IMG/VR virus record: IMGVR_UViG_3300037963_005655
Coordinates: 1-44,533 of that record
DNA: 44,533 nt
Reading direction: 5' to 3' (one strand)
Source: a virus
Every line of letters starts with the position of its first letter. Position 1 is the stretch's first letter. Under the pieces are notes generated by a model. It searched no databases. It was not told where the DNA came from and saw nothing but the letters and a program-made list of their open reading frames with translations. Positions 1 to 44,533 of this stretch are shown here, piece after piece. The position numbers and the translations under genes are program-made.

Positions 1-1500
1 AGTTAGTTTCTTTTTCATTCCCTTCATTCTCGCACAAAAGCTCTTTCTACGAGGGTTCCCAACTTTCTTTGAAGGTCTCTTAAGATCGCTTCCTGGGTTC
101 TCACGTTCATACGACTTCCTGCCTTTTTCATTTAATCCTCCAGATTGATTTTTACCAGACTTTTTTGTCCATGCTGCTCCTTCCTGAACTTCAGTTTCTT
201 CGTTCTTGGGAACGCAATTAGGAACCATTCTACCACCTTTTTTCTTCATACCAACTTGCTTATGGGTATCCCAGCAAGGATCTTTTTTCTCTTCTAGTTC
301 TGATCTCCAATCAGATTGTTCAAATCTTACTTTTGGTTTTACTTTTTTCTTACCATCAGCAGATGGAACAAATGATCCAGTTTCAGGAGACTTCATATCT
401 ACACTATCAACATCACCATCAACATCAGCATCAACTCTTTGAGTTGCTTTTATTGAAAGTTTTTTGAGATTACCACCACCAATCTTAGATTCTTTTTCTT
501 CATTCATTTTCTCACGTTTTGCCTTTGCCTTGGCAAGCAATCTTTCTTTAGCAGCATCCTGTTCTTTTTTGGGGATAGCAGTAACGGCACCAACTTTCTG
601 ATCTATATCTCCAGGTGCATATCCTTCTTTCTTTACACAGTTATTATAGGTCTTACCAAACATCTTTTTGGTGCCTTTCTTCTCATATCCAGGCCAGCAC
701 TTCTGTGCTTTCTTCTCTTCAAGTGTTTCACCCTTCAGTGGTTCTGGTTTGATGAGATCAATAAATTCATATTCAGTTGCTTTGAAGTCATCTCTCCAGT
801 TTGATAATTCATATGACTCTTTCTTAGTGCTGTTACCCCAGTTGGCAGCACCAACCTTACGGCACTTAACTAGAGCACCTGAGGCATATGCAGAAGGCCA
901 GACAGAATAACGTGACTTGACCTTATGATAGCAGGCATCTTTGGTGCCACTACCTTTGCCTTTCTTATCCTTTCCTTCGATAATTTCTACTTCTTCTTTT
1001 TTCATTTTCTTTTTGTCAGTAGCAACGTAAGTTGGTTTTGCAGCACCAGATTTTTGTTGTTGACCCGGATCTGCTGCTTTCTTTCTTCTTTGAGCAGAAA
1101 GTCTTTCTTTTTCACTCATGCTTGCTCTTTTTGCTGAAGAGACACACTTTGGTGTTCCCTCTCCTGGTTCATCACTTGCACAGGTTCCACCTGTTACAAC
1201 ATTGACCCATCCACCTTTACCATCTTTTGATTTGGATCCCTTAAACCATTTATGAAGGGTTCCCTCACTCATTCCTCCTCCACCGTTACCTCCGTTGGAT
1301 CCACCATTGCCACTCCCATTCCCATTGCCACCATTCCCAGAACCATTACCATTACCATTACCATTTTCGTTATCGTCTATAGAATGTCCATTTTCTTTTC
1401 GTAGATATCCAGCACGACCTACTACCTTAAACCCTTTTGGGATAGGTTTGCACTTTTCATCTGTATAACAATAATAATATCCGCTCTTACACTTTTTCAT
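1..1500 (-). CDS. Cysteine-motif, Asn-Gly-linker protein, probably virion-associated (3' end beyond window)
   Basis: The reading frame opens at ATG 1500 and stays open for 500 codons to base 1, so the C-terminus is missing. An N-terminal Cys-rich segment (KCKSGYYYCYTDEKCKPIP) is followed by an Asn/Gly-rich linker (about residues 43-73). Next comes a block with CASDEPGEGTPKCVSSAKRA and DPGQQQKSGAAKPT, then a block with KSRYSVWPSAYASGALVKCR. A motif of the form CW...G.KKK.G....NCV.K.E occurs twice, near residues 267-293 and 408-435. The last visible residues are very basic (RRKSFCARMKGMKKKL). I recognise these blocks as recurring in cyanophage proteins but know of no demonstrated function. It is the last gene in the tail-completion and packaging order after gp16, 15 bases downstream of it, which suggests late expression and a structural or packaging role by context only. 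Confidence 0.85.
   Translation of the reverse strand, partial: MKKCKSGYYYCYTDEKCKPIPKGFKVVGRAGYLRKENGHSIDDNENGNGNGNGSGNGGNGNGSGNGGSNGGNGGGGMSEGTLHKWFKGSKSKDGKGGWVNVVTGGTCASDEPGEGTPKCVSSAKRASMSEKERLSAQRRKKAADPGQQQKSGAAKPTYVATDKKKMKKEEVEIIEGKDKKGKGSGTKDACYHKVKSRYSVWPSAYASGALVKCRKVGAANWGNSTKKESYELSNWRDDFKATEYEFIDLIKPEPLKGETLEEKKAQKCWPGYEKKGTKKMFGKTYNNCVKKEGYAPGDIDQKVGAVTAIPKKEQDAAKERLLAKAKAKREKMNEEKESKIGGGNLKKLSIKATQRVDADVDGDVDSVDMKSPETGSFVPSADGKKKVKPKVRFEQSDWRSELEEKKDPCWDTHKQVGMKKKGGRMVPNCVPKNEETEVQEGAAWTKKSGKNQSGGLNEKGRKSYERENPGSDLKRPSKKVGNPRRKSFCARMKGMKKKLT
1272..1372 (-). repeat. Asn-Gly codon repeat tract
   Basis: On the minus strand this is a run of GGT/GGA/GGG and AAT/AAC codons coding for alternating Asn-Gly, then Gly-rich, residues. 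It forms a flexible linker between the N-terminal Cys-rich segment and the rest of the protein that ends at the window edge. The near-identical AAT-GGT units are prone to slippage, so length variation between related phages is likely. Confidence 0.8.
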
Positions 1501-1515
1501 CAATAAAAAAGTAAA

Positions 1516-1935
1516 TTACTCTTTATTATTTAGAAAACCTTGTTTTAACATTTTTTGAAGTTCTGAAGTAGAACCTACAAATACTGCATTATTAGTAACG
1601 TTATTTGTAGTCTTTTTAGACTCATCTTCAACGTCTTTAAGTTTCTTTTGTAAATCAATAAGTTTATCAGTTGTATCCGCAACACTCTTAATCAACTGCC
1701 CAGCGACCTCATATGCCCTTGGACTGCCTCCTTCACCTGCTACCTCCATAATGCCATTAATTGCCTCCTGTCCCTTTTCTATGAGGGAGTAGAGATTCGC
1801 ACGACTATAACTATAATCCTTCTCTATATCATCTTCCTTAGATTTAACAATCTCAGGTTTTTTAATCGGTTTTGTTTCCACAATATCACTTTCAATATTT
1901 AAAGCTTCATCGATAGAATCATAATTATTATTCAT
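1516..1935 (-). CDS. 16: Terminase small subunit (T4 gp16-like)
   Basis: The product is 139 residues, a little shorter than T4 gp16 (164). The family binds DNA and hands it to the large terminase gp17 to start headful packaging. Visible features are an acidic N-terminus, a helical core containing RAYEVAGQLIKSVADTTDKL (about residues 70-90) and a charged coiled-coil-like stretch, as expected for a small terminase that forms rings. A longer frame could use TTG at 1944, overlapping the end of gp15. I chose ATG 1935 because GAGGA lies 12 bases upstream, while the same sequence would be only about 3 bases from the TTG. It follows gp15 directly, the usual T4-like order. The large terminase is not in the window. 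Confidence 0.85.
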   Translation of the reverse strand: MNNNYDSIDEALNIESDIVETKPIKKPEIVKSKEDDIEKDYSYSRANLYSLIEKGQEAINGIMEVAGEGGSPRAYEVAGQLIKSVADTTDKLIDLQKKLKDVEDESKKTTNNVTNNAVFVGSTSELQKMLKQGFLNNKE

Positions 1936-1940
1936 GATAA

Positions 1941-2744
1941 TCAAATATCCTCTTGTCTGGTTGGACTAAAATCTTTAGAGTTTGGCAAGAATGTCCAATC
2001 TTCAGTAAATCCAAAATCGTCAGTTGGATCTGCAGTTATTGGATCTACAGAAGCAACATATCTCATTTCACGTTTTGCAACAGTTGTATCTGTACCCGAA
2101 GAAATATCTGCTTGAACTTTTCTGATAAGTCCATCAGAGGATTCTGCAATCGGACCAAACAGATAAGTTTTTGCACTAAATCTCAGTGTATAAATGAGTG
2201 CCCTTCTTGTTTGAAATGAACCCTCATAATCATCTTGGAAATCAATACTATCAAGAACGATTGGAATATCTCTTTTTTCACCAATAGAACTAACTAAATC
2301 TACAGTTAAGTTGAATGATGGTTGAAAGAAAGGGAGTATCTGTTCAATAATCTGAAGAGCATCATCATTTAACTTGCTAAAAATATTAAGTTCAAACTCA
2401 ATATTATAAGGGACTGGCATGAATACCTTTTTCATTTTACTGGTGCCAGTATCAACAGCTTTGAAAGTTTGAGTCACACCAGTTTTTCTAGTCGCATCAT
2501 ATGAAATTCTAGTCATCTCAAATGACATTCTTGGAAGAGTAATAGCAATTGATTTTGTCAGTTGCTCTTGTTCTTGAATTTTTGCTAAAAACTTCTGCAT
2601 TGGTCCATAAGATAGACCAACTTTTGTTTCATCTAAAATAGTTCCATCACTCTTTGTGTGTCTGATAGAAATATCATTAAATAAAGTTCCAAAACTAATA
2701 ATAGTTTTTCTTATAATTTCGTGATAAAAGTATGTTCCTAACAT
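1941..2744 (-). CDS. 15: Tail sheath stabiliser / tail completion protein (T4 gp15-like)
   Basis: At 267 residues it is almost the length of T4 gp15 (272). In T4, gp15 forms the hexameric ring that caps the finished tail and joins it to the head through gp13 and gp14. The diagnostic part is the N-terminus, MLGTYFYHEIIRKTIISFGT, followed by a region of the type KVGLSYGPMQKFLAKI and a conserved middle containing VPYNIEFELNIFSKLNDDALQIIEQILPFFQPS (not contiguous in quotation here beyond its first part: VPYNIEFELNIFSKLNDD). The C-terminus is Asp/Thr-rich and probably divergent. The ATG shares its first base with the stop of gp14, indicating translational coupling. Confidence 0.93.
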   Translation of the reverse strand: MLGTYFYHEIIRKTIISFGTLFNDISIRHTKSDGTILDETKVGLSYGPMQKFLAKIQEQEQLTKSIAITLPRMSFEMTRISYDATRKTGVTQTFKAVDTGTSKMKKVFMPVPYNIEFELNIFSKLNDDALQIIEQILPFFQPSFNLTVDLVSSIGEKRDIPIVLDSIDFQDDYEGSFQTRRALIYTLRFSAKTYLFGPIAESSDGLIRKVQADISSGTDTTVAKREMRYVASVDPITADPTDDFGFTEDWTFLPNSKDFSPTRQEDI

Positions 2745-5248
2745 TAGTAGCTACCAAATGGATTTGACTCTGTAAAATCTATAATATTATCTGCTTCTGT
2801 TTCTATCTCTTCATTAACGTCATATGGGTTATCATAACTTTCCGAATCATAGTCTTCGACTACATATGTGGCTGATGATATTGAACCAACTATAACTTCA
2901 CCTGTATTGAACTTACCAGTATTTAGTGCAACTCTAAGATTGGTAGTGGGAAGAAGACCTGCTTCTGTTGGGGCAATTATTTTAAAGTCTTTGACTCTTG
3001 CGGTAGTTCCTGAAGTTTGACCAGTAACAATCTCATTGTAAATAAACGTTCCGATGCCAATTGTTGTAAATCCACTAAATTGAATTCCTGGTGTTTGAGT
3101 AAATTCTGTTCCACCTTTAAGAATTCTTAATTCACCAATTTTTTTATCAGCAGTAATCAATGCAATAGCAGAAGCACCTACTCCTATACTACCAAATTCA
3201 TCATCATTAGATATTTCAATTGTTGGTGCTACAGTATATCCAGATCCGGGATTTGTAATCGTTAATGCGGATATTGTACCTCCAGCACCAATTATTGCAG
3301 TAGCAACTGCTGTTGTACCAATACCTGTAGTTACAGTTTCAATGTCTATATTTCCTGAATCGTCTCCACCAACACTACTTGTCAAACGAGTTCCACTATT
3401 TGGTGTATCAAGATTACCCATATCACGTAAAGATCTTCTACTATATGCACCACTGAATCCATCAGTTCTTGCCATAGTTCCAATTTGAATATCAATCTGA
3501 CCTGGGATTGCTTCGTAGAAAGTGGCTTCATAAACCATATTTGGAGAACCTAATGTGCCACTAGTATCATTGGTTCCCTCTGAACGGACTATGAAGGTTC
3601 TATTTGGTGAAGTTCCTACTGCACCATGGAATATTCTTTGAACTGAATTATCACCAGCCTGCATCATAATTTTATTCAGTGTTGGACTTGTTTTACTGAA
3701 ACTTTGACGTTGATTGCTACCAGAACCAAAGGTCAAATAGTTGTTTGTTCCAACATAAACTTTATTATATGTTTGTCCGTGATAATTAATGTTAAATGGT
3801 ATATCTACCTCAAAATATCCATCATCATTGCCCCCACTAGATACACTCGTTACTGTAGTAAGTCCTGTTGCTCCCACTAAATTATTAGCGATTGTTGTTG
3901 CTGTTATAATTCCAACTAAATGGTATCTGTGACCTCCCCCACCTGTATAATCAGCACCTCCATATTCAACTGACACTGCAGATATTCGATTCGACCCATC
4001 AACCGCAGTTACATTAATAAGTGCAGAATTTCCGGGATCGTTTTCAGCAACAGTCGAGAATGGTTCTAACTGATATTGACCAACGGAATAACCATCACCG
4101 GTACTGTCAATTGATATTGTGTCGATAACACCAGTTCTTGTTGGTGGACCATCTATTGTTACAGGTGGGTTAGCAGTATATCCAACACCAGGATTAGTTA
4201 ATAATGCTGATATAGTTCCACCAGCACCAACTGTTGCAGTTGCGGTTGCACCTAAATTATCAGGTCTAACGAATGTAATAGTAGGCACAGTTGCATATCC
4301 ATTTCCAGAATTGGTTAATGTCAATGTATTGACACTAGTAGTACCTATTGAACATGTAGCAGCTGCTCCTGTTCCACCTCCACCACTTATTGAAATTGTT
4401 GGTGGAGTTGTATATCCAGATCCACCATTTGTTATTTCAAGTCTTAAAATTGATTGAACATTTGCTCTACTAGTTGTAATGGCAACTGCTGTAGCAACAA
4501 CATCTCCTCCAGCAATATTTGGTGGATCTGAGAACGTAATTGTAGGTGTTGAAGTATACCCACTACCATCGTTATTTAAAAATATTTCATTAATAGCACC
4601 AGTTCCGATAGATGCTGTTGCGGTAGCAGTCACTGCAGAACCAACTAACGTTAAAGATGTAATATATCCCTCATCTTCTACAGTATTATCAACTTCGTCA
4701 ATATTTGTATCGACAAGTTCATTTTCATATTCATAGAGTTCACAACTTAATTCATATGTATAATTTGATCCCAATTGATAAAATGGTTTTTCAACTTCTA
4801 CTCTTTTAATTTCAAATAATCTTTCTCCAAGAGGAAAATAAATTAAGTCTCCTTCTTTTGGTCTTGTGATTAAGTCTGCAAAATCATAATCAGTAATTCT
4901 ACCTTCCCTTATACCTGACTGAATGCCTTCTAAAAATGGTGCAATAAATTCTTCATACCTCTCTTTAGATATTGTTAAACTTATTTCATTTTTCAATCTA
5001 AGACCAAATTTGGTCATAATATCGCTATCAGGAGCATATCCCTCATAGTTATTGATATAAGCTTCAAGCATAAAAACATCATCAAATTTTGATGATTGAA
5101 TTTCACGAATAATATTATCAGTTTTAAAAATTTTTCTAGGTAGATAATAAACATCTACACCATAAATTCTTAACTGTTCATTAATTAAATCTTGAACAAG
5201 AAACTGTTCATTCGGAGATCCTTGAAGAAAAAATGGGTTTAATGGCAT
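2744..5248 (-). CDS. 14: Neck protein (T4 gp14-like) greatly enlarged by repeat and beta-domain insertions
   Basis: Residues 1 to about 190 match the gp14 neck family (MPLNPFFLQGSPNEQFLVQD, then the FDDVFMLEAYINNYEGYAP region) and the C-terminus (DNIIDFTESNPFGSY) also looks native. T4 gp14 has 256 residues; this has 834. The extra 600 or so contain tandem units of the form GSGYTxxPTI (GSGYTSTPTITF, GSGYTTPPTISI, GNGYATVPTITF, GVGYTANPPVTI, GSGYTVAPTIEI) and, at about 455-635, a different domain containing YNKVYVGTNNYLTFGSGSNQ and GSPNMVYEATFYE. The neck core joins head and tail. The insertion is predicted to be all-beta and surface-exposed, which would make it a decoration or accessory binding domain. 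It lies between gp13 and gp15 with almost no spacing. Confidence 0.9.
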   Translation of the reverse strand: MPLNPFFLQGSPNEQFLVQDLINEQLRIYGVDVYYLPRKIFKTDNIIREIQSSKFDDVFMLEAYINNYEGYAPDSDIMTKFGLRLKNEISLTISKERYEEFIAPFLEGIQSGIREGRITDYDFADLITRPKEGDLIYFPLGERLFEIKRVEVEKPFYQLGSNYTYELSCELYEYENELVDTNIDEVDNTVEDEGYITSLTLVGSAVTATATASIGTGAINEIFLNNDGSGYTSTPTITFSDPPNIAGGDVVATAVAITTSRANVQSILRLEITNGGSGYTTPPTISISGGGGTGAAATCSIGTTSVNTLTLTNSGNGYATVPTITFVRPDNLGATATATVGAGGTISALLTNPGVGYTANPPVTIDGPPTRTGVIDTISIDSTGDGYSVGQYQLEPFSTVAENDPGNSALINVTAVDGSNRISAVSVEYGGADYTGGGGHRYHLVGIITATTIANNLVGATGLTTVTSVSSGGNDDGYFEVDIPFNINYHGQTYNKVYVGTNNYLTFGSGSNQRQSFSKTSPTLNKIMMQAGDNSVQRIFHGAVGTSPNRTFIVRSEGTNDTSGTLGSPNMVYEATFYEAIPGQIDIQIGTMARTDGFSGAYSRRSLRDMGNLDTPNSGTRLTSSVGGDDSGNIDIETVTTGIGTTAVATAIIGAGGTISALTITNPGSGYTVAPTIEISNDDEFGSIGVGASAIALITADKKIGELRILKGGTEFTQTPGIQFSGFTTIGIGTFIYNEIVTGQTSGTTARVKDFKIIAPTEAGLLPTTNLRVALNTGKFNTGEVIVGSISSATYVVEDYDSESYDNPYDVNEEIETEADNIIDFTESNPFGSY

Positions 5249-5253
5249 AACTA

Positions 5254-6117
5254 TTAACCAATCATATCCATGGGTGGAAGTTCATAATCAGAAGACATTT
5301 TTTGTTTTATTTCATCCAGTTCTCTCTGACCATCTTCATAAATTGCTCTACCATTTAGTTCAACTCCACCTGGAAGTTTGACTCCTTGAAATTTAATTAA
5401 ATTTTGTCCCCACTGTTTTTTAATTGCTGCAGTAAGGTATCTTTTAACAAAACTATCATTATATACTTTTGAAAAATTTTCTGGATCCATTGCTCTATAA
5501 CATTCAATCACCAAGAAATTATTTACTTCTTGTGCATTCCAGTCAATATCAAGATATAATCTATTTTGTCTTTGATTAAATCTAACTTGTTTATCGGTTG
5601 TCAAGAGAAAATCTATATCTTCCAAATATGATTTGGTCATTCTATATGTCAATAAATCAACAGAATTGAAGAAATATAAATCATTTAAAAACAACTGATA
5701 CTTGATACTGAACATTCCGCCAGAAATAGAACTAGTATCAAACTTAAATATTTTTTCTATACCAATTACAGAATCTGGAACTTGAATAAAATTCGATGTC
5801 TCATAAAAGTTTGATGTAACTGTTCCAAAACCTGATATATTAGTTGATGTTCCTGTGGTAGTGACAATTCCAACACCAGTAGTAGTAATACCGGCAGATG
5901 AAGTTCCACCTCTTCCACGATCAATATCATCTTGACTAATTTGATATTTCAAATATGTTTTCTCTACACCATCAAAATGCCTTTCATTGAAAAATTGAAT
6001 AGTATCGTCAAGTAAATCATCAACCTGTTCATCTGCAACATTAATTTCAAGAACAGGTGCTCCTAATTGTCTTAAACAATAATCTTTTAATTCTTGCTTA
6101 GTAGTTGGTTTTGCCAT
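5254..6117 (-). CDS. 13: Neck protein (T4 gp13-like)
   Basis: The product is 287 residues, against 309 in T4. With gp14 the family forms the neck complex that completes the DNA-filled head so that tails can attach. Family features are the N-terminal KPTTKQELKDYCLRQLGAPV, the DDLLDDTIQFFNERHFDGVE stretch (about 31-50), and the C-terminal part with AMDPENFSKVYNDSFVKRYL and KLPGGVELNGRAIYEDG. A short Thr/Gly/Ile-rich insert near residues 75-105 (GGTSSAGITTTGVGIVTTTG) looks like the low-complexity sequence seen elsewhere in this operon. The start shares one base with the stop of the 414-residue repeat gene upstream, and the stop is 5 bases before gp14. Confidence 0.93.
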   Translation of the reverse strand: MAKPTTKQELKDYCLRQLGAPVLEINVADEQVDDLLDDTIQFFNERHFDGVEKTYLKYQISQDDIDRGRGGTSSAGITTTGVGIVTTTGTSTNISGFGTVTSNFYETSNFIQVPDSVIGIEKIFKFDTSSISGGMFSIKYQLFLNDLYFFNSVDLLTYRMTKSYLEDIDFLLTTDKQVRFNQRQNRLYLDIDWNAQEVNNFLVIECYRAMDPENFSKVYNDSFVKRYLTAAIKKQWGQNLIKFQGVKLPGGVELNGRAIYEDGQRELDEIKQKMSSDYELPPMDMIG

Positions 6118-7361
6118 CAGAATGAACCTCCGTCAATAAGTCCTGCAGTGAGTGTTCCTGCAACAAATACATCATTAGAAAACGTTGCAATACCAACAAA
6201 TGTTGATAGTCCAGCAACGTGTAAGTCTCTAGAAAGTGTCAAGTCTCCACCAGCAGTTAGTGTAGATGCGGCACCAGGAAAACCTGCCTCAAGACCACTT
6301 CTAGCAGTAATTAGTCCAATGGCATCAACATTGGTTACATCTTCATACGTAAGTGTTCCCGCAATGGAAACATTGTTTGCAAATGATGCATTACCTACAA
6401 ATGTGGAAACACCAGATACATTTAGATGATTGAGTTGAGTCTGATCTTCTACATCTAAATTGGAATTAGCATCAATAGTAAGAAATGTGGCAATACCAGA
6501 AACATTTACGTCATCTAATTCAGTTTGACCATCTACATCTAAGTCACCTTTAGCATCAATAATTCCAATAAAAGTTGATACTCCAGCAATTCTGAGATTA
6601 TTTTCAACATTAAGTTGACTTCCGTCAAAAGTTAAGTTAGCATCATCTTCAAGTTCACCACCTGTTCCGGCAATAACAATTCTATCGTTTGTTAAATCCT
6701 CTACTTTAAGTGTGTTTGCTTGTGCTCCGGAATTAATATCGAGAAGACCTGATGTGGTGGTGACACCTGATACATTCAAATCATCCAACTCAGTATGACC
6801 ATCAACATCTAAATTTCCACTTAGAGTTGCATTTCTTGCTGTTATTTCATCTAATACTATATCATCTTCAATATAAAGATCTCCTCCGATATAGAGATCT
6901 CCTCCAGTGGTTGTAATTCCACCAGATGATGCTAAAGTTGTAATACCAACAGATTTAAATGAACCGTTTACATCCAAACCATTTAGGATGTCAACCGCAG
7001 CATTAATATCAAGGTTTGATGCAAAAGTAGAAACTCCAGCAACTGTAATACCTTCACCAATATTTACTTTCTTTGCTACTCCAATTCCACCATTAACAAT
7101 TAAAGCACCATTTGCTGATGTTGTGGAATTTTGAGTGTTTGAAAATGTAACAATACCACTAATATTCAAGGATGACGAATCAATCGTATCCGTCATGTAG
7201 AATGATTCTGTTGTAAGATCCCATACAAGGATCATTCCATCTCTAGTTTTTAGAGTGGAGTCAACATCACTTAAATTGACCAATCTTGTTGGCGGTGCTG
7301 AAGCATTAGATAGTACACGGATTACGTTCTGAGAACCAATCCTGTCGTTGATATTAGGCAT
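6117..7361 (-). CDS. Repeat-rich fibre-like virion protein
   Basis: The product is 414 residues. The short N-terminal domain (to about residue 60) is followed by many imperfect beta repeats of the type LDVDGQTELDDVNVSGIATF (for example LDVDGHTELDDLNVSGVTTT, LDVEDQTQLNHLNVSGVSTF). The C-terminus ends in AGTLTAGLIDGGSF. Such repeats usually make trimeric beta-helical or fibrous shafts. The gene sits where T4 has gp11, gp12 and wac, between baseplate genes and gp13, so a short fibre, whisker or fibre connector is a reasonable guess, but I see no gp12 receptor-binding tip or fibritin coiled coil. The ATG shares a base with the stop of the gene upstream, so both should be on one late transcript. 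Confidence 0.85.
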   Translation of the reverse strand: MPNINDRIGSQNVIRVLSNASAPPTRLVNLSDVDSTLKTRDGMILVWDLTTESFYMTDTIDSSSLNISGIVTFSNTQNSTTSANGALIVNGGIGVAKKVNIGEGITVAGVSTFASNLDINAAVDILNGLDVNGSFKSVGITTLASSGGITTTGGDLYIGGDLYIEDDIVLDEITARNATLSGNLDVDGHTELDDLNVSGVTTTSGLLDINSGAQANTLKVEDLTNDRIVIAGTGGELEDDANLTFDGSQLNVENNLRIAGVSTFIGIIDAKGDLDVDGQTELDDVNVSGIATFLTIDANSNLDVEDQTQLNHLNVSGVSTFVGNASFANNVSIAGTLTYEDVTNVDAIGLITARSGLEAGFPGAASTLTAGGDLTLSRDLHVAGLSTFVGIATFSNDVFVAGTLTAGLIDGGSF

Positions 7362-7696
7362 TACTTGGTTACCCCTGCTCTTACTAATGCTGCTCCCTCA
7401 ACAGCTTTATACGATTTCCCTTGAACTATAAGTTTTACATCAAAAACATGCCTTCCGGGAGTTAAATTTGAAGTTTGTGAGGAGGTTAAAGAAATAGAAA
7501 TAATACCTTGTTCTGGACTTGTAATAGACGATCCAAAAGCAATAGAAGAGTTTGCACCATAATGTTTTCTTATTTCTCCAGTAGCTCCATATCCAGTCAA
7601 ATTCATGAGGGAATTTGTTCTAGTATCTTCTAATTGAAATGACGTGTCGAAGTCATATCCCTGCTCAATCACAATATTAGATACATAAACGGCCAT
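7361..7696 (-). CDS. Small beta-rich virion protein, function unknown
   Basis: The product is 111 residues, beginning MAVYVSNIVIEQGYDFDTSF. The pattern (short strands, LMNLTGYGATGEIRKHY, then GIISISLTSSQTSNLTPGRH, then FDVKLIVQGKSYKAVEGAAL) resembles the small immunoglobulin-like or BppU-N-like domains that join phage fibres to baseplates. This is a judgement by eye, not a firm family match. A perfect late promoter octamer lies 29 bases upstream of its ATG, so this gene starts a late transcription unit that would run through the 414-residue repeat protein and gp13-gp16. It overlaps the next gene by one base. Confidence 0.8.
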   Translation of the reverse strand: MAVYVSNIVIEQGYDFDTSFQLEDTRTNSLMNLTGYGATGEIRKHYGANSSIAFGSSITSPEQGIISISLTSSQTSNLTPGRHVFDVKLIVQGKSYKAVEGAALVRAGVTK

Positions 7697-7724
7697 TATT
7701 TTGTGATTCTAATATATCTCTAGC

Positions 7725-7732
7725 TATTTATA
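7725..7732 (-). promoter_or_regulatory. T4-type late promoter (TATAAATA)
   Basis: The minus strand reads GATTATAAATAGC, an exact match to the T4 late promoter octamer recognised by the phage sigma factor gp55 and sliding clamp. It lies 29 bases upstream of ATG 7696 and just past the stop of the 64-residue gene, in one of the few real intergenic gaps of the operon. Confidence 0.75.
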
Positions 7733-7737
7733 ATCAG

Positions 7738-7932
7738 TTACTTATTCAAAATTTCATGAAGTAAAGATTTTATCTCATTAATATCTTTTTTCATTTCATC
7801 CAATTCTTTTTTACGTAAATCTTTTTGTGTAATAGAATTGACATATTGATTATATCCGGTGATATCACAGTTTACGATAGCACCGGTATTTTCATCTCTG
7901 TATAGATTGGAGTGTCCTTCTACTTTTATCAT
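7738..7932 (-). CDS. Small coiled-coil protein, unknown function
   Basis: The product is 64 residues. The N-terminal half (MIKVEGHSNLYRDENTGAIV) looks beta-rich. The C-terminal half is a strongly charged heptad-like helix (DLRKKELDEMKKDINEIKSL). Its ATGA overlaps the TGA stop of the 2489-residue gene upstream by 4 bases, a typical translational coupling. I recall similar short proteins at this place in other cyanophages but do not know a function. An oligomerising adaptor or assembly factor would fit the coiled coil. Confidence 0.75.
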   Translation of the reverse strand: MIKVEGHSNLYRDENTGAIVNCDITGYNQYVNSITQKDLRKKELDEMKKDINEIKSLLHEILNK

Positions 7933-10900
7933 CTGAGAGCAATAATTCTAAGATCTGCAAATCTAGGTGCTTGTGATTGATTAGAACTAGACATTACGAT
8001 TTTAATTCCATATCCAGTAAATAAATCCAAATTGTCAACCGTAAATTCATATTCTAAAAATTCACCATCCAAACTTTCTCTAACCTTTCTATCTGGTAAT
8101 CCACTGTTTTTGGATGGATCAACAACTAAGAAACCTTCAGTTGTTTGTTTGAGATTATCATATCCTGGGAATAAGTCATATGATTGTTCAATTTCACTAG
8201 AATCTGCTTTTACTGTTGTATAGAGAAGTCTAAAGTCGGCATCTCCAGGTCTTTCTGCAGAAATAATAACTTTAAGTCCAGATGCTGGATTTTGAAGAGT
8301 TGTAATGTTTGAATAATATACTGACGAATGTGGATCATCAACAATAGAGTTGACACGATTATCATTAGGATAATCAGTGATTGGTTTATTTAATCTGTTG
8401 ATATTAAGTATAGAACCTGCTTGATCTAAATTCAATATTGGAGAAAGTGCATTGTTTGGATCATTTGAAGTAAATGTAATGGCAGTTGTAAATGATTTAT
8501 TTCTTGGTAAAGATGTCAAATATTCATTTTGATTTACTTCTGAAGCAACCATTCTTAAAGAAGATAATGAATTCATTGAATTTAATTGAACATCTTCATA
8601 TCCATTATCATTAAATGAAACTTCTTGTCCATCTACACTGGTTGCGGTTGTCGTTCTAACCTTTGCTGTTGCAAAAGTAGTTGATCCTGGAGTAGTTATA
8701 TCATATGATGGATTGATTGAATTAAATACCAAGTTTTCAGAAGCAGTAACAGAGTCTCCTCCAATTAATTTTTCATCATTAAAGGATAATTGTGGGTAAT
8801 TTTTTGTTGGAGATATAGATCCATCGGAGGATCTATCTATTCCTTTAGTATTTGATCTATCAATTTTAACATAGTAACTATCAATGTCAATTGGAACATC
8901 ATTAGAACTGGATGCATCTGGAGAAATTGCAGTGTTAATTCCACTAATTCTTCTTAAAGAAACTCCACCAAATTCATATTTTTCAACAACACTATTTACT
9001 GAGTGATTAATTGCAATTGTTCCATCAATACCTCTTCCATTTGAATTTATAGTCAATGTGTTTCCACTTGCATTATTATATGCAATAATTTCACCTCCAA
9101 TTTTTACATATCCAAGATTAGTTCCATCGACAGTTTGTCCCTCAAAAGTTGTAAAATCTGCTGTAGAACCTACATTTATAGATGAAGTTTCTCCGACAGT
9201 AAGTTCCGAATTTAATACTGTTGCTGGAACATCTGATTTGATGTTATCAATAACTAATTTATTGGTTCTTGAATACATTCCATGATTGAAATGATCTACT
9301 TTAAAGTAATTCCCAGAATAAATTCCACCATCAGCAGTAGAAGATATAATTGTAGTTCCTGCAACAGAAACAATTGTGGTGGGATCACTATAATAACTAA
9401 CTGCTGCCCCCACAGAAAATTCACGATTAGTACCACTACCACCAAATTCACCCTGAACATTAGTGAGATATAAAGTATCAACACCATGAACGGCAGCAAT
9501 TGTTATCCTCGCATCTCTACCTGTTTCTGTTGATGTCGATGAAGTTACAATTCCAACTACATCTCCAACTTGATATCCTGAACCATAATCTGGATGGAAT
9601 GCTGAATGTGCAACTCCAGTAATCACTCCATTTGAATTTGTAGTAATACGAAGTTTAAGTCCCTCACCTTTACCTGAATAATTAAATGTACTTACCACTA
9701 CGTTAGATGCACTTGCTGGATAATTCTGTCCAGCTTCAGTCAATGTTGTAGCATCACTGACAGAACTTCCTTGTCCAACAATAATAGCTGAACCATCATT
9801 ATTGAAACCTCCAGCAAGTTTTCTGCCAACACCTAAAGTTGTAATCATATGAGCTGCAGTATTTGGATCCACTGTATCAATACCAATTCTTCCTGTTTTT
9901 GGAAGAACTGTAATAGGATTATTAATTAATTTTGAAACATAATCATTACTCTGATCTAGAGGTGGATTATAGAAATAAGCAGTTCCAGAACTTTGTGTGA
10001 ATTCTGCTTTATAAAGTTTAAATTTCAGATCTTGGTTCTGATCAGTTGACCAAATAGATCCATTTTGAGACTTGAATAGAGATCCAAGAGCAAACTGTTT
10101 AGTATAAATGACTTGATCAACATCAGGAAGTTGCTGTGTGTTAACAGTTTTATCTCCCATAACAGCCGTCCACACTTCATATTCATCACTTTGATCTGAT
10201 ATTAAAACTATTGCATACTCTCTACCAGGTGCCAAGAAAATTGGTTCTGGGAATCTAACATTTGTAGCAATTTCTCCAGTATTTGATGTTTGAATCAGTT
10301 GTGTTTCAACACCATTAACACTGCCTCTTGGTCTAAGAGTCACTGGTTTTCCAATAGTTGTAAGTGTTGGTGTTCCCAACTGAGTTTCTCTCACTTCTAC
10401 TCTTATTGGTGCATTACCACTATCAATTCTGGCAAAAAATACATCTACAGATGTTAAAAATACTCCATTCACGTCGTCATCAGTATCAATATCAGATTTG
10501 ACTTGAATATTTCCACCAACAGTAAATGTTTGTGCTAGAGGATCGGTATATTCAACATTAACAGATCTTGTCAGATTAAAGTTTGTAGTACTTGAAATAT
10601 CTGTTCTTGTGGTTTCTCTTGTAACTGTTGCTTGGAATCTCAAAACAGTCCCATTTGCAGTATAGGATGTTTCTGCAAAAGAAATTTCATTGCTTCCAGG
10701 TAATCCTTTATCATTTGTGGAACTAGACGTTAATTTATAAGTTTTTGTTCCTGCACGCAATCTAACACTTGGTGTTGGATTTGCATGTGGAGGTCTGATA
10801 AAGAATGATCCATTAAGATCTCCAAAATTATCCGAAATTAATCTAATATTCTTTACAGAAGCAATAGCATTACTAGTTTGTCCAACTAATTGCATACCAG

Positions 10901-13900
10901 ATTGAATATATCCAAAATATTCACCCTGTGCTCTCTTGCTAAGTGCATTAACATCAACATTGAGAACATTTGATGTGGAACTATAAACTGAACCTAAAAT
11001 TTGAGATTTATTATATGGATTTTGATTATATGTTGAATCTGGACTTGAAATACTTCCTGATTTATGATCAGGTCTACATACTCTAAATCTAATCCTTTCA
11101 ACACCTCCTATAGATCCAATTACAGTTTCTCCAACTGTAAATGCTGCAGATACATTTTCAATTTCTATAAGTTTTGGAATTACATCAACTTCACTTCTTC
11201 CATCTAAGAATTGATAATATCTTGTATTTGGTTTTAAGTTGGATGCATTAAATTCTACATTTCTAGATCTAATAAAGAACTGATCATTAGTGCCGACTAC
11301 TTCATTACGAACACTGGTATCTACAGTATCAAAAGATCCTCTAGAAGTGCTTGAGGTACTGAAAGAGAAATTTCCTGCCTGCCTTGCAGCATTTCTTCTT
11401 AGTTCTCTTCCCTCTCCTCCACGAACGAAGACATTGGACCTAGTATTAGAACTTAGATTATTAGTCAAACTGACATTATTTCTTCTAGTTATTCCACGAT
11501 CAACATTTCTATCTGCAAGTTGAACTGTTCTAGTCCAATTATCAACTGCAGGATTTAGTGTAACTGTGCCATTATAAACAACGATATTGAATGGATTTAC
11601 ATTTTCAATCTTAGTGGCAAATGGTTGTTCTAACCAATCAATCTGGTCATATGCAAGTGTTAATGAATTGCCAGTTTTTTCAACATTAGAATCTAAAAGA
11701 ACTAGAGGAGTAGTTGAATACTTGTCCGAACTTAAATCTATATTTTCTGGGGTAAAATTATTTAAAGTAGCTACTAATGATTCTAACGAATTACTACTAA
11801 TATCAGAATTAAGTGTTCTCGAATCTTGATCAACTAATGTTGTTGATTCAAAAGTATCAAACCTAGAATCATCAGAGAAGTCATCAACAAAGAATCCACT
11901 CTTAAATCTATCAGAACCTTCGGAGTCTTTTATCTGTAATGTTTGAGTATTGACTTCTAGTAAAGAGAGGGTCGTTACTCTTTCTAAATTTTCTACTCTA
12001 TCTTCAATGATACCAATATCTCTCATCGTATATCTTCTATTATCGGTTAAGATAATATTTGCATCAGATGCATTATAAAGATATGCAGGATATTCTATAG
12101 TTCCAAGTTCTAAAAATTCACCTTTTTTAGTTGGTGGTTTTGGATTTTTAGAGGATACTCCTTTGTCTACAACAAAATTTCCAAGAATATCAAGATAAAT
12201 TTTATCTATTCTAGGAAGATAGAAACTTTGACTAATTATAGAACCCTCTTCAGGTGCCATAAGTCTCGATGGAGATCCAGTTAATGCCGTTGTTCTCGTA
12301 TTGAAATCAAATGGAGATCTATCAGTTGTTGTTGATGGATCAAAAACTGCTACTCTGGGTCTGAAATCTAAAGTATCTGTTGCTCTAATAGAACCACCGA
12401 TATTTGGAATATCTTTTGAGAATCTTTCACTATCATAACTGTCTACTGTAAATACATCTCCAACATCATTTGCAGGAACAGTATAATGATCAAAAATCAC
12501 TAATAAACGTCTTGAAGGTTCTTGAGTATTCTTATTTCTTACGATTCTAGAATAATCATAATACTGATTTTTTTGTCCTCTGTTTAATTTGAAAGACTGT
12601 GTTATATTGCTATAATCACCATATTCTATAGAGTCAATTTGAGCATTGAGTTGAGATTCTTCAAATTTTAGCACTTCCCCTACATCAAAAGTTTTGTCAT
12701 TCAAATAAACAATTCCTAATTTATTTACATTATTCGTAGCTAAGGGTGATGTGGTGCTATTCGATACAATTCTTGCCACAGCTCCACTATTTGGTCCAAT
12801 AATATTTTCGCCGATTATTGCATTTGATCCAACATTTGCTATGCCTGCAAATGTAAGAACATCGAGAGTTGGATCAGAACTATTCAATGACTCATAAACA
12901 GCAACTACTTTGGAGACATCTGGATAATTCAAAGATATTTCTTCATCTTGAACTCTTAATCCATAATATTCGTTATAAGTTAATCCATCATTTTTAGAAG
13001 TTGCCGTAGCAGTACCAGACTCTTTTAATTTAGATCTATTTACAAAAATAACCCTACTTCTATCATAATTTTTAGTTTTACTCTGAATTCCAGTCTTAAG
13101 AGCGGTTACATTAACAACATTATTAGATGAGTTTGTCAATCCCTTTATAGTTACTACACTTGAAGTCTGACTAAAAGCATCTGATGATAGAGGTGCGATT
13201 ACACCACTACTGTCAGTCAAGGAAAATCTCTCTTGATCGAAATTGACCCAAGTAGAATTTGGCAGACTAGTAATACCACTAATATTAAGTGTTAATGTGT
13301 TATTTGAAATATTTTGACCCGCTAACTGTTCGATCACAAATAATTGTGAAGTGGAAAGATCAACTGCAGAAGCATTTTGCTCTGGTAATGGTGCAAATAA
13401 TGTTCCAGATCCTTTTATAACGGGTGCACCTAAGAATCCATTAACTTGAATTTCTGATGTTGGCAAACCACCTTCAAAAACTCCAAGAACATTGCTGATG
13501 CCACTTGACCCGTCCGATATTCCGGAAATCTCAAATGACAATGCATCTGCTGCGACACTAGTTACTCTATTATAAGTTTCTGTAGATAAACCAGCTTGCT
13601 GATATCTAATTACAGTATCGGTATTAATTCCAACAAAAGTACGTCCAGGAGAAGTTACTGTGGAAATACCAGTTCCAGTATCTACTGCAGTTATTGTCAA
13701 TTGAGATATAGAACCGGGAAAACTGAATAAATCTAAAATTGAATCTGCCTTAAATTCTGGTAAATTACCATCTATAGCTTGTTTTACAGATTTGATATTT
13801 TGTGTATTATACGCACGAACTTCCTTCACAGATCTTGAAGACTCTATGCCATTAATCAATAAAATTTCACCTTTAGCAAACGTTCCAGAAGTCTGCCTCA

Positions 13901-15398
13901 AGAAAATTTCATCGGATGCTCCATCTGCTATTGCAAAACCACTGGCTCCTGTGCTCTTTCCTTTAATAAGGAAAGACTCTTTTAAATCTGATGCTGTAAC
14001 AGCACTATTTAAAGTTAGTAATGTATATGTTTGAATATCATATAATCTTAAGTCCCAACTAGTAGTTGCATCAATATATGGAGAATCTGTTAAATTAAAT
14101 GAATATACTCTAGCTTCTCCAATTTGACCTCCCACGCCTCCTAATTGGGAATATAGTTGAATTGTTTTTCTTAAATGTGCTAATCCAGTTACATTATTAA
14201 CTTTTAATATATTTCCCATTTCAAATGGGACTGTAACATTTTTAATATCCTCAGTATCTCTTGGTTTATCAATATCAATAGTAGTGGATGATATTTTTTC
14301 AATATCATACCCCTTAACATATGCCTTTCCTGGTGATATTTTTAATGCAGATAAATTATCTGAAGGAGTATTTCCTTCATCAGTTTTTTCATTGGAGAAA
14401 TATACACCATCATTACCCAATCTATTATTTAAAGACTCTTCTAGATCTAGATCAAATGAATTTACCGTATAATTTCCAGACTCATCAAATGTTCTTCTTG
14501 CTAACTCATCACGAATCAAATTATAAGTAGTTTTTGTTATTATCTTTTTAACTTTTCCATTTTTCAACCTTAGTAACTCTACAAAATTAGTATCATTAGT
14601 ATCTGTTAATGATCTTTTTGCAAGAGTTAATGTAATTTGTAATCTATCCGCACCAGGTGATGCATAATTTGAAAATCCCTTCGCATTATCGAATAAAGAC
14701 TCATCGTCTTTTGCATTGATTAAGGATTCATTAATTTCTAATCCAACTCTATATGATGGAGTATTTGTATAAAAGTCTAAAAGAATTGTTTGATCTAAGA
14801 CATTTACAAAATATCCTCTTATAAAGTAAACACCATTAGCAATTGATGCAGATGATCCTATTGCAGTTGCATCAGAATTAATTGCCGAAGCAAATGGAGT
14901 TCCAGAATTTATTGTAGTATTTCCATAAACAACATTTTTATTAGAAGTCAATAATTCTCCATCTTGGAATTGTGTAAATTGCGAATTATTATCAGACTCT
15001 AGATATTTTACATATAAAGTTATATACTCTACATCATCACTTTCTGTTGGCAAAACTACCTTTTGAACTCTAGCAGTAACTCCAGAAACCTGACCTGTTA
15101 TCGTTTCTCCAACAAATCTGTCAATATATAACGATATATCAATTCCAAATTGTGTGGTATTTAATTTTACGGCGTAAAACTGCCCATCATATGAAGGATT
15201 TCCTGGAATAACAACAGATCCTTCTTTAAATATATGAGTTCCAAATTTTTCTACTTGATTTTGAAGAATCGACTGTAGAGTCGTCAGTTCTCTAGACTGA
15301 ACTGGATATCCTGGTTTAAATAAAACTTTTAGAAAGTTTTTTGTAGAGTCAAAATCATCATAATATGGATTGACATTTAAATTTGTTTTTTGCGACAT
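7929..15398 (-). CDS. Giant baseplate-associated structural protein with N-terminal DUF4815-type domain
   Basis: The product is 2489 residues. The N-terminus (NPYYDDFDSTKNFLKVLF, then a GYPVQSRELTTLQSILQNQV stretch and FKEGSVVIPGNPSYDGQFYA) is what I recognise as DUF4815, a domain of cyanophage structural proteins. The rest is mostly beta: long Ser/Thr/Asn/Gly-rich segments, a cluster of ITARVQK-like strands, a repeated module near residues 2040-2150 (VKIGGEIIAYNNASG followed by GRGIDGT and H), one GSGYQVGDVVGIV unit near 1940, and a C-terminal domain ending PRFADLRIIALR. It occupies the place of T4 gp9/gp10 between gp8 and the fibre-like gene, so a peripheral baseplate or fibre-attachment role is likely. 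The exact T4 counterpart cannot be settled by eye. No late promoter octamer is seen in the 6-base gap to gp8. Confidence 0.88.
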   Translation of the reverse strand: MSQKTNLNVNPYYDDFDSTKNFLKVLFKPGYPVQSRELTTLQSILQNQVEKFGTHIFKEGSVVIPGNPSYDGQFYAVKLNTTQFGIDISLYIDRFVGETITGQVSGVTARVQKVVLPTESDDVEYITLYVKYLESDNNSQFTQFQDGELLTSNKNVVYGNTTINSGTPFASAINSDATAIGSSASIANGVYFIRGYFVNVLDQTILLDFYTNTPSYRVGLEINESLINAKDDESLFDNAKGFSNYASPGADRLQITLTLAKRSLTDTNDTNFVELLRLKNGKVKKIITKTTYNLIRDELARRTFDESGNYTVNSFDLDLEESLNNRLGNDGVYFSNEKTDEGNTPSDNLSALKISPGKAYVKGYDIEKISSTTIDIDKPRDTEDIKNVTVPFEMGNILKVNNVTGLAHLRKTIQLYSQLGGVGGQIGEARVYSFNLTDSPYIDATTSWDLRLYDIQTYTLLTLNSAVTASDLKESFLIKGKSTGASGFAIADGASDEIFLRQTSGTFAKGEILLINGIESSRSVKEVRAYNTQNIKSVKQAIDGNLPEFKADSILDLFSFPGSISQLTITAVDTGTGISTVTSPGRTFVGINTDTVIRYQQAGLSTETYNRVTSVAADALSFEISGISDGSSGISNVLGVFEGGLPTSEIQVNGFLGAPVIKGSGTLFAPLPEQNASAVDLSTSQLFVIEQLAGQNISNNTLTLNISGITSLPNSTWVNFDQERFSLTDSSGVIAPLSSDAFSQTSSVVTIKGLTNSSNNVVNVTALKTGIQSKTKNYDRSRVIFVNRSKLKESGTATATSKNDGLTYNEYYGLRVQDEEISLNYPDVSKVVAVYESLNSSDPTLDVLTFAGIANVGSNAIIGENIIGPNSGAVARIVSNSTTSPLATNNVNKLGIVYLNDKTFDVGEVLKFEESQLNAQIDSIEYGDYSNITQSFKLNRGQKNQYYDYSRIVRNKNTQEPSRRLLVIFDHYTVPANDVGDVFTVDSYDSERFSKDIPNIGGSIRATDTLDFRPRVAVFDPSTTTDRSPFDFNTRTTALTGSPSRLMAPEEGSIISQSFYLPRIDKIYLDILGNFVVDKGVSSKNPKPPTKKGEFLELGTIEYPAYLYNASDANIILTDNRRYTMRDIGIIEDRVENLERVTTLSLLEVNTQTLQIKDSEGSDRFKSGFFVDDFSDDSRFDTFESTTLVDQDSRTLNSDISSNSLESLVATLNNFTPENIDLSSDKYSTTPLVLLDSNVEKTGNSLTLAYDQIDWLEQPFATKIENVNPFNIVVYNGTVTLNPAVDNWTRTVQLADRNVDRGITRRNNVSLTNNLSSNTRSNVFVRGGEGRELRRNAARQAGNFSFSTSSTSRGSFDTVDTSVRNEVVGTNDQFFIRSRNVEFNASNLKPNTRYYQFLDGRSEVDVIPKLIEIENVSAAFTVGETVIGSIGGVERIRFRVCRPDHKSGSISSPDSTYNQNPYNKSQILGSVYSSTSNVLNVDVNALSKRAQGEYFGYIQSGMQLVGQTSNAIASVKNIRLISDNFGDLNGSFFIRPPHANPTPSVRLRAGTKTYKLTSSSTNDKGLPGSNEISFAETSYTANGTVLRFQATVTRETTRTDISSTTNFNLTRSVNVEYTDPLAQTFTVGGNIQVKSDIDTDDDVNGVFLTSVDVFFARIDSGNAPIRVEVRETQLGTPTLTTIGKPVTLRPRGSVNGVETQLIQTSNTGEIATNVRFPEPIFLAPGREYAIVLISDQSDEYEVWTAVMGDKTVNTQQLPDVDQVIYTKQFALGSLFKSQNGSIWSTDQNQDLKFKLYKAEFTQSSGTAYFYNPPLDQSNDYVSKLINNPITVLPKTGRIGIDTVDPNTAAHMITTLGVGRKLAGGFNNDGSAIIVGQGSSVSDATTLTEAGQNYPASASNVVVSTFNYSGKGEGLKLRITTNSNGVITGVAHSAFHPDYGSGYQVGDVVGIVTSSTSTETGRDARITIAAVHGVDTLYLTNVQGEFGGSGTNREFSVGAAVSYYSDPTTIVSVAGTTIISSTADGGIYSGNYFKVDHFNHGMYSRTNKLVIDNIKSDVPATVLNSELTVGETSSINVGSTADFTTFEGQTVDGTNLGYVKIGGEIIAYNNASGNTLTINSNGRGIDGTIAINHSVNSVVEKYEFGGVSLRRISGINTAISPDASSSNDVPIDIDSYYVKIDRSNTKGIDRSSDGSISPTKNYPQLSFNDEKLIGGDSVTASENLVFNSINPSYDITTPGSTTFATAKVRTTTATSVDGQEVSFNDNGYEDVQLNSMNSLSSLRMVASEVNQNEYLTSLPRNKSFTTAITFTSNDPNNALSPILNLDQAGSILNINRLNKPITDYPNDNRVNSIVDDPHSSVYYSNITTLQNPASGLKVIISAERPGDADFRLLYTTVKADSSEIEQSYDLFPGYDNLKQTTEGFLVVDPSKNSGLPDRKVRESLDGEFLEYEFTVDNLDLFTGYGIKIVMSSSNQSQAPRFADLRIIALR

Positions 15399-15404
15399 TT
15401 TTCT

Positions 15405-16979
15405 TTAGAATTCCAGAATAATTTTGATGTCTTCTTTTTGCCTAGAGTCTCTCGTTACAAGAGAACGATTATCAATGTAAATAATATCTCCCGTGTTTTT
15501 ATTTATCTCAGGTTCAGCAACACCTCCAGAGAAAGTTACTCCCAAACTTACTTGTTTGGATCCAACTATTGTTGTAATTCCACTAAAAGCTATATCAACT
15601 GATCCAGTAATTGGAGATATATCATTTGTTGTTGAAGCAAAACTAACAACATTTGCTTTTGCTGTAACATCATTTCTATCAGTTTGATCAAGAGTATTTC
15701 CAAAATTCAAAGATCGGTCTTGATAATATTTTAAAACTCTTGTTTCTGCATCATAAGATGCAATATAACCTCTAGCAGTTCCGTTATCAGTAGATTGAGT
15801 TATTGCTGTACCAACAGTAGGTGATCCACTAAATGCGCTAGTTAACTTAATAGATCCTAATGAGGAGTATTGACTTCCGGTAAAAATTGTTCCTGCTAAA
15901 CTGTATTTTTCTGGATTTTTGACAATTCCAACTTGAGCAAATTTTGTGTCAGTTGGAAAATCTTTAGTAGAATCATCAAATCTAGAATAAACTAAAACCT
16001 TATCAGCACCCAATTCTGAATATAAATCATAACCATGTCCTCTAGATGGAGGAATAATTGGAATTAATTTTGCTGGATTTGGAATATTTTGATTACTCTC
16101 ATGTCCAAAATCAACAATACCAAAAGTATATCCACTACCACCAGAAACAACAGTTGCTTTTGTAATAGAACCAGACGTATCAACCTCTATGTTTACCTGT
16201 GCTCCTGTTCCATCACCCTTAATATCATAAGTTCCTGCTTTATAAATCCCACTCCCACCGTTTTCGATATATACAGTTTTTATCTGATTATTATTTACTA
16301 TAGAATCTCCAGAATCTCTTACACTTTGAATTTGAAAATCAGTAGATGTTCCCCAATCATTTGGAAGAACAATATATTCTGTCGAATCAAACTTGACAAT
16401 ATCACTAGGAGATATTGTAAACAAATATTTCCAAATATATCCATCTCCACTAGTTCCTGCCGCGGATGGTTCTAAATCTGTAAAAGTTGGTTCATCTTGA
16501 GATGTATTTCCATTTACATTGGATGCTCCTCCAATATCACCATGAGATCCATTATAAAGACAAATATAAACTTTAAATTCACTATTTACAACATAGTAGT
16601 TAGTATCATAAAGTCTTGCACTTTGAGCATTTGGGGATAAATTAAAAATACTATAGTCATGACGATACATGTCATACTTGGTATTTGAAGTCCAGGAAAC
16701 TTTTCTTACAATTCTTCTAACATTAGAACTGGTCAATTTTTTACCAAACAATGAAGTATTTCTATAATGACTCAAATATTGTTGATTATCAACAGGACTT
16801 GGGGGATTTGATGGAGTATCTCCCCATGAAGTGCTTCTACCAAATCCCACAGGACTAGATGTTGTTCCCGGATTTGATAATCCTAGAAAAACATAATATG
16901 AATTATTAGTGTCTAATATAGAATCTACAAAATTATTAGCATTCGCAATTCTAAATTGGTCTGTTACTATAGCAGCCAT
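15405..16979 (-). CDS. 8: Baseplate wedge subunit (T4 gp8-like), enlarged
   Basis: At 524 residues it exceeds T4 gp8 (334). The gp8 family dimer is a core part of each baseplate wedge. Family-like features are the N-terminal ATVTDQF-type opening (MAAIVTDQFRIANANNFVDS), the SYYVFLGLSNPG segment, the conserved TKYDMYRHDYSI region (about 100-112), YYVVNSEFKVYICLYNG (about 128-145), and GDGYIWKYLFTISPSDIVKF (about 180-200). The C-terminal part contains one GSGYTFGIVDFG unit (about 277-290), the same repeat type as in gp14 and the gp7-like protein, followed by a domain with YDLYSELGADKVLVYSRFDD. It is preceded by its own late promoter and lies downstream of the gp7-like giant. Confidence 0.9.
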   Translation of the reverse strand: MAAIVTDQFRIANANNFVDSILDTNNSYYVFLGLSNPGTTSSPVGFGRSTSWGDTPSNPPSPVDNQQYLSHYRNTSLFGKKLTSSNVRRIVRKVSWTSNTKYDMYRHDYSIFNLSPNAQSARLYDTNYYVVNSEFKVYICLYNGSHGDIGGASNVNGNTSQDEPTFTDLEPSAAGTSGDGYIWKYLFTISPSDIVKFDSTEYIVLPNDWGTSTDFQIQSVRDSGDSIVNNNQIKTVYIENGGSGIYKAGTYDIKGDGTGAQVNIEVDTSGSITKATVVSGGSGYTFGIVDFGHESNQNIPNPAKLIPIIPPSRGHGYDLYSELGADKVLVYSRFDDSTKDFPTDTKFAQVGIVKNPEKYSLAGTIFTGSQYSSLGSIKLTSAFSGSPTVGTAITQSTDNGTARGYIASYDAETRVLKYYQDRSLNFGNTLDQTDRNDVTAKANVVSFASTTNDISPITGSVDIAFSGITTIVGSKQVSLGVTFSGGVAEPEINKNTGDIIYIDNRSLVTRDSRQKEDIKIILEF

Positions 16980-16996
16980 ATTACATAGTTTTTAGA

Positions 16997-17004
16997 TATT
17001 TATA
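16997..17004 (-). promoter_or_regulatory. T4-type late promoter (TATAAATA) for gp8
   Basis: The minus strand reads GATATAAATATCT, a perfect octamer 18 bases upstream of ATG 16979 and directly after the stop of the gp7-like gene. It gives gp8 and the 2489-residue gene a supply of transcript that does not depend on crossing the 12-kb gene upstream. Confidence 0.75.
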
Positions 17005-17008
17005 TCGT

Positions 17009-20000
17009 TTAGTTTAGTGTTTCTGGAAGTGCACCTGTATCTCTAAGTCCTTCGTTCCTTCTTTGAATTGTTGGGAAGGTAGATAATCCAACATCAACTG
17101 TTTTTCCAGAAACTCCAATGGCAATTGGAGAAGATGATCTAATAGAATTACCAGATAATCTACCCCAAGAGAATGTGCCAGTATTTCCATTAGCAGTTAG
17201 TCCAGTAACATCAGTTCCAGAATCAATATTGCAGGTAATAATTCCAACACTTCCGTTAGCAGATATTTGTCTAACATAATAAACATTATCTACAAATGTT
17301 GTTCCAATACCAACTACGGCAGCATTTGAATCATCTACTGATGTTACTCCACTTCCAATTGTGGTATTTTTAATAAGTATTGGGAATCCAACATCTAAAG
17401 TATTAGAACCACTATTGAATATATTTGGAGATACATCAAGTGTAAATTTAAGTGCTTTTGAATGGCCACTAGTAGGAGTGACTGCTTCAATTTCAGTCAC
17501 ATTTCCAGAGAAACCTCTTATAGTTTCAATCTTATTCAAATTCTCAAAATTGGTATTGGGAAGTGGTACAATAGTTTTTGGTTCTACTGTATAACCAAAT
17601 CCAGGATTTGTTATTGTAGTTGCTGTAATTGCTCCGTTAGTAACAGTCGCTGTTGCAGTAGCAGTTGTTCCTACACCTACATTTTGTGGATCGTCGATTT
17701 GTAAAGGATTTTGGAATTTAATATTGACAGTAGATCCAACATATCCACTTCCAGAATTTCCTGGATCAATAGTAAGAGAAGAGACAGTTCCACCAGCACC
17801 GATTGTTGCAGTTATATTTGCCGGAGATGGATCTTCTTTACCATCAATAATTATACCTTCAAAGGTATAAGTTTTAGAAACATCATTTGATTCTTCATAA
17901 CCAAAATTGCTTATATCATCAACAAAAATTTCTGTATCAGAAGTCCCAACATCTTTAATAATTTTTGCGGTTGGATAAATTTGAGCAATTATAGATTGTC
18001 TCTTTTTAGAAACAAATTCACCGTTAATTTGTCTATCAATTTTTTGTTTCGTCCAAGACATTGGTTTTAAATTTATCTCGTCAATTCCTTCATCAACATA
18101 TAAACTAGTTTCAAATTTATCGGACGATGTTAAATCAAAGATTGTTCTCGAATCTTGCGTTTTTGTTTCAAGAATAGTATCATTTTTATAAATTCTAATA
18201 ATGTCACCTTTTTCTAAAGTTGGAGGAACATTATTTACTTGAAGATCATCTTGTCCTCTTGTTCCTCTATAATAGAAAATATCAATTTTATCCTCTGGTT
18301 TGGGTGCAACACTAAACGAGAATGATGTTCCACCATCAAATACATAAGATTCTCCAGGTTCTTGAAGAATTCCATTTAAAAATATTATTAATAAATTTTG
18401 TAGATCAAAAGAAGAGTCTTCAGGTTGCTGGAAACTTAATAATGATCCATTATAAAATAGTGGAAATACTACTCTAAATCCATCTTGGAAGTTCTTAACA
18501 GAATCAATATAATCAAGTTCTCCAAATTGCCAAGAAGCAAAATTGTCATTAAATACTTCCAATACTGTCAGTTCAAATTCTGATAATGGAGATGTTAAAC
18601 CTGCAGCAGTTACAAGTCCAACAGGTTTAAATACATCACCTTTTCTGAATGAATATCCACTTCTCGCAATATTAAAATTATTCACAGAATGATATGTTGA
18701 TCCAATACCTGTAGTCGAACTTGCTCCAACATTAATATTGAGCAATAATCCAATTCCAGTATCTGTTGTTGGACCCAATCCAACTCTAGACACACCAGTA
18801 ACTTCAAGATTTTCATATGAAGGTTCAGAAACAAATATTTGTGTTTGATTAGAATAATTGGATCCACCATTAGTTATATTGAATGTCAATGTTCCTCCTG
18901 TTCCTACAGGTGAAGCAGTTATTACTGCACCGGAACCATTTCCAGTTGGATCAACAATAGAAACACCGATTGATACTATAGAATTATATCCTGATCCAAA
19001 GGTTCCACCTGTTATTCCTGTAGTAAGACCTGTTATAGTTCCACTACCATTAATGATAGCAGTAACAGCAGCACCGACAAGTGGTGCATATCCTTGACCA
19101 CCAGTAGATCCAAGAGAGATAATGACTCCACCTCTGGGAAGTTGATTTTGATTTACATCAGATTCTGATATCAAAAGACTAGTAGGATCTGAATTGTCTG
19201 TTCTAATTCCACTAAAAATAATAGAAGATGGTCCATCTACACGGGTAACGGTAAACACCACATCTGTGCTCGACCATGATGGACTAGTGACCGTAATTGT
19301 ATCACCGACTTCATATCCAGTACCTCCATCATTAATAGTTGGAGTAGCACCAATTGGATAAGAAGGTCCTAAACCAATAGTAACATCAAATTCAATATCA
19401 GTAGTGGATCCTCCAGCATTAGCGGTTACAGTATGGGTGCCACTGGAGCTGTTAGATGTATATCCACTGGTATATTCTAAAGTTAACACTGGTGAAGGTG
19501 GATATCCAACTGAGGTTGGATCAATGATTGAAAAATTATTTAATGGATTATTTTCAGTTGTTGGTGTTTGGAAGATGCCATTAATAAATACAACTCCATT
19601 TCCACCAGTTGTTCCAATTCCAGTGGTATTTGATCCACCAACAGTTATTGCAAAAGTTCTGCCAATTCCAGTAAACTCATCAGAAAAGTCATCAAAAATT
19701 TCATTCGTAGTATAATCCTTTCTAAGGAATACTCTTCCAGTAAAATCTGAGGTTTCAAATTTTAAATTATTTTCAGTTCTAGTAATATTTGAATTTCCTC
19801 TGGGTGGATTTGTAAAGAAAATACTATCTCCAACAATATTGTAAGATCCTCTGTATATTCTTGTTGAAGTTGCATCAGTATGTGATGCTGCAGTTGATCC
19901 TACATGACCTCTTTCAACTTCAACTATTGTAGATGATCCTATACCGGTTATTGGTCCACTAGCAGTTGTTCCAAGACCAACATTAATAATCTTCATATAT

Positions 20001-23000
20001 TCATCATCAATTTCTAGTATATCACCAGGTGATATTGTTGAAATTCCACTCAAGGCAAAAGTAGTATCCGTTGCAGAAATACCTCCATCATTTCCGGTCA
20101 ATGTTTGAGAAATTTTAGTAAAAGCAATTGGATATTGAGCAATATTATCAATAGTAATTAACGTTTTTTCGTTTCTCTTTGCCATTGCAAATTCATGAGC
20201 ATTTCCACTACCCAAACCGGTAAAAGTTACAGCAGTTCCGGCTTTAGTTGTTGATATTGAGAAATTGTTGTTATTGTCAACAACCGCAAACACTTGCGTA
20301 GGGAGAGTTGTAAATACAGCAAGTGCAGAACTCTTATAAGTCATTGGAGAAGCAGAAACTCCATCAAATGTCGATTTTGGAGTGTACACTAATTCTTCTC
20401 CATCACTGAAAAAGTGATTATTAATTGAGAACTTTCCAGTAGAGGCATTAAGAACTGCAGTATCTGCAGGATTGAATTTTTTAGCAAAAATTGGAGTTTT
20501 GTCTGAAGTTAACACAAAATTATCTTGATTAATGCGGTCTCCATTTATTGCCAGATAACGACCAGTATTGACAGTTTCAATCGATGTACCATATGAAAGA
20601 TCTGGAGCCTGATTTAAAATATCCACATCAGAGTATAAGCATTCACTAAATGATTTTATTTCTAAATCACCACTAAAATTAGAATCTGGATAAAATTTTA
20701 GTAATACATTATTTCCATCATATTCTCCACCAAATGTTCCAATACCAATTGCAGTATCAAATGTTCCAATACCAGATGCTGAAAGGAATGCTGATTGCTG
20801 TATGTAAATGTCAGTTCCATCTTGAACCATCATTATCTGTTGAACTGATTTAGTAGTTCCAATTCCAACTTCAACTAAAGATTTGGAAGCATCAAATAAA
20901 TTTTTATCCAAACTTAAGAATGAAGTAGATACTCCAGAAGTTGTTGTAGAAAAACCTGCTTCATAAATTGCAGATCTTTCATTACCTTCAGGTTGGTCTG
21001 GTAAAATATATCTAAAAGTTCCAACACCAACAGCAGTTGTTCCAAATCCAACAATTCTTGTTTTTGCAATTACATTTTCATTAGACTCATTCTTATAAGT
21101 CAAATTAACTACACCAGAGTCCATATAGGCATCAAAAGATCCTAATGAATTTAATGATCTAGAAAAATCTTCAGTATCGAAGTAGAATTCTGCAGTGAAT
21201 ATATCGTTTCCATTGTGTGTTAAATATACCTCAACAAAATTAGACTCTCTGGATAATTTTTTATATACTTGTGCATTTATATGCAATGATTCAAATTTAT
21301 CAGTAGCAAAACCAATAACAATACTTGAAGTTCCTGCAGAAACTTCTTGACTACGAGATGTTAAATCAATAAATCCGATAGATGTTGTTCCAACACCAAC
21401 TAATTGATTATCAAACTTTTTATCAATATATTTAATATCATACTCTGTATCATATGGATCTTTAGGAGTAAATCTAACATAAGTGTCTCCAAATTCATCA
21501 TCTTCTAGTGAAAAATCTCCATACTGTTCTCCGTCAATTGTAGTTAATCCAGATCCTACATTAACTAATGATTGTTTTTCTAAAATACCAATATTTCCAC
21601 TTATGAGATCCTTTGCATAAATTAAACTTGTTAATTGAACTTGATTTTTTCCACTAACATCAGATACTTTGAAAAGATAATTATTATAAGATGATGAGTT
21701 ATCAATTTTAATTAAATCTTTAAATTCTGAAGGATCATCTGCAGAACTAGAGAATTGATCTTGAATATTATCAATTTTCAGAACGATATTTGATTTTGAT
21801 TCATTATAATTTGTTAAATTTTTATTTTTTAATTTTACAAATTTAGACTTGTTATTGATAGGATCTAGATCAACATCTTTTACCAAATCAAAGATGTTAA
21901 TAGTATCAACTCTGTTTTCCGAAATACAATCTTTAATTATTGTAGTTGTATCGGAAGTAGTTTTAATTCCAATTTTTTCATTTTCATCAGACATTACTAC
22001 AGTGTCTGAGAAGTTTTTGATTCCTGTTGAGTGGACTAAACTGTTAACAGGTGTTCTAATATCTTTCCACTGTTGCTTGCTATTGATAGAATATGATAAA
22101 TTTTGATAATAATCATTATCAGCAAGAACTTGATAATCTTCACTTAATTTTCCAGTTTCTTTTTCCCAACCTTCATCTTTTCTATTTGAAAACTTAGTTT
22201 CATAGAATCCATCATATTTTTCTATAGATCTTATAGTGGCAACATTTCCGGAAATTTTCCCTTCAATTCTTTCATTGGCAGAAAGATCATAAGAACCAAA
22301 CACTTTTAAATTTCCAGATTTGTCACTTGCAATAACTTCCAAATCTATTTCTTGATCATTACTTAGTAATTTTTCCCCCAATTCAAAAATTGATGGTGCT
22401 AATGATATTGAAAATGTAGGGTAATTATTTTTAGATATAATGTTTCCAAAAGAATCTTGAACTGTTTTGGCAATTCCTGTATTTGTTCCCAATCCAGAAA
22501 TACTAATAGTTACTTCATCGTCATTAATTGGTGGATTGAGAGTTTGATCTGTTTTATTTTTATAATTAGTTACCTCAAAGAATTTGTATCCATAATCACT
22601 AGAATTAAATCCATCACCATCTGTTCCGAATTTTTGAATACCCTCAATAAAAACTTGTTCCCCTACCTCAAAAGTATCTGTAGAAAATCCTATCGATGGT
22701 GTAGTTAAAATACATGTAAAAATACCAGTATTAGATGATTGAACTTGTTTGATACTAATCCCATTTGTATTATTAATGGTAAAAAGTTCTGCAGATTGAT
22801 CAGATATACCTTTTGGAGAAGCATCAATTTTCAATTCCACAATTGAATTTCCTGCTAATGTTGGAATTATTGATCCATTATCTAACAACTCTCTAGTGTC
22901 ATTATTGACAACTATTATTTGAGGTGCGGAGACATATCCAGATCCACCAGAAACTATTGTTGCAATTCCAATTGTATTGGAGTCCTTTAATACAATTTTT

Positions 23001-26000
23001 GGTGATATGAAAGCTTCTGGTTGTAAGGTTTTATCTGAAGAATATTCAAATCCTTCATTAATAATCCTAGTACTTTTAATTATTCCAATATCATTGGAAT
23101 TTAAAGAAACTAATAAATTTTCTCCATTTGCTGAAGTTATACTTGAAATTGAAGGTAATTTCTTATATCCAGAACCTCCAGATAATAAATGTATTTTATT
23201 TGCAGGTCCAGATGCAGTTAACGAAGTAGTAGTATATTCCAAATTGTCGCATTCTGTAGATGCATATGACAATCTCTCAGGAGACTTCTGTAAAGAAATT
23301 TGAAATGTTGACACTCCTAAGTTAGAAATGGTATAATTTTGATTATATAAACTATCTACGAATAAAATTTCGGAATAATTATTTACATCCGTATCAGAAG
23401 AACTAATAAATCCTGATTTTTCTAAAGAGTAATAAAGTTTTCTTGGTAGTTCGGGACTATTTTTTATTGTAAACGTTGCATTAGAAGATCCTATTGTTCC
23501 AGAACTTTCTAGATTAAAGACATCTGTAGATCCGGTAGACACAAATTCATTATTAAAATCTTGATCATAATAAACTTTAAACTCGTATCCAGATAAAGAA
23601 GAGTCTGACAAATCAAATAGTAAATTATTATTTTTTACAGATTCTATTCTAGGATTAATTTTAGAAATATTTTGAGATGATCCTCCGGTGGATGCAAAAC
23701 TTACAACTATTGGCGGATTACTTGTAGAATTAATTAATGTCTCACTTAACTTAATAATATCTGAATTAACTTTATAAACATAATATGAACCTGTTTGTAG
23801 ACCAGAAATAGTTTCAGAAGTTCCAGGTTCTGCATAATAATGTACTTTATCTCCAGTATTTAAATTATGAGAAGTAATTGAAATTTGATCTGTGGACGAA
23901 TTTACTGCTGAAGAACTAAATCCTATAGGATCAATTTCAAGATTTCCTGTTAGAGAATTTCTACTTACTTTTACACTAGTAGAAGTTCCAATACCAACAG
24001 AGAGATTTGGTTTTACGTTTAATGAAATTTGATCTCCGGCAGTTAATCCATGTGCCGTTGATATAGAGATAGTAGATATAATTTTTTCAACTTTTGCAGT
24101 CTGCTGGTCAAAATTACTTTCAAGATAATATTCATCGTTATCATCACCATTAGTTACGAAGTAAATTTCATCAGATGTTATAATAGTTTTTATTCCTATG
24201 GTATTTGGTGACTTATTTACAGCAAAAACAGTTGCTGGTAAATCATATGTTTGCCCAGATGGTGTGTCTGAGATAAGAATATTTCCATTTCCATTTGTCT
24301 CAAATGTAAGTTGTTGATTAGTCTGGAAAGGATGATTCAAAAGACTAATCCTTTGCATAGGTATAGATTCCTCAATTAATTCATTTCCAAAACTAAATGA
24401 CGTTGAATACCCAACTCCTGCTGTTGTACCAAGTCCAACGGACTCTTTTGGATTGAAATAAATTCTATCGTTAGATTTTGAATCAAAATAATCAAGTTTT
24501 TTATCTATTGTAAATGTTCTTGATTTGAAAGATACTGATGTCCCGGCATTATGTGCAATTCCAGAATCACCTCTCTTAACTCTCAAAACATTCTTATTTT
24601 GATATACATTTAATATTTCTAAAGTTTCTGTTCCAATACCAATACTGCTGCCAACTGAAACTCCGGGTGGTATTTGTGTTACATAAATTTCAGTTGTTCC
24701 TGCACCAGAGGATGATACAATTTCTGTTGTCAATCCAGAATTTGGAATAGTTGGAACATTAATTTTAAAATAATTATTTAATTCAACCAGTTGAGAACTG
24801 CTAATTCCGGTAAATCCAGATATTGTAATATAATCATTATCGGATAATGTATGGAAAGGTGATATGGTTGCTGTTATTTTTCCATCATTTCTCCAAGTAA
24901 ATAAAACATTATCATAAACTTCATTGGAAGTATTAATATTATTAATAGTTTTACCTTTTATTGAAGATACTCTGGCAGAAATTCCTCCACCATTTGTATT
25001 GGTATTATCAAAAAGTAGTGCATCATTTACTTTATAATTATCTCCAGAATTGACAATTTCTACAGAAGAAATAGATCCTTCCTGAACAGATTCAACGGAA
25101 ATTTTCTGCCTTTTAATTTCATTACTTTCAATAATAAAATCATTATCAGCATTTAACTCAGAGACTTTATATGGTAAAGTGTTTCTGGAAAGAGATGAAT
25201 TATTGAAATCAAATTCTTGATTTAAAGTTTTATTTTGTTTAATTGTATTTGATCTAAAAGAATTTCCAATGAAATATGGAAACTCTGGATTTCCATTGAT
25301 ATCAATTGTAGCGTGGTATGCATATACTCCATTTGGAAAATCTATTGTTTTTGCAAATCTTCCGTTATTTCTATCAAGATCTCCATTTTGATTATCATAT
25401 TTGTAATCTTCAACAAAAAATCCGAGAGGAAACTCTGTTACTGATGGTCTATCTGAAATGTTAGACGCACTCTTTGTGTATCCTGTTGTCATAGTTTTGA
25501 TTCCAGGATTAGTGCCTGTAGGATCTACAGTTGCATAGGGACCATAAATTGGATTTCCATCATATGCCCATCCAATAATTCCAGACAAATCACTTCCATC
25601 ATCATTGAAAGATGATCTCAATACATCAAAATATCCTGATACTGAATATGAAAGTTCACCATCTTCATCACTTAATATTTCATTTTGCTGTGTAGGTAAT
25701 TTTTCAACTTGATTTACTGTAAGTGATCTTATAGATGCGTTTAAAATTGCACCAGTTCCAGATGGGATAATTTCAATACTACTTGAAGTAGAATATCCAA
25801 TTCCAGCATTGAGAATCTTTACATCACTAATTTTTTCATTAGTAATTACAGCTCTTAGTTTGGCACCAGTGCCAGATCCTGTTGGATCAGAAACGATTAA
25901 TTCTGGAACTGAAAAATATTCAAATCCTCCGAATTGAAGATTGACTTCATTTATAGATCCATTTACTATAACTGGTTCTAAACTAGCACTTCTTCCATTT

Positions 26001-29000
26001 TTAAAAGTAAATGATGGTTTTTTCTCAACATTTAAAATATCTGATCCATACTTTGTTCCTTCTTCATAAAGATAAATTTGCTCAAGAGATCCCTTAATGA
26101 TTGGTGTAGCAACTATAGATTGAGATTGTGTTGTTGTTCCAAGTCCAACAGATGTAAATTCAACGGATACTTGTATATCAGGATACTTAAATTGATGCAA
26201 ATCTGTTCCTACAGATGTCAATTTTACAAATTTATCTTGCTCATAATTTGAAGAAATTGTTCCTCCAATACCAGCATCAGATAACCTAAAAGAATTATCA
26301 TCATTTTTTAAGATATAATATTGATTAGTTGTTGTTAGACCAGATATAGGTGTTCCTGTTGAAGAATATTCAATTATTTCACCATCAGAAAATCCATGAT
26401 TAATAAAATTAATTGTTCCATTAGATGTAGAAATTCCAGAAGGTTTTACTAAAAGTTTTCTGTTTGTGAATTTTCCACCATCTAAAACTTTTATTTCGGA
26501 GATTGTATTCTTTACATTTAAAGTTGCAAATTTCTGTATTCCGTTTAAAGATGAAGACTCAAAAGAAATTGTATTAATTCCAGATTGAAGATCTTCAAAC
26601 GTATTGAATAATTTAATAGTAGTATTATTATCTACTTTTGCAAAATAGTTAGAATTGTCGATTAATGTGGATACTCCCAATCCAATAGTAATACTACTAT
26701 TTCCATTATTTTTATAAGTAATTTCTTCTCCATTAACAAAATTATGATCTGTTAAAAAGGTAATCTGTGGATCGGTACTAGTTGTGTTTATACCTCCACC
26801 ATCAGTCGTTCTTCTTGCATCAAATGATACTTCCCTCCTTCTGGTATTAATTACAGGTTCAAATAATCCTCCAGATACATTTCCTCCAGTAACATTAATT
26901 GATAAAACTTCCTCAATATCAAAATTCTGATTATCAATAAAAATATCTTCAATAGTTCCAGTTACAACTGGTTGAACTAGTGCAGTTGTTCCAAGTCCCG
27001 CAGAAACTTCGATAGATGGAGGACTTATAACATCAAATCCCGACCCAGCATTTAAAATATCAACTTTTTCAAGAGGTCCGAAGTAAATTTTATCAAATGT
27101 TTTATAATTTGATATTTCGACACCATTAATCAACATTCCAATTTTTCCAGGATCTGTTATTTCATCAGTTCCATTTTTGATATTTGGATTTAATGCAAAT
27201 TTCTTTAAAACTTTTTGTGGATTTATTGTTTCAGATTTTTGAGAAGATGAAATAAAAGTATGAGTTTCTAAAGTGGAAGTTGAAGATGCAAATTGAACAC
27301 TGTTAGAATCTGAATCTAAAAATGATGCAGATGTAAAAAGTTTTATTTTTTTGGGGTTAGTGGATGAAACTTTTACATAGTATGATCCATTTAATAATCC
27401 CGTGAGAGGTGTGTTAGATGCCCTATATTCAATCTTTTCCCCATTTATGAAGGGAACATCAGTATCAAATAAGATAGAGGTATATAAACCTGTTGTGGTG
27501 TCTTGATCCTCAAGGCTTCCACCATTTGATGAAATTGATATTGAATTCAGTTTTTTGGTAATTTGATATGTATAAGAATTGTTAGATAATCCATTTCCCC
27601 AAGAAGGAATTGAATTTGATGCAACATACGCAAAATTGTCAGTATCAAAATAAACATTTTGAACATCGGAAATAATAGAATCATTTCCATATTTTAAATT
27701 GACAGTAGAACTATTTGTCTTATGAATTTTTCTTCTTAACTTATAATTTCCATTAACATTTGGAATAAAAGAATTCAAATTCCCTATTGATATTGATTTT
27801 GATCCATAGTCAATATCAGAATTAATAAAAGGTAGATCTGAAGTAGAAGTTGGGTAGATAACAGTATTATTGGAAATGTCAACAAATTCTACAAGATCTC
27901 CCTTTTTAAATTGAGATCTATCAAGAGTCGTATCAAAAGTGACTCCCGTGGAGTTAGTCAATTGACCATTAATGTTTGTCGCCCCAATAAATGATGAAAT
28001 ATTGACTGAAGAACTAGTATTGTAAATCCAAGAATTTGCGAAAATTTCTTTATATGTTTTATTTTGTTCCGGATTTTTAACTAAGCTACCAACATTTTTA
28101 ACTGTTATAATCTGACCTTCATCAACAGAAACAGATTTTGATCTTTGCACAAAGTTTGATAAAACTCCTGTCAATCTTAAAACAACCTTATTTTCTACGT
28201 TACCATTTTCATATGAAAAATAAGTATCATTAGAAAAAATATTATCAGTAACGGAAATAGTTGAATCAATTCCAGAGCACCCTAAAAATTGATTTACACT
28301 TTTTTCGGTATAAGTAATAATATTATTTCCAGAATATATTGTTCCAGTTTGCCCAAATCCAATAGTAGAGTCTACCGATATTACAGATGAACCTACACTT
28401 ACATTTTCGAGAACTTTTGAACTTGGAGTAATGGTAAAATTGCCCTTAACATTACTATTTTCAGCATATCCAACAAATAATCCCAATTTAAAATATTGTT
28501 TTTGATTTCTTGTAAATGCCTCAACAGAAGATATTGAAGCATTTGTTGCTTCATCAGTAGTCTTAATCAATGTTTGTCCAACTATTTTTGTTGGATCTCC
28601 ACTTATTACTTCAGCTACACATACTTCTCTTCTAATAAATTCGGCATCTGAAGGTTTGATTAAGTAATCTTCAAGATTAATTAATCTAGGAGTTTCTCCA
28701 TACAGTACATTGAACAAGATTCTAAATGAGTCATCTGTTCCTTTTGATTCATAAAAAGATCTAGATTCTTTTATAAAGTTTCCGACATTTATTTTTGAAT
28801 CAAAAACTCGATCTTCAAATCCTGGAGTATATGTAAATTTAATTTTTTTATAAAATTCACTTAAGAATAAAGAACTCAAATTTTGAACATTTGATTCCGA
28901 TTTATGAGAAGATGCTGTTGTTGTAGAAAATACTAGTTCTTCTTCATTTAAATCTTGATGATAACTAGTAATACCACTAAATCCGCGAACGCATCCAATA

Positions 29001-29353
29001 AAAGTATTTGCAGTAAGTCCAGTATATGTAATGACTTCATTATCAATTTTTAATAGTCCATATTGATTTGGAAATCCCTTTGTGCTAGAAACTGAGATAG
29101 TATCACTAGTTGCAGTAATATCTCCGGATAAAGTTGTTGATCCCACAATAACTTCTGGTGTGAGATTGTCCAACTTCAGATATTGATCTAGATTTTCTGC
29201 AACGTCAACTGGACCTCCCTGATATTCTTGAGAGATATAATATTGCTTCAGAAAATCTAATGTCTTAGGACTTTCGTCCAAGACATACTCTGGCAATTGA
29301 TTTGAAATTATATCCTGAATCTTGACTCTAGATTCAATTCCAGTTTGTATCAT
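17009..29353 (-). CDS. 7: Giant baseplate wedge protein in gp7 position, with embedded YHYH domain
   Basis: The product is 4114 residues, four times T4 gp7 (1032), which starts wedge assembly and binds gp10, gp8 and gp6. The assignment rests on position between gp6 and gp8 and on the N-terminus (VKIQDIISNQLPEYVLDESP, with YYISQEYQGGPVDVAENLD following). A region at about 1255-1370 carries GWAYDGNPIYGPY, LDRNNGRF and YAYHATIDINGNPEFPYFIG, which I recognise as a YHYH-type domain. At least four modules of the type ..IDNEVITYTG..CVRGFSG...H occur (starting near residues 85, 315, 1500 and 3050). GxGY units recur, especially near 3290-3480 and at the C-terminus. Two segments resemble the phage LNGxxQxPG domain (VFINGIFQTPT near 3250; IFLNGILQEPGESYVFDGG near 3660). 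It starts one base after the gp6 stop. Confidence 0.85.
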   Translation of the reverse strand: MIQTGIESRVKIQDIISNQLPEYVLDESPKTLDFLKQYYISQEYQGGPVDVAENLDQYLKLDNLTPEVIVGSTTLSGDITATSDTISVSSTKGFPNQYGLLKIDNEVITYTGLTANTFIGCVRGFSGITSYHQDLNEEELVFSTTTASSHKSESNVQNLSSLFLSEFYKKIKFTYTPGFEDRVFDSKINVGNFIKESRSFYESKGTDDSFRILFNVLYGETPRLINLEDYLIKPSDAEFIRREVCVAEVISGDPTKIVGQTLIKTTDEATNASISSVEAFTRNQKQYFKLGLFVGYAENSNVKGNFTITPSSKVLENVSVGSSVISVDSTIGFGQTGTIYSGNNIITYTEKSVNQFLGCSGIDSTISVTDNIFSNDTYFSYENGNVENKVVLRLTGVLSNFVQRSKSVSVDEGQIITVKNVGSLVKNPEQNKTYKEIFANSWIYNTSSSVNISSFIGATNINGQLTNSTGVTFDTTLDRSQFKKGDLVEFVDISNNTVIYPTSTSDLPFINSDIDYGSKSISIGNLNSFIPNVNGNYKLRRKIHKTNSSTVNLKYGNDSIISDVQNVYFDTDNFAYVASNSIPSWGNGLSNNSYTYQITKKLNSISISSNGGSLEDQDTTTGLYTSILFDTDVPFINGEKIEYRASNTPLTGLLNGSYYVKVSSTNPKKIKLFTSASFLDSDSNSVQFASSTSTLETHTFISSSQKSETINPQKVLKKFALNPNIKNGTDEITDPGKIGMLINGVEISNYKTFDKIYFGPLEKVDILNAGSGFDVISPPSIEVSAGLGTTALVQPVVTGTIEDIFIDNQNFDIEEVLSINVTGGNVSGGLFEPVINTRRREVSFDARRTTDGGGINTTSTDPQITFLTDHNFVNGEEITYKNNGNSSITIGLGVSTLIDNSNYFAKVDNNTTIKLFNTFEDLQSGINTISFESSSLNGIQKFATLNVKNTISEIKVLDGGKFTNRKLLVKPSGISTSNGTINFINHGFSDGEIIEYSSTGTPISGLTTTNQYYILKNDDNSFRLSDAGIGGTISSNYEQDKFVKLTSVGTDLHQFKYPDIQVSVEFTSVGLGTTTQSQSIVATPIIKGSLEQIYLYEEGTKYGSDILNVEKKPSFTFKNGRSASLEPVIVNGSINEVNLQFGGFEYFSVPELIVSDPTGSGTGAKLRAVITNEKISDVKILNAGIGYSTSSSIEIIPSGTGAILNASIRSLTVNQVEKLPTQQNEILSDEDGELSYSVSGYFDVLRSSFNDDGSDLSGIIGWAYDGNPIYGPYATVDPTGTNPGIKTMTTGYTKSASNISDRPSVTEFPLGFFVEDYKYDNQNGDLDRNNGRFAKTIDFPNGVYAYHATIDINGNPEFPYFIGNSFRSNTIKQNKTLNQEFDFNNSSLSRNTLPYKVSELNADNDFIIESNEIKRQKISVESVQEGSISSVEIVNSGDNYKVNDALLFDNTNTNGGGISARVSSIKGKTINNINTSNEVYDNVLFTWRNDGKITATISPFHTLSDNDYITISGFTGISSSQLVELNNYFKINVPTIPNSGLTTEIVSSSGAGTTEIYVTQIPPGVSVGSSIGIGTETLEILNVYQNKNVLRVKRGDSGIAHNAGTSVSFKSRTFTIDKKLDYFDSKSNDRIYFNPKESVGLGTTAGVGYSTSFSFGNELIEESIPMQRISLLNHPFQTNQQLTFETNGNGNILISDTPSGQTYDLPATVFAVNKSPNTIGIKTIITSDEIYFVTNGDDNDEYYLESNFDQQTAKVEKIISTISISTAHGLTAGDQISLNVKPNLSVGIGTSTSVKVSRNSLTGNLEIDPIGFSSSAVNSSTDQISITSHNLNTGDKVHYYAEPGTSETISGLQTGSYYVYKVNSDIIKLSETLINSTSNPPIVVSFASTGGSSQNISKINPRIESVKNNNLLFDLSDSSLSGYEFKVYYDQDFNNEFVSTGSTDVFNLESSGTIGSSNATFTIKNSPELPRKLYYSLEKSGFISSSDTDVNNYSEILFVDSLYNQNYTISNLGVSTFQISLQKSPERLSYASTECDNLEYTTTSLTASGPANKIHLLSGGSGYKKLPSISSITSANGENLLVSLNSNDIGIIKSTRIINEGFEYSSDKTLQPEAFISPKIVLKDSNTIGIATIVSGGSGYVSAPQIIVVNNDTRELLDNGSIIPTLAGNSIVELKIDASPKGISDQSAELFTINNTNGISIKQVQSSNTGIFTCILTTPSIGFSTDTFEVGEQVFIEGIQKFGTDGDGFNSSDYGYKFFEVTNYKNKTDQTLNPPINDDEVTISISGLGTNTGIAKTVQDSFGNIISKNNYPTFSISLAPSIFELGEKLLSNDQEIDLEVIASDKSGNLKVFGSYDLSANERIEGKISGNVATIRSIEKYDGFYETKFSNRKDEGWEKETGKLSEDYQVLADNDYYQNLSYSINSKQQWKDIRTPVNSLVHSTGIKNFSDTVVMSDENEKIGIKTTSDTTTIIKDCISENRVDTINIFDLVKDVDLDPINNKSKFVKLKNKNLTNYNESKSNIVLKIDNIQDQFSSSADDPSEFKDLIKIDNSSSYNNYLFKVSDVSGKNQVQLTSLIYAKDLISGNIGILEKQSLVNVGSGLTTIDGEQYGDFSLEDDEFGDTYVRFTPKDPYDTEYDIKYIDKKFDNQLVGVGTTSIGFIDLTSRSQEVSAGTSSIVIGFATDKFESLHINAQVYKKLSRESNFVEVYLTHNGNDIFTAEFYFDTEDFSRSLNSLGSFDAYMDSGVVNLTYKNESNENVIAKTRIVGFGTTAVGVGTFRYILPDQPEGNERSAIYEAGFSTTTSGVSTSFLSLDKNLFDASKSLVEVGIGTTKSVQQIMMVQDGTDIYIQQSAFLSASGIGTFDTAIGIGTFGGEYDGNNVLLKFYPDSNFSGDLEIKSFSECLYSDVDILNQAPDLSYGTSIETVNTGRYLAINGDRINQDNFVLTSDKTPIFAKKFNPADTAVLNASTGKFSINNHFFSDGEELVYTPKSTFDGVSASPMTYKSSALAVFTTLPTQVFAVVDNNNNFSISTTKAGTAVTFTGLGSGNAHEFAMAKRNEKTLITIDNIAQYPIAFTKISQTLTGNDGGISATDTTFALSGISTISPGDILEIDDEYMKIINVGLGTTASGPITGIGSSTIVEVERGHVGSTAASHTDATSTRIYRGSYNIVGDSIFFTNPPRGNSNITRTENNLKFETSDFTGRVFLRKDYTTNEIFDDFSDEFTGIGRTFAITVGGSNTTGIGTTGGNGVVFINGIFQTPTTENNPLNNFSIIDPTSVGYPPSPVLTLEYTSGYTSNSSSGTHTVTANAGGSTTDIEFDVTIGLGPSYPIGATPTINDGGTGYEVGDTITVTSPSWSSTDVVFTVTRVDGPSSIIFSGIRTDNSDPTSLLISESDVNQNQLPRGGVIISLGSTGGQGYAPLVGAAVTAIINGSGTITGLTTGITGGTFGSGYNSIVSIGVSIVDPTGNGSGAVITASPVGTGGTLTFNITNGGSNYSNQTQIFVSEPSYENLEVTGVSRVGLGPTTDTGIGLLLNINVGASSTTGIGSTYHSVNNFNIARSGYSFRKGDVFKPVGLVTAAGLTSPLSEFELTVLEVFNDNFASWQFGELDYIDSVKNFQDGFRVVFPLFYNGSLLSFQQPEDSSFDLQNLLIIFLNGILQEPGESYVFDGGTSFSFSVAPKPEDKIDIFYYRGTRGQDDLQVNNVPPTLEKGDIIRIYKNDTILETKTQDSRTIFDLTSSDKFETSLYVDEGIDEINLKPMSWTKQKIDRQINGEFVSKKRQSIIAQIYPTAKIIKDVGTSDTEIFVDDISNFGYEESNDVSKTYTFEGIIIDGKEDPSPANITATIGAGGTVSSLTIDPGNSGSGYVGSTVNIKFQNPLQIDDPQNVGVGTTATATATVTNGAITATTITNPGFGYTVEPKTIVPLPNTNFENLNKIETIRGFSGNVTEIEAVTPTSGHSKALKFTLDVSPNIFNSGSNTLDVGFPILIKNTTIGSGVTSVDDSNAAVVGIGTTFVDNVYYVRQISANGSVGIITCNIDSGTDVTGLTANGNTGTFSWGRLSGNSIRSSSPIAIGVSGKTVDVGLSTFPTIQRRNEGLRDTGALPETLN

Positions 29354-29354
29354 A

Positions 29355-31283
29355 TTACTCTCTGATTAAACTTCCGTTAGAATAACTTGATGTGTAGAAA
29401 TCTCTACTAAAGACAGTGCCAGATATTTCATCTCCGGATGAAATAACATCTTTAATCATATTTATTTCAGTTTTAGAAAGATCAAAATTCAAATAAAGAT
29501 CCCTTAGTCCAACCACGTCATTAGATTCTGGGAAAGTTTGTATTTCTATAACATTATTTGGTTTGACAGTTGATACTATATTTACAGTTCCAAGATTTAT
29601 TTCACCTTTTACATAATCGACTGTTCCGGCAGATTTGGCAATAACCCTTACAGATCCATCTGGTAAGTTTTTGACAATAGATACAATTCCTGTTTTTTTG
29701 TCTGCATTTGGAATATCAGTCAAATAAACAATATCACTCTCTCCATCAACTCTAAATCCTGTAGATTTTATATTCTTACCTTCTTCTGATACATGAAATT
29801 GATTTCCAAAACATAATTCATATTGTGCAAATTGATTTAGTAATGCAAACAGATTTCTTCTTATCTTCACTCTTGTAATATTTGATGTAATTGACGTATC
29901 AGTACTATCAATTGTTCTGAGAACTTTACTATATCTAAATCTACCACCAAATTTATTCAGATCTGTAGATTTTGAATAAGTTGTAAGAGAATTTAATATC
30001 TTTGTTTTTAAATTATCCGGTGTTGTTACCATAGAATCATTATAATAAACAAATGAATCTAATTCGATATATAATAGTTTTAAATCTACAATTTTTTGAT
30101 TAATTCCAGAAATTGAATATTGTTTTAACTGCGATAAAATTCTTGTTTTATTAAAATCAGACACCAAGAAATTATTTTTTGGTTTAATTGAAATTTGCAC
30201 AGTTCCAAATTCTGGAGGATCCAATTCTTCTCCACCAACAACAGATACAGATTCTGTATCGGGATATATTGTTTTTATAATAGATTCATAATCTCTTCCA
30301 GTAACTGCTCTATTCTGTGCCGAATATATTCTTGGAGCAAAATATTTAATAGAATCTACAGATTCTATATCTCCACCATTACTAGATTTTTGTGTTGTTG
30401 TAATTGAAAATGGTTCTGGAATAATAGTGTTTCCGTTACTGTCAACTACTTTTCCGGAGAATGAAAATCTTGTAGCATCATTCCCCTCTTTTCCATCTGT
30501 AACAAGATAGTCTACTGTAACAATTTCACCACTTTCTAATTTTCTTCCTATTAATCCATCACCAAATAACAATTCATATTTTTCATCTTGTATTTCTTGA
30601 AGTAAAAATACATAGGATGATCCAGTAACATTTGTAATATTGTCAATTAACTTATATTCTAAACCTAATCCAGAATCACCTTCTTTCTTTACATACACTC
30701 TTATGGTAGATGTGTCTATGAAAGAATTATTGAGTATAAATTTTTGATCCAATGAAGAATCTACTACAAATTGTTTGGTAAGGAATGTTCCTTGTAATAT
30801 CTCAACATTATCAAAAGTAGAGGTTCTCCTGTTTACAGGTGTTCCATCAATATTATAATCAGTTACACTTGTGGATCTTTGTATATCCTCTAATATTGAA
30901 AATGTGTAAGAACTATCACTAGAACTTCCCACACATACCAATCCTTTTTTTAATACAAAAGTGGGAGATTCAGTTTGATTAACCTCTACTGTAAAACTCA
31001 CAGATGCCTTTGCAGCAGTCCTAGAGCGGGGAACATACCCAATGTTCCTTGCAAGGGATACAACGTTCTCACGGAGGGTTGCAGAGTCCAAGAAGGACTC
31101 ATTTACAACCATGTTTGAATTAAATGCAGTTATATACGTGTTATATGCAAGAGTATCAATTAACACTGAAAAGTTGGAACCTTCAAAATCAAATCCAGAA
31201 AAATCAGAATTTGCGCGAAGATAACTTTTAATTGACTCTTTTATCTGATCGAAATCAAGATCTGTAAATTTTGTAAAAGGCAT
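29355..31283 (-). CDS. 6: Baseplate wedge subunit (T4 gp6-like)
   Basis: At 642 residues it is close to T4 gp6 (660). gp6 dimers join neighbouring wedges into the ring around the baseplate hub and belong to the baseplate-J superfamily. Diagnostic sequence includes the N-terminal MPFTKFTDLDFDQIKESIKS, then LIDTLAYNTYITAFNSNMVV and ATLRENVVSLARNIGYVPRS, a middle segment with ESGEIVTVDYLVTDGKEGND (about 250-270), and the baseplate-J signature FAPRIYSAQNRAVTGRDYES (about 315-335). It begins one base after the gp25 stop, and a purine-rich AGG lies before its ATG within gp25. Order gp25-gp6-gp7-gp8 is the T4-like cyanophage arrangement. Confidence 0.95.
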   Translation of the reverse strand: MPFTKFTDLDFDQIKESIKSYLRANSDFSGFDFEGSNFSVLIDTLAYNTYITAFNSNMVVNESFLDSATLRENVVSLARNIGYVPRSRTAAKASVSFTVEVNQTESPTFVLKKGLVCVGSSSDSSYTFSILEDIQRSTSVTDYNIDGTPVNRRTSTFDNVEILQGTFLTKQFVVDSSLDQKFILNNSFIDTSTIRVYVKKEGDSGLGLEYKLIDNITNVTGSSYVFLLQEIQDEKYELLFGDGLIGRKLESGEIVTVDYLVTDGKEGNDATRFSFSGKVVDSNGNTIIPEPFSITTTQKSSNGGDIESVDSIKYFAPRIYSAQNRAVTGRDYESIIKTIYPDTESVSVVGGEELDPPEFGTVQISIKPKNNFLVSDFNKTRILSQLKQYSISGINQKIVDLKLLYIELDSFVYYNDSMVTTPDNLKTKILNSLTTYSKSTDLNKFGGRFRYSKVLRTIDSTDTSITSNITRVKIRRNLFALLNQFAQYELCFGNQFHVSEEGKNIKSTGFRVDGESDIVYLTDIPNADKKTGIVSIVKNLPDGSVRVIAKSAGTVDYVKGEINLGTVNIVSTVKPNNVIEIQTFPESNDVVGLRDLYLNFDLSKTEINMIKDVISSGDEISGTVFSRDFYTSSYSNGSLIRE

Positions 31284-31284
31284 A

Positions 31285-31686
31285 TTACCTGGTTGCCTCT
31301 AATAGGAATGAATATTCTTGTGTTGGAAACTCTTGTCCAATTATGTCAAAAACAACAGAGACTTCAAATTGATTAATGTCTGGATATGGTCTGACTGACA
31401 CTTCCAAATTATCAACTCTTGGTTCGAAATTTTGTATGGAAATTATAATTTGATCTTGAATTACTGATGCAGTACCAAAATCAACAAATTCAAATAAACT
31501 TCCCCTTATATCAGTTCCGAACAATGAGTTAAAAAACTTTTCGGTAGGTATCGTTTGAACAATATTTCTCACAGCCCTACGAATTGCTGCCTCATTTTTG
31601 AGAACAGGTAGGTCTTTTGTAATGGGATGTGGATTAAAGGACAAACTAATGTCCTTAAATGCTCTAGATATCCTCCGAATTGCCAT
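31285..31686 (-). CDS. 25: Baseplate wedge subunit (T4 gp25-like)
   Basis: The product is 133 residues, essentially the length of T4 gp25 (132). The family is conserved in all contractile systems (TssE in type VI secretion), sits at the wedge core and templates sheath polymerisation. Family sequence: FKDISLSFNPHPITKDLPVL (about 11-30), EAAIRRAVRNIVQTIPTEKF (about 33-52), FGTDIRGSLFEFVD, and the C-terminal QFEVSVVFDII. It opens the structural block and has its own perfect late promoter 23 bases upstream. Confidence 0.95.
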   Translation of the reverse strand: MAIRRISRAFKDISLSFNPHPITKDLPVLKNEAAIRRAVRNIVQTIPTEKFFNSLFGTDIRGSLFEFVDFGTASVIQDQIIISIQNFEPRVDNLEVSVRPYPDINQFEVSVVFDIIGQEFPTQEYSFLLEATR

Positions 31687-31708
31687 TTTGACTAGAGTTT
31701 TCTGACTT

Positions 31709-31716
31709 TATTTATA
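31709..31716 (-). promoter_or_regulatory. T4-type late promoter (TATAAATA) for gp25-gp6-gp7
   Basis: The minus strand reads GGTATAAATAAAG, a perfect octamer 23 bases upstream of ATG 31686. It lies between the stop of the 62-residue gene and gp25, and is the probable start of the main baseplate transcript. Confidence 0.75.
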
Positions 31717-31718
31717 CC

Positions 31719-31907
31719 CTATTCCTTAAGATGTTTCTTTTCACCCTCTAAATCATCATGCATTATCTCTTGAAGTACTTTTTCTCCCTTCTTTTGGTTA
31801 TCTTGATGCATTTTATCTAGTGTTGAACCATAATCTGTAGTCAAACTTGTTGTTCCCCATACTTCTCTCATATAATTTTTGTCTCTATCAACCGGTGAAT
31901 TTCCCAT
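31719..31907 (-). CDS. Small charged hypothetical protein
   Basis: The product is 62 residues, starting MGNSPVDRDKNYMREVWGTT and ending in a charged helical tail (HDDLEGEKKHLKE). A GGAG Shine-Dalgarno sequence lies 6 bases before the ATG (minus strand ATGGAGACAAAATGG), a good start signal. It stands alone between the 177-codon frame upstream and the late promoter of gp25. I know no function. The conserved-looking N-terminus (REVWGTTSLTTDYGS) suggests a real gene. Confidence 0.75.
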   Translation of the reverse strand: MGNSPVDRDKNYMREVWGTTSLTTDYGSTLDKMHQDNQKKGEKVLQEIMHDDLEGEKKHLKE

Positions 31908-31917
31908 TTTGTCTCCA

Positions 31918-32394
31918 TTATTTACATTTATTATTTATTTCTTGTTTTATAATATTATAATCTTCTTCAAGAACTTCTTTTAGATAATTTTCATCATAAT
32001 TATCATAATAATTTGTTTTTGCAAGTTTTTTTCTTGCTTCTAAAAGGTCTTTTCTTGGTTGAGCAAGAACTAAATTATATTTTCCGTTATTTGACTGGAC
32101 ACTATTAATAAAAGTGCCTTCATTTTTGGCATCAGAAAGAAATTTATAGTCCAAATATTGTAAATTGTAGTTATCCACTGCATTATAGAGAAAATCACTA
32201 TCATGATGATCTTCTACAATGTAAATTACAACATCATAATCGGGAATTGGAACAATTTTATCCAAATTCCTCTCTAAAATTAGAAAATTAGCAGTAGAGG
32301 CAAAGGGACATAGTGAAAAATTCCCTAATTCTGGTCTAATTTTAGATAAATTGCGGATCCATTTCCGAACATGCTTAATTTTCTTGTCTCTCAT
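31918..32394 (-). CDS. Hypothetical protein with a CPFA motif
   Basis: From ATG 32394 the product is 158 residues, MRDKKIKHVRKWIRNLSKIR onward. The frame extends further upstream to 32451, but that part lies inside the upstream gene, and the stretch after the internal ATG is the part that looks like a protein. The segment LSKIRPELGNFSLCPFASTA recalls the LCPFA motif of the bacterial DUF1415 family, and the C-terminal NYYDNYDENYLKEVLEEDYN is typical of small phage proteins. The link to DUF1415 is a suggestion only. It overlaps the 3' end of the upstream gene by 20 bases. Confidence 0.75.
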   Translation of the reverse strand: MRDKKIKHVRKWIRNLSKIRPELGNFSLCPFASTANFLILERNLDKIVPIPDYDVVIYIVEDHHDSDFLYNAVDNYNLQYLDYKFLSDAKNEGTFINSVQSNNGKYNLVLAQPRKDLLEARKKLAKTNYYDNYDENYLKEVLEEDYNIIKQEINNKCK

Positions 32395-33031
32395 CGGGTG
32401 TTGTCCAGAAATAATCATCACAATCACCCAATCTACCCCAATTAACATCATTTTCAGTTTGAAAGATGCGAGTTGACACCTTAAAGTCAGGTGTTTTGAC
32501 CGGATCAGGGGTCATAGAGGTATCATAGATGCGACATCTATTGTTTGGATATAAACAAAACTGTCCATTTCTTAATTCAATTAAATTAAATGACTTATGT
32601 TCATCGGGCAATTCACTTGTCGATGCATCAATCTGGTCAAAATCCCCATGATAGTTGTCTAATGTACATATATAATTTCCTTTGATATTACCGAAGTGCC
32701 TTGTTCTTACTTCCCATTCCATTGGAGCAACAAATTGCTTTAAGATTACAGTGAAATCATAATCCATACAATTCCAAAACTGAAGATTGACTAGATCCAT
32801 ATCAGGATCCGGTTTCTTTGGTTTTGATACAAATGCGGATATAGGCAGTTTATCAAACATAGCACCATATTCGGGTAGATAAGTTTCAAAGTAGAAGGCA
32901 CGACCCTGAATAGACTTAGCAGATACCCATATACCTTCAACAAATTCTCCGTGACCATCCTTAAAATCACGAAGATATTCTTTTCTAACCCATACCTTTT
33001 TAGTTGGTAGGTTTGCAATTAATTTTGCCAT
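32375..33031 (-). CDS. Conserved hypothetical protein, 218 residues
   Basis: The product begins MAKLIANLPTKKVWVRKEYL and is rich in aromatic residues. It contains VEGIWVSAKSIQGRAFYFET (about 31-50), LPISAFVSKP, NLQFWNCMDYDFTVILKQF (about 82-100), CLYPNNRCRIYDTSMTPDP (about 160-178) and VNWGRLGDCDDYFW near the C-terminus. No signal peptide or membrane segment is visible. I recall similar proteins in many T4-like cyanophages but cannot name a function. Its start lies inside the 3' end of the GNAT-like gene (13-base overlap), and its end overlaps the next gene, so the three are probably cotranscribed and translationally coupled. Confidence 0.8.
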   Translation of the reverse strand: MAKLIANLPTKKVWVRKEYLRDFKDGHGEFVEGIWVSAKSIQGRAFYFETYLPEYGAMFDKLPISAFVSKPKKPDPDMDLVNLQFWNCMDYDFTVILKQFVAPMEWEVRTRHFGNIKGNYICTLDNYHGDFDQIDASTSELPDEHKSFNLIELRNGQFCLYPNNRCRIYDTSMTPDPVKTPDFKVSTRIFQTENDVNWGRLGDCDDYFWTTPDERQEN

Positions 33032-33459
33032 TCTTTAAAAAATTCTGATACTTCATAACCATCTAATTCTGATTTGTAATCAGAATCTTCTCCCAGATAA
33101 AAATATTCATATCCAAGTTTCTTATATATTGCACATTCATTCTTAATAGATTTCTTACCAATATACAGTTTGGGGTTCTCATAATCCCAGGCAAACTGAT
33201 CGGCATAGACGGAGTTAAGACTATCAAAACGATAAACTAAAGAAAATGCTACAAGTTTATCAGCATCATAATATCCGACAATATCACAATTCTTTTGTTC
33301 GAATTCTTCTCTAAAGATTGGTATCACACTATCAAAGTCTTTGTATTCACAATACTTGCGGTAAATCTCAAAACACTCATCATAAAAAGAACTATCAAGA
33401 AGTTTGTAATTAGAAACCTCCTGATAGTTTGTGTCTTTTAGTCTAATGCGACAATACAT
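33019..33459 (-). CDS. GNAT-like acyltransferase, tentative
   Basis: From ATG 33459 the product is 146 residues; a TTG two codons upstream (33465) would add only Met-Tyr. The arrangement DFDSVIPIFREEFEQKNCDI, VGYYDADKLVAFSLVYRFDS, VYADQFAWDY and a late AIYKKLGYEYFYLGE resembles the beta4 / cofactor-loop / C-terminal helix pattern of GNAT-fold acyltransferases, including the frequent lGYeyfyLG end. A clear acetyl-CoA pyrophosphate loop (R/QxxGxG/A) is not seen, so activity is uncertain. It follows the 49-residue basic gene by 26 bases and overlaps the next gene by 13 bases. Confidence 0.7.
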   Translation of the reverse strand: MYCRIRLKDTNYQEVSNYKLLDSSFYDECFEIYRKYCEYKDFDSVIPIFREEFEQKNCDIVGYYDADKLVAFSLVYRFDSLNSVYADQFAWDYENPKLYIGKKSIKNECAIYKKLGYEYFYLGEDSDYKSELDGYEVSEFFKEWQN

Positions 33460-33485
33460 ATACAAATATTGACTACACGTATATA

Positions 33486-33635
33486 TTAACGTCCTTGTCC
33501 ACGATATACTTTTTTCTTTCCATTACGAGAAGTTGCTGCGTACTTCGTGTGCTTACCCGAGCCCTGCCGAGTTTTCTTCGGATTTCCGGGCATAAATCCG
33601 TCTTTGTAAATACCAGTCTTTGAACGTACTGCCAT
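33486..33635 (-). CDS. Very basic 49-residue protein
   Basis: Sequence begins MAVRSKTGIYKDGFMPGNPK and continues KKTRQGSGKHTKYAATSRNG to end KKVYRGQGR. It has about fifteen Lys/Arg and only one acidic residue, and looks like a short nucleic-acid or phosphate-binding protein, perhaps a head-internal or DNA-associated peptide. I recall near-identical short proteins in many T4-like cyanophages, which supports a real gene despite its size. GGAG is present upstream (minus strand TTAAGGAGCATCATGG, with GGAG 5 bases before the ATG). It starts 9 bases after the 53-codon gene. Confidence 0.85.
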   Translation of the reverse strand: MAVRSKTGIYKDGFMPGNPKKTRQGSGKHTKYAATSRNGKKKVYRGQGR

Positions 33636-33643
33636 GATGCTCC

Positions 33644-33805
33644 TTAAATTTCAATGATTTTTGTTTCTAGATCTTGTGATCTTGGAAAACCTTTCTGATA
33701 GAAGTCCATCGAAAGGTCCTCCATGGTATCAAAGTATTCGTCCTGCGTCAAGTTTTCATACAGAACTTCTCCTTTGTGGAGAATTGTATACCTTGTCTGA
33801 CTCAT
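33644..33805 (-). CDS. Small hypothetical protein, 53 residues
   Basis: Sequence begins MSQTRYTILHKGEVLYENLT and continues QDEYFDTMEDLSMDFYQKGF, ending PRSQDLETKIIEI. The first half looks like a beta hairpin followed by a helix (LTQDEYFDTMEDLSMDFYQ). The ATG overlaps the TGA stop of the glycosyltransferase by one base (TGATG), so it is probably translated by reinitiation. No function known to me; short proteins of this form are common in cyanophages. Confidence 0.8.
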   Translation of the reverse strand: MSQTRYTILHKGEVLYENLTQDEYFDTMEDLSMDFYQKGFPRSQDLETKIIEI

Positions 33806-34563
33806 CAGATAACTCTTGTCTTCTCGTGACCGACTCTAATACGAGGATCGCACCAGATTTCAAAACCTGCTTCGATAGCATCGAGACAAAATGATACATC
33901 TTCTCCACACATATCCTGAACCTCTCCAGATTCAAAGACCTGCATCTTTGGTGCAAACCATGGATACTTCATATCAGAGTGCTCAAAGACTCCATACTTA
34001 ATCAGTAACCATCCGAAACCTGCATAATCTACGGTAAATGGTTTGCGACGCTTTGAGATACTCTCTCCGGTCTCATGATTCATCACACCACCATTATTAC
34101 GGAAGTCATCTTCTTCCATCCAGTGTGCAACACTTGTTGTTTTGCCGTCTTCCGTCATGTACCATCCACTGGCAATGTCTTGATCCATCAGAACTAATTG
34201 CCAGAACTTTTCGGTATTAAAAACAATATCACTATCAATCCATAATTGATAATCATAATGCAACTTGCCGTCCCATGGAATCTGATCCGGTCCTCGCAGC
34301 ACATTCGCACCAAGGCACTTGCATCTTGCAAAGTTCACCATTGATGAATAATCTTGCGAGATTTGAATGCTTGCTCCTGCCTGCACCAAATCAAAACAAA
34401 GTTGCACAAAATTTTTGAGGTATGTATAAGAAACTCCTCTACCAGGCAAACAAAAGACAATGGTCTTGCCTTTCACCAGTTCTTTTGCCTTTTCATAGTC
34501 CCATTCTTGAGTGTTCTCGGTCGGTTTGGGTGTCTTTGCTTTAACAGTAAATCCTTTAGCCAT
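33805..34563 (-). CDS. Glycosyltransferase, GT-A fold
   Basis: The product is 252 residues. After a Lys/Pro-rich leader (to about residue 30), TIVFCLPGRGVSYTYLKNFV (34-53) opens a Rossmann-like nucleotide-sugar domain. LHYDYQLWIDSDIVF ends in a DSD motif (110-112), the metal-binding DxD of GT-A enzymes. GYAGFGW-type acceptor-side sequence (DYAGFGWLLIKYGVF, about 179-193), GEDVSFC (220-226, the usual catalytic ED/EDxxxC region) and a late His (GHEKTR, His246) complete the pattern. The enzyme probably adds a sugar to virion protein, DNA or host surface; the acceptor cannot be read from sequence. It is followed at once by the 53-codon gene. Confidence 0.85.
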   Translation of the reverse strand: MAKGFTVKAKTPKPTENTQEWDYEKAKELVKGKTIVFCLPGRGVSYTYLKNFVQLCFDLVQAGASIQISQDYSSMVNFARCKCLGANVLRGPDQIPWDGKLHYDYQLWIDSDIVFNTEKFWQLVLMDQDIASGWYMTEDGKTTSVAHWMEEDDFRNNGGVMNHETGESISKRRKPFTVDYAGFGWLLIKYGVFEHSDMKYPWFAPKMQVFESGEVQDMCGEDVSFCLDAIEAGFEIWCDPRIRVGHEKTRVI

Positions 34564-34600
34564 AACTGTAAGTAACTACATCAATATCATAACACTCTAT

Positions 34601-34777
34601 CTATGCTCCGTCAAGGTCTCTGATTATAATACAATCATTCTCTACCTCGATGTTTACCTCTGTTCCCTCATACCACCCTTTCTCATCACAGATCCACTCA
34701 GGAATCGTCAACAAGTGCTCACCGGTTACTGGGTCGATCTCTATGGTCGTAAAATTTTCTGCGGGATTTTTTTGCAT
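34601..34777 (-). CDS. AbrB/MazE-like small DNA-binding protein
   Basis: The product is 58 residues. The segment LLTIPEWICDEKGWYEGTEV (22-41) followed by NIEVENDCIIIRDL (42-55) matches the swapped-hairpin AbrB/MazE/SpoVT pattern (IPxxixxxxGwxeGdxVxixvxxxxiiixx). Such proteins bind DNA as dimers, either as transition-state regulators or as antitoxins. No toxin gene is next to it: the neighbours are the glycosyltransferase downstream and a GC-rich non-coding stretch upstream. A stand-alone phage regulator is therefore more likely than a toxin-antitoxin pair. The start follows an AT-rich leader with CATATATAAAAACAAGG upstream, a possible promoter. Confidence 0.8.
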   Translation of the reverse strand: MQKNPAENFTTIEIDPVTGEHLLTIPEWICDEKGWYEGTEVNIEVENDCIIIRDLDGA

Positions 34778-34961
34778 ATCTTTGAATCCTGTGCCTTGTT
34801 TTTATATATGAAAAATTTTTTTTATTAGAGAGAAATAGCGAAGTCGATCTGGGTCGTTTATAGCTTAAAGGGACCCGTCGATTTTATATACGGGGGGGCA
34901 CGGCGGCACGGACGCAAGGGGGGCACCGACCCCCCCACTGCTGATTCACGAACGAATGCTG
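34778..34961 (-). other. Non-coding GC-rich stretch with hairpin
   Basis: No ORF with coding character is seen on either strand. The left part is AT-rich with an 8-base T run (about 34810-34821) and probably holds the promoter of the AbrB-like gene. The right part is unusually GC-rich for this genome: ggggggg at 34892-34898, then a perfect hairpin with six G (34918-34923), loop caccga, and C run (34930-34936). On the minus strand this hairpin lies 26 bases after the stop of the 154-codon gene and may act as a terminator, although it is followed by TTGCG rather than a T run. Confidence 0.5.
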
Positions 34962-35426
34962 TCAGACGGCAGGAGGATCAAATCGACCGGGGCACTTGCT
35001 ATCCAGAATTTGCCAGTATCCAACGTGTGCCCCTAGCATCCCTTCGGAAGGGTAGGCAGTATCCAGACGGATGATGCGGCGAACGGTCAATTCAACGGCA
35101 TCATCGCTATGGGTGCTGAAGACCCGTCGAAATTCTTTCAGGATGGTGGCACGGTCGTCGCAGGCATCAGCAGGACGGACGTGCTGAAGATACAGATCAG
35201 TGATCAGGTCCAACTCTGCAGAGGTCCAGGTCAGACCACCGGCATTGGTGCGGGACTTCACGAAAATGCTGTTGTCGCGACGATTGAAAATTTTATAAAT
35301 TTTTGAGGTGGTCTTGTATGTCTCCCCCTTCCTGATGCTATAGGTGCGACGGGTCACGGGGTCCAACAGTGAACGGGTCTGAGTTGCGGTGACGGATGCC
35401 ATGGGTGAGGTCGTTTGTTCTTTCAT
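34962..35426 (-). CDS. Hypothetical protein, GC-rich, helical DNA-binding-like core
   Basis: The product is 154 residues from ATG 35426; an ATG at 35402 (MASVTATQTR) is an equally possible start, since neither has a good Shine-Dalgarno sequence. After a polar N-terminus and YSIRKGETYKTTSKIYKIFN, the core GGLTWTSAELDLITDLYLQH (63-82) and TILKEFRRVFSTHSDDAVEL resemble a SANT/Myb-like helical unit (WT..E...I..LY), which would suggest DNA binding. The family is not identified. GC content and codon use (many CGG, GAC, ACG, CTG) differ plainly from neighbours, consistent with later acquisition or a GC-richer source. Strong hairpins flank the gene on both sides. Confidence 0.75.
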   Translation of the reverse strand: MKEQTTSPMASVTATQTRSLLDPVTRRTYSIRKGETYKTTSKIYKIFNRRDNSIFVKSRTNAGGLTWTSAELDLITDLYLQHVRPADACDDRATILKEFRRVFSTHSDDAVELTVRRIIRLDTAYPSEGMLGAHVGYWQILDSKCPGRFDPPAV

Positions 35427-35435
35427 ATCATACAG

Positions 35436-35492
35436 GATCAGGGGGACTTATGGACCCCCTTAACGATAAGGGTCCCTGATCAGTCCCATAAG
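35436..35492 (-). repeat. Nested stem-loop with alternative pairing
   Basis: Outer arms gatcaggg (35436-35443) and ccctgatc (35474-35481) enclose an inner stem between ggaccc and gggtcc (about 35452-35474). A competing pairing joins cttatgg (35447-35453) to ccataag (35486-35492). The element sits between the stop of the ligase-like gene and the start of the GC-rich 154-codon gene. It could be a terminator for the former, a leader switch for the latter, or an RNA-processing signal. No T run follows on the minus strand. Confidence 0.55.
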
Positions 35493-35499
35493 ATTATTT

Positions 35500-36411
35500 T
35501 TATACATTTTGGAACTTAGAGTTATTGAAGTTAGCATAACTGAATCTCTCACGATTGACCAGTTTGATTGTACCCAACTCATTAGAGTAGACATATCCTT
35601 CTGCACTGATTTCATCCTGTCCAATGAACGCACGGGGTCCATTATTCCGGCAAAGGAATAGTGCATCATCTTTGATAGACTTAACTAATGCCCAGAATCC
35701 TAGGAGCATAGGATCACAATCGAACTCAGAGTTAACAACAGGACGACCCTCACGAATGCAGGCATTAAGTTGCTTTTTAATTTCCTTTGCTTTCTTATCA
35801 CTTAGGAACGTCACAGTTTGTGCCATCTGCTTTGCAAACTGAATAGGTTCAGAAACGTCAGCAAATGACCCGGCACAGGTGTCATAATTACCGGTGAAGA
35901 TTCTTGCCGTTGGTTTCACGAACTTACAGTAAACTGTGTCGGTGATTGTGAACTTCATAGGGTGTGCGATTGCATCCCTTAAATCTTTCTCTGCTGTGTA
36001 GTAAGTATGTGGAGCAACGATGATTTCTGCGTCTACGATACCATCGAACTGATAGGTGATTGTGTTCGGTGTGTATTCATCAGACCCACCGAGTCCGATA
36101 AAGTCTCCCTGAAAAATGCCTTCGGTTTGTGGTAGATAGTCGAAGCACTTGTGAAGGATAGTAGCAACCTCACCAGTGTGGTTAGCATCAATGTCCTGAT
36201 GAGATTCGTTGATCTTAATCTTTACTTTGTTAAAAACGGACTTAGTACCCACGAAGAAATTACCAGTCGCAGGATTTATTCCCCATACGATTGCGGGTGC
36301 TCCGTCAATCTTCACCGACAGATTTCCCTCTGTTAGTAGACAATCGAGAACACTAAGATCACCGGTCAAAATGGTGTCTTCTACGTGCTCAAGGTGAAGA
36401 TTTTTGGTCAT
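35500..36411 (-). CDS. Ligase-like covalent nucleotidyltransferase (DUF6267-type)
   Basis: From ATG 36411 the product is 303 residues, MTKNLHLEHVEDTILTGDLS onward; the frame runs to 36525, but the extra 38 codons cross a Rho-independent terminator and the upstream gene. GNLSVKIDGAPAIVWG (29-44) has the KxDG motif I, whose Lys would carry AMP. GIFQGDFIG (98-106), FDGIVDAEI (122-130), EGYVYS (271-276) and TIKLVNRERF (281-290) fit motifs III, IIIa, IV and V of the ligase superfamily. RNA or DNA repair is the obvious possibility, but the substrate is unknown. I remember similar cyanophage proteins annotated only as DUF6267, so I am moderately sure of the family and surer of the motif. Confidence 0.8.
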   Translation of the reverse strand: MTKNLHLEHVEDTILTGDLSVLDCLLTEGNLSVKIDGAPAIVWGINPATGNFFVGTKSVFNKVKIKINESHQDIDANHTGEVATILHKCFDYLPQTEGIFQGDFIGLGGSDEYTPNTITYQFDGIVDAEIIVAPHTYYTAEKDLRDAIAHPMKFTITDTVYCKFVKPTARIFTGNYDTCAGSFADVSEPIQFAKQMAQTVTFLSDKKAKEIKKQLNACIREGRPVVNSEFDCDPMLLGFWALVKSIKDDALFLCRNNGPRAFIGQDEISAEGYVYSNELGTIKLVNRERFSYANFNNSKFQNV

Positions 36412-36434
36412 GAAGTTTGTGTTAATAAAGGACG

Positions 36435-36465
36435 AAAAAAAGAGACCGGGTATCAACCCAGTCTC
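36435..36465 (-). terminator. Rho-independent terminator
   Basis: On the minus strand the sequence is GAGACTGGGT-TGAT-ACCCGGTCTC followed by seven T. The 10-bp stem (36456-36465 with 36442-36451, one G-T pair) and the T run (36435-36441) make this the clearest intrinsic terminator in the window. The stop codon of the 110-residue gene upstream (36453-36455) lies in the loop, so the last codons of that gene are part of the stem. The ligase-like gene starts only 24 bases past the T run. Confidence 0.9.
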
Positions 36466-36785
36466 ATGGAAGAGAAGAACGGAACGGTGGCAAAATCGTT
36501 GCCAGTCCAGAGACGAACGAACCAATCGAAGTTAGATTGAAACACACTTTCACCGGAGTATCCGTGCTCTGAGAGAATAGCATTGAGACGGGATTTGGTG
36601 GTCTTCGATTGACGACCACCATCAAAGAGACGAATGAAAGTGTTACCTACCTCAGCAATCTTGTTACCGTGGAGAAACACTTCAGACACTCCAGAATCGA
36701 AATCGAAAGTAACAGCAGTGTTAGCAGATTGCCAGTTCTGTTGATTAGAAATGGCATCGTTCATTTGCTGTTCAATCTTACGCAT
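36453..36785 (-). CDS. Conserved cyanophage hypothetical protein, 110 residues
   Basis: From ATG 36785 it begins MRKIEQQMNDAISNQQNWQS; the open frame runs 20 codons further up (to 36845), but that part overlaps the promoter-like element at 36841. Then follow NTAVTFDFDSGVSEVFLHGN (23-42), KIAEVGNTFIRLFDGGRQSK and TTKSRLNAILSEHG. The IQQMN-W-LHGN-IA-G..F...D-G....TTKSRLN-L pattern is one I recall from many short cyanophage and cyanobacterial-virus proteins; function unknown. Only small deletions would be tolerated at the 3' end because it forms the terminator stem. Its promoter is probably one of the four shared promoter/hairpin elements. Confidence 0.85.
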   Translation of the reverse strand: MRKIEQQMNDAISNQQNWQSANTAVTFDFDSGVSEVFLHGNKIAEVGNTFIRLFDGGRQSKTTKSRLNAILSEHGYSGESVFQSNFDWFVRLWTGNDFATVPFFSSMRLG

Positions 36786-36840
36786 GAGAGAGAAGAGAAA
36801 GGACTGGGGTTGTGGTGGGGTGGTCTCCCCTCCACTTCTA

Positions 36841-36900
36841 TACAATACACGATTTTGGGGGTCGTGCCAAAAATGTGTGCCACCTATCCGACTGTCACAT
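36841..36900 (-). promoter_or_regulatory. Shared promoter/hairpin element, copy 1
   Basis: The minus strand carries CGTGTATTGTA (36841-36851). TTGGCA lies 17 bases upstream of TATTGT, a reasonable sigma-70-type pair (5 of 6 and 4 of 6). Further upstream is an 18-base block (36875-36892, GTGTGCCACCTATCCGAC on the plus strand) identical to the one in copy 2. It drives, by position, the 110-residue gene whose ATG is 56 bases downstream. The element also overlaps the stop of the 43-residue gene. Confidence 0.6.
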
Positions 36901-37026
36901 CCGGTCTATGCTGCGTTGGATTGTTTCGTTACGTTCTTTCATGATGCTCATCATATCAGAATCAAGCAAGTCGATGAGAAGATTCGCACCTAGCAGGATG
37001 ACAATGGCAGAGAGGCAAATTCGCAT
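36895..37026 (-). CDS. Small single-pass membrane protein
   Basis: The 43-residue product starts MRICLSAIVILLGANLLIDL and continues LDSDMMSIMKERNETIQRSI to DRM. Residues 4-21 form one hydrophobic helix long enough to span the membrane, followed by an amphipathic charged helix. The ATG is preceded by the recurring leader GTAACACAAACTC rather than a Shine-Dalgarno sequence. Short proteins of exactly this plan occur in other cyanophages as I remember them. A role in the infected cell's membrane (lysis timing, host take-over) is possible but nothing shows it. Confidence 0.75.
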   Translation of the reverse strand: MRICLSAIVILLGANLLIDLLDSDMMSIMKERNETIQRSIDRM

Positions 37027-37060
37027 GAGTTTGTGTTACTTAAGGACAGAGAGGTTAGTG

Positions 37061-37276
37061 TTAGTTACCGAAGAACTCATCGTGACAATCAGCAACGAAA
37101 TCAATCAGTTCATCTGTTGCATCAAGTGCGAATCGATCACATACCCAATCAACGCAATCATTCAGGGAAGGCATCATCTCCAACATGTATTGTGAGAGGT
37201 CTGATGCAATCATTTCCTTTAGCATTCTCATATCTTCCTGCAGAGCATAGGTGCAAGGGTCGGTGTAGGTCTGCAT
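37061..37276 (-). CDS. Small acidic hypothetical protein
   Basis: From ATG 37276 it has 71 residues: MQTYTDPCTYALQEDMRMLK, EMIASDLSQYMLEMMPSLND, then CVDWVCDRFALDATDELIDF and ends ADCHDEFFGN. An ATG at 37294 in frame (MIKNNE) lies almost at the expected transcription start of promoter copy 2, so I prefer the second. Mostly helical, acidic, four Cys spaced without a clear metal site. No function known. It belongs to the series of small, single-promoter genes between 36.4 and 39.0 kb. Confidence 0.7.
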   Translation of the reverse strand: MQTYTDPCTYALQEDMRMLKEMIASDLSQYMLEMMPSLNDCVDWVCDRFALDATDELIDFVADCHDEFFGN

Positions 37277-37299
37277 TTCGTTGTTTTTGATCATGTGTC

Positions 37300-37360
37300 T
37301 ACAATACACGGTTTTGAGGTCTGTGCCTATTTTGTGTGCCACCTATCCGACCGTCCACCG
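37300..37360 (-). promoter_or_regulatory. Shared promoter/hairpin element, copy 2
   Basis: CGTGTATTGTA on the minus strand (37300-37310) with TAGGCA 17 bases upstream of TATTGT, and the same 18-base block as in copy 1 at 37334-37351. It lies 24 bases upstream of the preferred ATG 37276. Confidence 0.6.
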
Positions 37361-37368
37361 GCGGCTGA

Positions 37369-37569
37369 TCAGTTTGTGTTACTTTCCTCCAACATATCTG
37401 GGTAGAATTCTTCTACTTCCGTAATCAATTCTTTCACGGAATACTTATCATAATTCTCATTCAAATAATCGTATGCTAATTGACACAATCCATCGATGTC
37501 CATACCATCAATAATGCGATTGATCATGTCCTCTTGAAGTTTGTCACGGTCGATGATGTTATCAGTCAT
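37369..37569 (-). CDS. Small acidic hypothetical protein
   Basis: From ATG 37569 it has 66 residues: MTDNIIDRDKLQEDMINRII, DGMDIDGLCQLAYDYLNENY, DKYSVKELITEVEEFYPDML, ending EESNTN. All helical and strongly acidic; the LxxLAYDYLNENYDxYSxxELxxExxxFYPDML plan recurs in small cyanophage proteins. The leader before ATG is TCACACAAACTCC, one of the recurring motif copies, and the last codons (AGTAACACAAACTGA) contain another copy. The open frame goes 12 codons further up to the 3' end of the upstream gene. Function unknown. Confidence 0.75.
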   Translation of the reverse strand: MTDNIIDRDKLQEDMINRIIDGMDIDGLCQLAYDYLNENYDKYSVKELITEVEEFYPDMLEESNTN

Positions 37570-37604
37570 GGAGTTTGTGTGATTGAAGGTTGACACGAAA
37601 GACA

Positions 37605-37811
37605 TTACTTTAGAACGTGCTGATAGTCAATAGAAAGGATGCAATGTGCTGCATCGTTTGTGATCTCTTCGATCAGATCATCTACATTATCTGCCTCCCA
37701 AATTTCACCAACATAATTCTCAGCAAGTTCCTCACTCGTTAATGGTTCAAGTGAAGGATCGTAAATGCTGTCATCAACATCAAACTCAATTTTTGTGATT
37801 TGAAATTGCAT
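37605..37811 (-). CDS. Small acidic hypothetical protein
   Basis: From ATG 37811 it has 68 residues: MQFQITKIEFDVDDSIYDPS, LEPLTSEELAENYVGEIWEA, DNVDDLIEEITNDAAHCILS, ending IDYQHVLK. The beta-alpha-beta pattern with EIWEADNxDDLIEEI and a final IDYxHVL is one I associate with a family common in T4-like cyanophages. A TTG at 37820 could extend it by three codons. ATG follows TTGAGAACA with only a weak GAGAA. It overlaps nothing but starts 6 bases below the stop of the 44-codon gene. Confidence 0.78.
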   Translation of the reverse strand: MQFQITKIEFDVDDSIYDPSLEPLTSEELAENYVGEIWEADNVDDLIEEITNDAAHCILSIDYQHVLK

Positions 37812-37816
37812 TGTTC

Positions 37817-37951
37817 TCAATAGTCGGTGTTACCTTTGATGTAAGATTCTACGTCAAATTTCTCTTCTTTCTCCCATTCTTCTTTGTATTCAATCACATC
37901 GAAGATCTCACCGGGAGCATCAGCAATCTCAGACCAGAGTTCATCAAACAT
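37817..37951 (-). CDS. Small acidic hypothetical protein, 44 residues
   Basis: Sequence MFDELWSEIADAPGEIFDVI, EYKEEWEKEEKFDVESYIKG, ending NTDY. Highly acidic and helical; the LWSEIADAPxEIFDVIE opening is conserved among short cyanophage proteins as I recall them. No Shine-Dalgarno sequence is visible: the leader is AACACTTTTTTCAA. It lies between the 73-residue WETWNVALW gene and the 68-residue gene with 5-46-base spacing, so the three may form one small early unit. Confidence 0.75.
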   Translation of the reverse strand: MFDELWSEIADAPGEIFDVIEYKEEWEKEEKFDVESYIKGNTDY

Positions 37952-37997
37952 TTGAAAAAAGTGTTAGTTAGTGTGAATTGAGTTAGTGTTACTTTGT

Positions 37998-38219
37998 TCA
38001 GAGATCTTTCATCCATTCACAGATAGCGAGACCATCAACTTTAACATCATCCCAACGTGCACCATCAGGAGTTTCTTTACTACCACACTCCCAAAGAATG
38101 TTCACAAGTTCCTGATAGTTTGCACATTCCCTTGCTTGGTGATACAAACTCTCATCATTTCCAATCCAGAGAGCAACATTCCAGGTCTCCCAATTTGCCC
38201 AACCGTTGTAACCTTGCAT
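37998..38219 (-). CDS. Small GWANWETWNVALW-type protein
   Basis: From ATG 38219 it has 73 residues: MQGYNGWANWETWNVALWIG, NDESLYHQARECANYQELVN, ILWECGSKETPDGARWDDVK, ending VDGLAICEWMKDL. The N-terminal GWxNWETWNVALWxxND block is a recognisable signature of a small protein family found in cyanophages and some bacteria; function not known to me. The longer frame (to 38246) enters the -10 region of promoter copy 3, so the internal ATG is preferred; it would leave an 18-20-base leader. Confidence 0.83.
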   Translation of the reverse strand: MQGYNGWANWETWNVALWIGNDESLYHQARECANYQELVNILWECGSKETPDGARWDDVKVDGLAICEWMKDL

Positions 38220-38224
38220 TGGTG

Positions 38225-38299
38225 AATTTCTCAACTGTGAATACAATACACGAAATTGGTGCCAGTGGGGAGATTAGTGTGCACCTCTCCAACTGGCAC
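38225..38299 (-). promoter_or_regulatory. Shared promoter/hairpin element, copy 3
   Basis: Contains CGTGTATTGTATTCAC on the minus strand (38237-38252). Bases 38225-38254 are identical over 30 positions to 38491-38520 in copy 4. Upstream of the box is a strong hairpin: gtgccagt (38259-38266) with actggcac (38292-38299) and an inner ggaga (38269-38273) with tctcc (38286-38290). The hairpin begins 10 bases after the stop of the 56-codon gene, so it may end that transcript while the box starts the next one. Confidence 0.65.
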
Positions 38300-38308
38300 A
38301 TATTCTTG

Positions 38309-38479
38309 TTACTTAGCAGGGAAATTCTTGCAAACGGCATCACATAGGACACGAATTAAATCTTCCATGTCATCCTCACTAATATTGTTATTACATGCAA
38401 ACTCTTCAACGATTCCATCGATATCCCACATCAATTGTTCCCGTTGTGTTAACATTTCCAGTTGTGGAGTTGTGTTCAT
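38309..38479 (-). CDS. Small acidic hypothetical protein, 56 residues
   Basis: Sequence MNTTPQLEMLTQREQLMWDI, DGIVEEFACNNNISEDDMED, LIRVLCDAVCKNFPAK. Predicted as a two-helix acidic protein (TQREQLMWDIDGIVEEF, then SEDDMEDLIRVLCDAVCKNF). The opening MNTTPQLEMLTQREQL is familiar from cyanophage small-gene clusters; function unknown. It has its own promoter-like box (copy 4) 30-40 bases upstream and a strong hairpin directly downstream, i.e. it looks like a single-gene unit. Confidence 0.8.
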   Translation of the reverse strand: MNTTPQLEMLTQREQLMWDIDGIVEEFACNNNISEDDMEDLIRVLCDAVCKNFPAK

Positions 38480-38490
38480 TTAGGAAAGCA

Positions 38491-38570
38491 AATTTCTCAA
38501 CTGTGAATACAATACACGAATTCTTGCCCTTGTGGGGATTTAGTGGACAGTTCTACGATTGTCACAAGGG
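38491..38570 (-). promoter_or_regulatory. Shared promoter/hairpin element, copy 4
   Basis: CGTGTATTGTATTCAC on the minus strand (38503-38518), within a 30-base exact match to copy 3. The upstream hairpin has different sequence but the same plan: cccttgtg (38527-38534) with cacaaggg (38563-38570), and an inner gaca/tgtc pairing. It precedes the 56-codon gene. Confidence 0.65.
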
Positions 38571-38582
38571 AATATTTAAAGG

Positions 38583-38604
38583 GTGCCAATCCACGAACTG
38601 GCAC
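38583..38604 (-). terminator. Candidate terminator hairpin
   Basis: gtgcca (38583-38588) pairs with tggcac (38599-38604); the hairpin starts 2 bases after the stop of the 50-codon gene on the minus strand and is followed by CCTTTAAATATT, only a weak T tract. Its arms repeat the gtgcca/tggcac arms of copy 3. Termination is likely but not certain. Confidence 0.5.
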
Positions 38605-38605
38605 A

Positions 38606-38758
38606 CTAGTATACTTCTGCAGGTTCTTTGATGCTAACATCGACGTTCTCGTCACCTTGTAGATCTAGGATTTCTCGCCAATCCATCATCTTGAGGTCGA
38701 GGTCTTCATAACATTCGATGTCTAATGTTACACTTACAATGCGTTTACGTGCATACAT
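38606..38758 (-). CDS. Small acidic hypothetical protein, 50 residues
   Basis: From ATG 38758: MYARKRIVSVTLDIECYEDL, DLKMMDWREILDLQGDENVD, VSIKEPAEVY. A basic start, then two strands around ECYEDLDLKMMDWREILDLQGDE. The ARKRIVSVTLDIECYxDL...DWRxxLxLxGDE pattern is one I recall from other cyanophages. The frame stays open up to 38824, but a TATAAT promoter box at 38783-38788 makes ATG 38758 the likely start with a leader of about 18 bases. Function unknown. Confidence 0.8.
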   Translation of the reverse strand: MYARKRIVSVTLDIECYEDLDLKMMDWREILDLQGDENVDVSIKEPAEVY

Positions 38759-38782
38759 GGGAATCTCGTGCGATGTGTGTGT

Positions 38783-38788
38783 ATTATA
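38783..38788 (-). promoter_or_regulatory. Sigma-70-type -10 box
   Basis: Minus strand GCTATAATACAC, a perfect TATAAT 25 bases upstream of ATG 38758. The -35 candidate at 17-base spacing, TGTGCA, matches TTGACA at only 3 of 6 positions. Probable early promoter of the 50-codon gene. Confidence 0.6.
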
Positions 38789-38841
38789 GCATAGATTATG
38801 ATATGTGCACATCTCGCAATGCACACATATCTCGTATATGA

Positions 38842-39030
38842 TTATGCGTAATGACGATATGCGAGTTCCTGCACGTCATATGTAACTCGTGCATACTCGT
38901 CATCAATCTCGTATGAATCTTGCGTATTATGATTATGATTATAATACGCTTCACACATCTCGTATGAGTACATCTCGTCGAGATTTGATGAATAGAACTC
39001 GTTGTTAAACTCGAACTCGTTTTCGTGCAT
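38842..39030 (-). CDS. Acidic, Tyr/Asn/Glu-rich small protein
   Basis: The product is 62 residues: MHENEFEFNNEFYSSNLDEM, YSYEMCEAYYNHNHNTQDSY, EIDDEYARVTYDVQELAYRH, YA. The C-terminal part (DDEYARVTYDVQELAYRHYA) looks like a normal acidic helix. A perfect consensus promoter ends about 33 bases upstream of the ATG, which supports expression. A competing 93-codon frame (38796-39077) crosses the promoter and is low-complexity, so I reject it. The pentamer ACGAG is greatly over-represented here, and a 9-bp inverted repeat (38922-38930 with 38941-38949) lies inside the gene. Confidence 0.65.
   Translation of the reverse strand: MHENEFEFNNEFYSSNLDEMYSYEMCEAYYNHNHNTQDSYEIDDEYARVTYDVQELAYRHYA
38922..38949. 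repeat. Perfect 9-bp inverted repeat
   Basis: gcgtattat (38922-38930) and ataatacgc (38941-38949) are exact reverse complements around a 10-base loop that holds gattatgatt. The hairpin is inside the 62-codon gene, codons for YYNHNHNT. Confidence 0.7.
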
Positions 39031-39062
39031 GGGTCTCGTAGATGTGAATCTCGTTCTTTGTT

Positions 39063-39091
39063 ATTATAACTGACCACCCTCTCGTTGTCAA
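39063..39091 (-). promoter_or_regulatory. Perfect consensus sigma-70 promoter
   Basis: Minus strand: TTGACA (39086-39091), exactly 17 bases, TATAAT (39063-39068). Both hexamers and the spacing match the bacterial housekeeping consensus without any deviation, as expected for a strong early phage promoter read by unmodified host RNA polymerase. The predicted start near 39056 gives the 62-codon gene a leader of about 26 bases. Confidence 0.9.
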
Positions 39092-39108
39092 GCGGGTCTC
39101 ATAAGCAG

Positions 39109-39116
39109 TATTTATA
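39109..39116 (-). promoter_or_regulatory. Late promoter octamer (TATAAATA)
   Basis: Perfect octamer on the minus strand (CTTATAAATACTG), 18 bases upstream of the -35 box of the consensus early promoter. It would let the same small genes be read late as well. Chance occurrence in AT-rich sequence cannot be excluded. Confidence 0.45.
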
Positions 39117-39167
39117 AGATTCGATATTTGAAAAACAGTGGGTCTGTGAAGATTTATGCGGGGGTGC

Positions 39168-39196
39168 TTGACAAAACGCTCCGAGTGTGATAGCGT
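39168..39196 (+). promoter_or_regulatory. Possible plus-strand promoter (TTGACA)
   Basis: GCTTGACAA at 39166-39174 is the same nonamer as at the -35 of the minus-strand promoter, in the opposite direction. The -10 at 17-base spacing, TAGCGT (39191-39196), is poor (3 of 6), so any activity would be weak or need an activator. It points at the mini-ORF at 39229. Confidence 0.35.
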
Positions 39197-39228
39197 GCGG
39201 ACTAAACTCACAAGTCCTGGAGACCTTT

Positions 39229-39303
39229 ATGAGGCACTTAAAGTTACTCAGAAGACACTATGGAGACCCTTTACAGGGTATTCAGAGTAACTTAAACAAA
39301 TAA
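39229..39303 (+). CDS. Possible plus-strand mini-ORF, 24 codons
   Basis: ATG 39229 to TAA 39301-39303 encodes MRHLKLLRRHYGDPLQGIQS followed by NLNK. GGAG (39219-39222) stands 6 bases before the ATG, an ideal Shine-Dalgarno position, better than those of most genes nearby. The peptide has a basic amphipathic start (RHLKLLRRH). Most of the ORF lies inside the nested stem-loop, so it could be a leader peptide or small regulator, or the sequence could be a structured RNA with a chance ORF. It would be the only plus-strand gene of the window. Confidence 0.35.
   Translation: MRHLKLLRRHYGDPLQGIQSNLNK
39241..39293. repeat. Nested stem-loop
   Basis: Outer arms aagttactc (39241-39249) and gagtaactt (39285-39293), 9 bp and perfect. 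Inner hairpin accct (39266-39270), loop ttac, agggt (39275-39279). Could be part of a structured RNA or a bidirectional barrier; no T run follows in either direction. Confidence 0.6.
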
Positions 39304-39362
39304 AAGAATCATATTTATAAACATATTTAAAATCTATTTTTTAATGATTTTAGTATCAATCG

Positions 39363-39632
39363 CTACCATTTTCCTATAGGACACTGACTCACACCGAACT
39401 TAACCTTGGCACCCAGATAACAACCACACTGTCTACATCTATTCTGTCTTACACTATAATAATCACACTTCTTACATACATTCATTCTCTCTTTCTGTTT
39501 CTCTTCTGATACTAGTAATCCTGTCTCATTAGATGAAGATATATCAATAACATTCTTTACTACTTCAAATGTAAACTTTGCAAGATTCTTTCCCTGTTCA
39601 TCAATAGAAGGAAAGTTTTCTTCTTCTTTCAT
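39363..39632 (-). CDS. Zinc-ribbon protein (paralogue 2)
   Basis: From ATG 39632 the product is 89 residues, MKEEENFPSIDEQGKNLAKF onward. Start chosen because GGAGG lies 5-6 bases upstream (minus strand GGGAGGATAACAATG); the frame extends 8 codons into the upstream gene. The C-terminal half is a four-Cys ribbon, NVCKKCDYYSVRQNRCRQCG followed by CYLGAKVKFG and CPIGKW (Cys 53, 56, 66, 69, plus 71 and 84). The same pattern is in the 110-residue protein at 40203. The motif resembles short phage zinc ribbons often placed beside 2OG oxygenases; I think of DUF6171 but am not sure of the number. It is the last gene of the fibre/oxygenase cassette. Confidence 0.85.
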   Translation of the reverse strand: MKEEENFPSIDEQGKNLAKFTFEVVKNVIDISSSNETGLLVSEEKQKERMNVCKKCDYYSVRQNRCRQCGCYLGAKVKFGVSQCPIGKW

Positions 39633-39634
39633 TG

Positions 39635-40240
39635 TTATCCTCCCAAGTAATACCATCCTGTTACAACATACTTATTACCCTCTAATACCATTCCTCCTCT
39701 ATGTGTATGTGTATATCCGGCAGGCCATAATAACAATTTACCTTTCTCTGGTTGTTCTCTCCTCTTGTAATATAAGAACTCTGTTTCTCCTCCTTTAAAG
39801 TCATCATTCAAATAGACCATCCATACCATAATTCTCCCACAATGTTCTAGACTAGAATTTTCATCGTGCCATACATGATAACCACCACCGGCAGGAGTCT
39901 TCTGTACTTTCTGAACAATAGAATACATAGGCACATCTTTTAATGTTCCAAATACCTGATGATATTCATTCAGACATTCCTGCATTGGTTCATATAGTCT
40001 GGGTAATGGATCTTCATCTAATGATGGACCCATTGAATGTAAATCAAATGCCCAATCGAATCTACCCGCATTGGAATTAGAAAACTGAGTATCTTCACAA
40101 TAGACATCATTGATCGATTGATAATAATCAAACGTTCTTATAATCTCATCACAGAACTCATCAGAATAGATGTTAGAATATGATCCTATGAATTGTGAAT
40201 ACTCACCCTTCAGTTTCGTGCTTTCGTATGATGTGTTCAT
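39635..40240 (-). CDS. 2OG-Fe(II) oxygenase (third copy)
   Basis: The product is 201 residues. GGGYHVWHDENSSLEHCGRI (118-137) provides the iron site (His125-x-Glu127), MVWMVYLNDDFKGGETEFLY (138-157) is the core strand pair, and LLWPAGYTHTHRGGMVLEGN (160-179) supplies the second His (168 or 170), followed by KYVVTGW whose Lys180 stands where the 2-oxoglutarate-binding Arg/Lys is expected. The family hydroxylates proteins, nucleic acids or small molecules. The ATG lies 38 bases inside the upstream zinc-ribbon gene and has no clear Shine-Dalgarno sequence, so coupling is likely. Confidence 0.9.
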   Translation of the reverse strand: MNTSYESTKLKGEYSQFIGSYSNIYSDEFCDEIIRTFDYYQSINDVYCEDTQFSNSNAGRFDWAFDLHSMGPSLDEDPLPRLYEPMQECLNEYHQVFGTLKDVPMYSIVQKVQKTPAGGGYHVWHDENSSLEHCGRIMVWMVYLNDDFKGGETEFLYYKRREQPEKGKLLLWPAGYTHTHRGGMVLEGNKYVVTGWYYLGG

Positions 40241-40535
40241 AATCAGGATACTTCTCTATAATAGTTTCTTTAAGTCGTTGATAATGTGAGTTCTTCCATT
40301 CTTCATCATTTGATATCCACTTATCCAATGGACAATCGCCCCAGGGATCTTTTATCTTATGTGGTAGATAACATCCACAATACTTACATCCTTCTTCGAC
40401 TTCATCAAAGTGCTCACATGATTGGCACAATTCCCATCGTTCTTTTTGACAGTTCTTAGATGAATCAAATGGACCATGAACTTCCTGAAGGAAGAACTCA
40501 TCCATGAATTTGAATATAAGATCACTGAACTCCAT
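40203..40535 (-). CDS. Zinc-ribbon protein (paralogue 1)
   Basis: The product is 110 residues. After a helical N-terminus (MEFSDLIFKFMDEFFLQEVH) the ribbon reads RWELCQSCEHFDEVEEGCKY then CGCYLPHKIKD and CPLDKW (Cys 37, 40, 50, 53, 55, 68), the same layout and ending as paralogue 2. A C-terminal charged helix (NDEEWKNSHYQRLKETIIEK) is extra. It lies 18 bases after the fibre gene and overlaps the oxygenase downstream by 38 bases. Zinc binding is certain enough from the spacing; the partner is unknown. Confidence 0.85.
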   Translation of the reverse strand: MEFSDLIFKFMDEFFLQEVHGPFDSSKNCQKERWELCQSCEHFDEVEEGCKYCGCYLPHKIKDPWGDCPLDKWISNDEEWKNSHYQRLKETIIEKYPDYEHIIRKHETEG

Positions 40536-40553
40536 TATATCATAGATTCTGTT

Positions 40554-42074
40554 TTATATATTTGTGATTGAACCTTTTACGGTGCTACTGGTGGAATAAT
40601 TTATTTTTGCATTCTTTTTATGAATCGCACGTCCAGATTTACCACTTGAATCCTGTCCGAAGTCTCCTCCAGAATTGCCGGGATTTCCTTTATTACCCGT
40701 TGAACTATTACCATTACCGGCACAATTAGTTGTATTACCATTATTACCACTATTGCCCTTATGTGGTGATGCATTAATGGAAGTATTAAGATTAGAAAAT
40801 CCTCTTCCTACACCACCGTTTCCACCATTTCCGGGATCACCTCCGGTTACATCATTATCTGTTCGAGTACGACAATAATAAGTATATCCGTTTCCACAAT
40901 CATATCCCTTCATTGTATTAAAATTCCATGGAGAACTACCTCTTCTGACTCCTCCTCCTCTACAACGATTTCTCACTCCGTTTGGATTCTTTCCATATAA
41001 TGTTGCATTACCACATCCATTATCACTGGTGAAGGTACTTGTATTAAAACAATTTAAACTTTCACCTCTATTACCACTATTTCCGGCACTTCCTCCTCCA
41101 CCACCAGCCCAGATTTTACCAAAAGATCTAATCTTTACATCACTTTTACCATAAGTATTGTTCACATATAATGCATCTCCACCATCTCCTCCAATCGTAC
41201 CGGTTCCGGTAACATTGACAAAGAAACTTCTGGCATATGTTGCCTGTCTTCCGGCACCCTGACTGTTTGTCATGTCAAATGCCACCTTAAACCTTGTACT
41301 GGTGATTGTCTGTGGATAACCAGTCGAAAGTGCAATCGAATTGTCTGATGCAATTAAACCACTGGATCTGATGGTTGGATCAACAGAACTTACCACTAAA
41401 TTTACACCACTCATACTATTAACATCAATAAAATATCCGATACTACCAACCGGATGTCCTTCGGTTCCTGTTACTCCATCATTATATCGTGTGATGGTAA
41501 TAGATCCACCCTCAAAAGTTCCTACGTTAATTGCACTTTCAATATCACTAATATTGATCGTTTGATTGATCGCAACCGTTCCTCCTCCTACAATTCCTCC
41601 CTCACCATAAATTGCACCGTTCTCATCAACCTCAATCTCTAGGTTATATAAATTACCATAAAATTTTAGTGCATCATCCGCAGGATTGTCGGCATGAACA
41701 ACACCGGTTACATCAAATGTCTTCGGTACATTCTTCGATAAATTACTATTCCAGGTCGAAGTATCATTATCACTATAACTTAATTCCGTATTTGTCGAAC
41801 TCTGTGTCACCAAATAATTACTGATCGTGTCCCTTAATGAATCAACGGACCAATTATTATCAGTCGCAACACTTGTGTTCTCGGTTGCATCCGGCACTCT
41901 GGATGTAATCTTACTCTCATCATTCCAGTCCACCGCAGCATCATCATTCCTTAAATATGTGCTTGCTTTGATATTAGTCGCACTACCACCAAACTCCGAT
42001 CTTATTTGTGAAAAAGAAATAGGATTACCCGCACCACCGGTAAAGTGTGAGGTCTTTGTAATGTTGACTGCCAT
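40554..42074 (-). CDS. Tail-fibre-like adhesin with glycine-rich tip
   Basis: The product is 506 residues. The N-terminus (SHFTGGAGNPISFSQIRSEF, about 8-27) is a motif I know from cyanophage fibre proteins. A beta-rich middle contains GSIGYFIDVNSMSGVNLVVS. From about residue 290 the chain becomes Gly-rich (GTGTIGGDGGDALYV, SFGKIWAGGGGGSAGNSGNR), with several Cys (FNTSTFTSDNGCGNATLYG, GYDCGNGYTYYCR) and collagen-like turns GGDPGNGGNGG and NKGNPGNSGG. Gly-rich loops of this kind form the receptor-binding tips of T-even type adhesins (gp38/S16-like), so host recognition is the likely role. It lies between 2OG-Fe(II) oxygenase genes. Confidence 0.87.
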   Translation of the reverse strand: MAVNITKTSHFTGGAGNPISFSQIRSEFGGSATNIKASTYLRNDDAAVDWNDESKITSRVPDATENTSVATDNNWSVDSLRDTISNYLVTQSSTNTELSYSDNDTSTWNSNLSKNVPKTFDVTGVVHADNPADDALKFYGNLYNLEIEVDENGAIYGEGGIVGGGTVAINQTINISDIESAINVGTFEGGSITITRYNDGVTGTEGHPVGSIGYFIDVNSMSGVNLVVSSVDPTIRSSGLIASDNSIALSTGYPQTITSTRFKVAFDMTNSQGAGRQATYARSFFVNVTGTGTIGGDGGDALYVNNTYGKSDVKIRSFGKIWAGGGGGSAGNSGNRGESLNCFNTSTFTSDNGCGNATLYGKNPNGVRNRCRGGGVRRGSSPWNFNTMKGYDCGNGYTYYCRTRTDNDVTGGDPGNGGNGGVGRGFSNLNTSINASPHKGNSGNNGNTTNCAGNGNSSTGNKGNPGNSGGDFGQDSSGKSGRAIHKKNAKINYSTSSTVKGSITNI

Positions 42075-42093
42075 TATTATGACGCTTTTTTGT

Positions 42094-42101
42094 TATTTAT
42101 T
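42094..42101 (-). promoter_or_regulatory. Near-consensus late promoter (AATAAATA)
   Basis: Minus strand GAATAAATAAC, one mismatch to TATAAATA, 20 bases upstream of the fibre ATG at 42074. It overlaps the stop codon of the oxygenase gene upstream. A separate late start for a fibre gene would make sense, but one mismatch in AT-rich DNA is weak evidence. Confidence 0.4.
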
Positions 42102-42606
42102 CATAAGAAGTGTCATTATACTGATATTTGATTGCAATCGTAAATCGATGACCATTCCTGAATGATGTGGCACGATGTGGTATCATTCCATCGAACATAA
42201 CCAATCGATTAGGTATGGCAGGAACACCTAAAATGTTTCCATCAATATAAAACTGTGTCTCTCCACCATTCTGTAAATCCCACTCCATATTGGCATAATA
42301 TAAAAATGTAATACCTCTTCCATCTTTGTGAAAGTATGGATTCTCACCCGGTGCAAAACAATTCACATACATTCGATAGAATGACATGTGCTTAATCATC
42401 GGTTCTTTTTCTTTCAACCGTTTCTTTAACATTCCAAAAAAATCTTCCTTTGCCCGAATTTCATTAATCATTCCTGTCGGTGGAAGATTATCATCATCTC
42501 TTTCACCATATCGATACTCTGTATCCATACAATATTGATTAATTTCCAAAAATTCTTCAGGACTCAGGAAGTTATCCTCATATTTAATTTTTCCATTCAG
42601 TTCCAT
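42097..42606 (-). CDS. 2OG-Fe(II) oxygenase, prolyl-4-hydroxylase-like (second copy)
   Basis: The product is 169 residues. NPYFHKDGRGITFLYYANME (89-108) gives the HxD of the iron site (His93, Asp95), NGGETQFYI (113-121) is the typical strand after it, VMFDGMIPHRATSFRNG (136-152) carries the second His (144), and HRFTIAIKYQY (153-163) the 2-oxoglutarate Arg (154). This is a complete and probably active site. The start overlaps the upstream oxygenase by 23 bases. It precedes the fibre gene by 22 bases. Confidence 0.92.
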   Translation of the reverse strand: MELNGKIKYEDNFLSPEEFLEINQYCMDTEYRYGERDDDNLPPTGMINEIRAKEDFFGMLKKRLKEKEPMIKHMSFYRMYVNCFAPGENPYFHKDGRGITFLYYANMEWDLQNGGETQFYIDGNILGVPAIPNRLVMFDGMIPHRATSFRNGHRFTIAIKYQYNDTSYE

Positions 42607-43225
42607 AAGATGTTAGACTCAGATTAAATGCGACTGTAATACGTGGATTATTTGGTGTTGATTTTGATTTTTCTACATGATGCACCAAATATGATGGAAA
42701 TATCAATAAATCACCTTCCTTAACTTTTGGGGTCCATCGATCAGCATAATAATTAGAATCCATCTCAAATGAATGTGCTCTTAATGTTGCAATCGGATCA
42801 TGAAATGTTGTCGAAGTATGTTCTTCTTCATCATATTTTAGATAGTGAATACATGAGTATTGCACTGGTGCTATGAATGGTGATGGTGAAATGTGATGAT
42901 GTTCTTCTTGATATTCTCCATCTATGTAGTAATTGAACCAAATATCCTCCAGTGAAAAACCAACTTCTCTGTCAAATACTGATCGCACAGACTTGGCATA
43001 AATCTTATGCACTTTTTCGGACTCAAATATTTTATGATTTAATTCATCATGATCGAAAGATGTGATCAGATTATCTGTTAACCAACCATCAGGAATGGGT
43101 AAATCCTTTTCCTCATAACATTTTTGAATATTAGATAACAATTCTCTCTGAATAACAGAGTTCTCTCTGATATTGGTATGGTATAAGGTTACAGGAAATA
43201 GTGTTCTTTTATAATGATTTCTCAT
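42584..43225 (-). CDS. 2OG-Fe(II) oxygenase (first copy)
   Basis: The product is 213 residues. DIWFNYYIDGEYQEEHHHIS (94-113) holds the first iron His (109-111 region), PVQYSCIHYLKYDEEEHTST follows, and KEGDLLIFPSYLVHHVEKSK (169-188) contains the second His (182), with PRITVAFNLSL (194-204) supplying Arg195 for 2-oxoglutarate. The layout is that of the phage 2OG-FeII_Oxy_5 type family, distinct from the next gene. It is joined to the 95-codon gene upstream by an ATGA overlap and overlaps the next oxygenase by 23 bases. Confidence 0.9.
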   Translation of the reverse strand: MRNHYKRTLFPVTLYHTNIRENSVIQRELLSNIQKCYEEKDLPIPDGWLTDNLITSFDHDELNHKIFESEKVHKIYAKSVRSVFDREVGFSLEDIWFNYYIDGEYQEEHHHISPSPFIAPVQYSCIHYLKYDEEEHTSTTFHDPIATLRAHSFEMDSNYYADRWTPKVKEGDLLIFPSYLVHHVEKSKSTPNNPRITVAFNLSLTSYGTEWKN

Positions 43226-43509
43226 TGCGAATCCAAGTATCTTCCCTCCTGTGATTTATATCCATCAGTATTATTATCTCTACGATTCTTGATATACTCT
43301 AATTCATTCCACTGAAATGATTGACAGCACACTAAAATATGAATCTTCTTGTGCTTCTCTTCTTTGGTATATTGGCACTTGGGTTTATCTTTGACACCAA
43401 CTTCTATACTGATGGTTTCATCACACTTGAAATATACCCATCCCTCATCAACTGAACCGTTTTTACGTGTCCATCTCACATAATCATCAACTTGTGGAAC
43501 ATACTTCAT
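43222..43509 (-). CDS. Hypothetical protein, SH3-like N-terminal part
   Basis: The product is 95 residues. KYVPQVDDYVRWTRKNGSVD then EGWVYFKCDETISIEVGVKD reads as a small beta barrel (the YVRW....EGWV pattern is typical of SH3/Tudor-like folds), followed by KPKCQYTKEEKHKKIHILVC and a charged tail. ATGA overlaps join it to its neighbours on both sides. I recall similar cyanophage proteins, without function. Confidence 0.8.
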   Translation of the reverse strand: MKYVPQVDDYVRWTRKNGSVDEGWVYFKCDETISIEVGVKDKPKCQYTKEEKHKKIHILVCCQSFQWNELEYIKNRRDNNTDGYKSQEGRYLDSQ

Positions 43510-43799
43510 ACAAATGCCAGTTCTATGGGAGTGAGTTTAAGTTGCATTGCAGTATAAGGAGTTGTATTATTTACATCTACTTGATCTCCTTGCTTGGTGG
43601 AGTTAATAGGGGCGTAGTAGCATCCTTTTTTTGTATTGTAGAATCCCCATATGCACCAAATGTCATTAGCATTATTGTAAACAAACCCAGGATTGCGTAC
43701 AGTCCAGATTGAAATAGTAGAAACATTCTTACGAATGAGTCTGTATCTGTATCCTCTTGGTGGTTTGTGGGGGAAGTCAGGGGGGAGTTCATGAATCAC
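43506..43799 (-). CDS. Hypothetical protein starting at GTG
   Basis: The product is 97 residues, with GTG (43797-43799) as the start: its GTGA overlaps the TGA stop of the 54-codon gene, the normal coupling in this operon. Sequence contains ELPPDFPHKPPRGYRYRLIR and SIWTVRNPGFVYNNANDIWC, then IWGFYNTKKGCYYAPINSTK and ends in TPIELAFV. Tyr/Trp-rich, beta-like, no membrane segment. A second frame (43577-43792) over the same DNA gives a hydrophobic but unfamiliar peptide and is rejected. Function unknown. Confidence 0.75.
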   Translation of the reverse strand: MIHELPPDFPHKPPRGYRYRLIRKNVSTISIWTVRNPGFVYNNANDIWCIWGFYNTKKGCYYAPINSTKQGDQVDVNNTTPYTAMQLKLTPIELAFV

Positions 43800-43960
43800 T
43801 TTTCTCTTACAACACGAACACGTTCGGGTGATGCACCACGGGAATACAAGTATTCAAGTAGTTCTTTTGCACGTTCTTTTGTCAAATTTTGATACTCTGG
43901 ACCTGGCAATGACCAACCAGTTGTCAGTTCTTCTTGAATTTGATACCGTTCTTCGTTCAT
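43796..43960 (-). CDS. Small hypothetical protein, 54 residues
   Basis: Sequence MNEERYQIQEELTTGWSLPG, PEYQNLTKERAKELLEYLYS, RGASPERVRVVREK. The LTKERAKELLEYLYSRGASPERVRVVR part is a plain helix-strand unit of the type seen in many short phage proteins that modify or bind host partners; function unknown. Starts 4 bases after the stop of the 76-codon gene and overlaps the next by GTGA. Confidence 0.8.
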   Translation of the reverse strand: MNEERYQIQEELTTGWSLPGPEYQNLTKERAKELLEYLYSRGASPERVRVVREK

Positions 43961-43964
43961 TGAT

Positions 43965-44195
43965 TTAAGTGCAGAATGCGTCTATTATACCAGATTCGTG
44001 TTCGTCCGCCAACTTAAGTTTGGTAGACTTCACAATCTGTTCCATGATCAGATGACCATAATCTTCAGGGAATGATTCTTCATCTGATAAAAGTTCAAAT
44101 GCTTCTTGATCATTTTCGGCAATTAATGTAATCAGTCCACCATATTCTGATGTAGGAAATGGCACCCAATAATCAAGAATGTAGAGATTTTTCAT
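43965..44195 (-). CDS. Small acidic hypothetical protein, 76 residues
   Basis: Sequence MKNLYILDYWVPFPTSEYGG, LITLIAENDQEAFELLSDEE, SFPEDYGHLIMEQIVKSTKL, ending KLADEHESGIIDAFCT. The YILDYWVPFPTSEYGGLxxxIAENDxEAFELL plan (strand, strand, helix) looks like a small alpha-beta domain and I recall it from cyanophages. The ATG shares its first base with the stop of the gene upstream. Confidence 0.8.
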   Translation of the reverse strand: MKNLYILDYWVPFPTSEYGGLITLIAENDQEAFELLSDEESFPEDYGHLIMEQIVKSTKLKLADEHESGIIDAFCT

Positions 44196-44413
44196 TACTC
44201 TTTTTGATCTTCCTGTGTAATTTTATCAGATTTAGATAGATTAGTCAACTGACGTTCTAACTCATATTGAATGGGTGAGAGATGATTGTAAAGATAATTT
44301 TTCCACTCATTATCTTCTAACAAAAGAGTGATGTTATTAACTTGCTGAAGTGCCATCATCAATCTAAATTTTTCTTTTTCTTCGGGTGTTTCTGAATACT
44401 TTTCACCATACAT
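44195..44413 (-). CDS. Small helical hypothetical protein, 72 residues
   Basis: Sequence MYGEKYSETPEEKEKFRLMM, ALQQVNNITLLLEDNEWKNY, LYNHLSPIQYELERQLTNLS, ending KSDKITQEDQKE. Almost all helix (EKEKFRLMMALQQVNNITLLL; LYNHLSPIQYELERQLTNL). Joined by one-base overlap to both neighbours (TAATG upstream). Function unknown; I recall related cyanophage proteins. Confidence 0.8.
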   Translation of the reverse strand: MYGEKYSETPEEKEKFRLMMALQQVNNITLLLEDNEWKNYLYNHLSPIQYELERQLTNLSKSDKITQEDQKE

Positions 44414-44533
44414 TACAGAAACTCCTCCATATAATAATCAACCGTTACTTCTAATTTTGCTGCCTCTTCTTCAAATGATGCCACTAAATCCTGTTCTGTA
44501 GGAATGTTCATTTCAATACCATCAATTACAATT
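44413..44533 (-). CDS. Small acidic hypothetical protein (5' end beyond window)
   Basis: The visible C-terminal part is IVIDGIEMNIPTEQDLVASF followed by EEEAAKLEVTVDYYMEEFL, stop TAA at 44413-44415 overlapping the next ATG (TAATG). The start lies beyond the right edge, probably only a few codons away. An acidic alpha-beta peptide; the DGIEMNIPTEQDLVASFEEE block seems conserved among cyanophages, function unknown. Confidence 0.75.
   Translation of the reverse strand, partial: IVIDGIEMNIPTEQDLVASFEEEAAKLEVTVDYYMEEFL

Follow-up and report, generated by a model that had tools for sequence, protein, structure and literature searches.

Conserved cyanophage cassette suggests dedicated oxidative tailoring of a gp38-like host-gripping adhesin

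A six-gene cassette in which a glycine-rich fibre protein is enclosed by three 2-oxoglutarate (2OG)-Fe(II) oxygenases, OG1 to OG3, and two zinc ribbons, ZNRa and ZNRb, suggests that cyanophages chemically modify their own host-gripping tip by dedicated oxidative tailoring. The cassette lies at positions 39363-43225 on the minus strand of the window (the whole 44,533-nucleotide stretch of DNA that was analysed), which comes from an ocean contig of a T4-like cyanophage, and the Gly-rich protein of this virus is probably its host-gripping adhesin. From comparative sequence evidence, the cassette is read, with a probability of roughly 60%, as a self-contained adhesin maturation cassette in which OG1, OG2 and OG3 would oxidise the adhesin and the ribbons would be the partners of the adhesin and of OG3. 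Its features, from the first gene to the last, are:

42584..43225, minus strand: OG1, putative 2OG-Fe(II) oxygenase of the PF13759 type (HxH...H...R), by PF13759 profile
42097..42606, minus strand: OG2, 2OG-Fe(II) oxygenase, PF13640 (HxD...H...R), by PF13640 profile and phrog_274
42094..42101, minus strand: late-promoter-like AATAAATA of the T4 type, 20 bases ahead of the fibre ATG
40554..42074, minus strand: gp38-like polyglycine adhesin (fibre tip), 506 aa, by AlphaFold and Foldseek
40934..40972, minus strand: apical loop motif RNRCRGGGVRRGS, ~aa 368-380, candidate target, by adhesin alignment
40203..40535, minus strand: ZNRa, adhesin-paired zinc ribbon, by phrog_13558 (E 1e-11)
39635..40240, minus strand: OG3, prolyl 4-hydroxylase (P4H)-like 2OG-Fe(II) oxygenase (HxE...H...K), by PF13640 profile
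39363..39656, minus strand: ZNRb, OG3-paired zinc ribbon of DUF6171, by PF19668 profile

All six ORFs are present, and the order given by the first-pass annotation (oxygenase, oxygenase, fibre, ribbon, oxygenase, ribbon) was borne out in both place and strand. Most neighbours share 22 to 38 bases, but two pairs are set apart: the fibre from ZNRa by 18 bases, and OG2 from the fibre by 22 bases. The placement of AATAAATA suits a T4-type late promoter, with the count of such motifs in the window not above chance. All cassette genes are under purifying selection, with pN/pS of 0.07-0.38 for the enzymes and ribbons. The six-gene cassette was found from independent queries in dozens of metagenomic cyanophages, and the same order across dozens of viral contigs indicates that the arrangement is more than chance. 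None was seen among the isolate records examined, and a nucleotide search of cultured phages gave weak single-gene matches only.

The closest relatives of OG2 adjoin the window-type adhesin family in 37/54 dereplicated loci. A single genomic slot with homologous flanks holds the full cassette at 23 loci, a partial cassette at 6, and the adhesin and zinc ribbon (ZNR) without any oxygenase at 20, and the presence or absence of oxygenases in this conserved slot tracks adhesin type. The genes also occur in the alternative orders ADH-ZNR-OG1-OG2 (L230, L247) and ADH-ZNR-OG1 (L021, L022, L043), and beside a second adhesin family, A2, as A2-x-OG1-OG2-HAL or A2-OG3-...-OG1-OG2. Recurrence, co-exchange, re-association and purifying selection thus give good comparative-genomic support to the earlier proposal that phage enzymes modify their own fibre, but not the Gly-X-Pro mechanism attached to it.

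Each oxygenase exceeds its Pfam cut-off of 27 bits: OG1 at 46.1 bits (PF13759), OG2 at 29.1 bits and OG3 at 41.9 bits (both PF13640). The first-pass annotation held that all three keep their iron and 2OG residues, which is the case for OG2 (H93, D95, H144 and R154 invariant among the relatives aligned), where the iron triad and basic 2OG residue are present, and for OG3 (H125, E127, H178 and K190 invariant in 17 relatives), where the iron triad is joined by the 2OG-binding Lys. In OG1, however, the residues invariant in 17 relatives (H109, H111, H182 and R195) form HxH...H...R instead of an HxD/E triad, and so its iron site is atypical. The nearest PDB profile matches, all distant, are prolyl 4-hydroxylases for OG3 (5c5t, E 9e-4; 3itq, E 0.005) and a prolyl hydroxylase for OG2 (6t8m, E 1e-4), and prolyl 4-hydroxylases such as vCPH of PBCV-1 (5C5T) and the anthrax P4H (3ITQ) are among the closest known systems. 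OG3 shares the 2OG-binding Lys of prolyl 4-hydroxylases but has HxE instead of HxD, and the putative substrate adjoining these enzymes is no Gly-X-Pro collagen. An AlkB-type DNA repair dioxygenase was rejected, as no AlkB family (PF13532) is among the Pfam matches up to E 1. The family of OG2, phrog_274, carries the wrong name 'DNA endonuclease V' in PHROGs.

The adhesin comprises an N-terminal domain (aa 1-165), an inserted domain (~aa 165-290) and a Gly-rich tip (aa 295-506), the last modelled by AlphaFold with a pLDDT of about 88. Foldseek matches of the window adhesin are weak to gp38 of PP01 (9v85_C; prob 0.95, TM 0.52 by target, E 0.08) and of S16 (6f45; E 1.6), and reach E 1.6e-9 for a Gp38-domain model in BFVD; for A2, gp38 structures are the only PDB fold matches (E 3e-8). 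Assignment to a gp38-like fold is therefore strong for the A2 family and moderate for the window adhesin, which has no Pfam match, even at E 10. Given the lack of a curated gp38 sequence-family match, the protein is labelled gp38-like and not a gp38 family member. Like gp38 of T2-type phages (S16, 6F45; PP01, 9V85), which sits at the tail-fibre tip, the window adhesin has Gly-rich motifs parted by variable loops, and in an alignment of 20-21 adhesins these loops are hypervariable. It differs from gp38 in being about half as glycine-dense, in its larger Cys-rich apical loop, in its N-terminal domain, and in its accompanying oxygenases and zinc ribbons, with a halogenase in relatives; gp38 of enteric phages is not known to be accompanied by any of these.

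R368, R370 and R372 of the adhesin are invariant across 20 cassette adhesins, and the motif RxRCR occurs in 42/53 cassette tips, 0/23 halogenase-context tips and 2/36 tips without an enzyme; two adhesins without an oxygenase carry RxRCR elsewhere in the tip. The conserved feature of the tip is thus an Arg/Cys-rich apical loop, which makes this loop a likelier target than Gly-X-Pro. On a tree of the adhesin N-terminal domain, the full cassette has one origin and its adhesins form a single clade, and so tip composition and RxRCR are not independent tests; RxRCR or Asn/Arg enrichment is accordingly weakened as independent proof of the target.

In related phages, a different enzyme class stands in a like relation to the adhesin. 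At 26/112 adhesin loci a flavin-dependent halogenase lies nearby without a 2OG gene, mostly directly upstream of the adhesin. The halogenase beside the adhesin possesses GxGxxG and WxWxIP and is homologous to VirX1 of cyanophage Syn10 (E 9e-44) and to the tryptophan halogenases PrnA and RebH; such homologues adjoin the adhesin family of the window, with none in the window itself. The account of VirX1 in PMC8407142 includes action on small aromatic compounds. In the near relative syn9, the halogenases immediately follow Gly-rich fibre genes and precede 2OG genes, and halogenase and/or 2OG islands adjoin tail-fibre genes in the isolates syn9, P-TIM40, Sf-FP1 and S-SSM7. The cultured phage S-SRM01 carries the genes in the order halogenase-adhesin-ZNR. 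A shift test across the whole genomes of 11 isolates, in which 2OG or halogenase genes were compared with Gly-rich ORFs, placed 6/14 halogenases near such ORFs (1.5 expected, p 0.0045) and 19 2OG genes within 6 kb of halogenases (8.7 expected, p 0.017). Trp makes up 2.5% of tips beside a halogenase versus 0.9% of tips without an enzyme, with independent pairs too few for phylogeny correction, and all 11/11 A2 adhesins with a halogenase have Trp in the apical loop. A tentative extension, put at a little under even odds, is that T4-like cyanophages install non-standard residues (hydroxylated Arg/Asn/Lys, halogenated Trp) in the loops by which gp38-like adhesins bind receptors, via adhesin-specific, exchangeable enzymes, which would be the natural role of VirX1-type phage halogenases and of one subset of cyanophage 2OG enzymes.

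In the same shift test, 2OG genes showed no enrichment within 3 kb of Gly-rich ORFs (10/140, 14 expected, p 0.8), which dismisses a general clustering of cyanophage 2OG genes at fibres and implies that most cyanophage 2OG enzymes act otherwise or at a distance. The best-surviving alternative, unlikely but not negligible, builds on this: the oxygenases would act elsewhere, on host envelope sugars or proteins, metabolites or the 2OG pool, with fibre regions being hot spots for the exchange of accessory and host-range genes. Genomes carry many 2OG genes, mostly away from Gly-rich ORFs, and ZNR-OG3(-OG1) blocks also occur without an adjoining adhesin, as in S-SSM7 and Sf-FS3, where the ZNR-OG3-OG1 block lies beside nucleotide-sugar genes. 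DNA repair and 2OG/NtcA modulation have been proposed as roles for cyanophage 2OG oxygenases (PMC3037559). However, the cassette enzymes immediately adjoin the adhesin and are co-exchanged with adhesin type in one slot, they re-associate in different arrangements and with a further family of gp38-like adhesins, and the halogenase, an unrelated tailoring class, holds the same relation to the adhesin.

Both ribbons possess the CxxC...CxxCGC...CPxxxW pattern of DUF6171 (PF19668), a family without known function, in which ZNRb scores 34.5 bits against a cut-off of 27 and ZNRa falls below it at 19 bits, matching phrog_13558 (E 1e-11) instead; C61, C64, C74, C77, C79, C92 and W97 are invariant in six zinc ribbons. 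A ribbon directly follows the adhesin in 93/108 loci, and this pairing persists at many loci without any oxygenase. OG3 has a ribbon lineage of its own, and the lineages track their partner, adhesin or OG3, with 17 label changes versus 63 when shuffled; no ribbon-oxygenase or ribbon-adhesin fusions, which would indicate contact, were found. The suggestion that the ribbons are oxygenase adaptors is no more than half right: a distinct lineage accompanies OG3, but as the sole role of the zinc ribbon it is excluded by the adhesin-ribbon pairs lacking an oxygenase. The same pairs would suit a quite improbable alternative in which the whole set are assembly factors, with oxygenase-fold proteins and ribbons chaperoning the Cys-/Gly-rich tip with little or no catalysis, as would the atypical HxH site of OG1 and the action of T4 gp38 as a fibre chaperone (PMC12892980). 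Against this, the catalytic sites of OG2 and OG3 are intact, and same-family adhesins occur without any oxygenase, indicating that folding does not generally depend on these enzymes.

Least probable of all is the original mechanism, hydroxylation of Pro in Gly-X-Pro-Gly turns to stabilise the fibre. In its favour, the window tip contains GDPG and GNPG, the latter being slightly more frequent in cassette tips than in other tips, and OG3 and OG2 have prolyl hydroxylases as their nearest solved structures. Against it, GxPG is absent from 22/53 and PG from 15/53 distinct full-cassette tips, an outcome that the first-pass annotation itself had named as refuting. Pro is also lower in the oxygenase context (2.2% versus 3.2-3.4%), the adhesin alignment shows no conservation where the window has GxPG, and the fold appears to be a gp38-like polyglycine sandwich and not a collagen triple helix. 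Collagen-type prolyl hydroxylation is rejected as a conserved function.

Under adhesin maturation, the gp38-like polyglycine adhesin would cap the tail fibre and bind the host through its apical loops, and OG1, OG2 and OG3, dependent on O2, Fe and 2OG, would hydroxylate or otherwise oxidise its side chains, the most probable site being the Arg/Cys/Asn-rich apical loop rather than Gly-X-Pro turns. ZNRa would be a small partner that helps the adhesin to assemble or fold, and OG3 would have ZNRb as its partner. As related phages carry a tryptophan-halogenase-type enzyme or nothing beside the adhesin, the tailoring chemistry appears to be an exchangeable trait, which would tune receptor binding. 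Mimivirus encodes a 2OG hydroxylase that acts on its own fibre protein (PMC9546862), much as is proposed here. This collagen lysyl hydroxylase/glycosyltransferase system belongs, however, to a eukaryotic virus, acts on true collagen repeats with glycosylation of hydroxylysine, and has no zinc ribbon or halogenase. No report of phage fibre hydroxylation or halogenation was found in the literature searched.

Cyanophages possess many 2OG oxygenases and halogenases, and the published guesses at what these enzymes do are DNA repair, 2OG signalling or antibiotic protection. The comparative evidence singles out a concrete candidate substrate, namely the adhesin, on which the choice of host cell depends. 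If this is true, the chemistry of phage receptor-binding loops extends past the twenty amino acids, heterologously expressed adhesins would miss the relevant modification, and host range could hinge on tailoring genes in addition to adhesin sequence.

The gene order described in the first-pass annotation was confirmed in the window, a complete 44.5-kb virus record from a T4-like cyanophage. The cassette lies on the minus strand, as do, elsewhere in the window, genes for the terminase small subunit, tail sheath stabiliser, neck (Hc2, Ad2) and baseplate proteins.

39363-43225, minus strand: in transcription order, the 2OG-Fe(II) oxygenases OG1 (213 aa) and OG2 (169 aa), the fibre adhesin (506 aa), the zinc ribbon ZNRa (110 aa), the oxygenase OG3 (201 aa) and the zinc ribbon ZNRb (97 aa)
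20 bases upstream of the fibre start: late-promoter-like AATAAATA

Pfam cut-offs were exceeded by OG1 (PF13759), OG2 and OG3 (both PF13640) and ZNRb (DUF6171), and a Pfam search assigned the fibre to no family. All three oxygenases had been said to keep their iron and 2-oxoglutarate residues; catalytic residues are complete in OG2 (HxD...H...R) and OG3 (HxE...H...K), but the metal site of OG1 is HxH...H...R, kept in 17/17 relatives. In profile comparisons with solved structures, OG2 and OG3 come closest to prolyl 4-hydroxylases, and OG1 to two uncharacterised proteins. Given the position of AATAAATA, the fibre, ZNRa, OG3 and ZNRb could form a single late transcript. Between the window and three relatives, pN/pS lies at 0.07-0.14 in OG3, 0.15-0.38 in OG1 and OG2, 0.19-0.27 in the ribbons and 0.33-0.43 in the adhesin, indicating that the enzymes are functional genes and that the adhesin is the fastest-changing member of the cassette.

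Elsewhere in the window, TATAAATA occurs at 7725-7732, 16997-17004 and 31709-31716 (minus strand), 18-29 bases upstream of three structural-region gene starts, a spacing as in T4-type late promoters. The gene at 32375-33031, between baseplate and small genes, matches phrog_3704, annotated as ferredoxin, and is possibly a phage-borne electron donor. PHROGs and many phage records label the family phrog_274 (window 42097-42606; compared viral loci L002 15762-16274 and L170 14415-14933) 'DNA endonuclease V'; both in sequence and in catalytic residues it is a 2OG oxygenase, so the label looks wrong.

The Gly-rich tip of the fibre (aa 295-506) was predicted with a pLDDT of about 88. Among viral models, a Foldseek search with the fibre returned proteins with a Gp38 domain (E 1.6e-9); among solved structures, it gave weak matches to the PP01 and S16 gp38 adhesins. 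The tips of gp38 are polyglycine II helix lattices, and receptor-binding loops separate their glycine-rich motifs (PMC6851490, PMC12892980). Given these matches and this architecture, the best interpretation is that the Gly-rich runs form polyglycine helices and that the Cys/Arg-rich stretch at about aa 340-410 is a large apical loop, giving a polyglycine-type tip in place of the collagen-like Gly-X-Y fibre first envisaged. Model confidence is lowest at residues 371-380 (the RCRGGG region), as expected for an exposed loop. An inserted domain at about aa 165-290 of the fibre (40554-42074) is missing from the remaining adhesins of this family and shares 44% identity over 98 aa with the S-CAM1 virion protein SXBG_00069; it appears to be mobile between cyanophage tail proteins.

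IMG/VR was scanned with the adhesin, ribbon and each oxygenase as queries, and the order OG1-OG2-adhesin-ZNR-OG3-ZNR (ZNR, zinc ribbon) was found again in dozens of contigs. Of the closest OG2 relatives, which occupy 54 loci after dereplication, 37 adjoin this adhesin family and 4 others lie near a different Gly-rich ORF. Matches in the cultured-phage collection were partial and weak for the adhesin and all below 60% identity for OG2, so the full cassette is known here from metagenomic contigs alone. One slot, framed in other contigs by homologues of the window's small genes at 43222-44413 and 38606-38824, is occupied by the full cassette in 23 loci, by a partial cassette in 6 and by adhesin and ZNR only in 20, and gain and loss of enzymes there track adhesin type. 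Full-cassette adhesins form a single clade on an N-domain tree, so the full cassette arose once, not many times.

A ZNR lies immediately 3' of the adhesin in 93/108 loci, oxygenases present or absent, and in 65/78 loci from the adhesin-only query, where ribbons account for 77 of 1456 ORFs. A distinct ribbon lineage adjoins OG3, including in blocks that lack a neighbouring adhesin, and partner label changes 17 times on the ribbon tree versus 63 when shuffled. We infer that adhesin and OG3 each have their own dedicated small ribbon partner; the proposed role of ribbons as oxygenase adaptors could at best fit the lineage beside OG3, not the ribbons that follow adhesins lacking oxygenases. Adhesin-free ZNR-OG3-OG1 blocks occur in the loci L003 (7992-9503), L005 (7995-9404) and L131-L167, and those of S-SSM7 and Sf-FS3 adjoin thioredoxin-like, Phd-like antitoxin and nucleotide-sugar genes. 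The zinc ribbon also directly follows another kind of Gly-rich protein, of about 830 aa, in loci L107-L111 (about 5471-8315), with no oxygenases.

Target residues were considered in 53 distinct adhesins with at least two of the oxygenases alongside and no halogenase (the full-cassette set). Collagen-type prolyl hydroxylation, as first proposed, predicts Gly-X-Pro in every partner adhesin and is not supported: GxPG is missing from 22/53 tips and PG from 15/53, and Pro content is lower, not raised, in oxygenase-adjacent tips. R368, R370 and R372 are constant in full-cassette tips, C371 is nearly so, and Asn content is high (13% versus 8%). The motif RxRCR is present in 42/53 full-cassette tips, 0/23 halogenase-context tips and 2/36 tips without an enzyme, the latter two carrying it elsewhere in the loop. 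Because the full cassette has a single origin, these counts are a pointer to target residues rather than a test.

Enzymes of another chemistry accompany the same adhesin family. In 26 of 112 adhesin loci a halogenase is nearby with no 2OG gene, mostly directly upstream of the adhesin, as is the flavin-dependent halogenase of S-SRM01 beside a related adhesin. The adhesin-linked enzyme retains GxGxxG and WxWxIP and is homologous to PrnA and RebH and to a phage enzyme, VirX1. Trp makes up 2.5% of halogenase-adjacent tips versus 0.9% of those without an enzyme (p 6e-5 versus all others, uncorrected for kinship), and Cys is also higher.

PrnA/VirX1-type halogenases after or before Gly-rich fibre genes
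S-SRM01 (locus L001), 6396-7853
syn9 (locus L170), 6482-9587
P-TIM40 (locus L174), 4533-7629
Sf-FP1 (locus L503), 6422-7978

In syn9, P-TIM40 and Sf-FP1, Gly-rich fibre genes are followed by halogenases and then by a run of 2OG-type genes. By analogy with its near relative syn9, Syn10, the home of VirX1, would be expected to show the same adjacency. JmjC_2 (PF08007) genes, from a family that includes bacterial arginine hydroxylases acting on ribosomal proteins, lie inside such islands in syn9 (13114-13824) and Sf-FP1 (11167-11862).

Loci retrieved with oxygenase queries, a choice that builds the association with oxygenases into the scan, also contain a second adhesin family, A2, of Gly-rich proteins of 300-360 aa. 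The A2 N-terminus does not match the profile of the first family, and the sole PDB matches to one A2 model were gp38 structures (E 3e-8 to 1e-6). Arrangements are A2-x-OG1-OG2-halogenase(-OG1) or A2-OG3-...-OG1-OG2. Apical-loop Trp, typically within RRCGWWC...RRRR, is present in 11/11 A2 of the OG1-OG2-halogenase arrangement and 4/11 without halogenase, many of these adhesins being close relatives. S-SSM7 has an additional gp38-like protein bearing RRCRGWFC, adjoining 2OG genes.

Taken as a class, the 2OG genes of 11 isolate genomes were not enriched within 3 kb of Gly-rich ORFs (10/140 versus 14 expected); halogenases near such ORFs were (6/14 versus 1.5, p 0.0045), as were 2OG genes within 6 kb of halogenases (19 versus 8.7, p 0.017). 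Published proposals assign cyanophage 2OG genes to DNA repair or 2OG/NtcA modulation and prnA to antibiotic protection (PMC3037559, PMC2984593), and none of the papers searched connects 2OG oxygenases or halogenases with fibre modification. Since 2OG genes as a whole are not enriched near Gly-rich ORFs, adhesin tailoring can be claimed only for the adhesin-linked subset of these enzymes. There, the proposal that phage enzymes modify the phage's own fibre is partly supported, in a form other than the collagen-type one: recurrence and co-exchange in the slot favour dedicated enzymatic tailoring of the adhesin, which is the best explanation (probability about 0.6).
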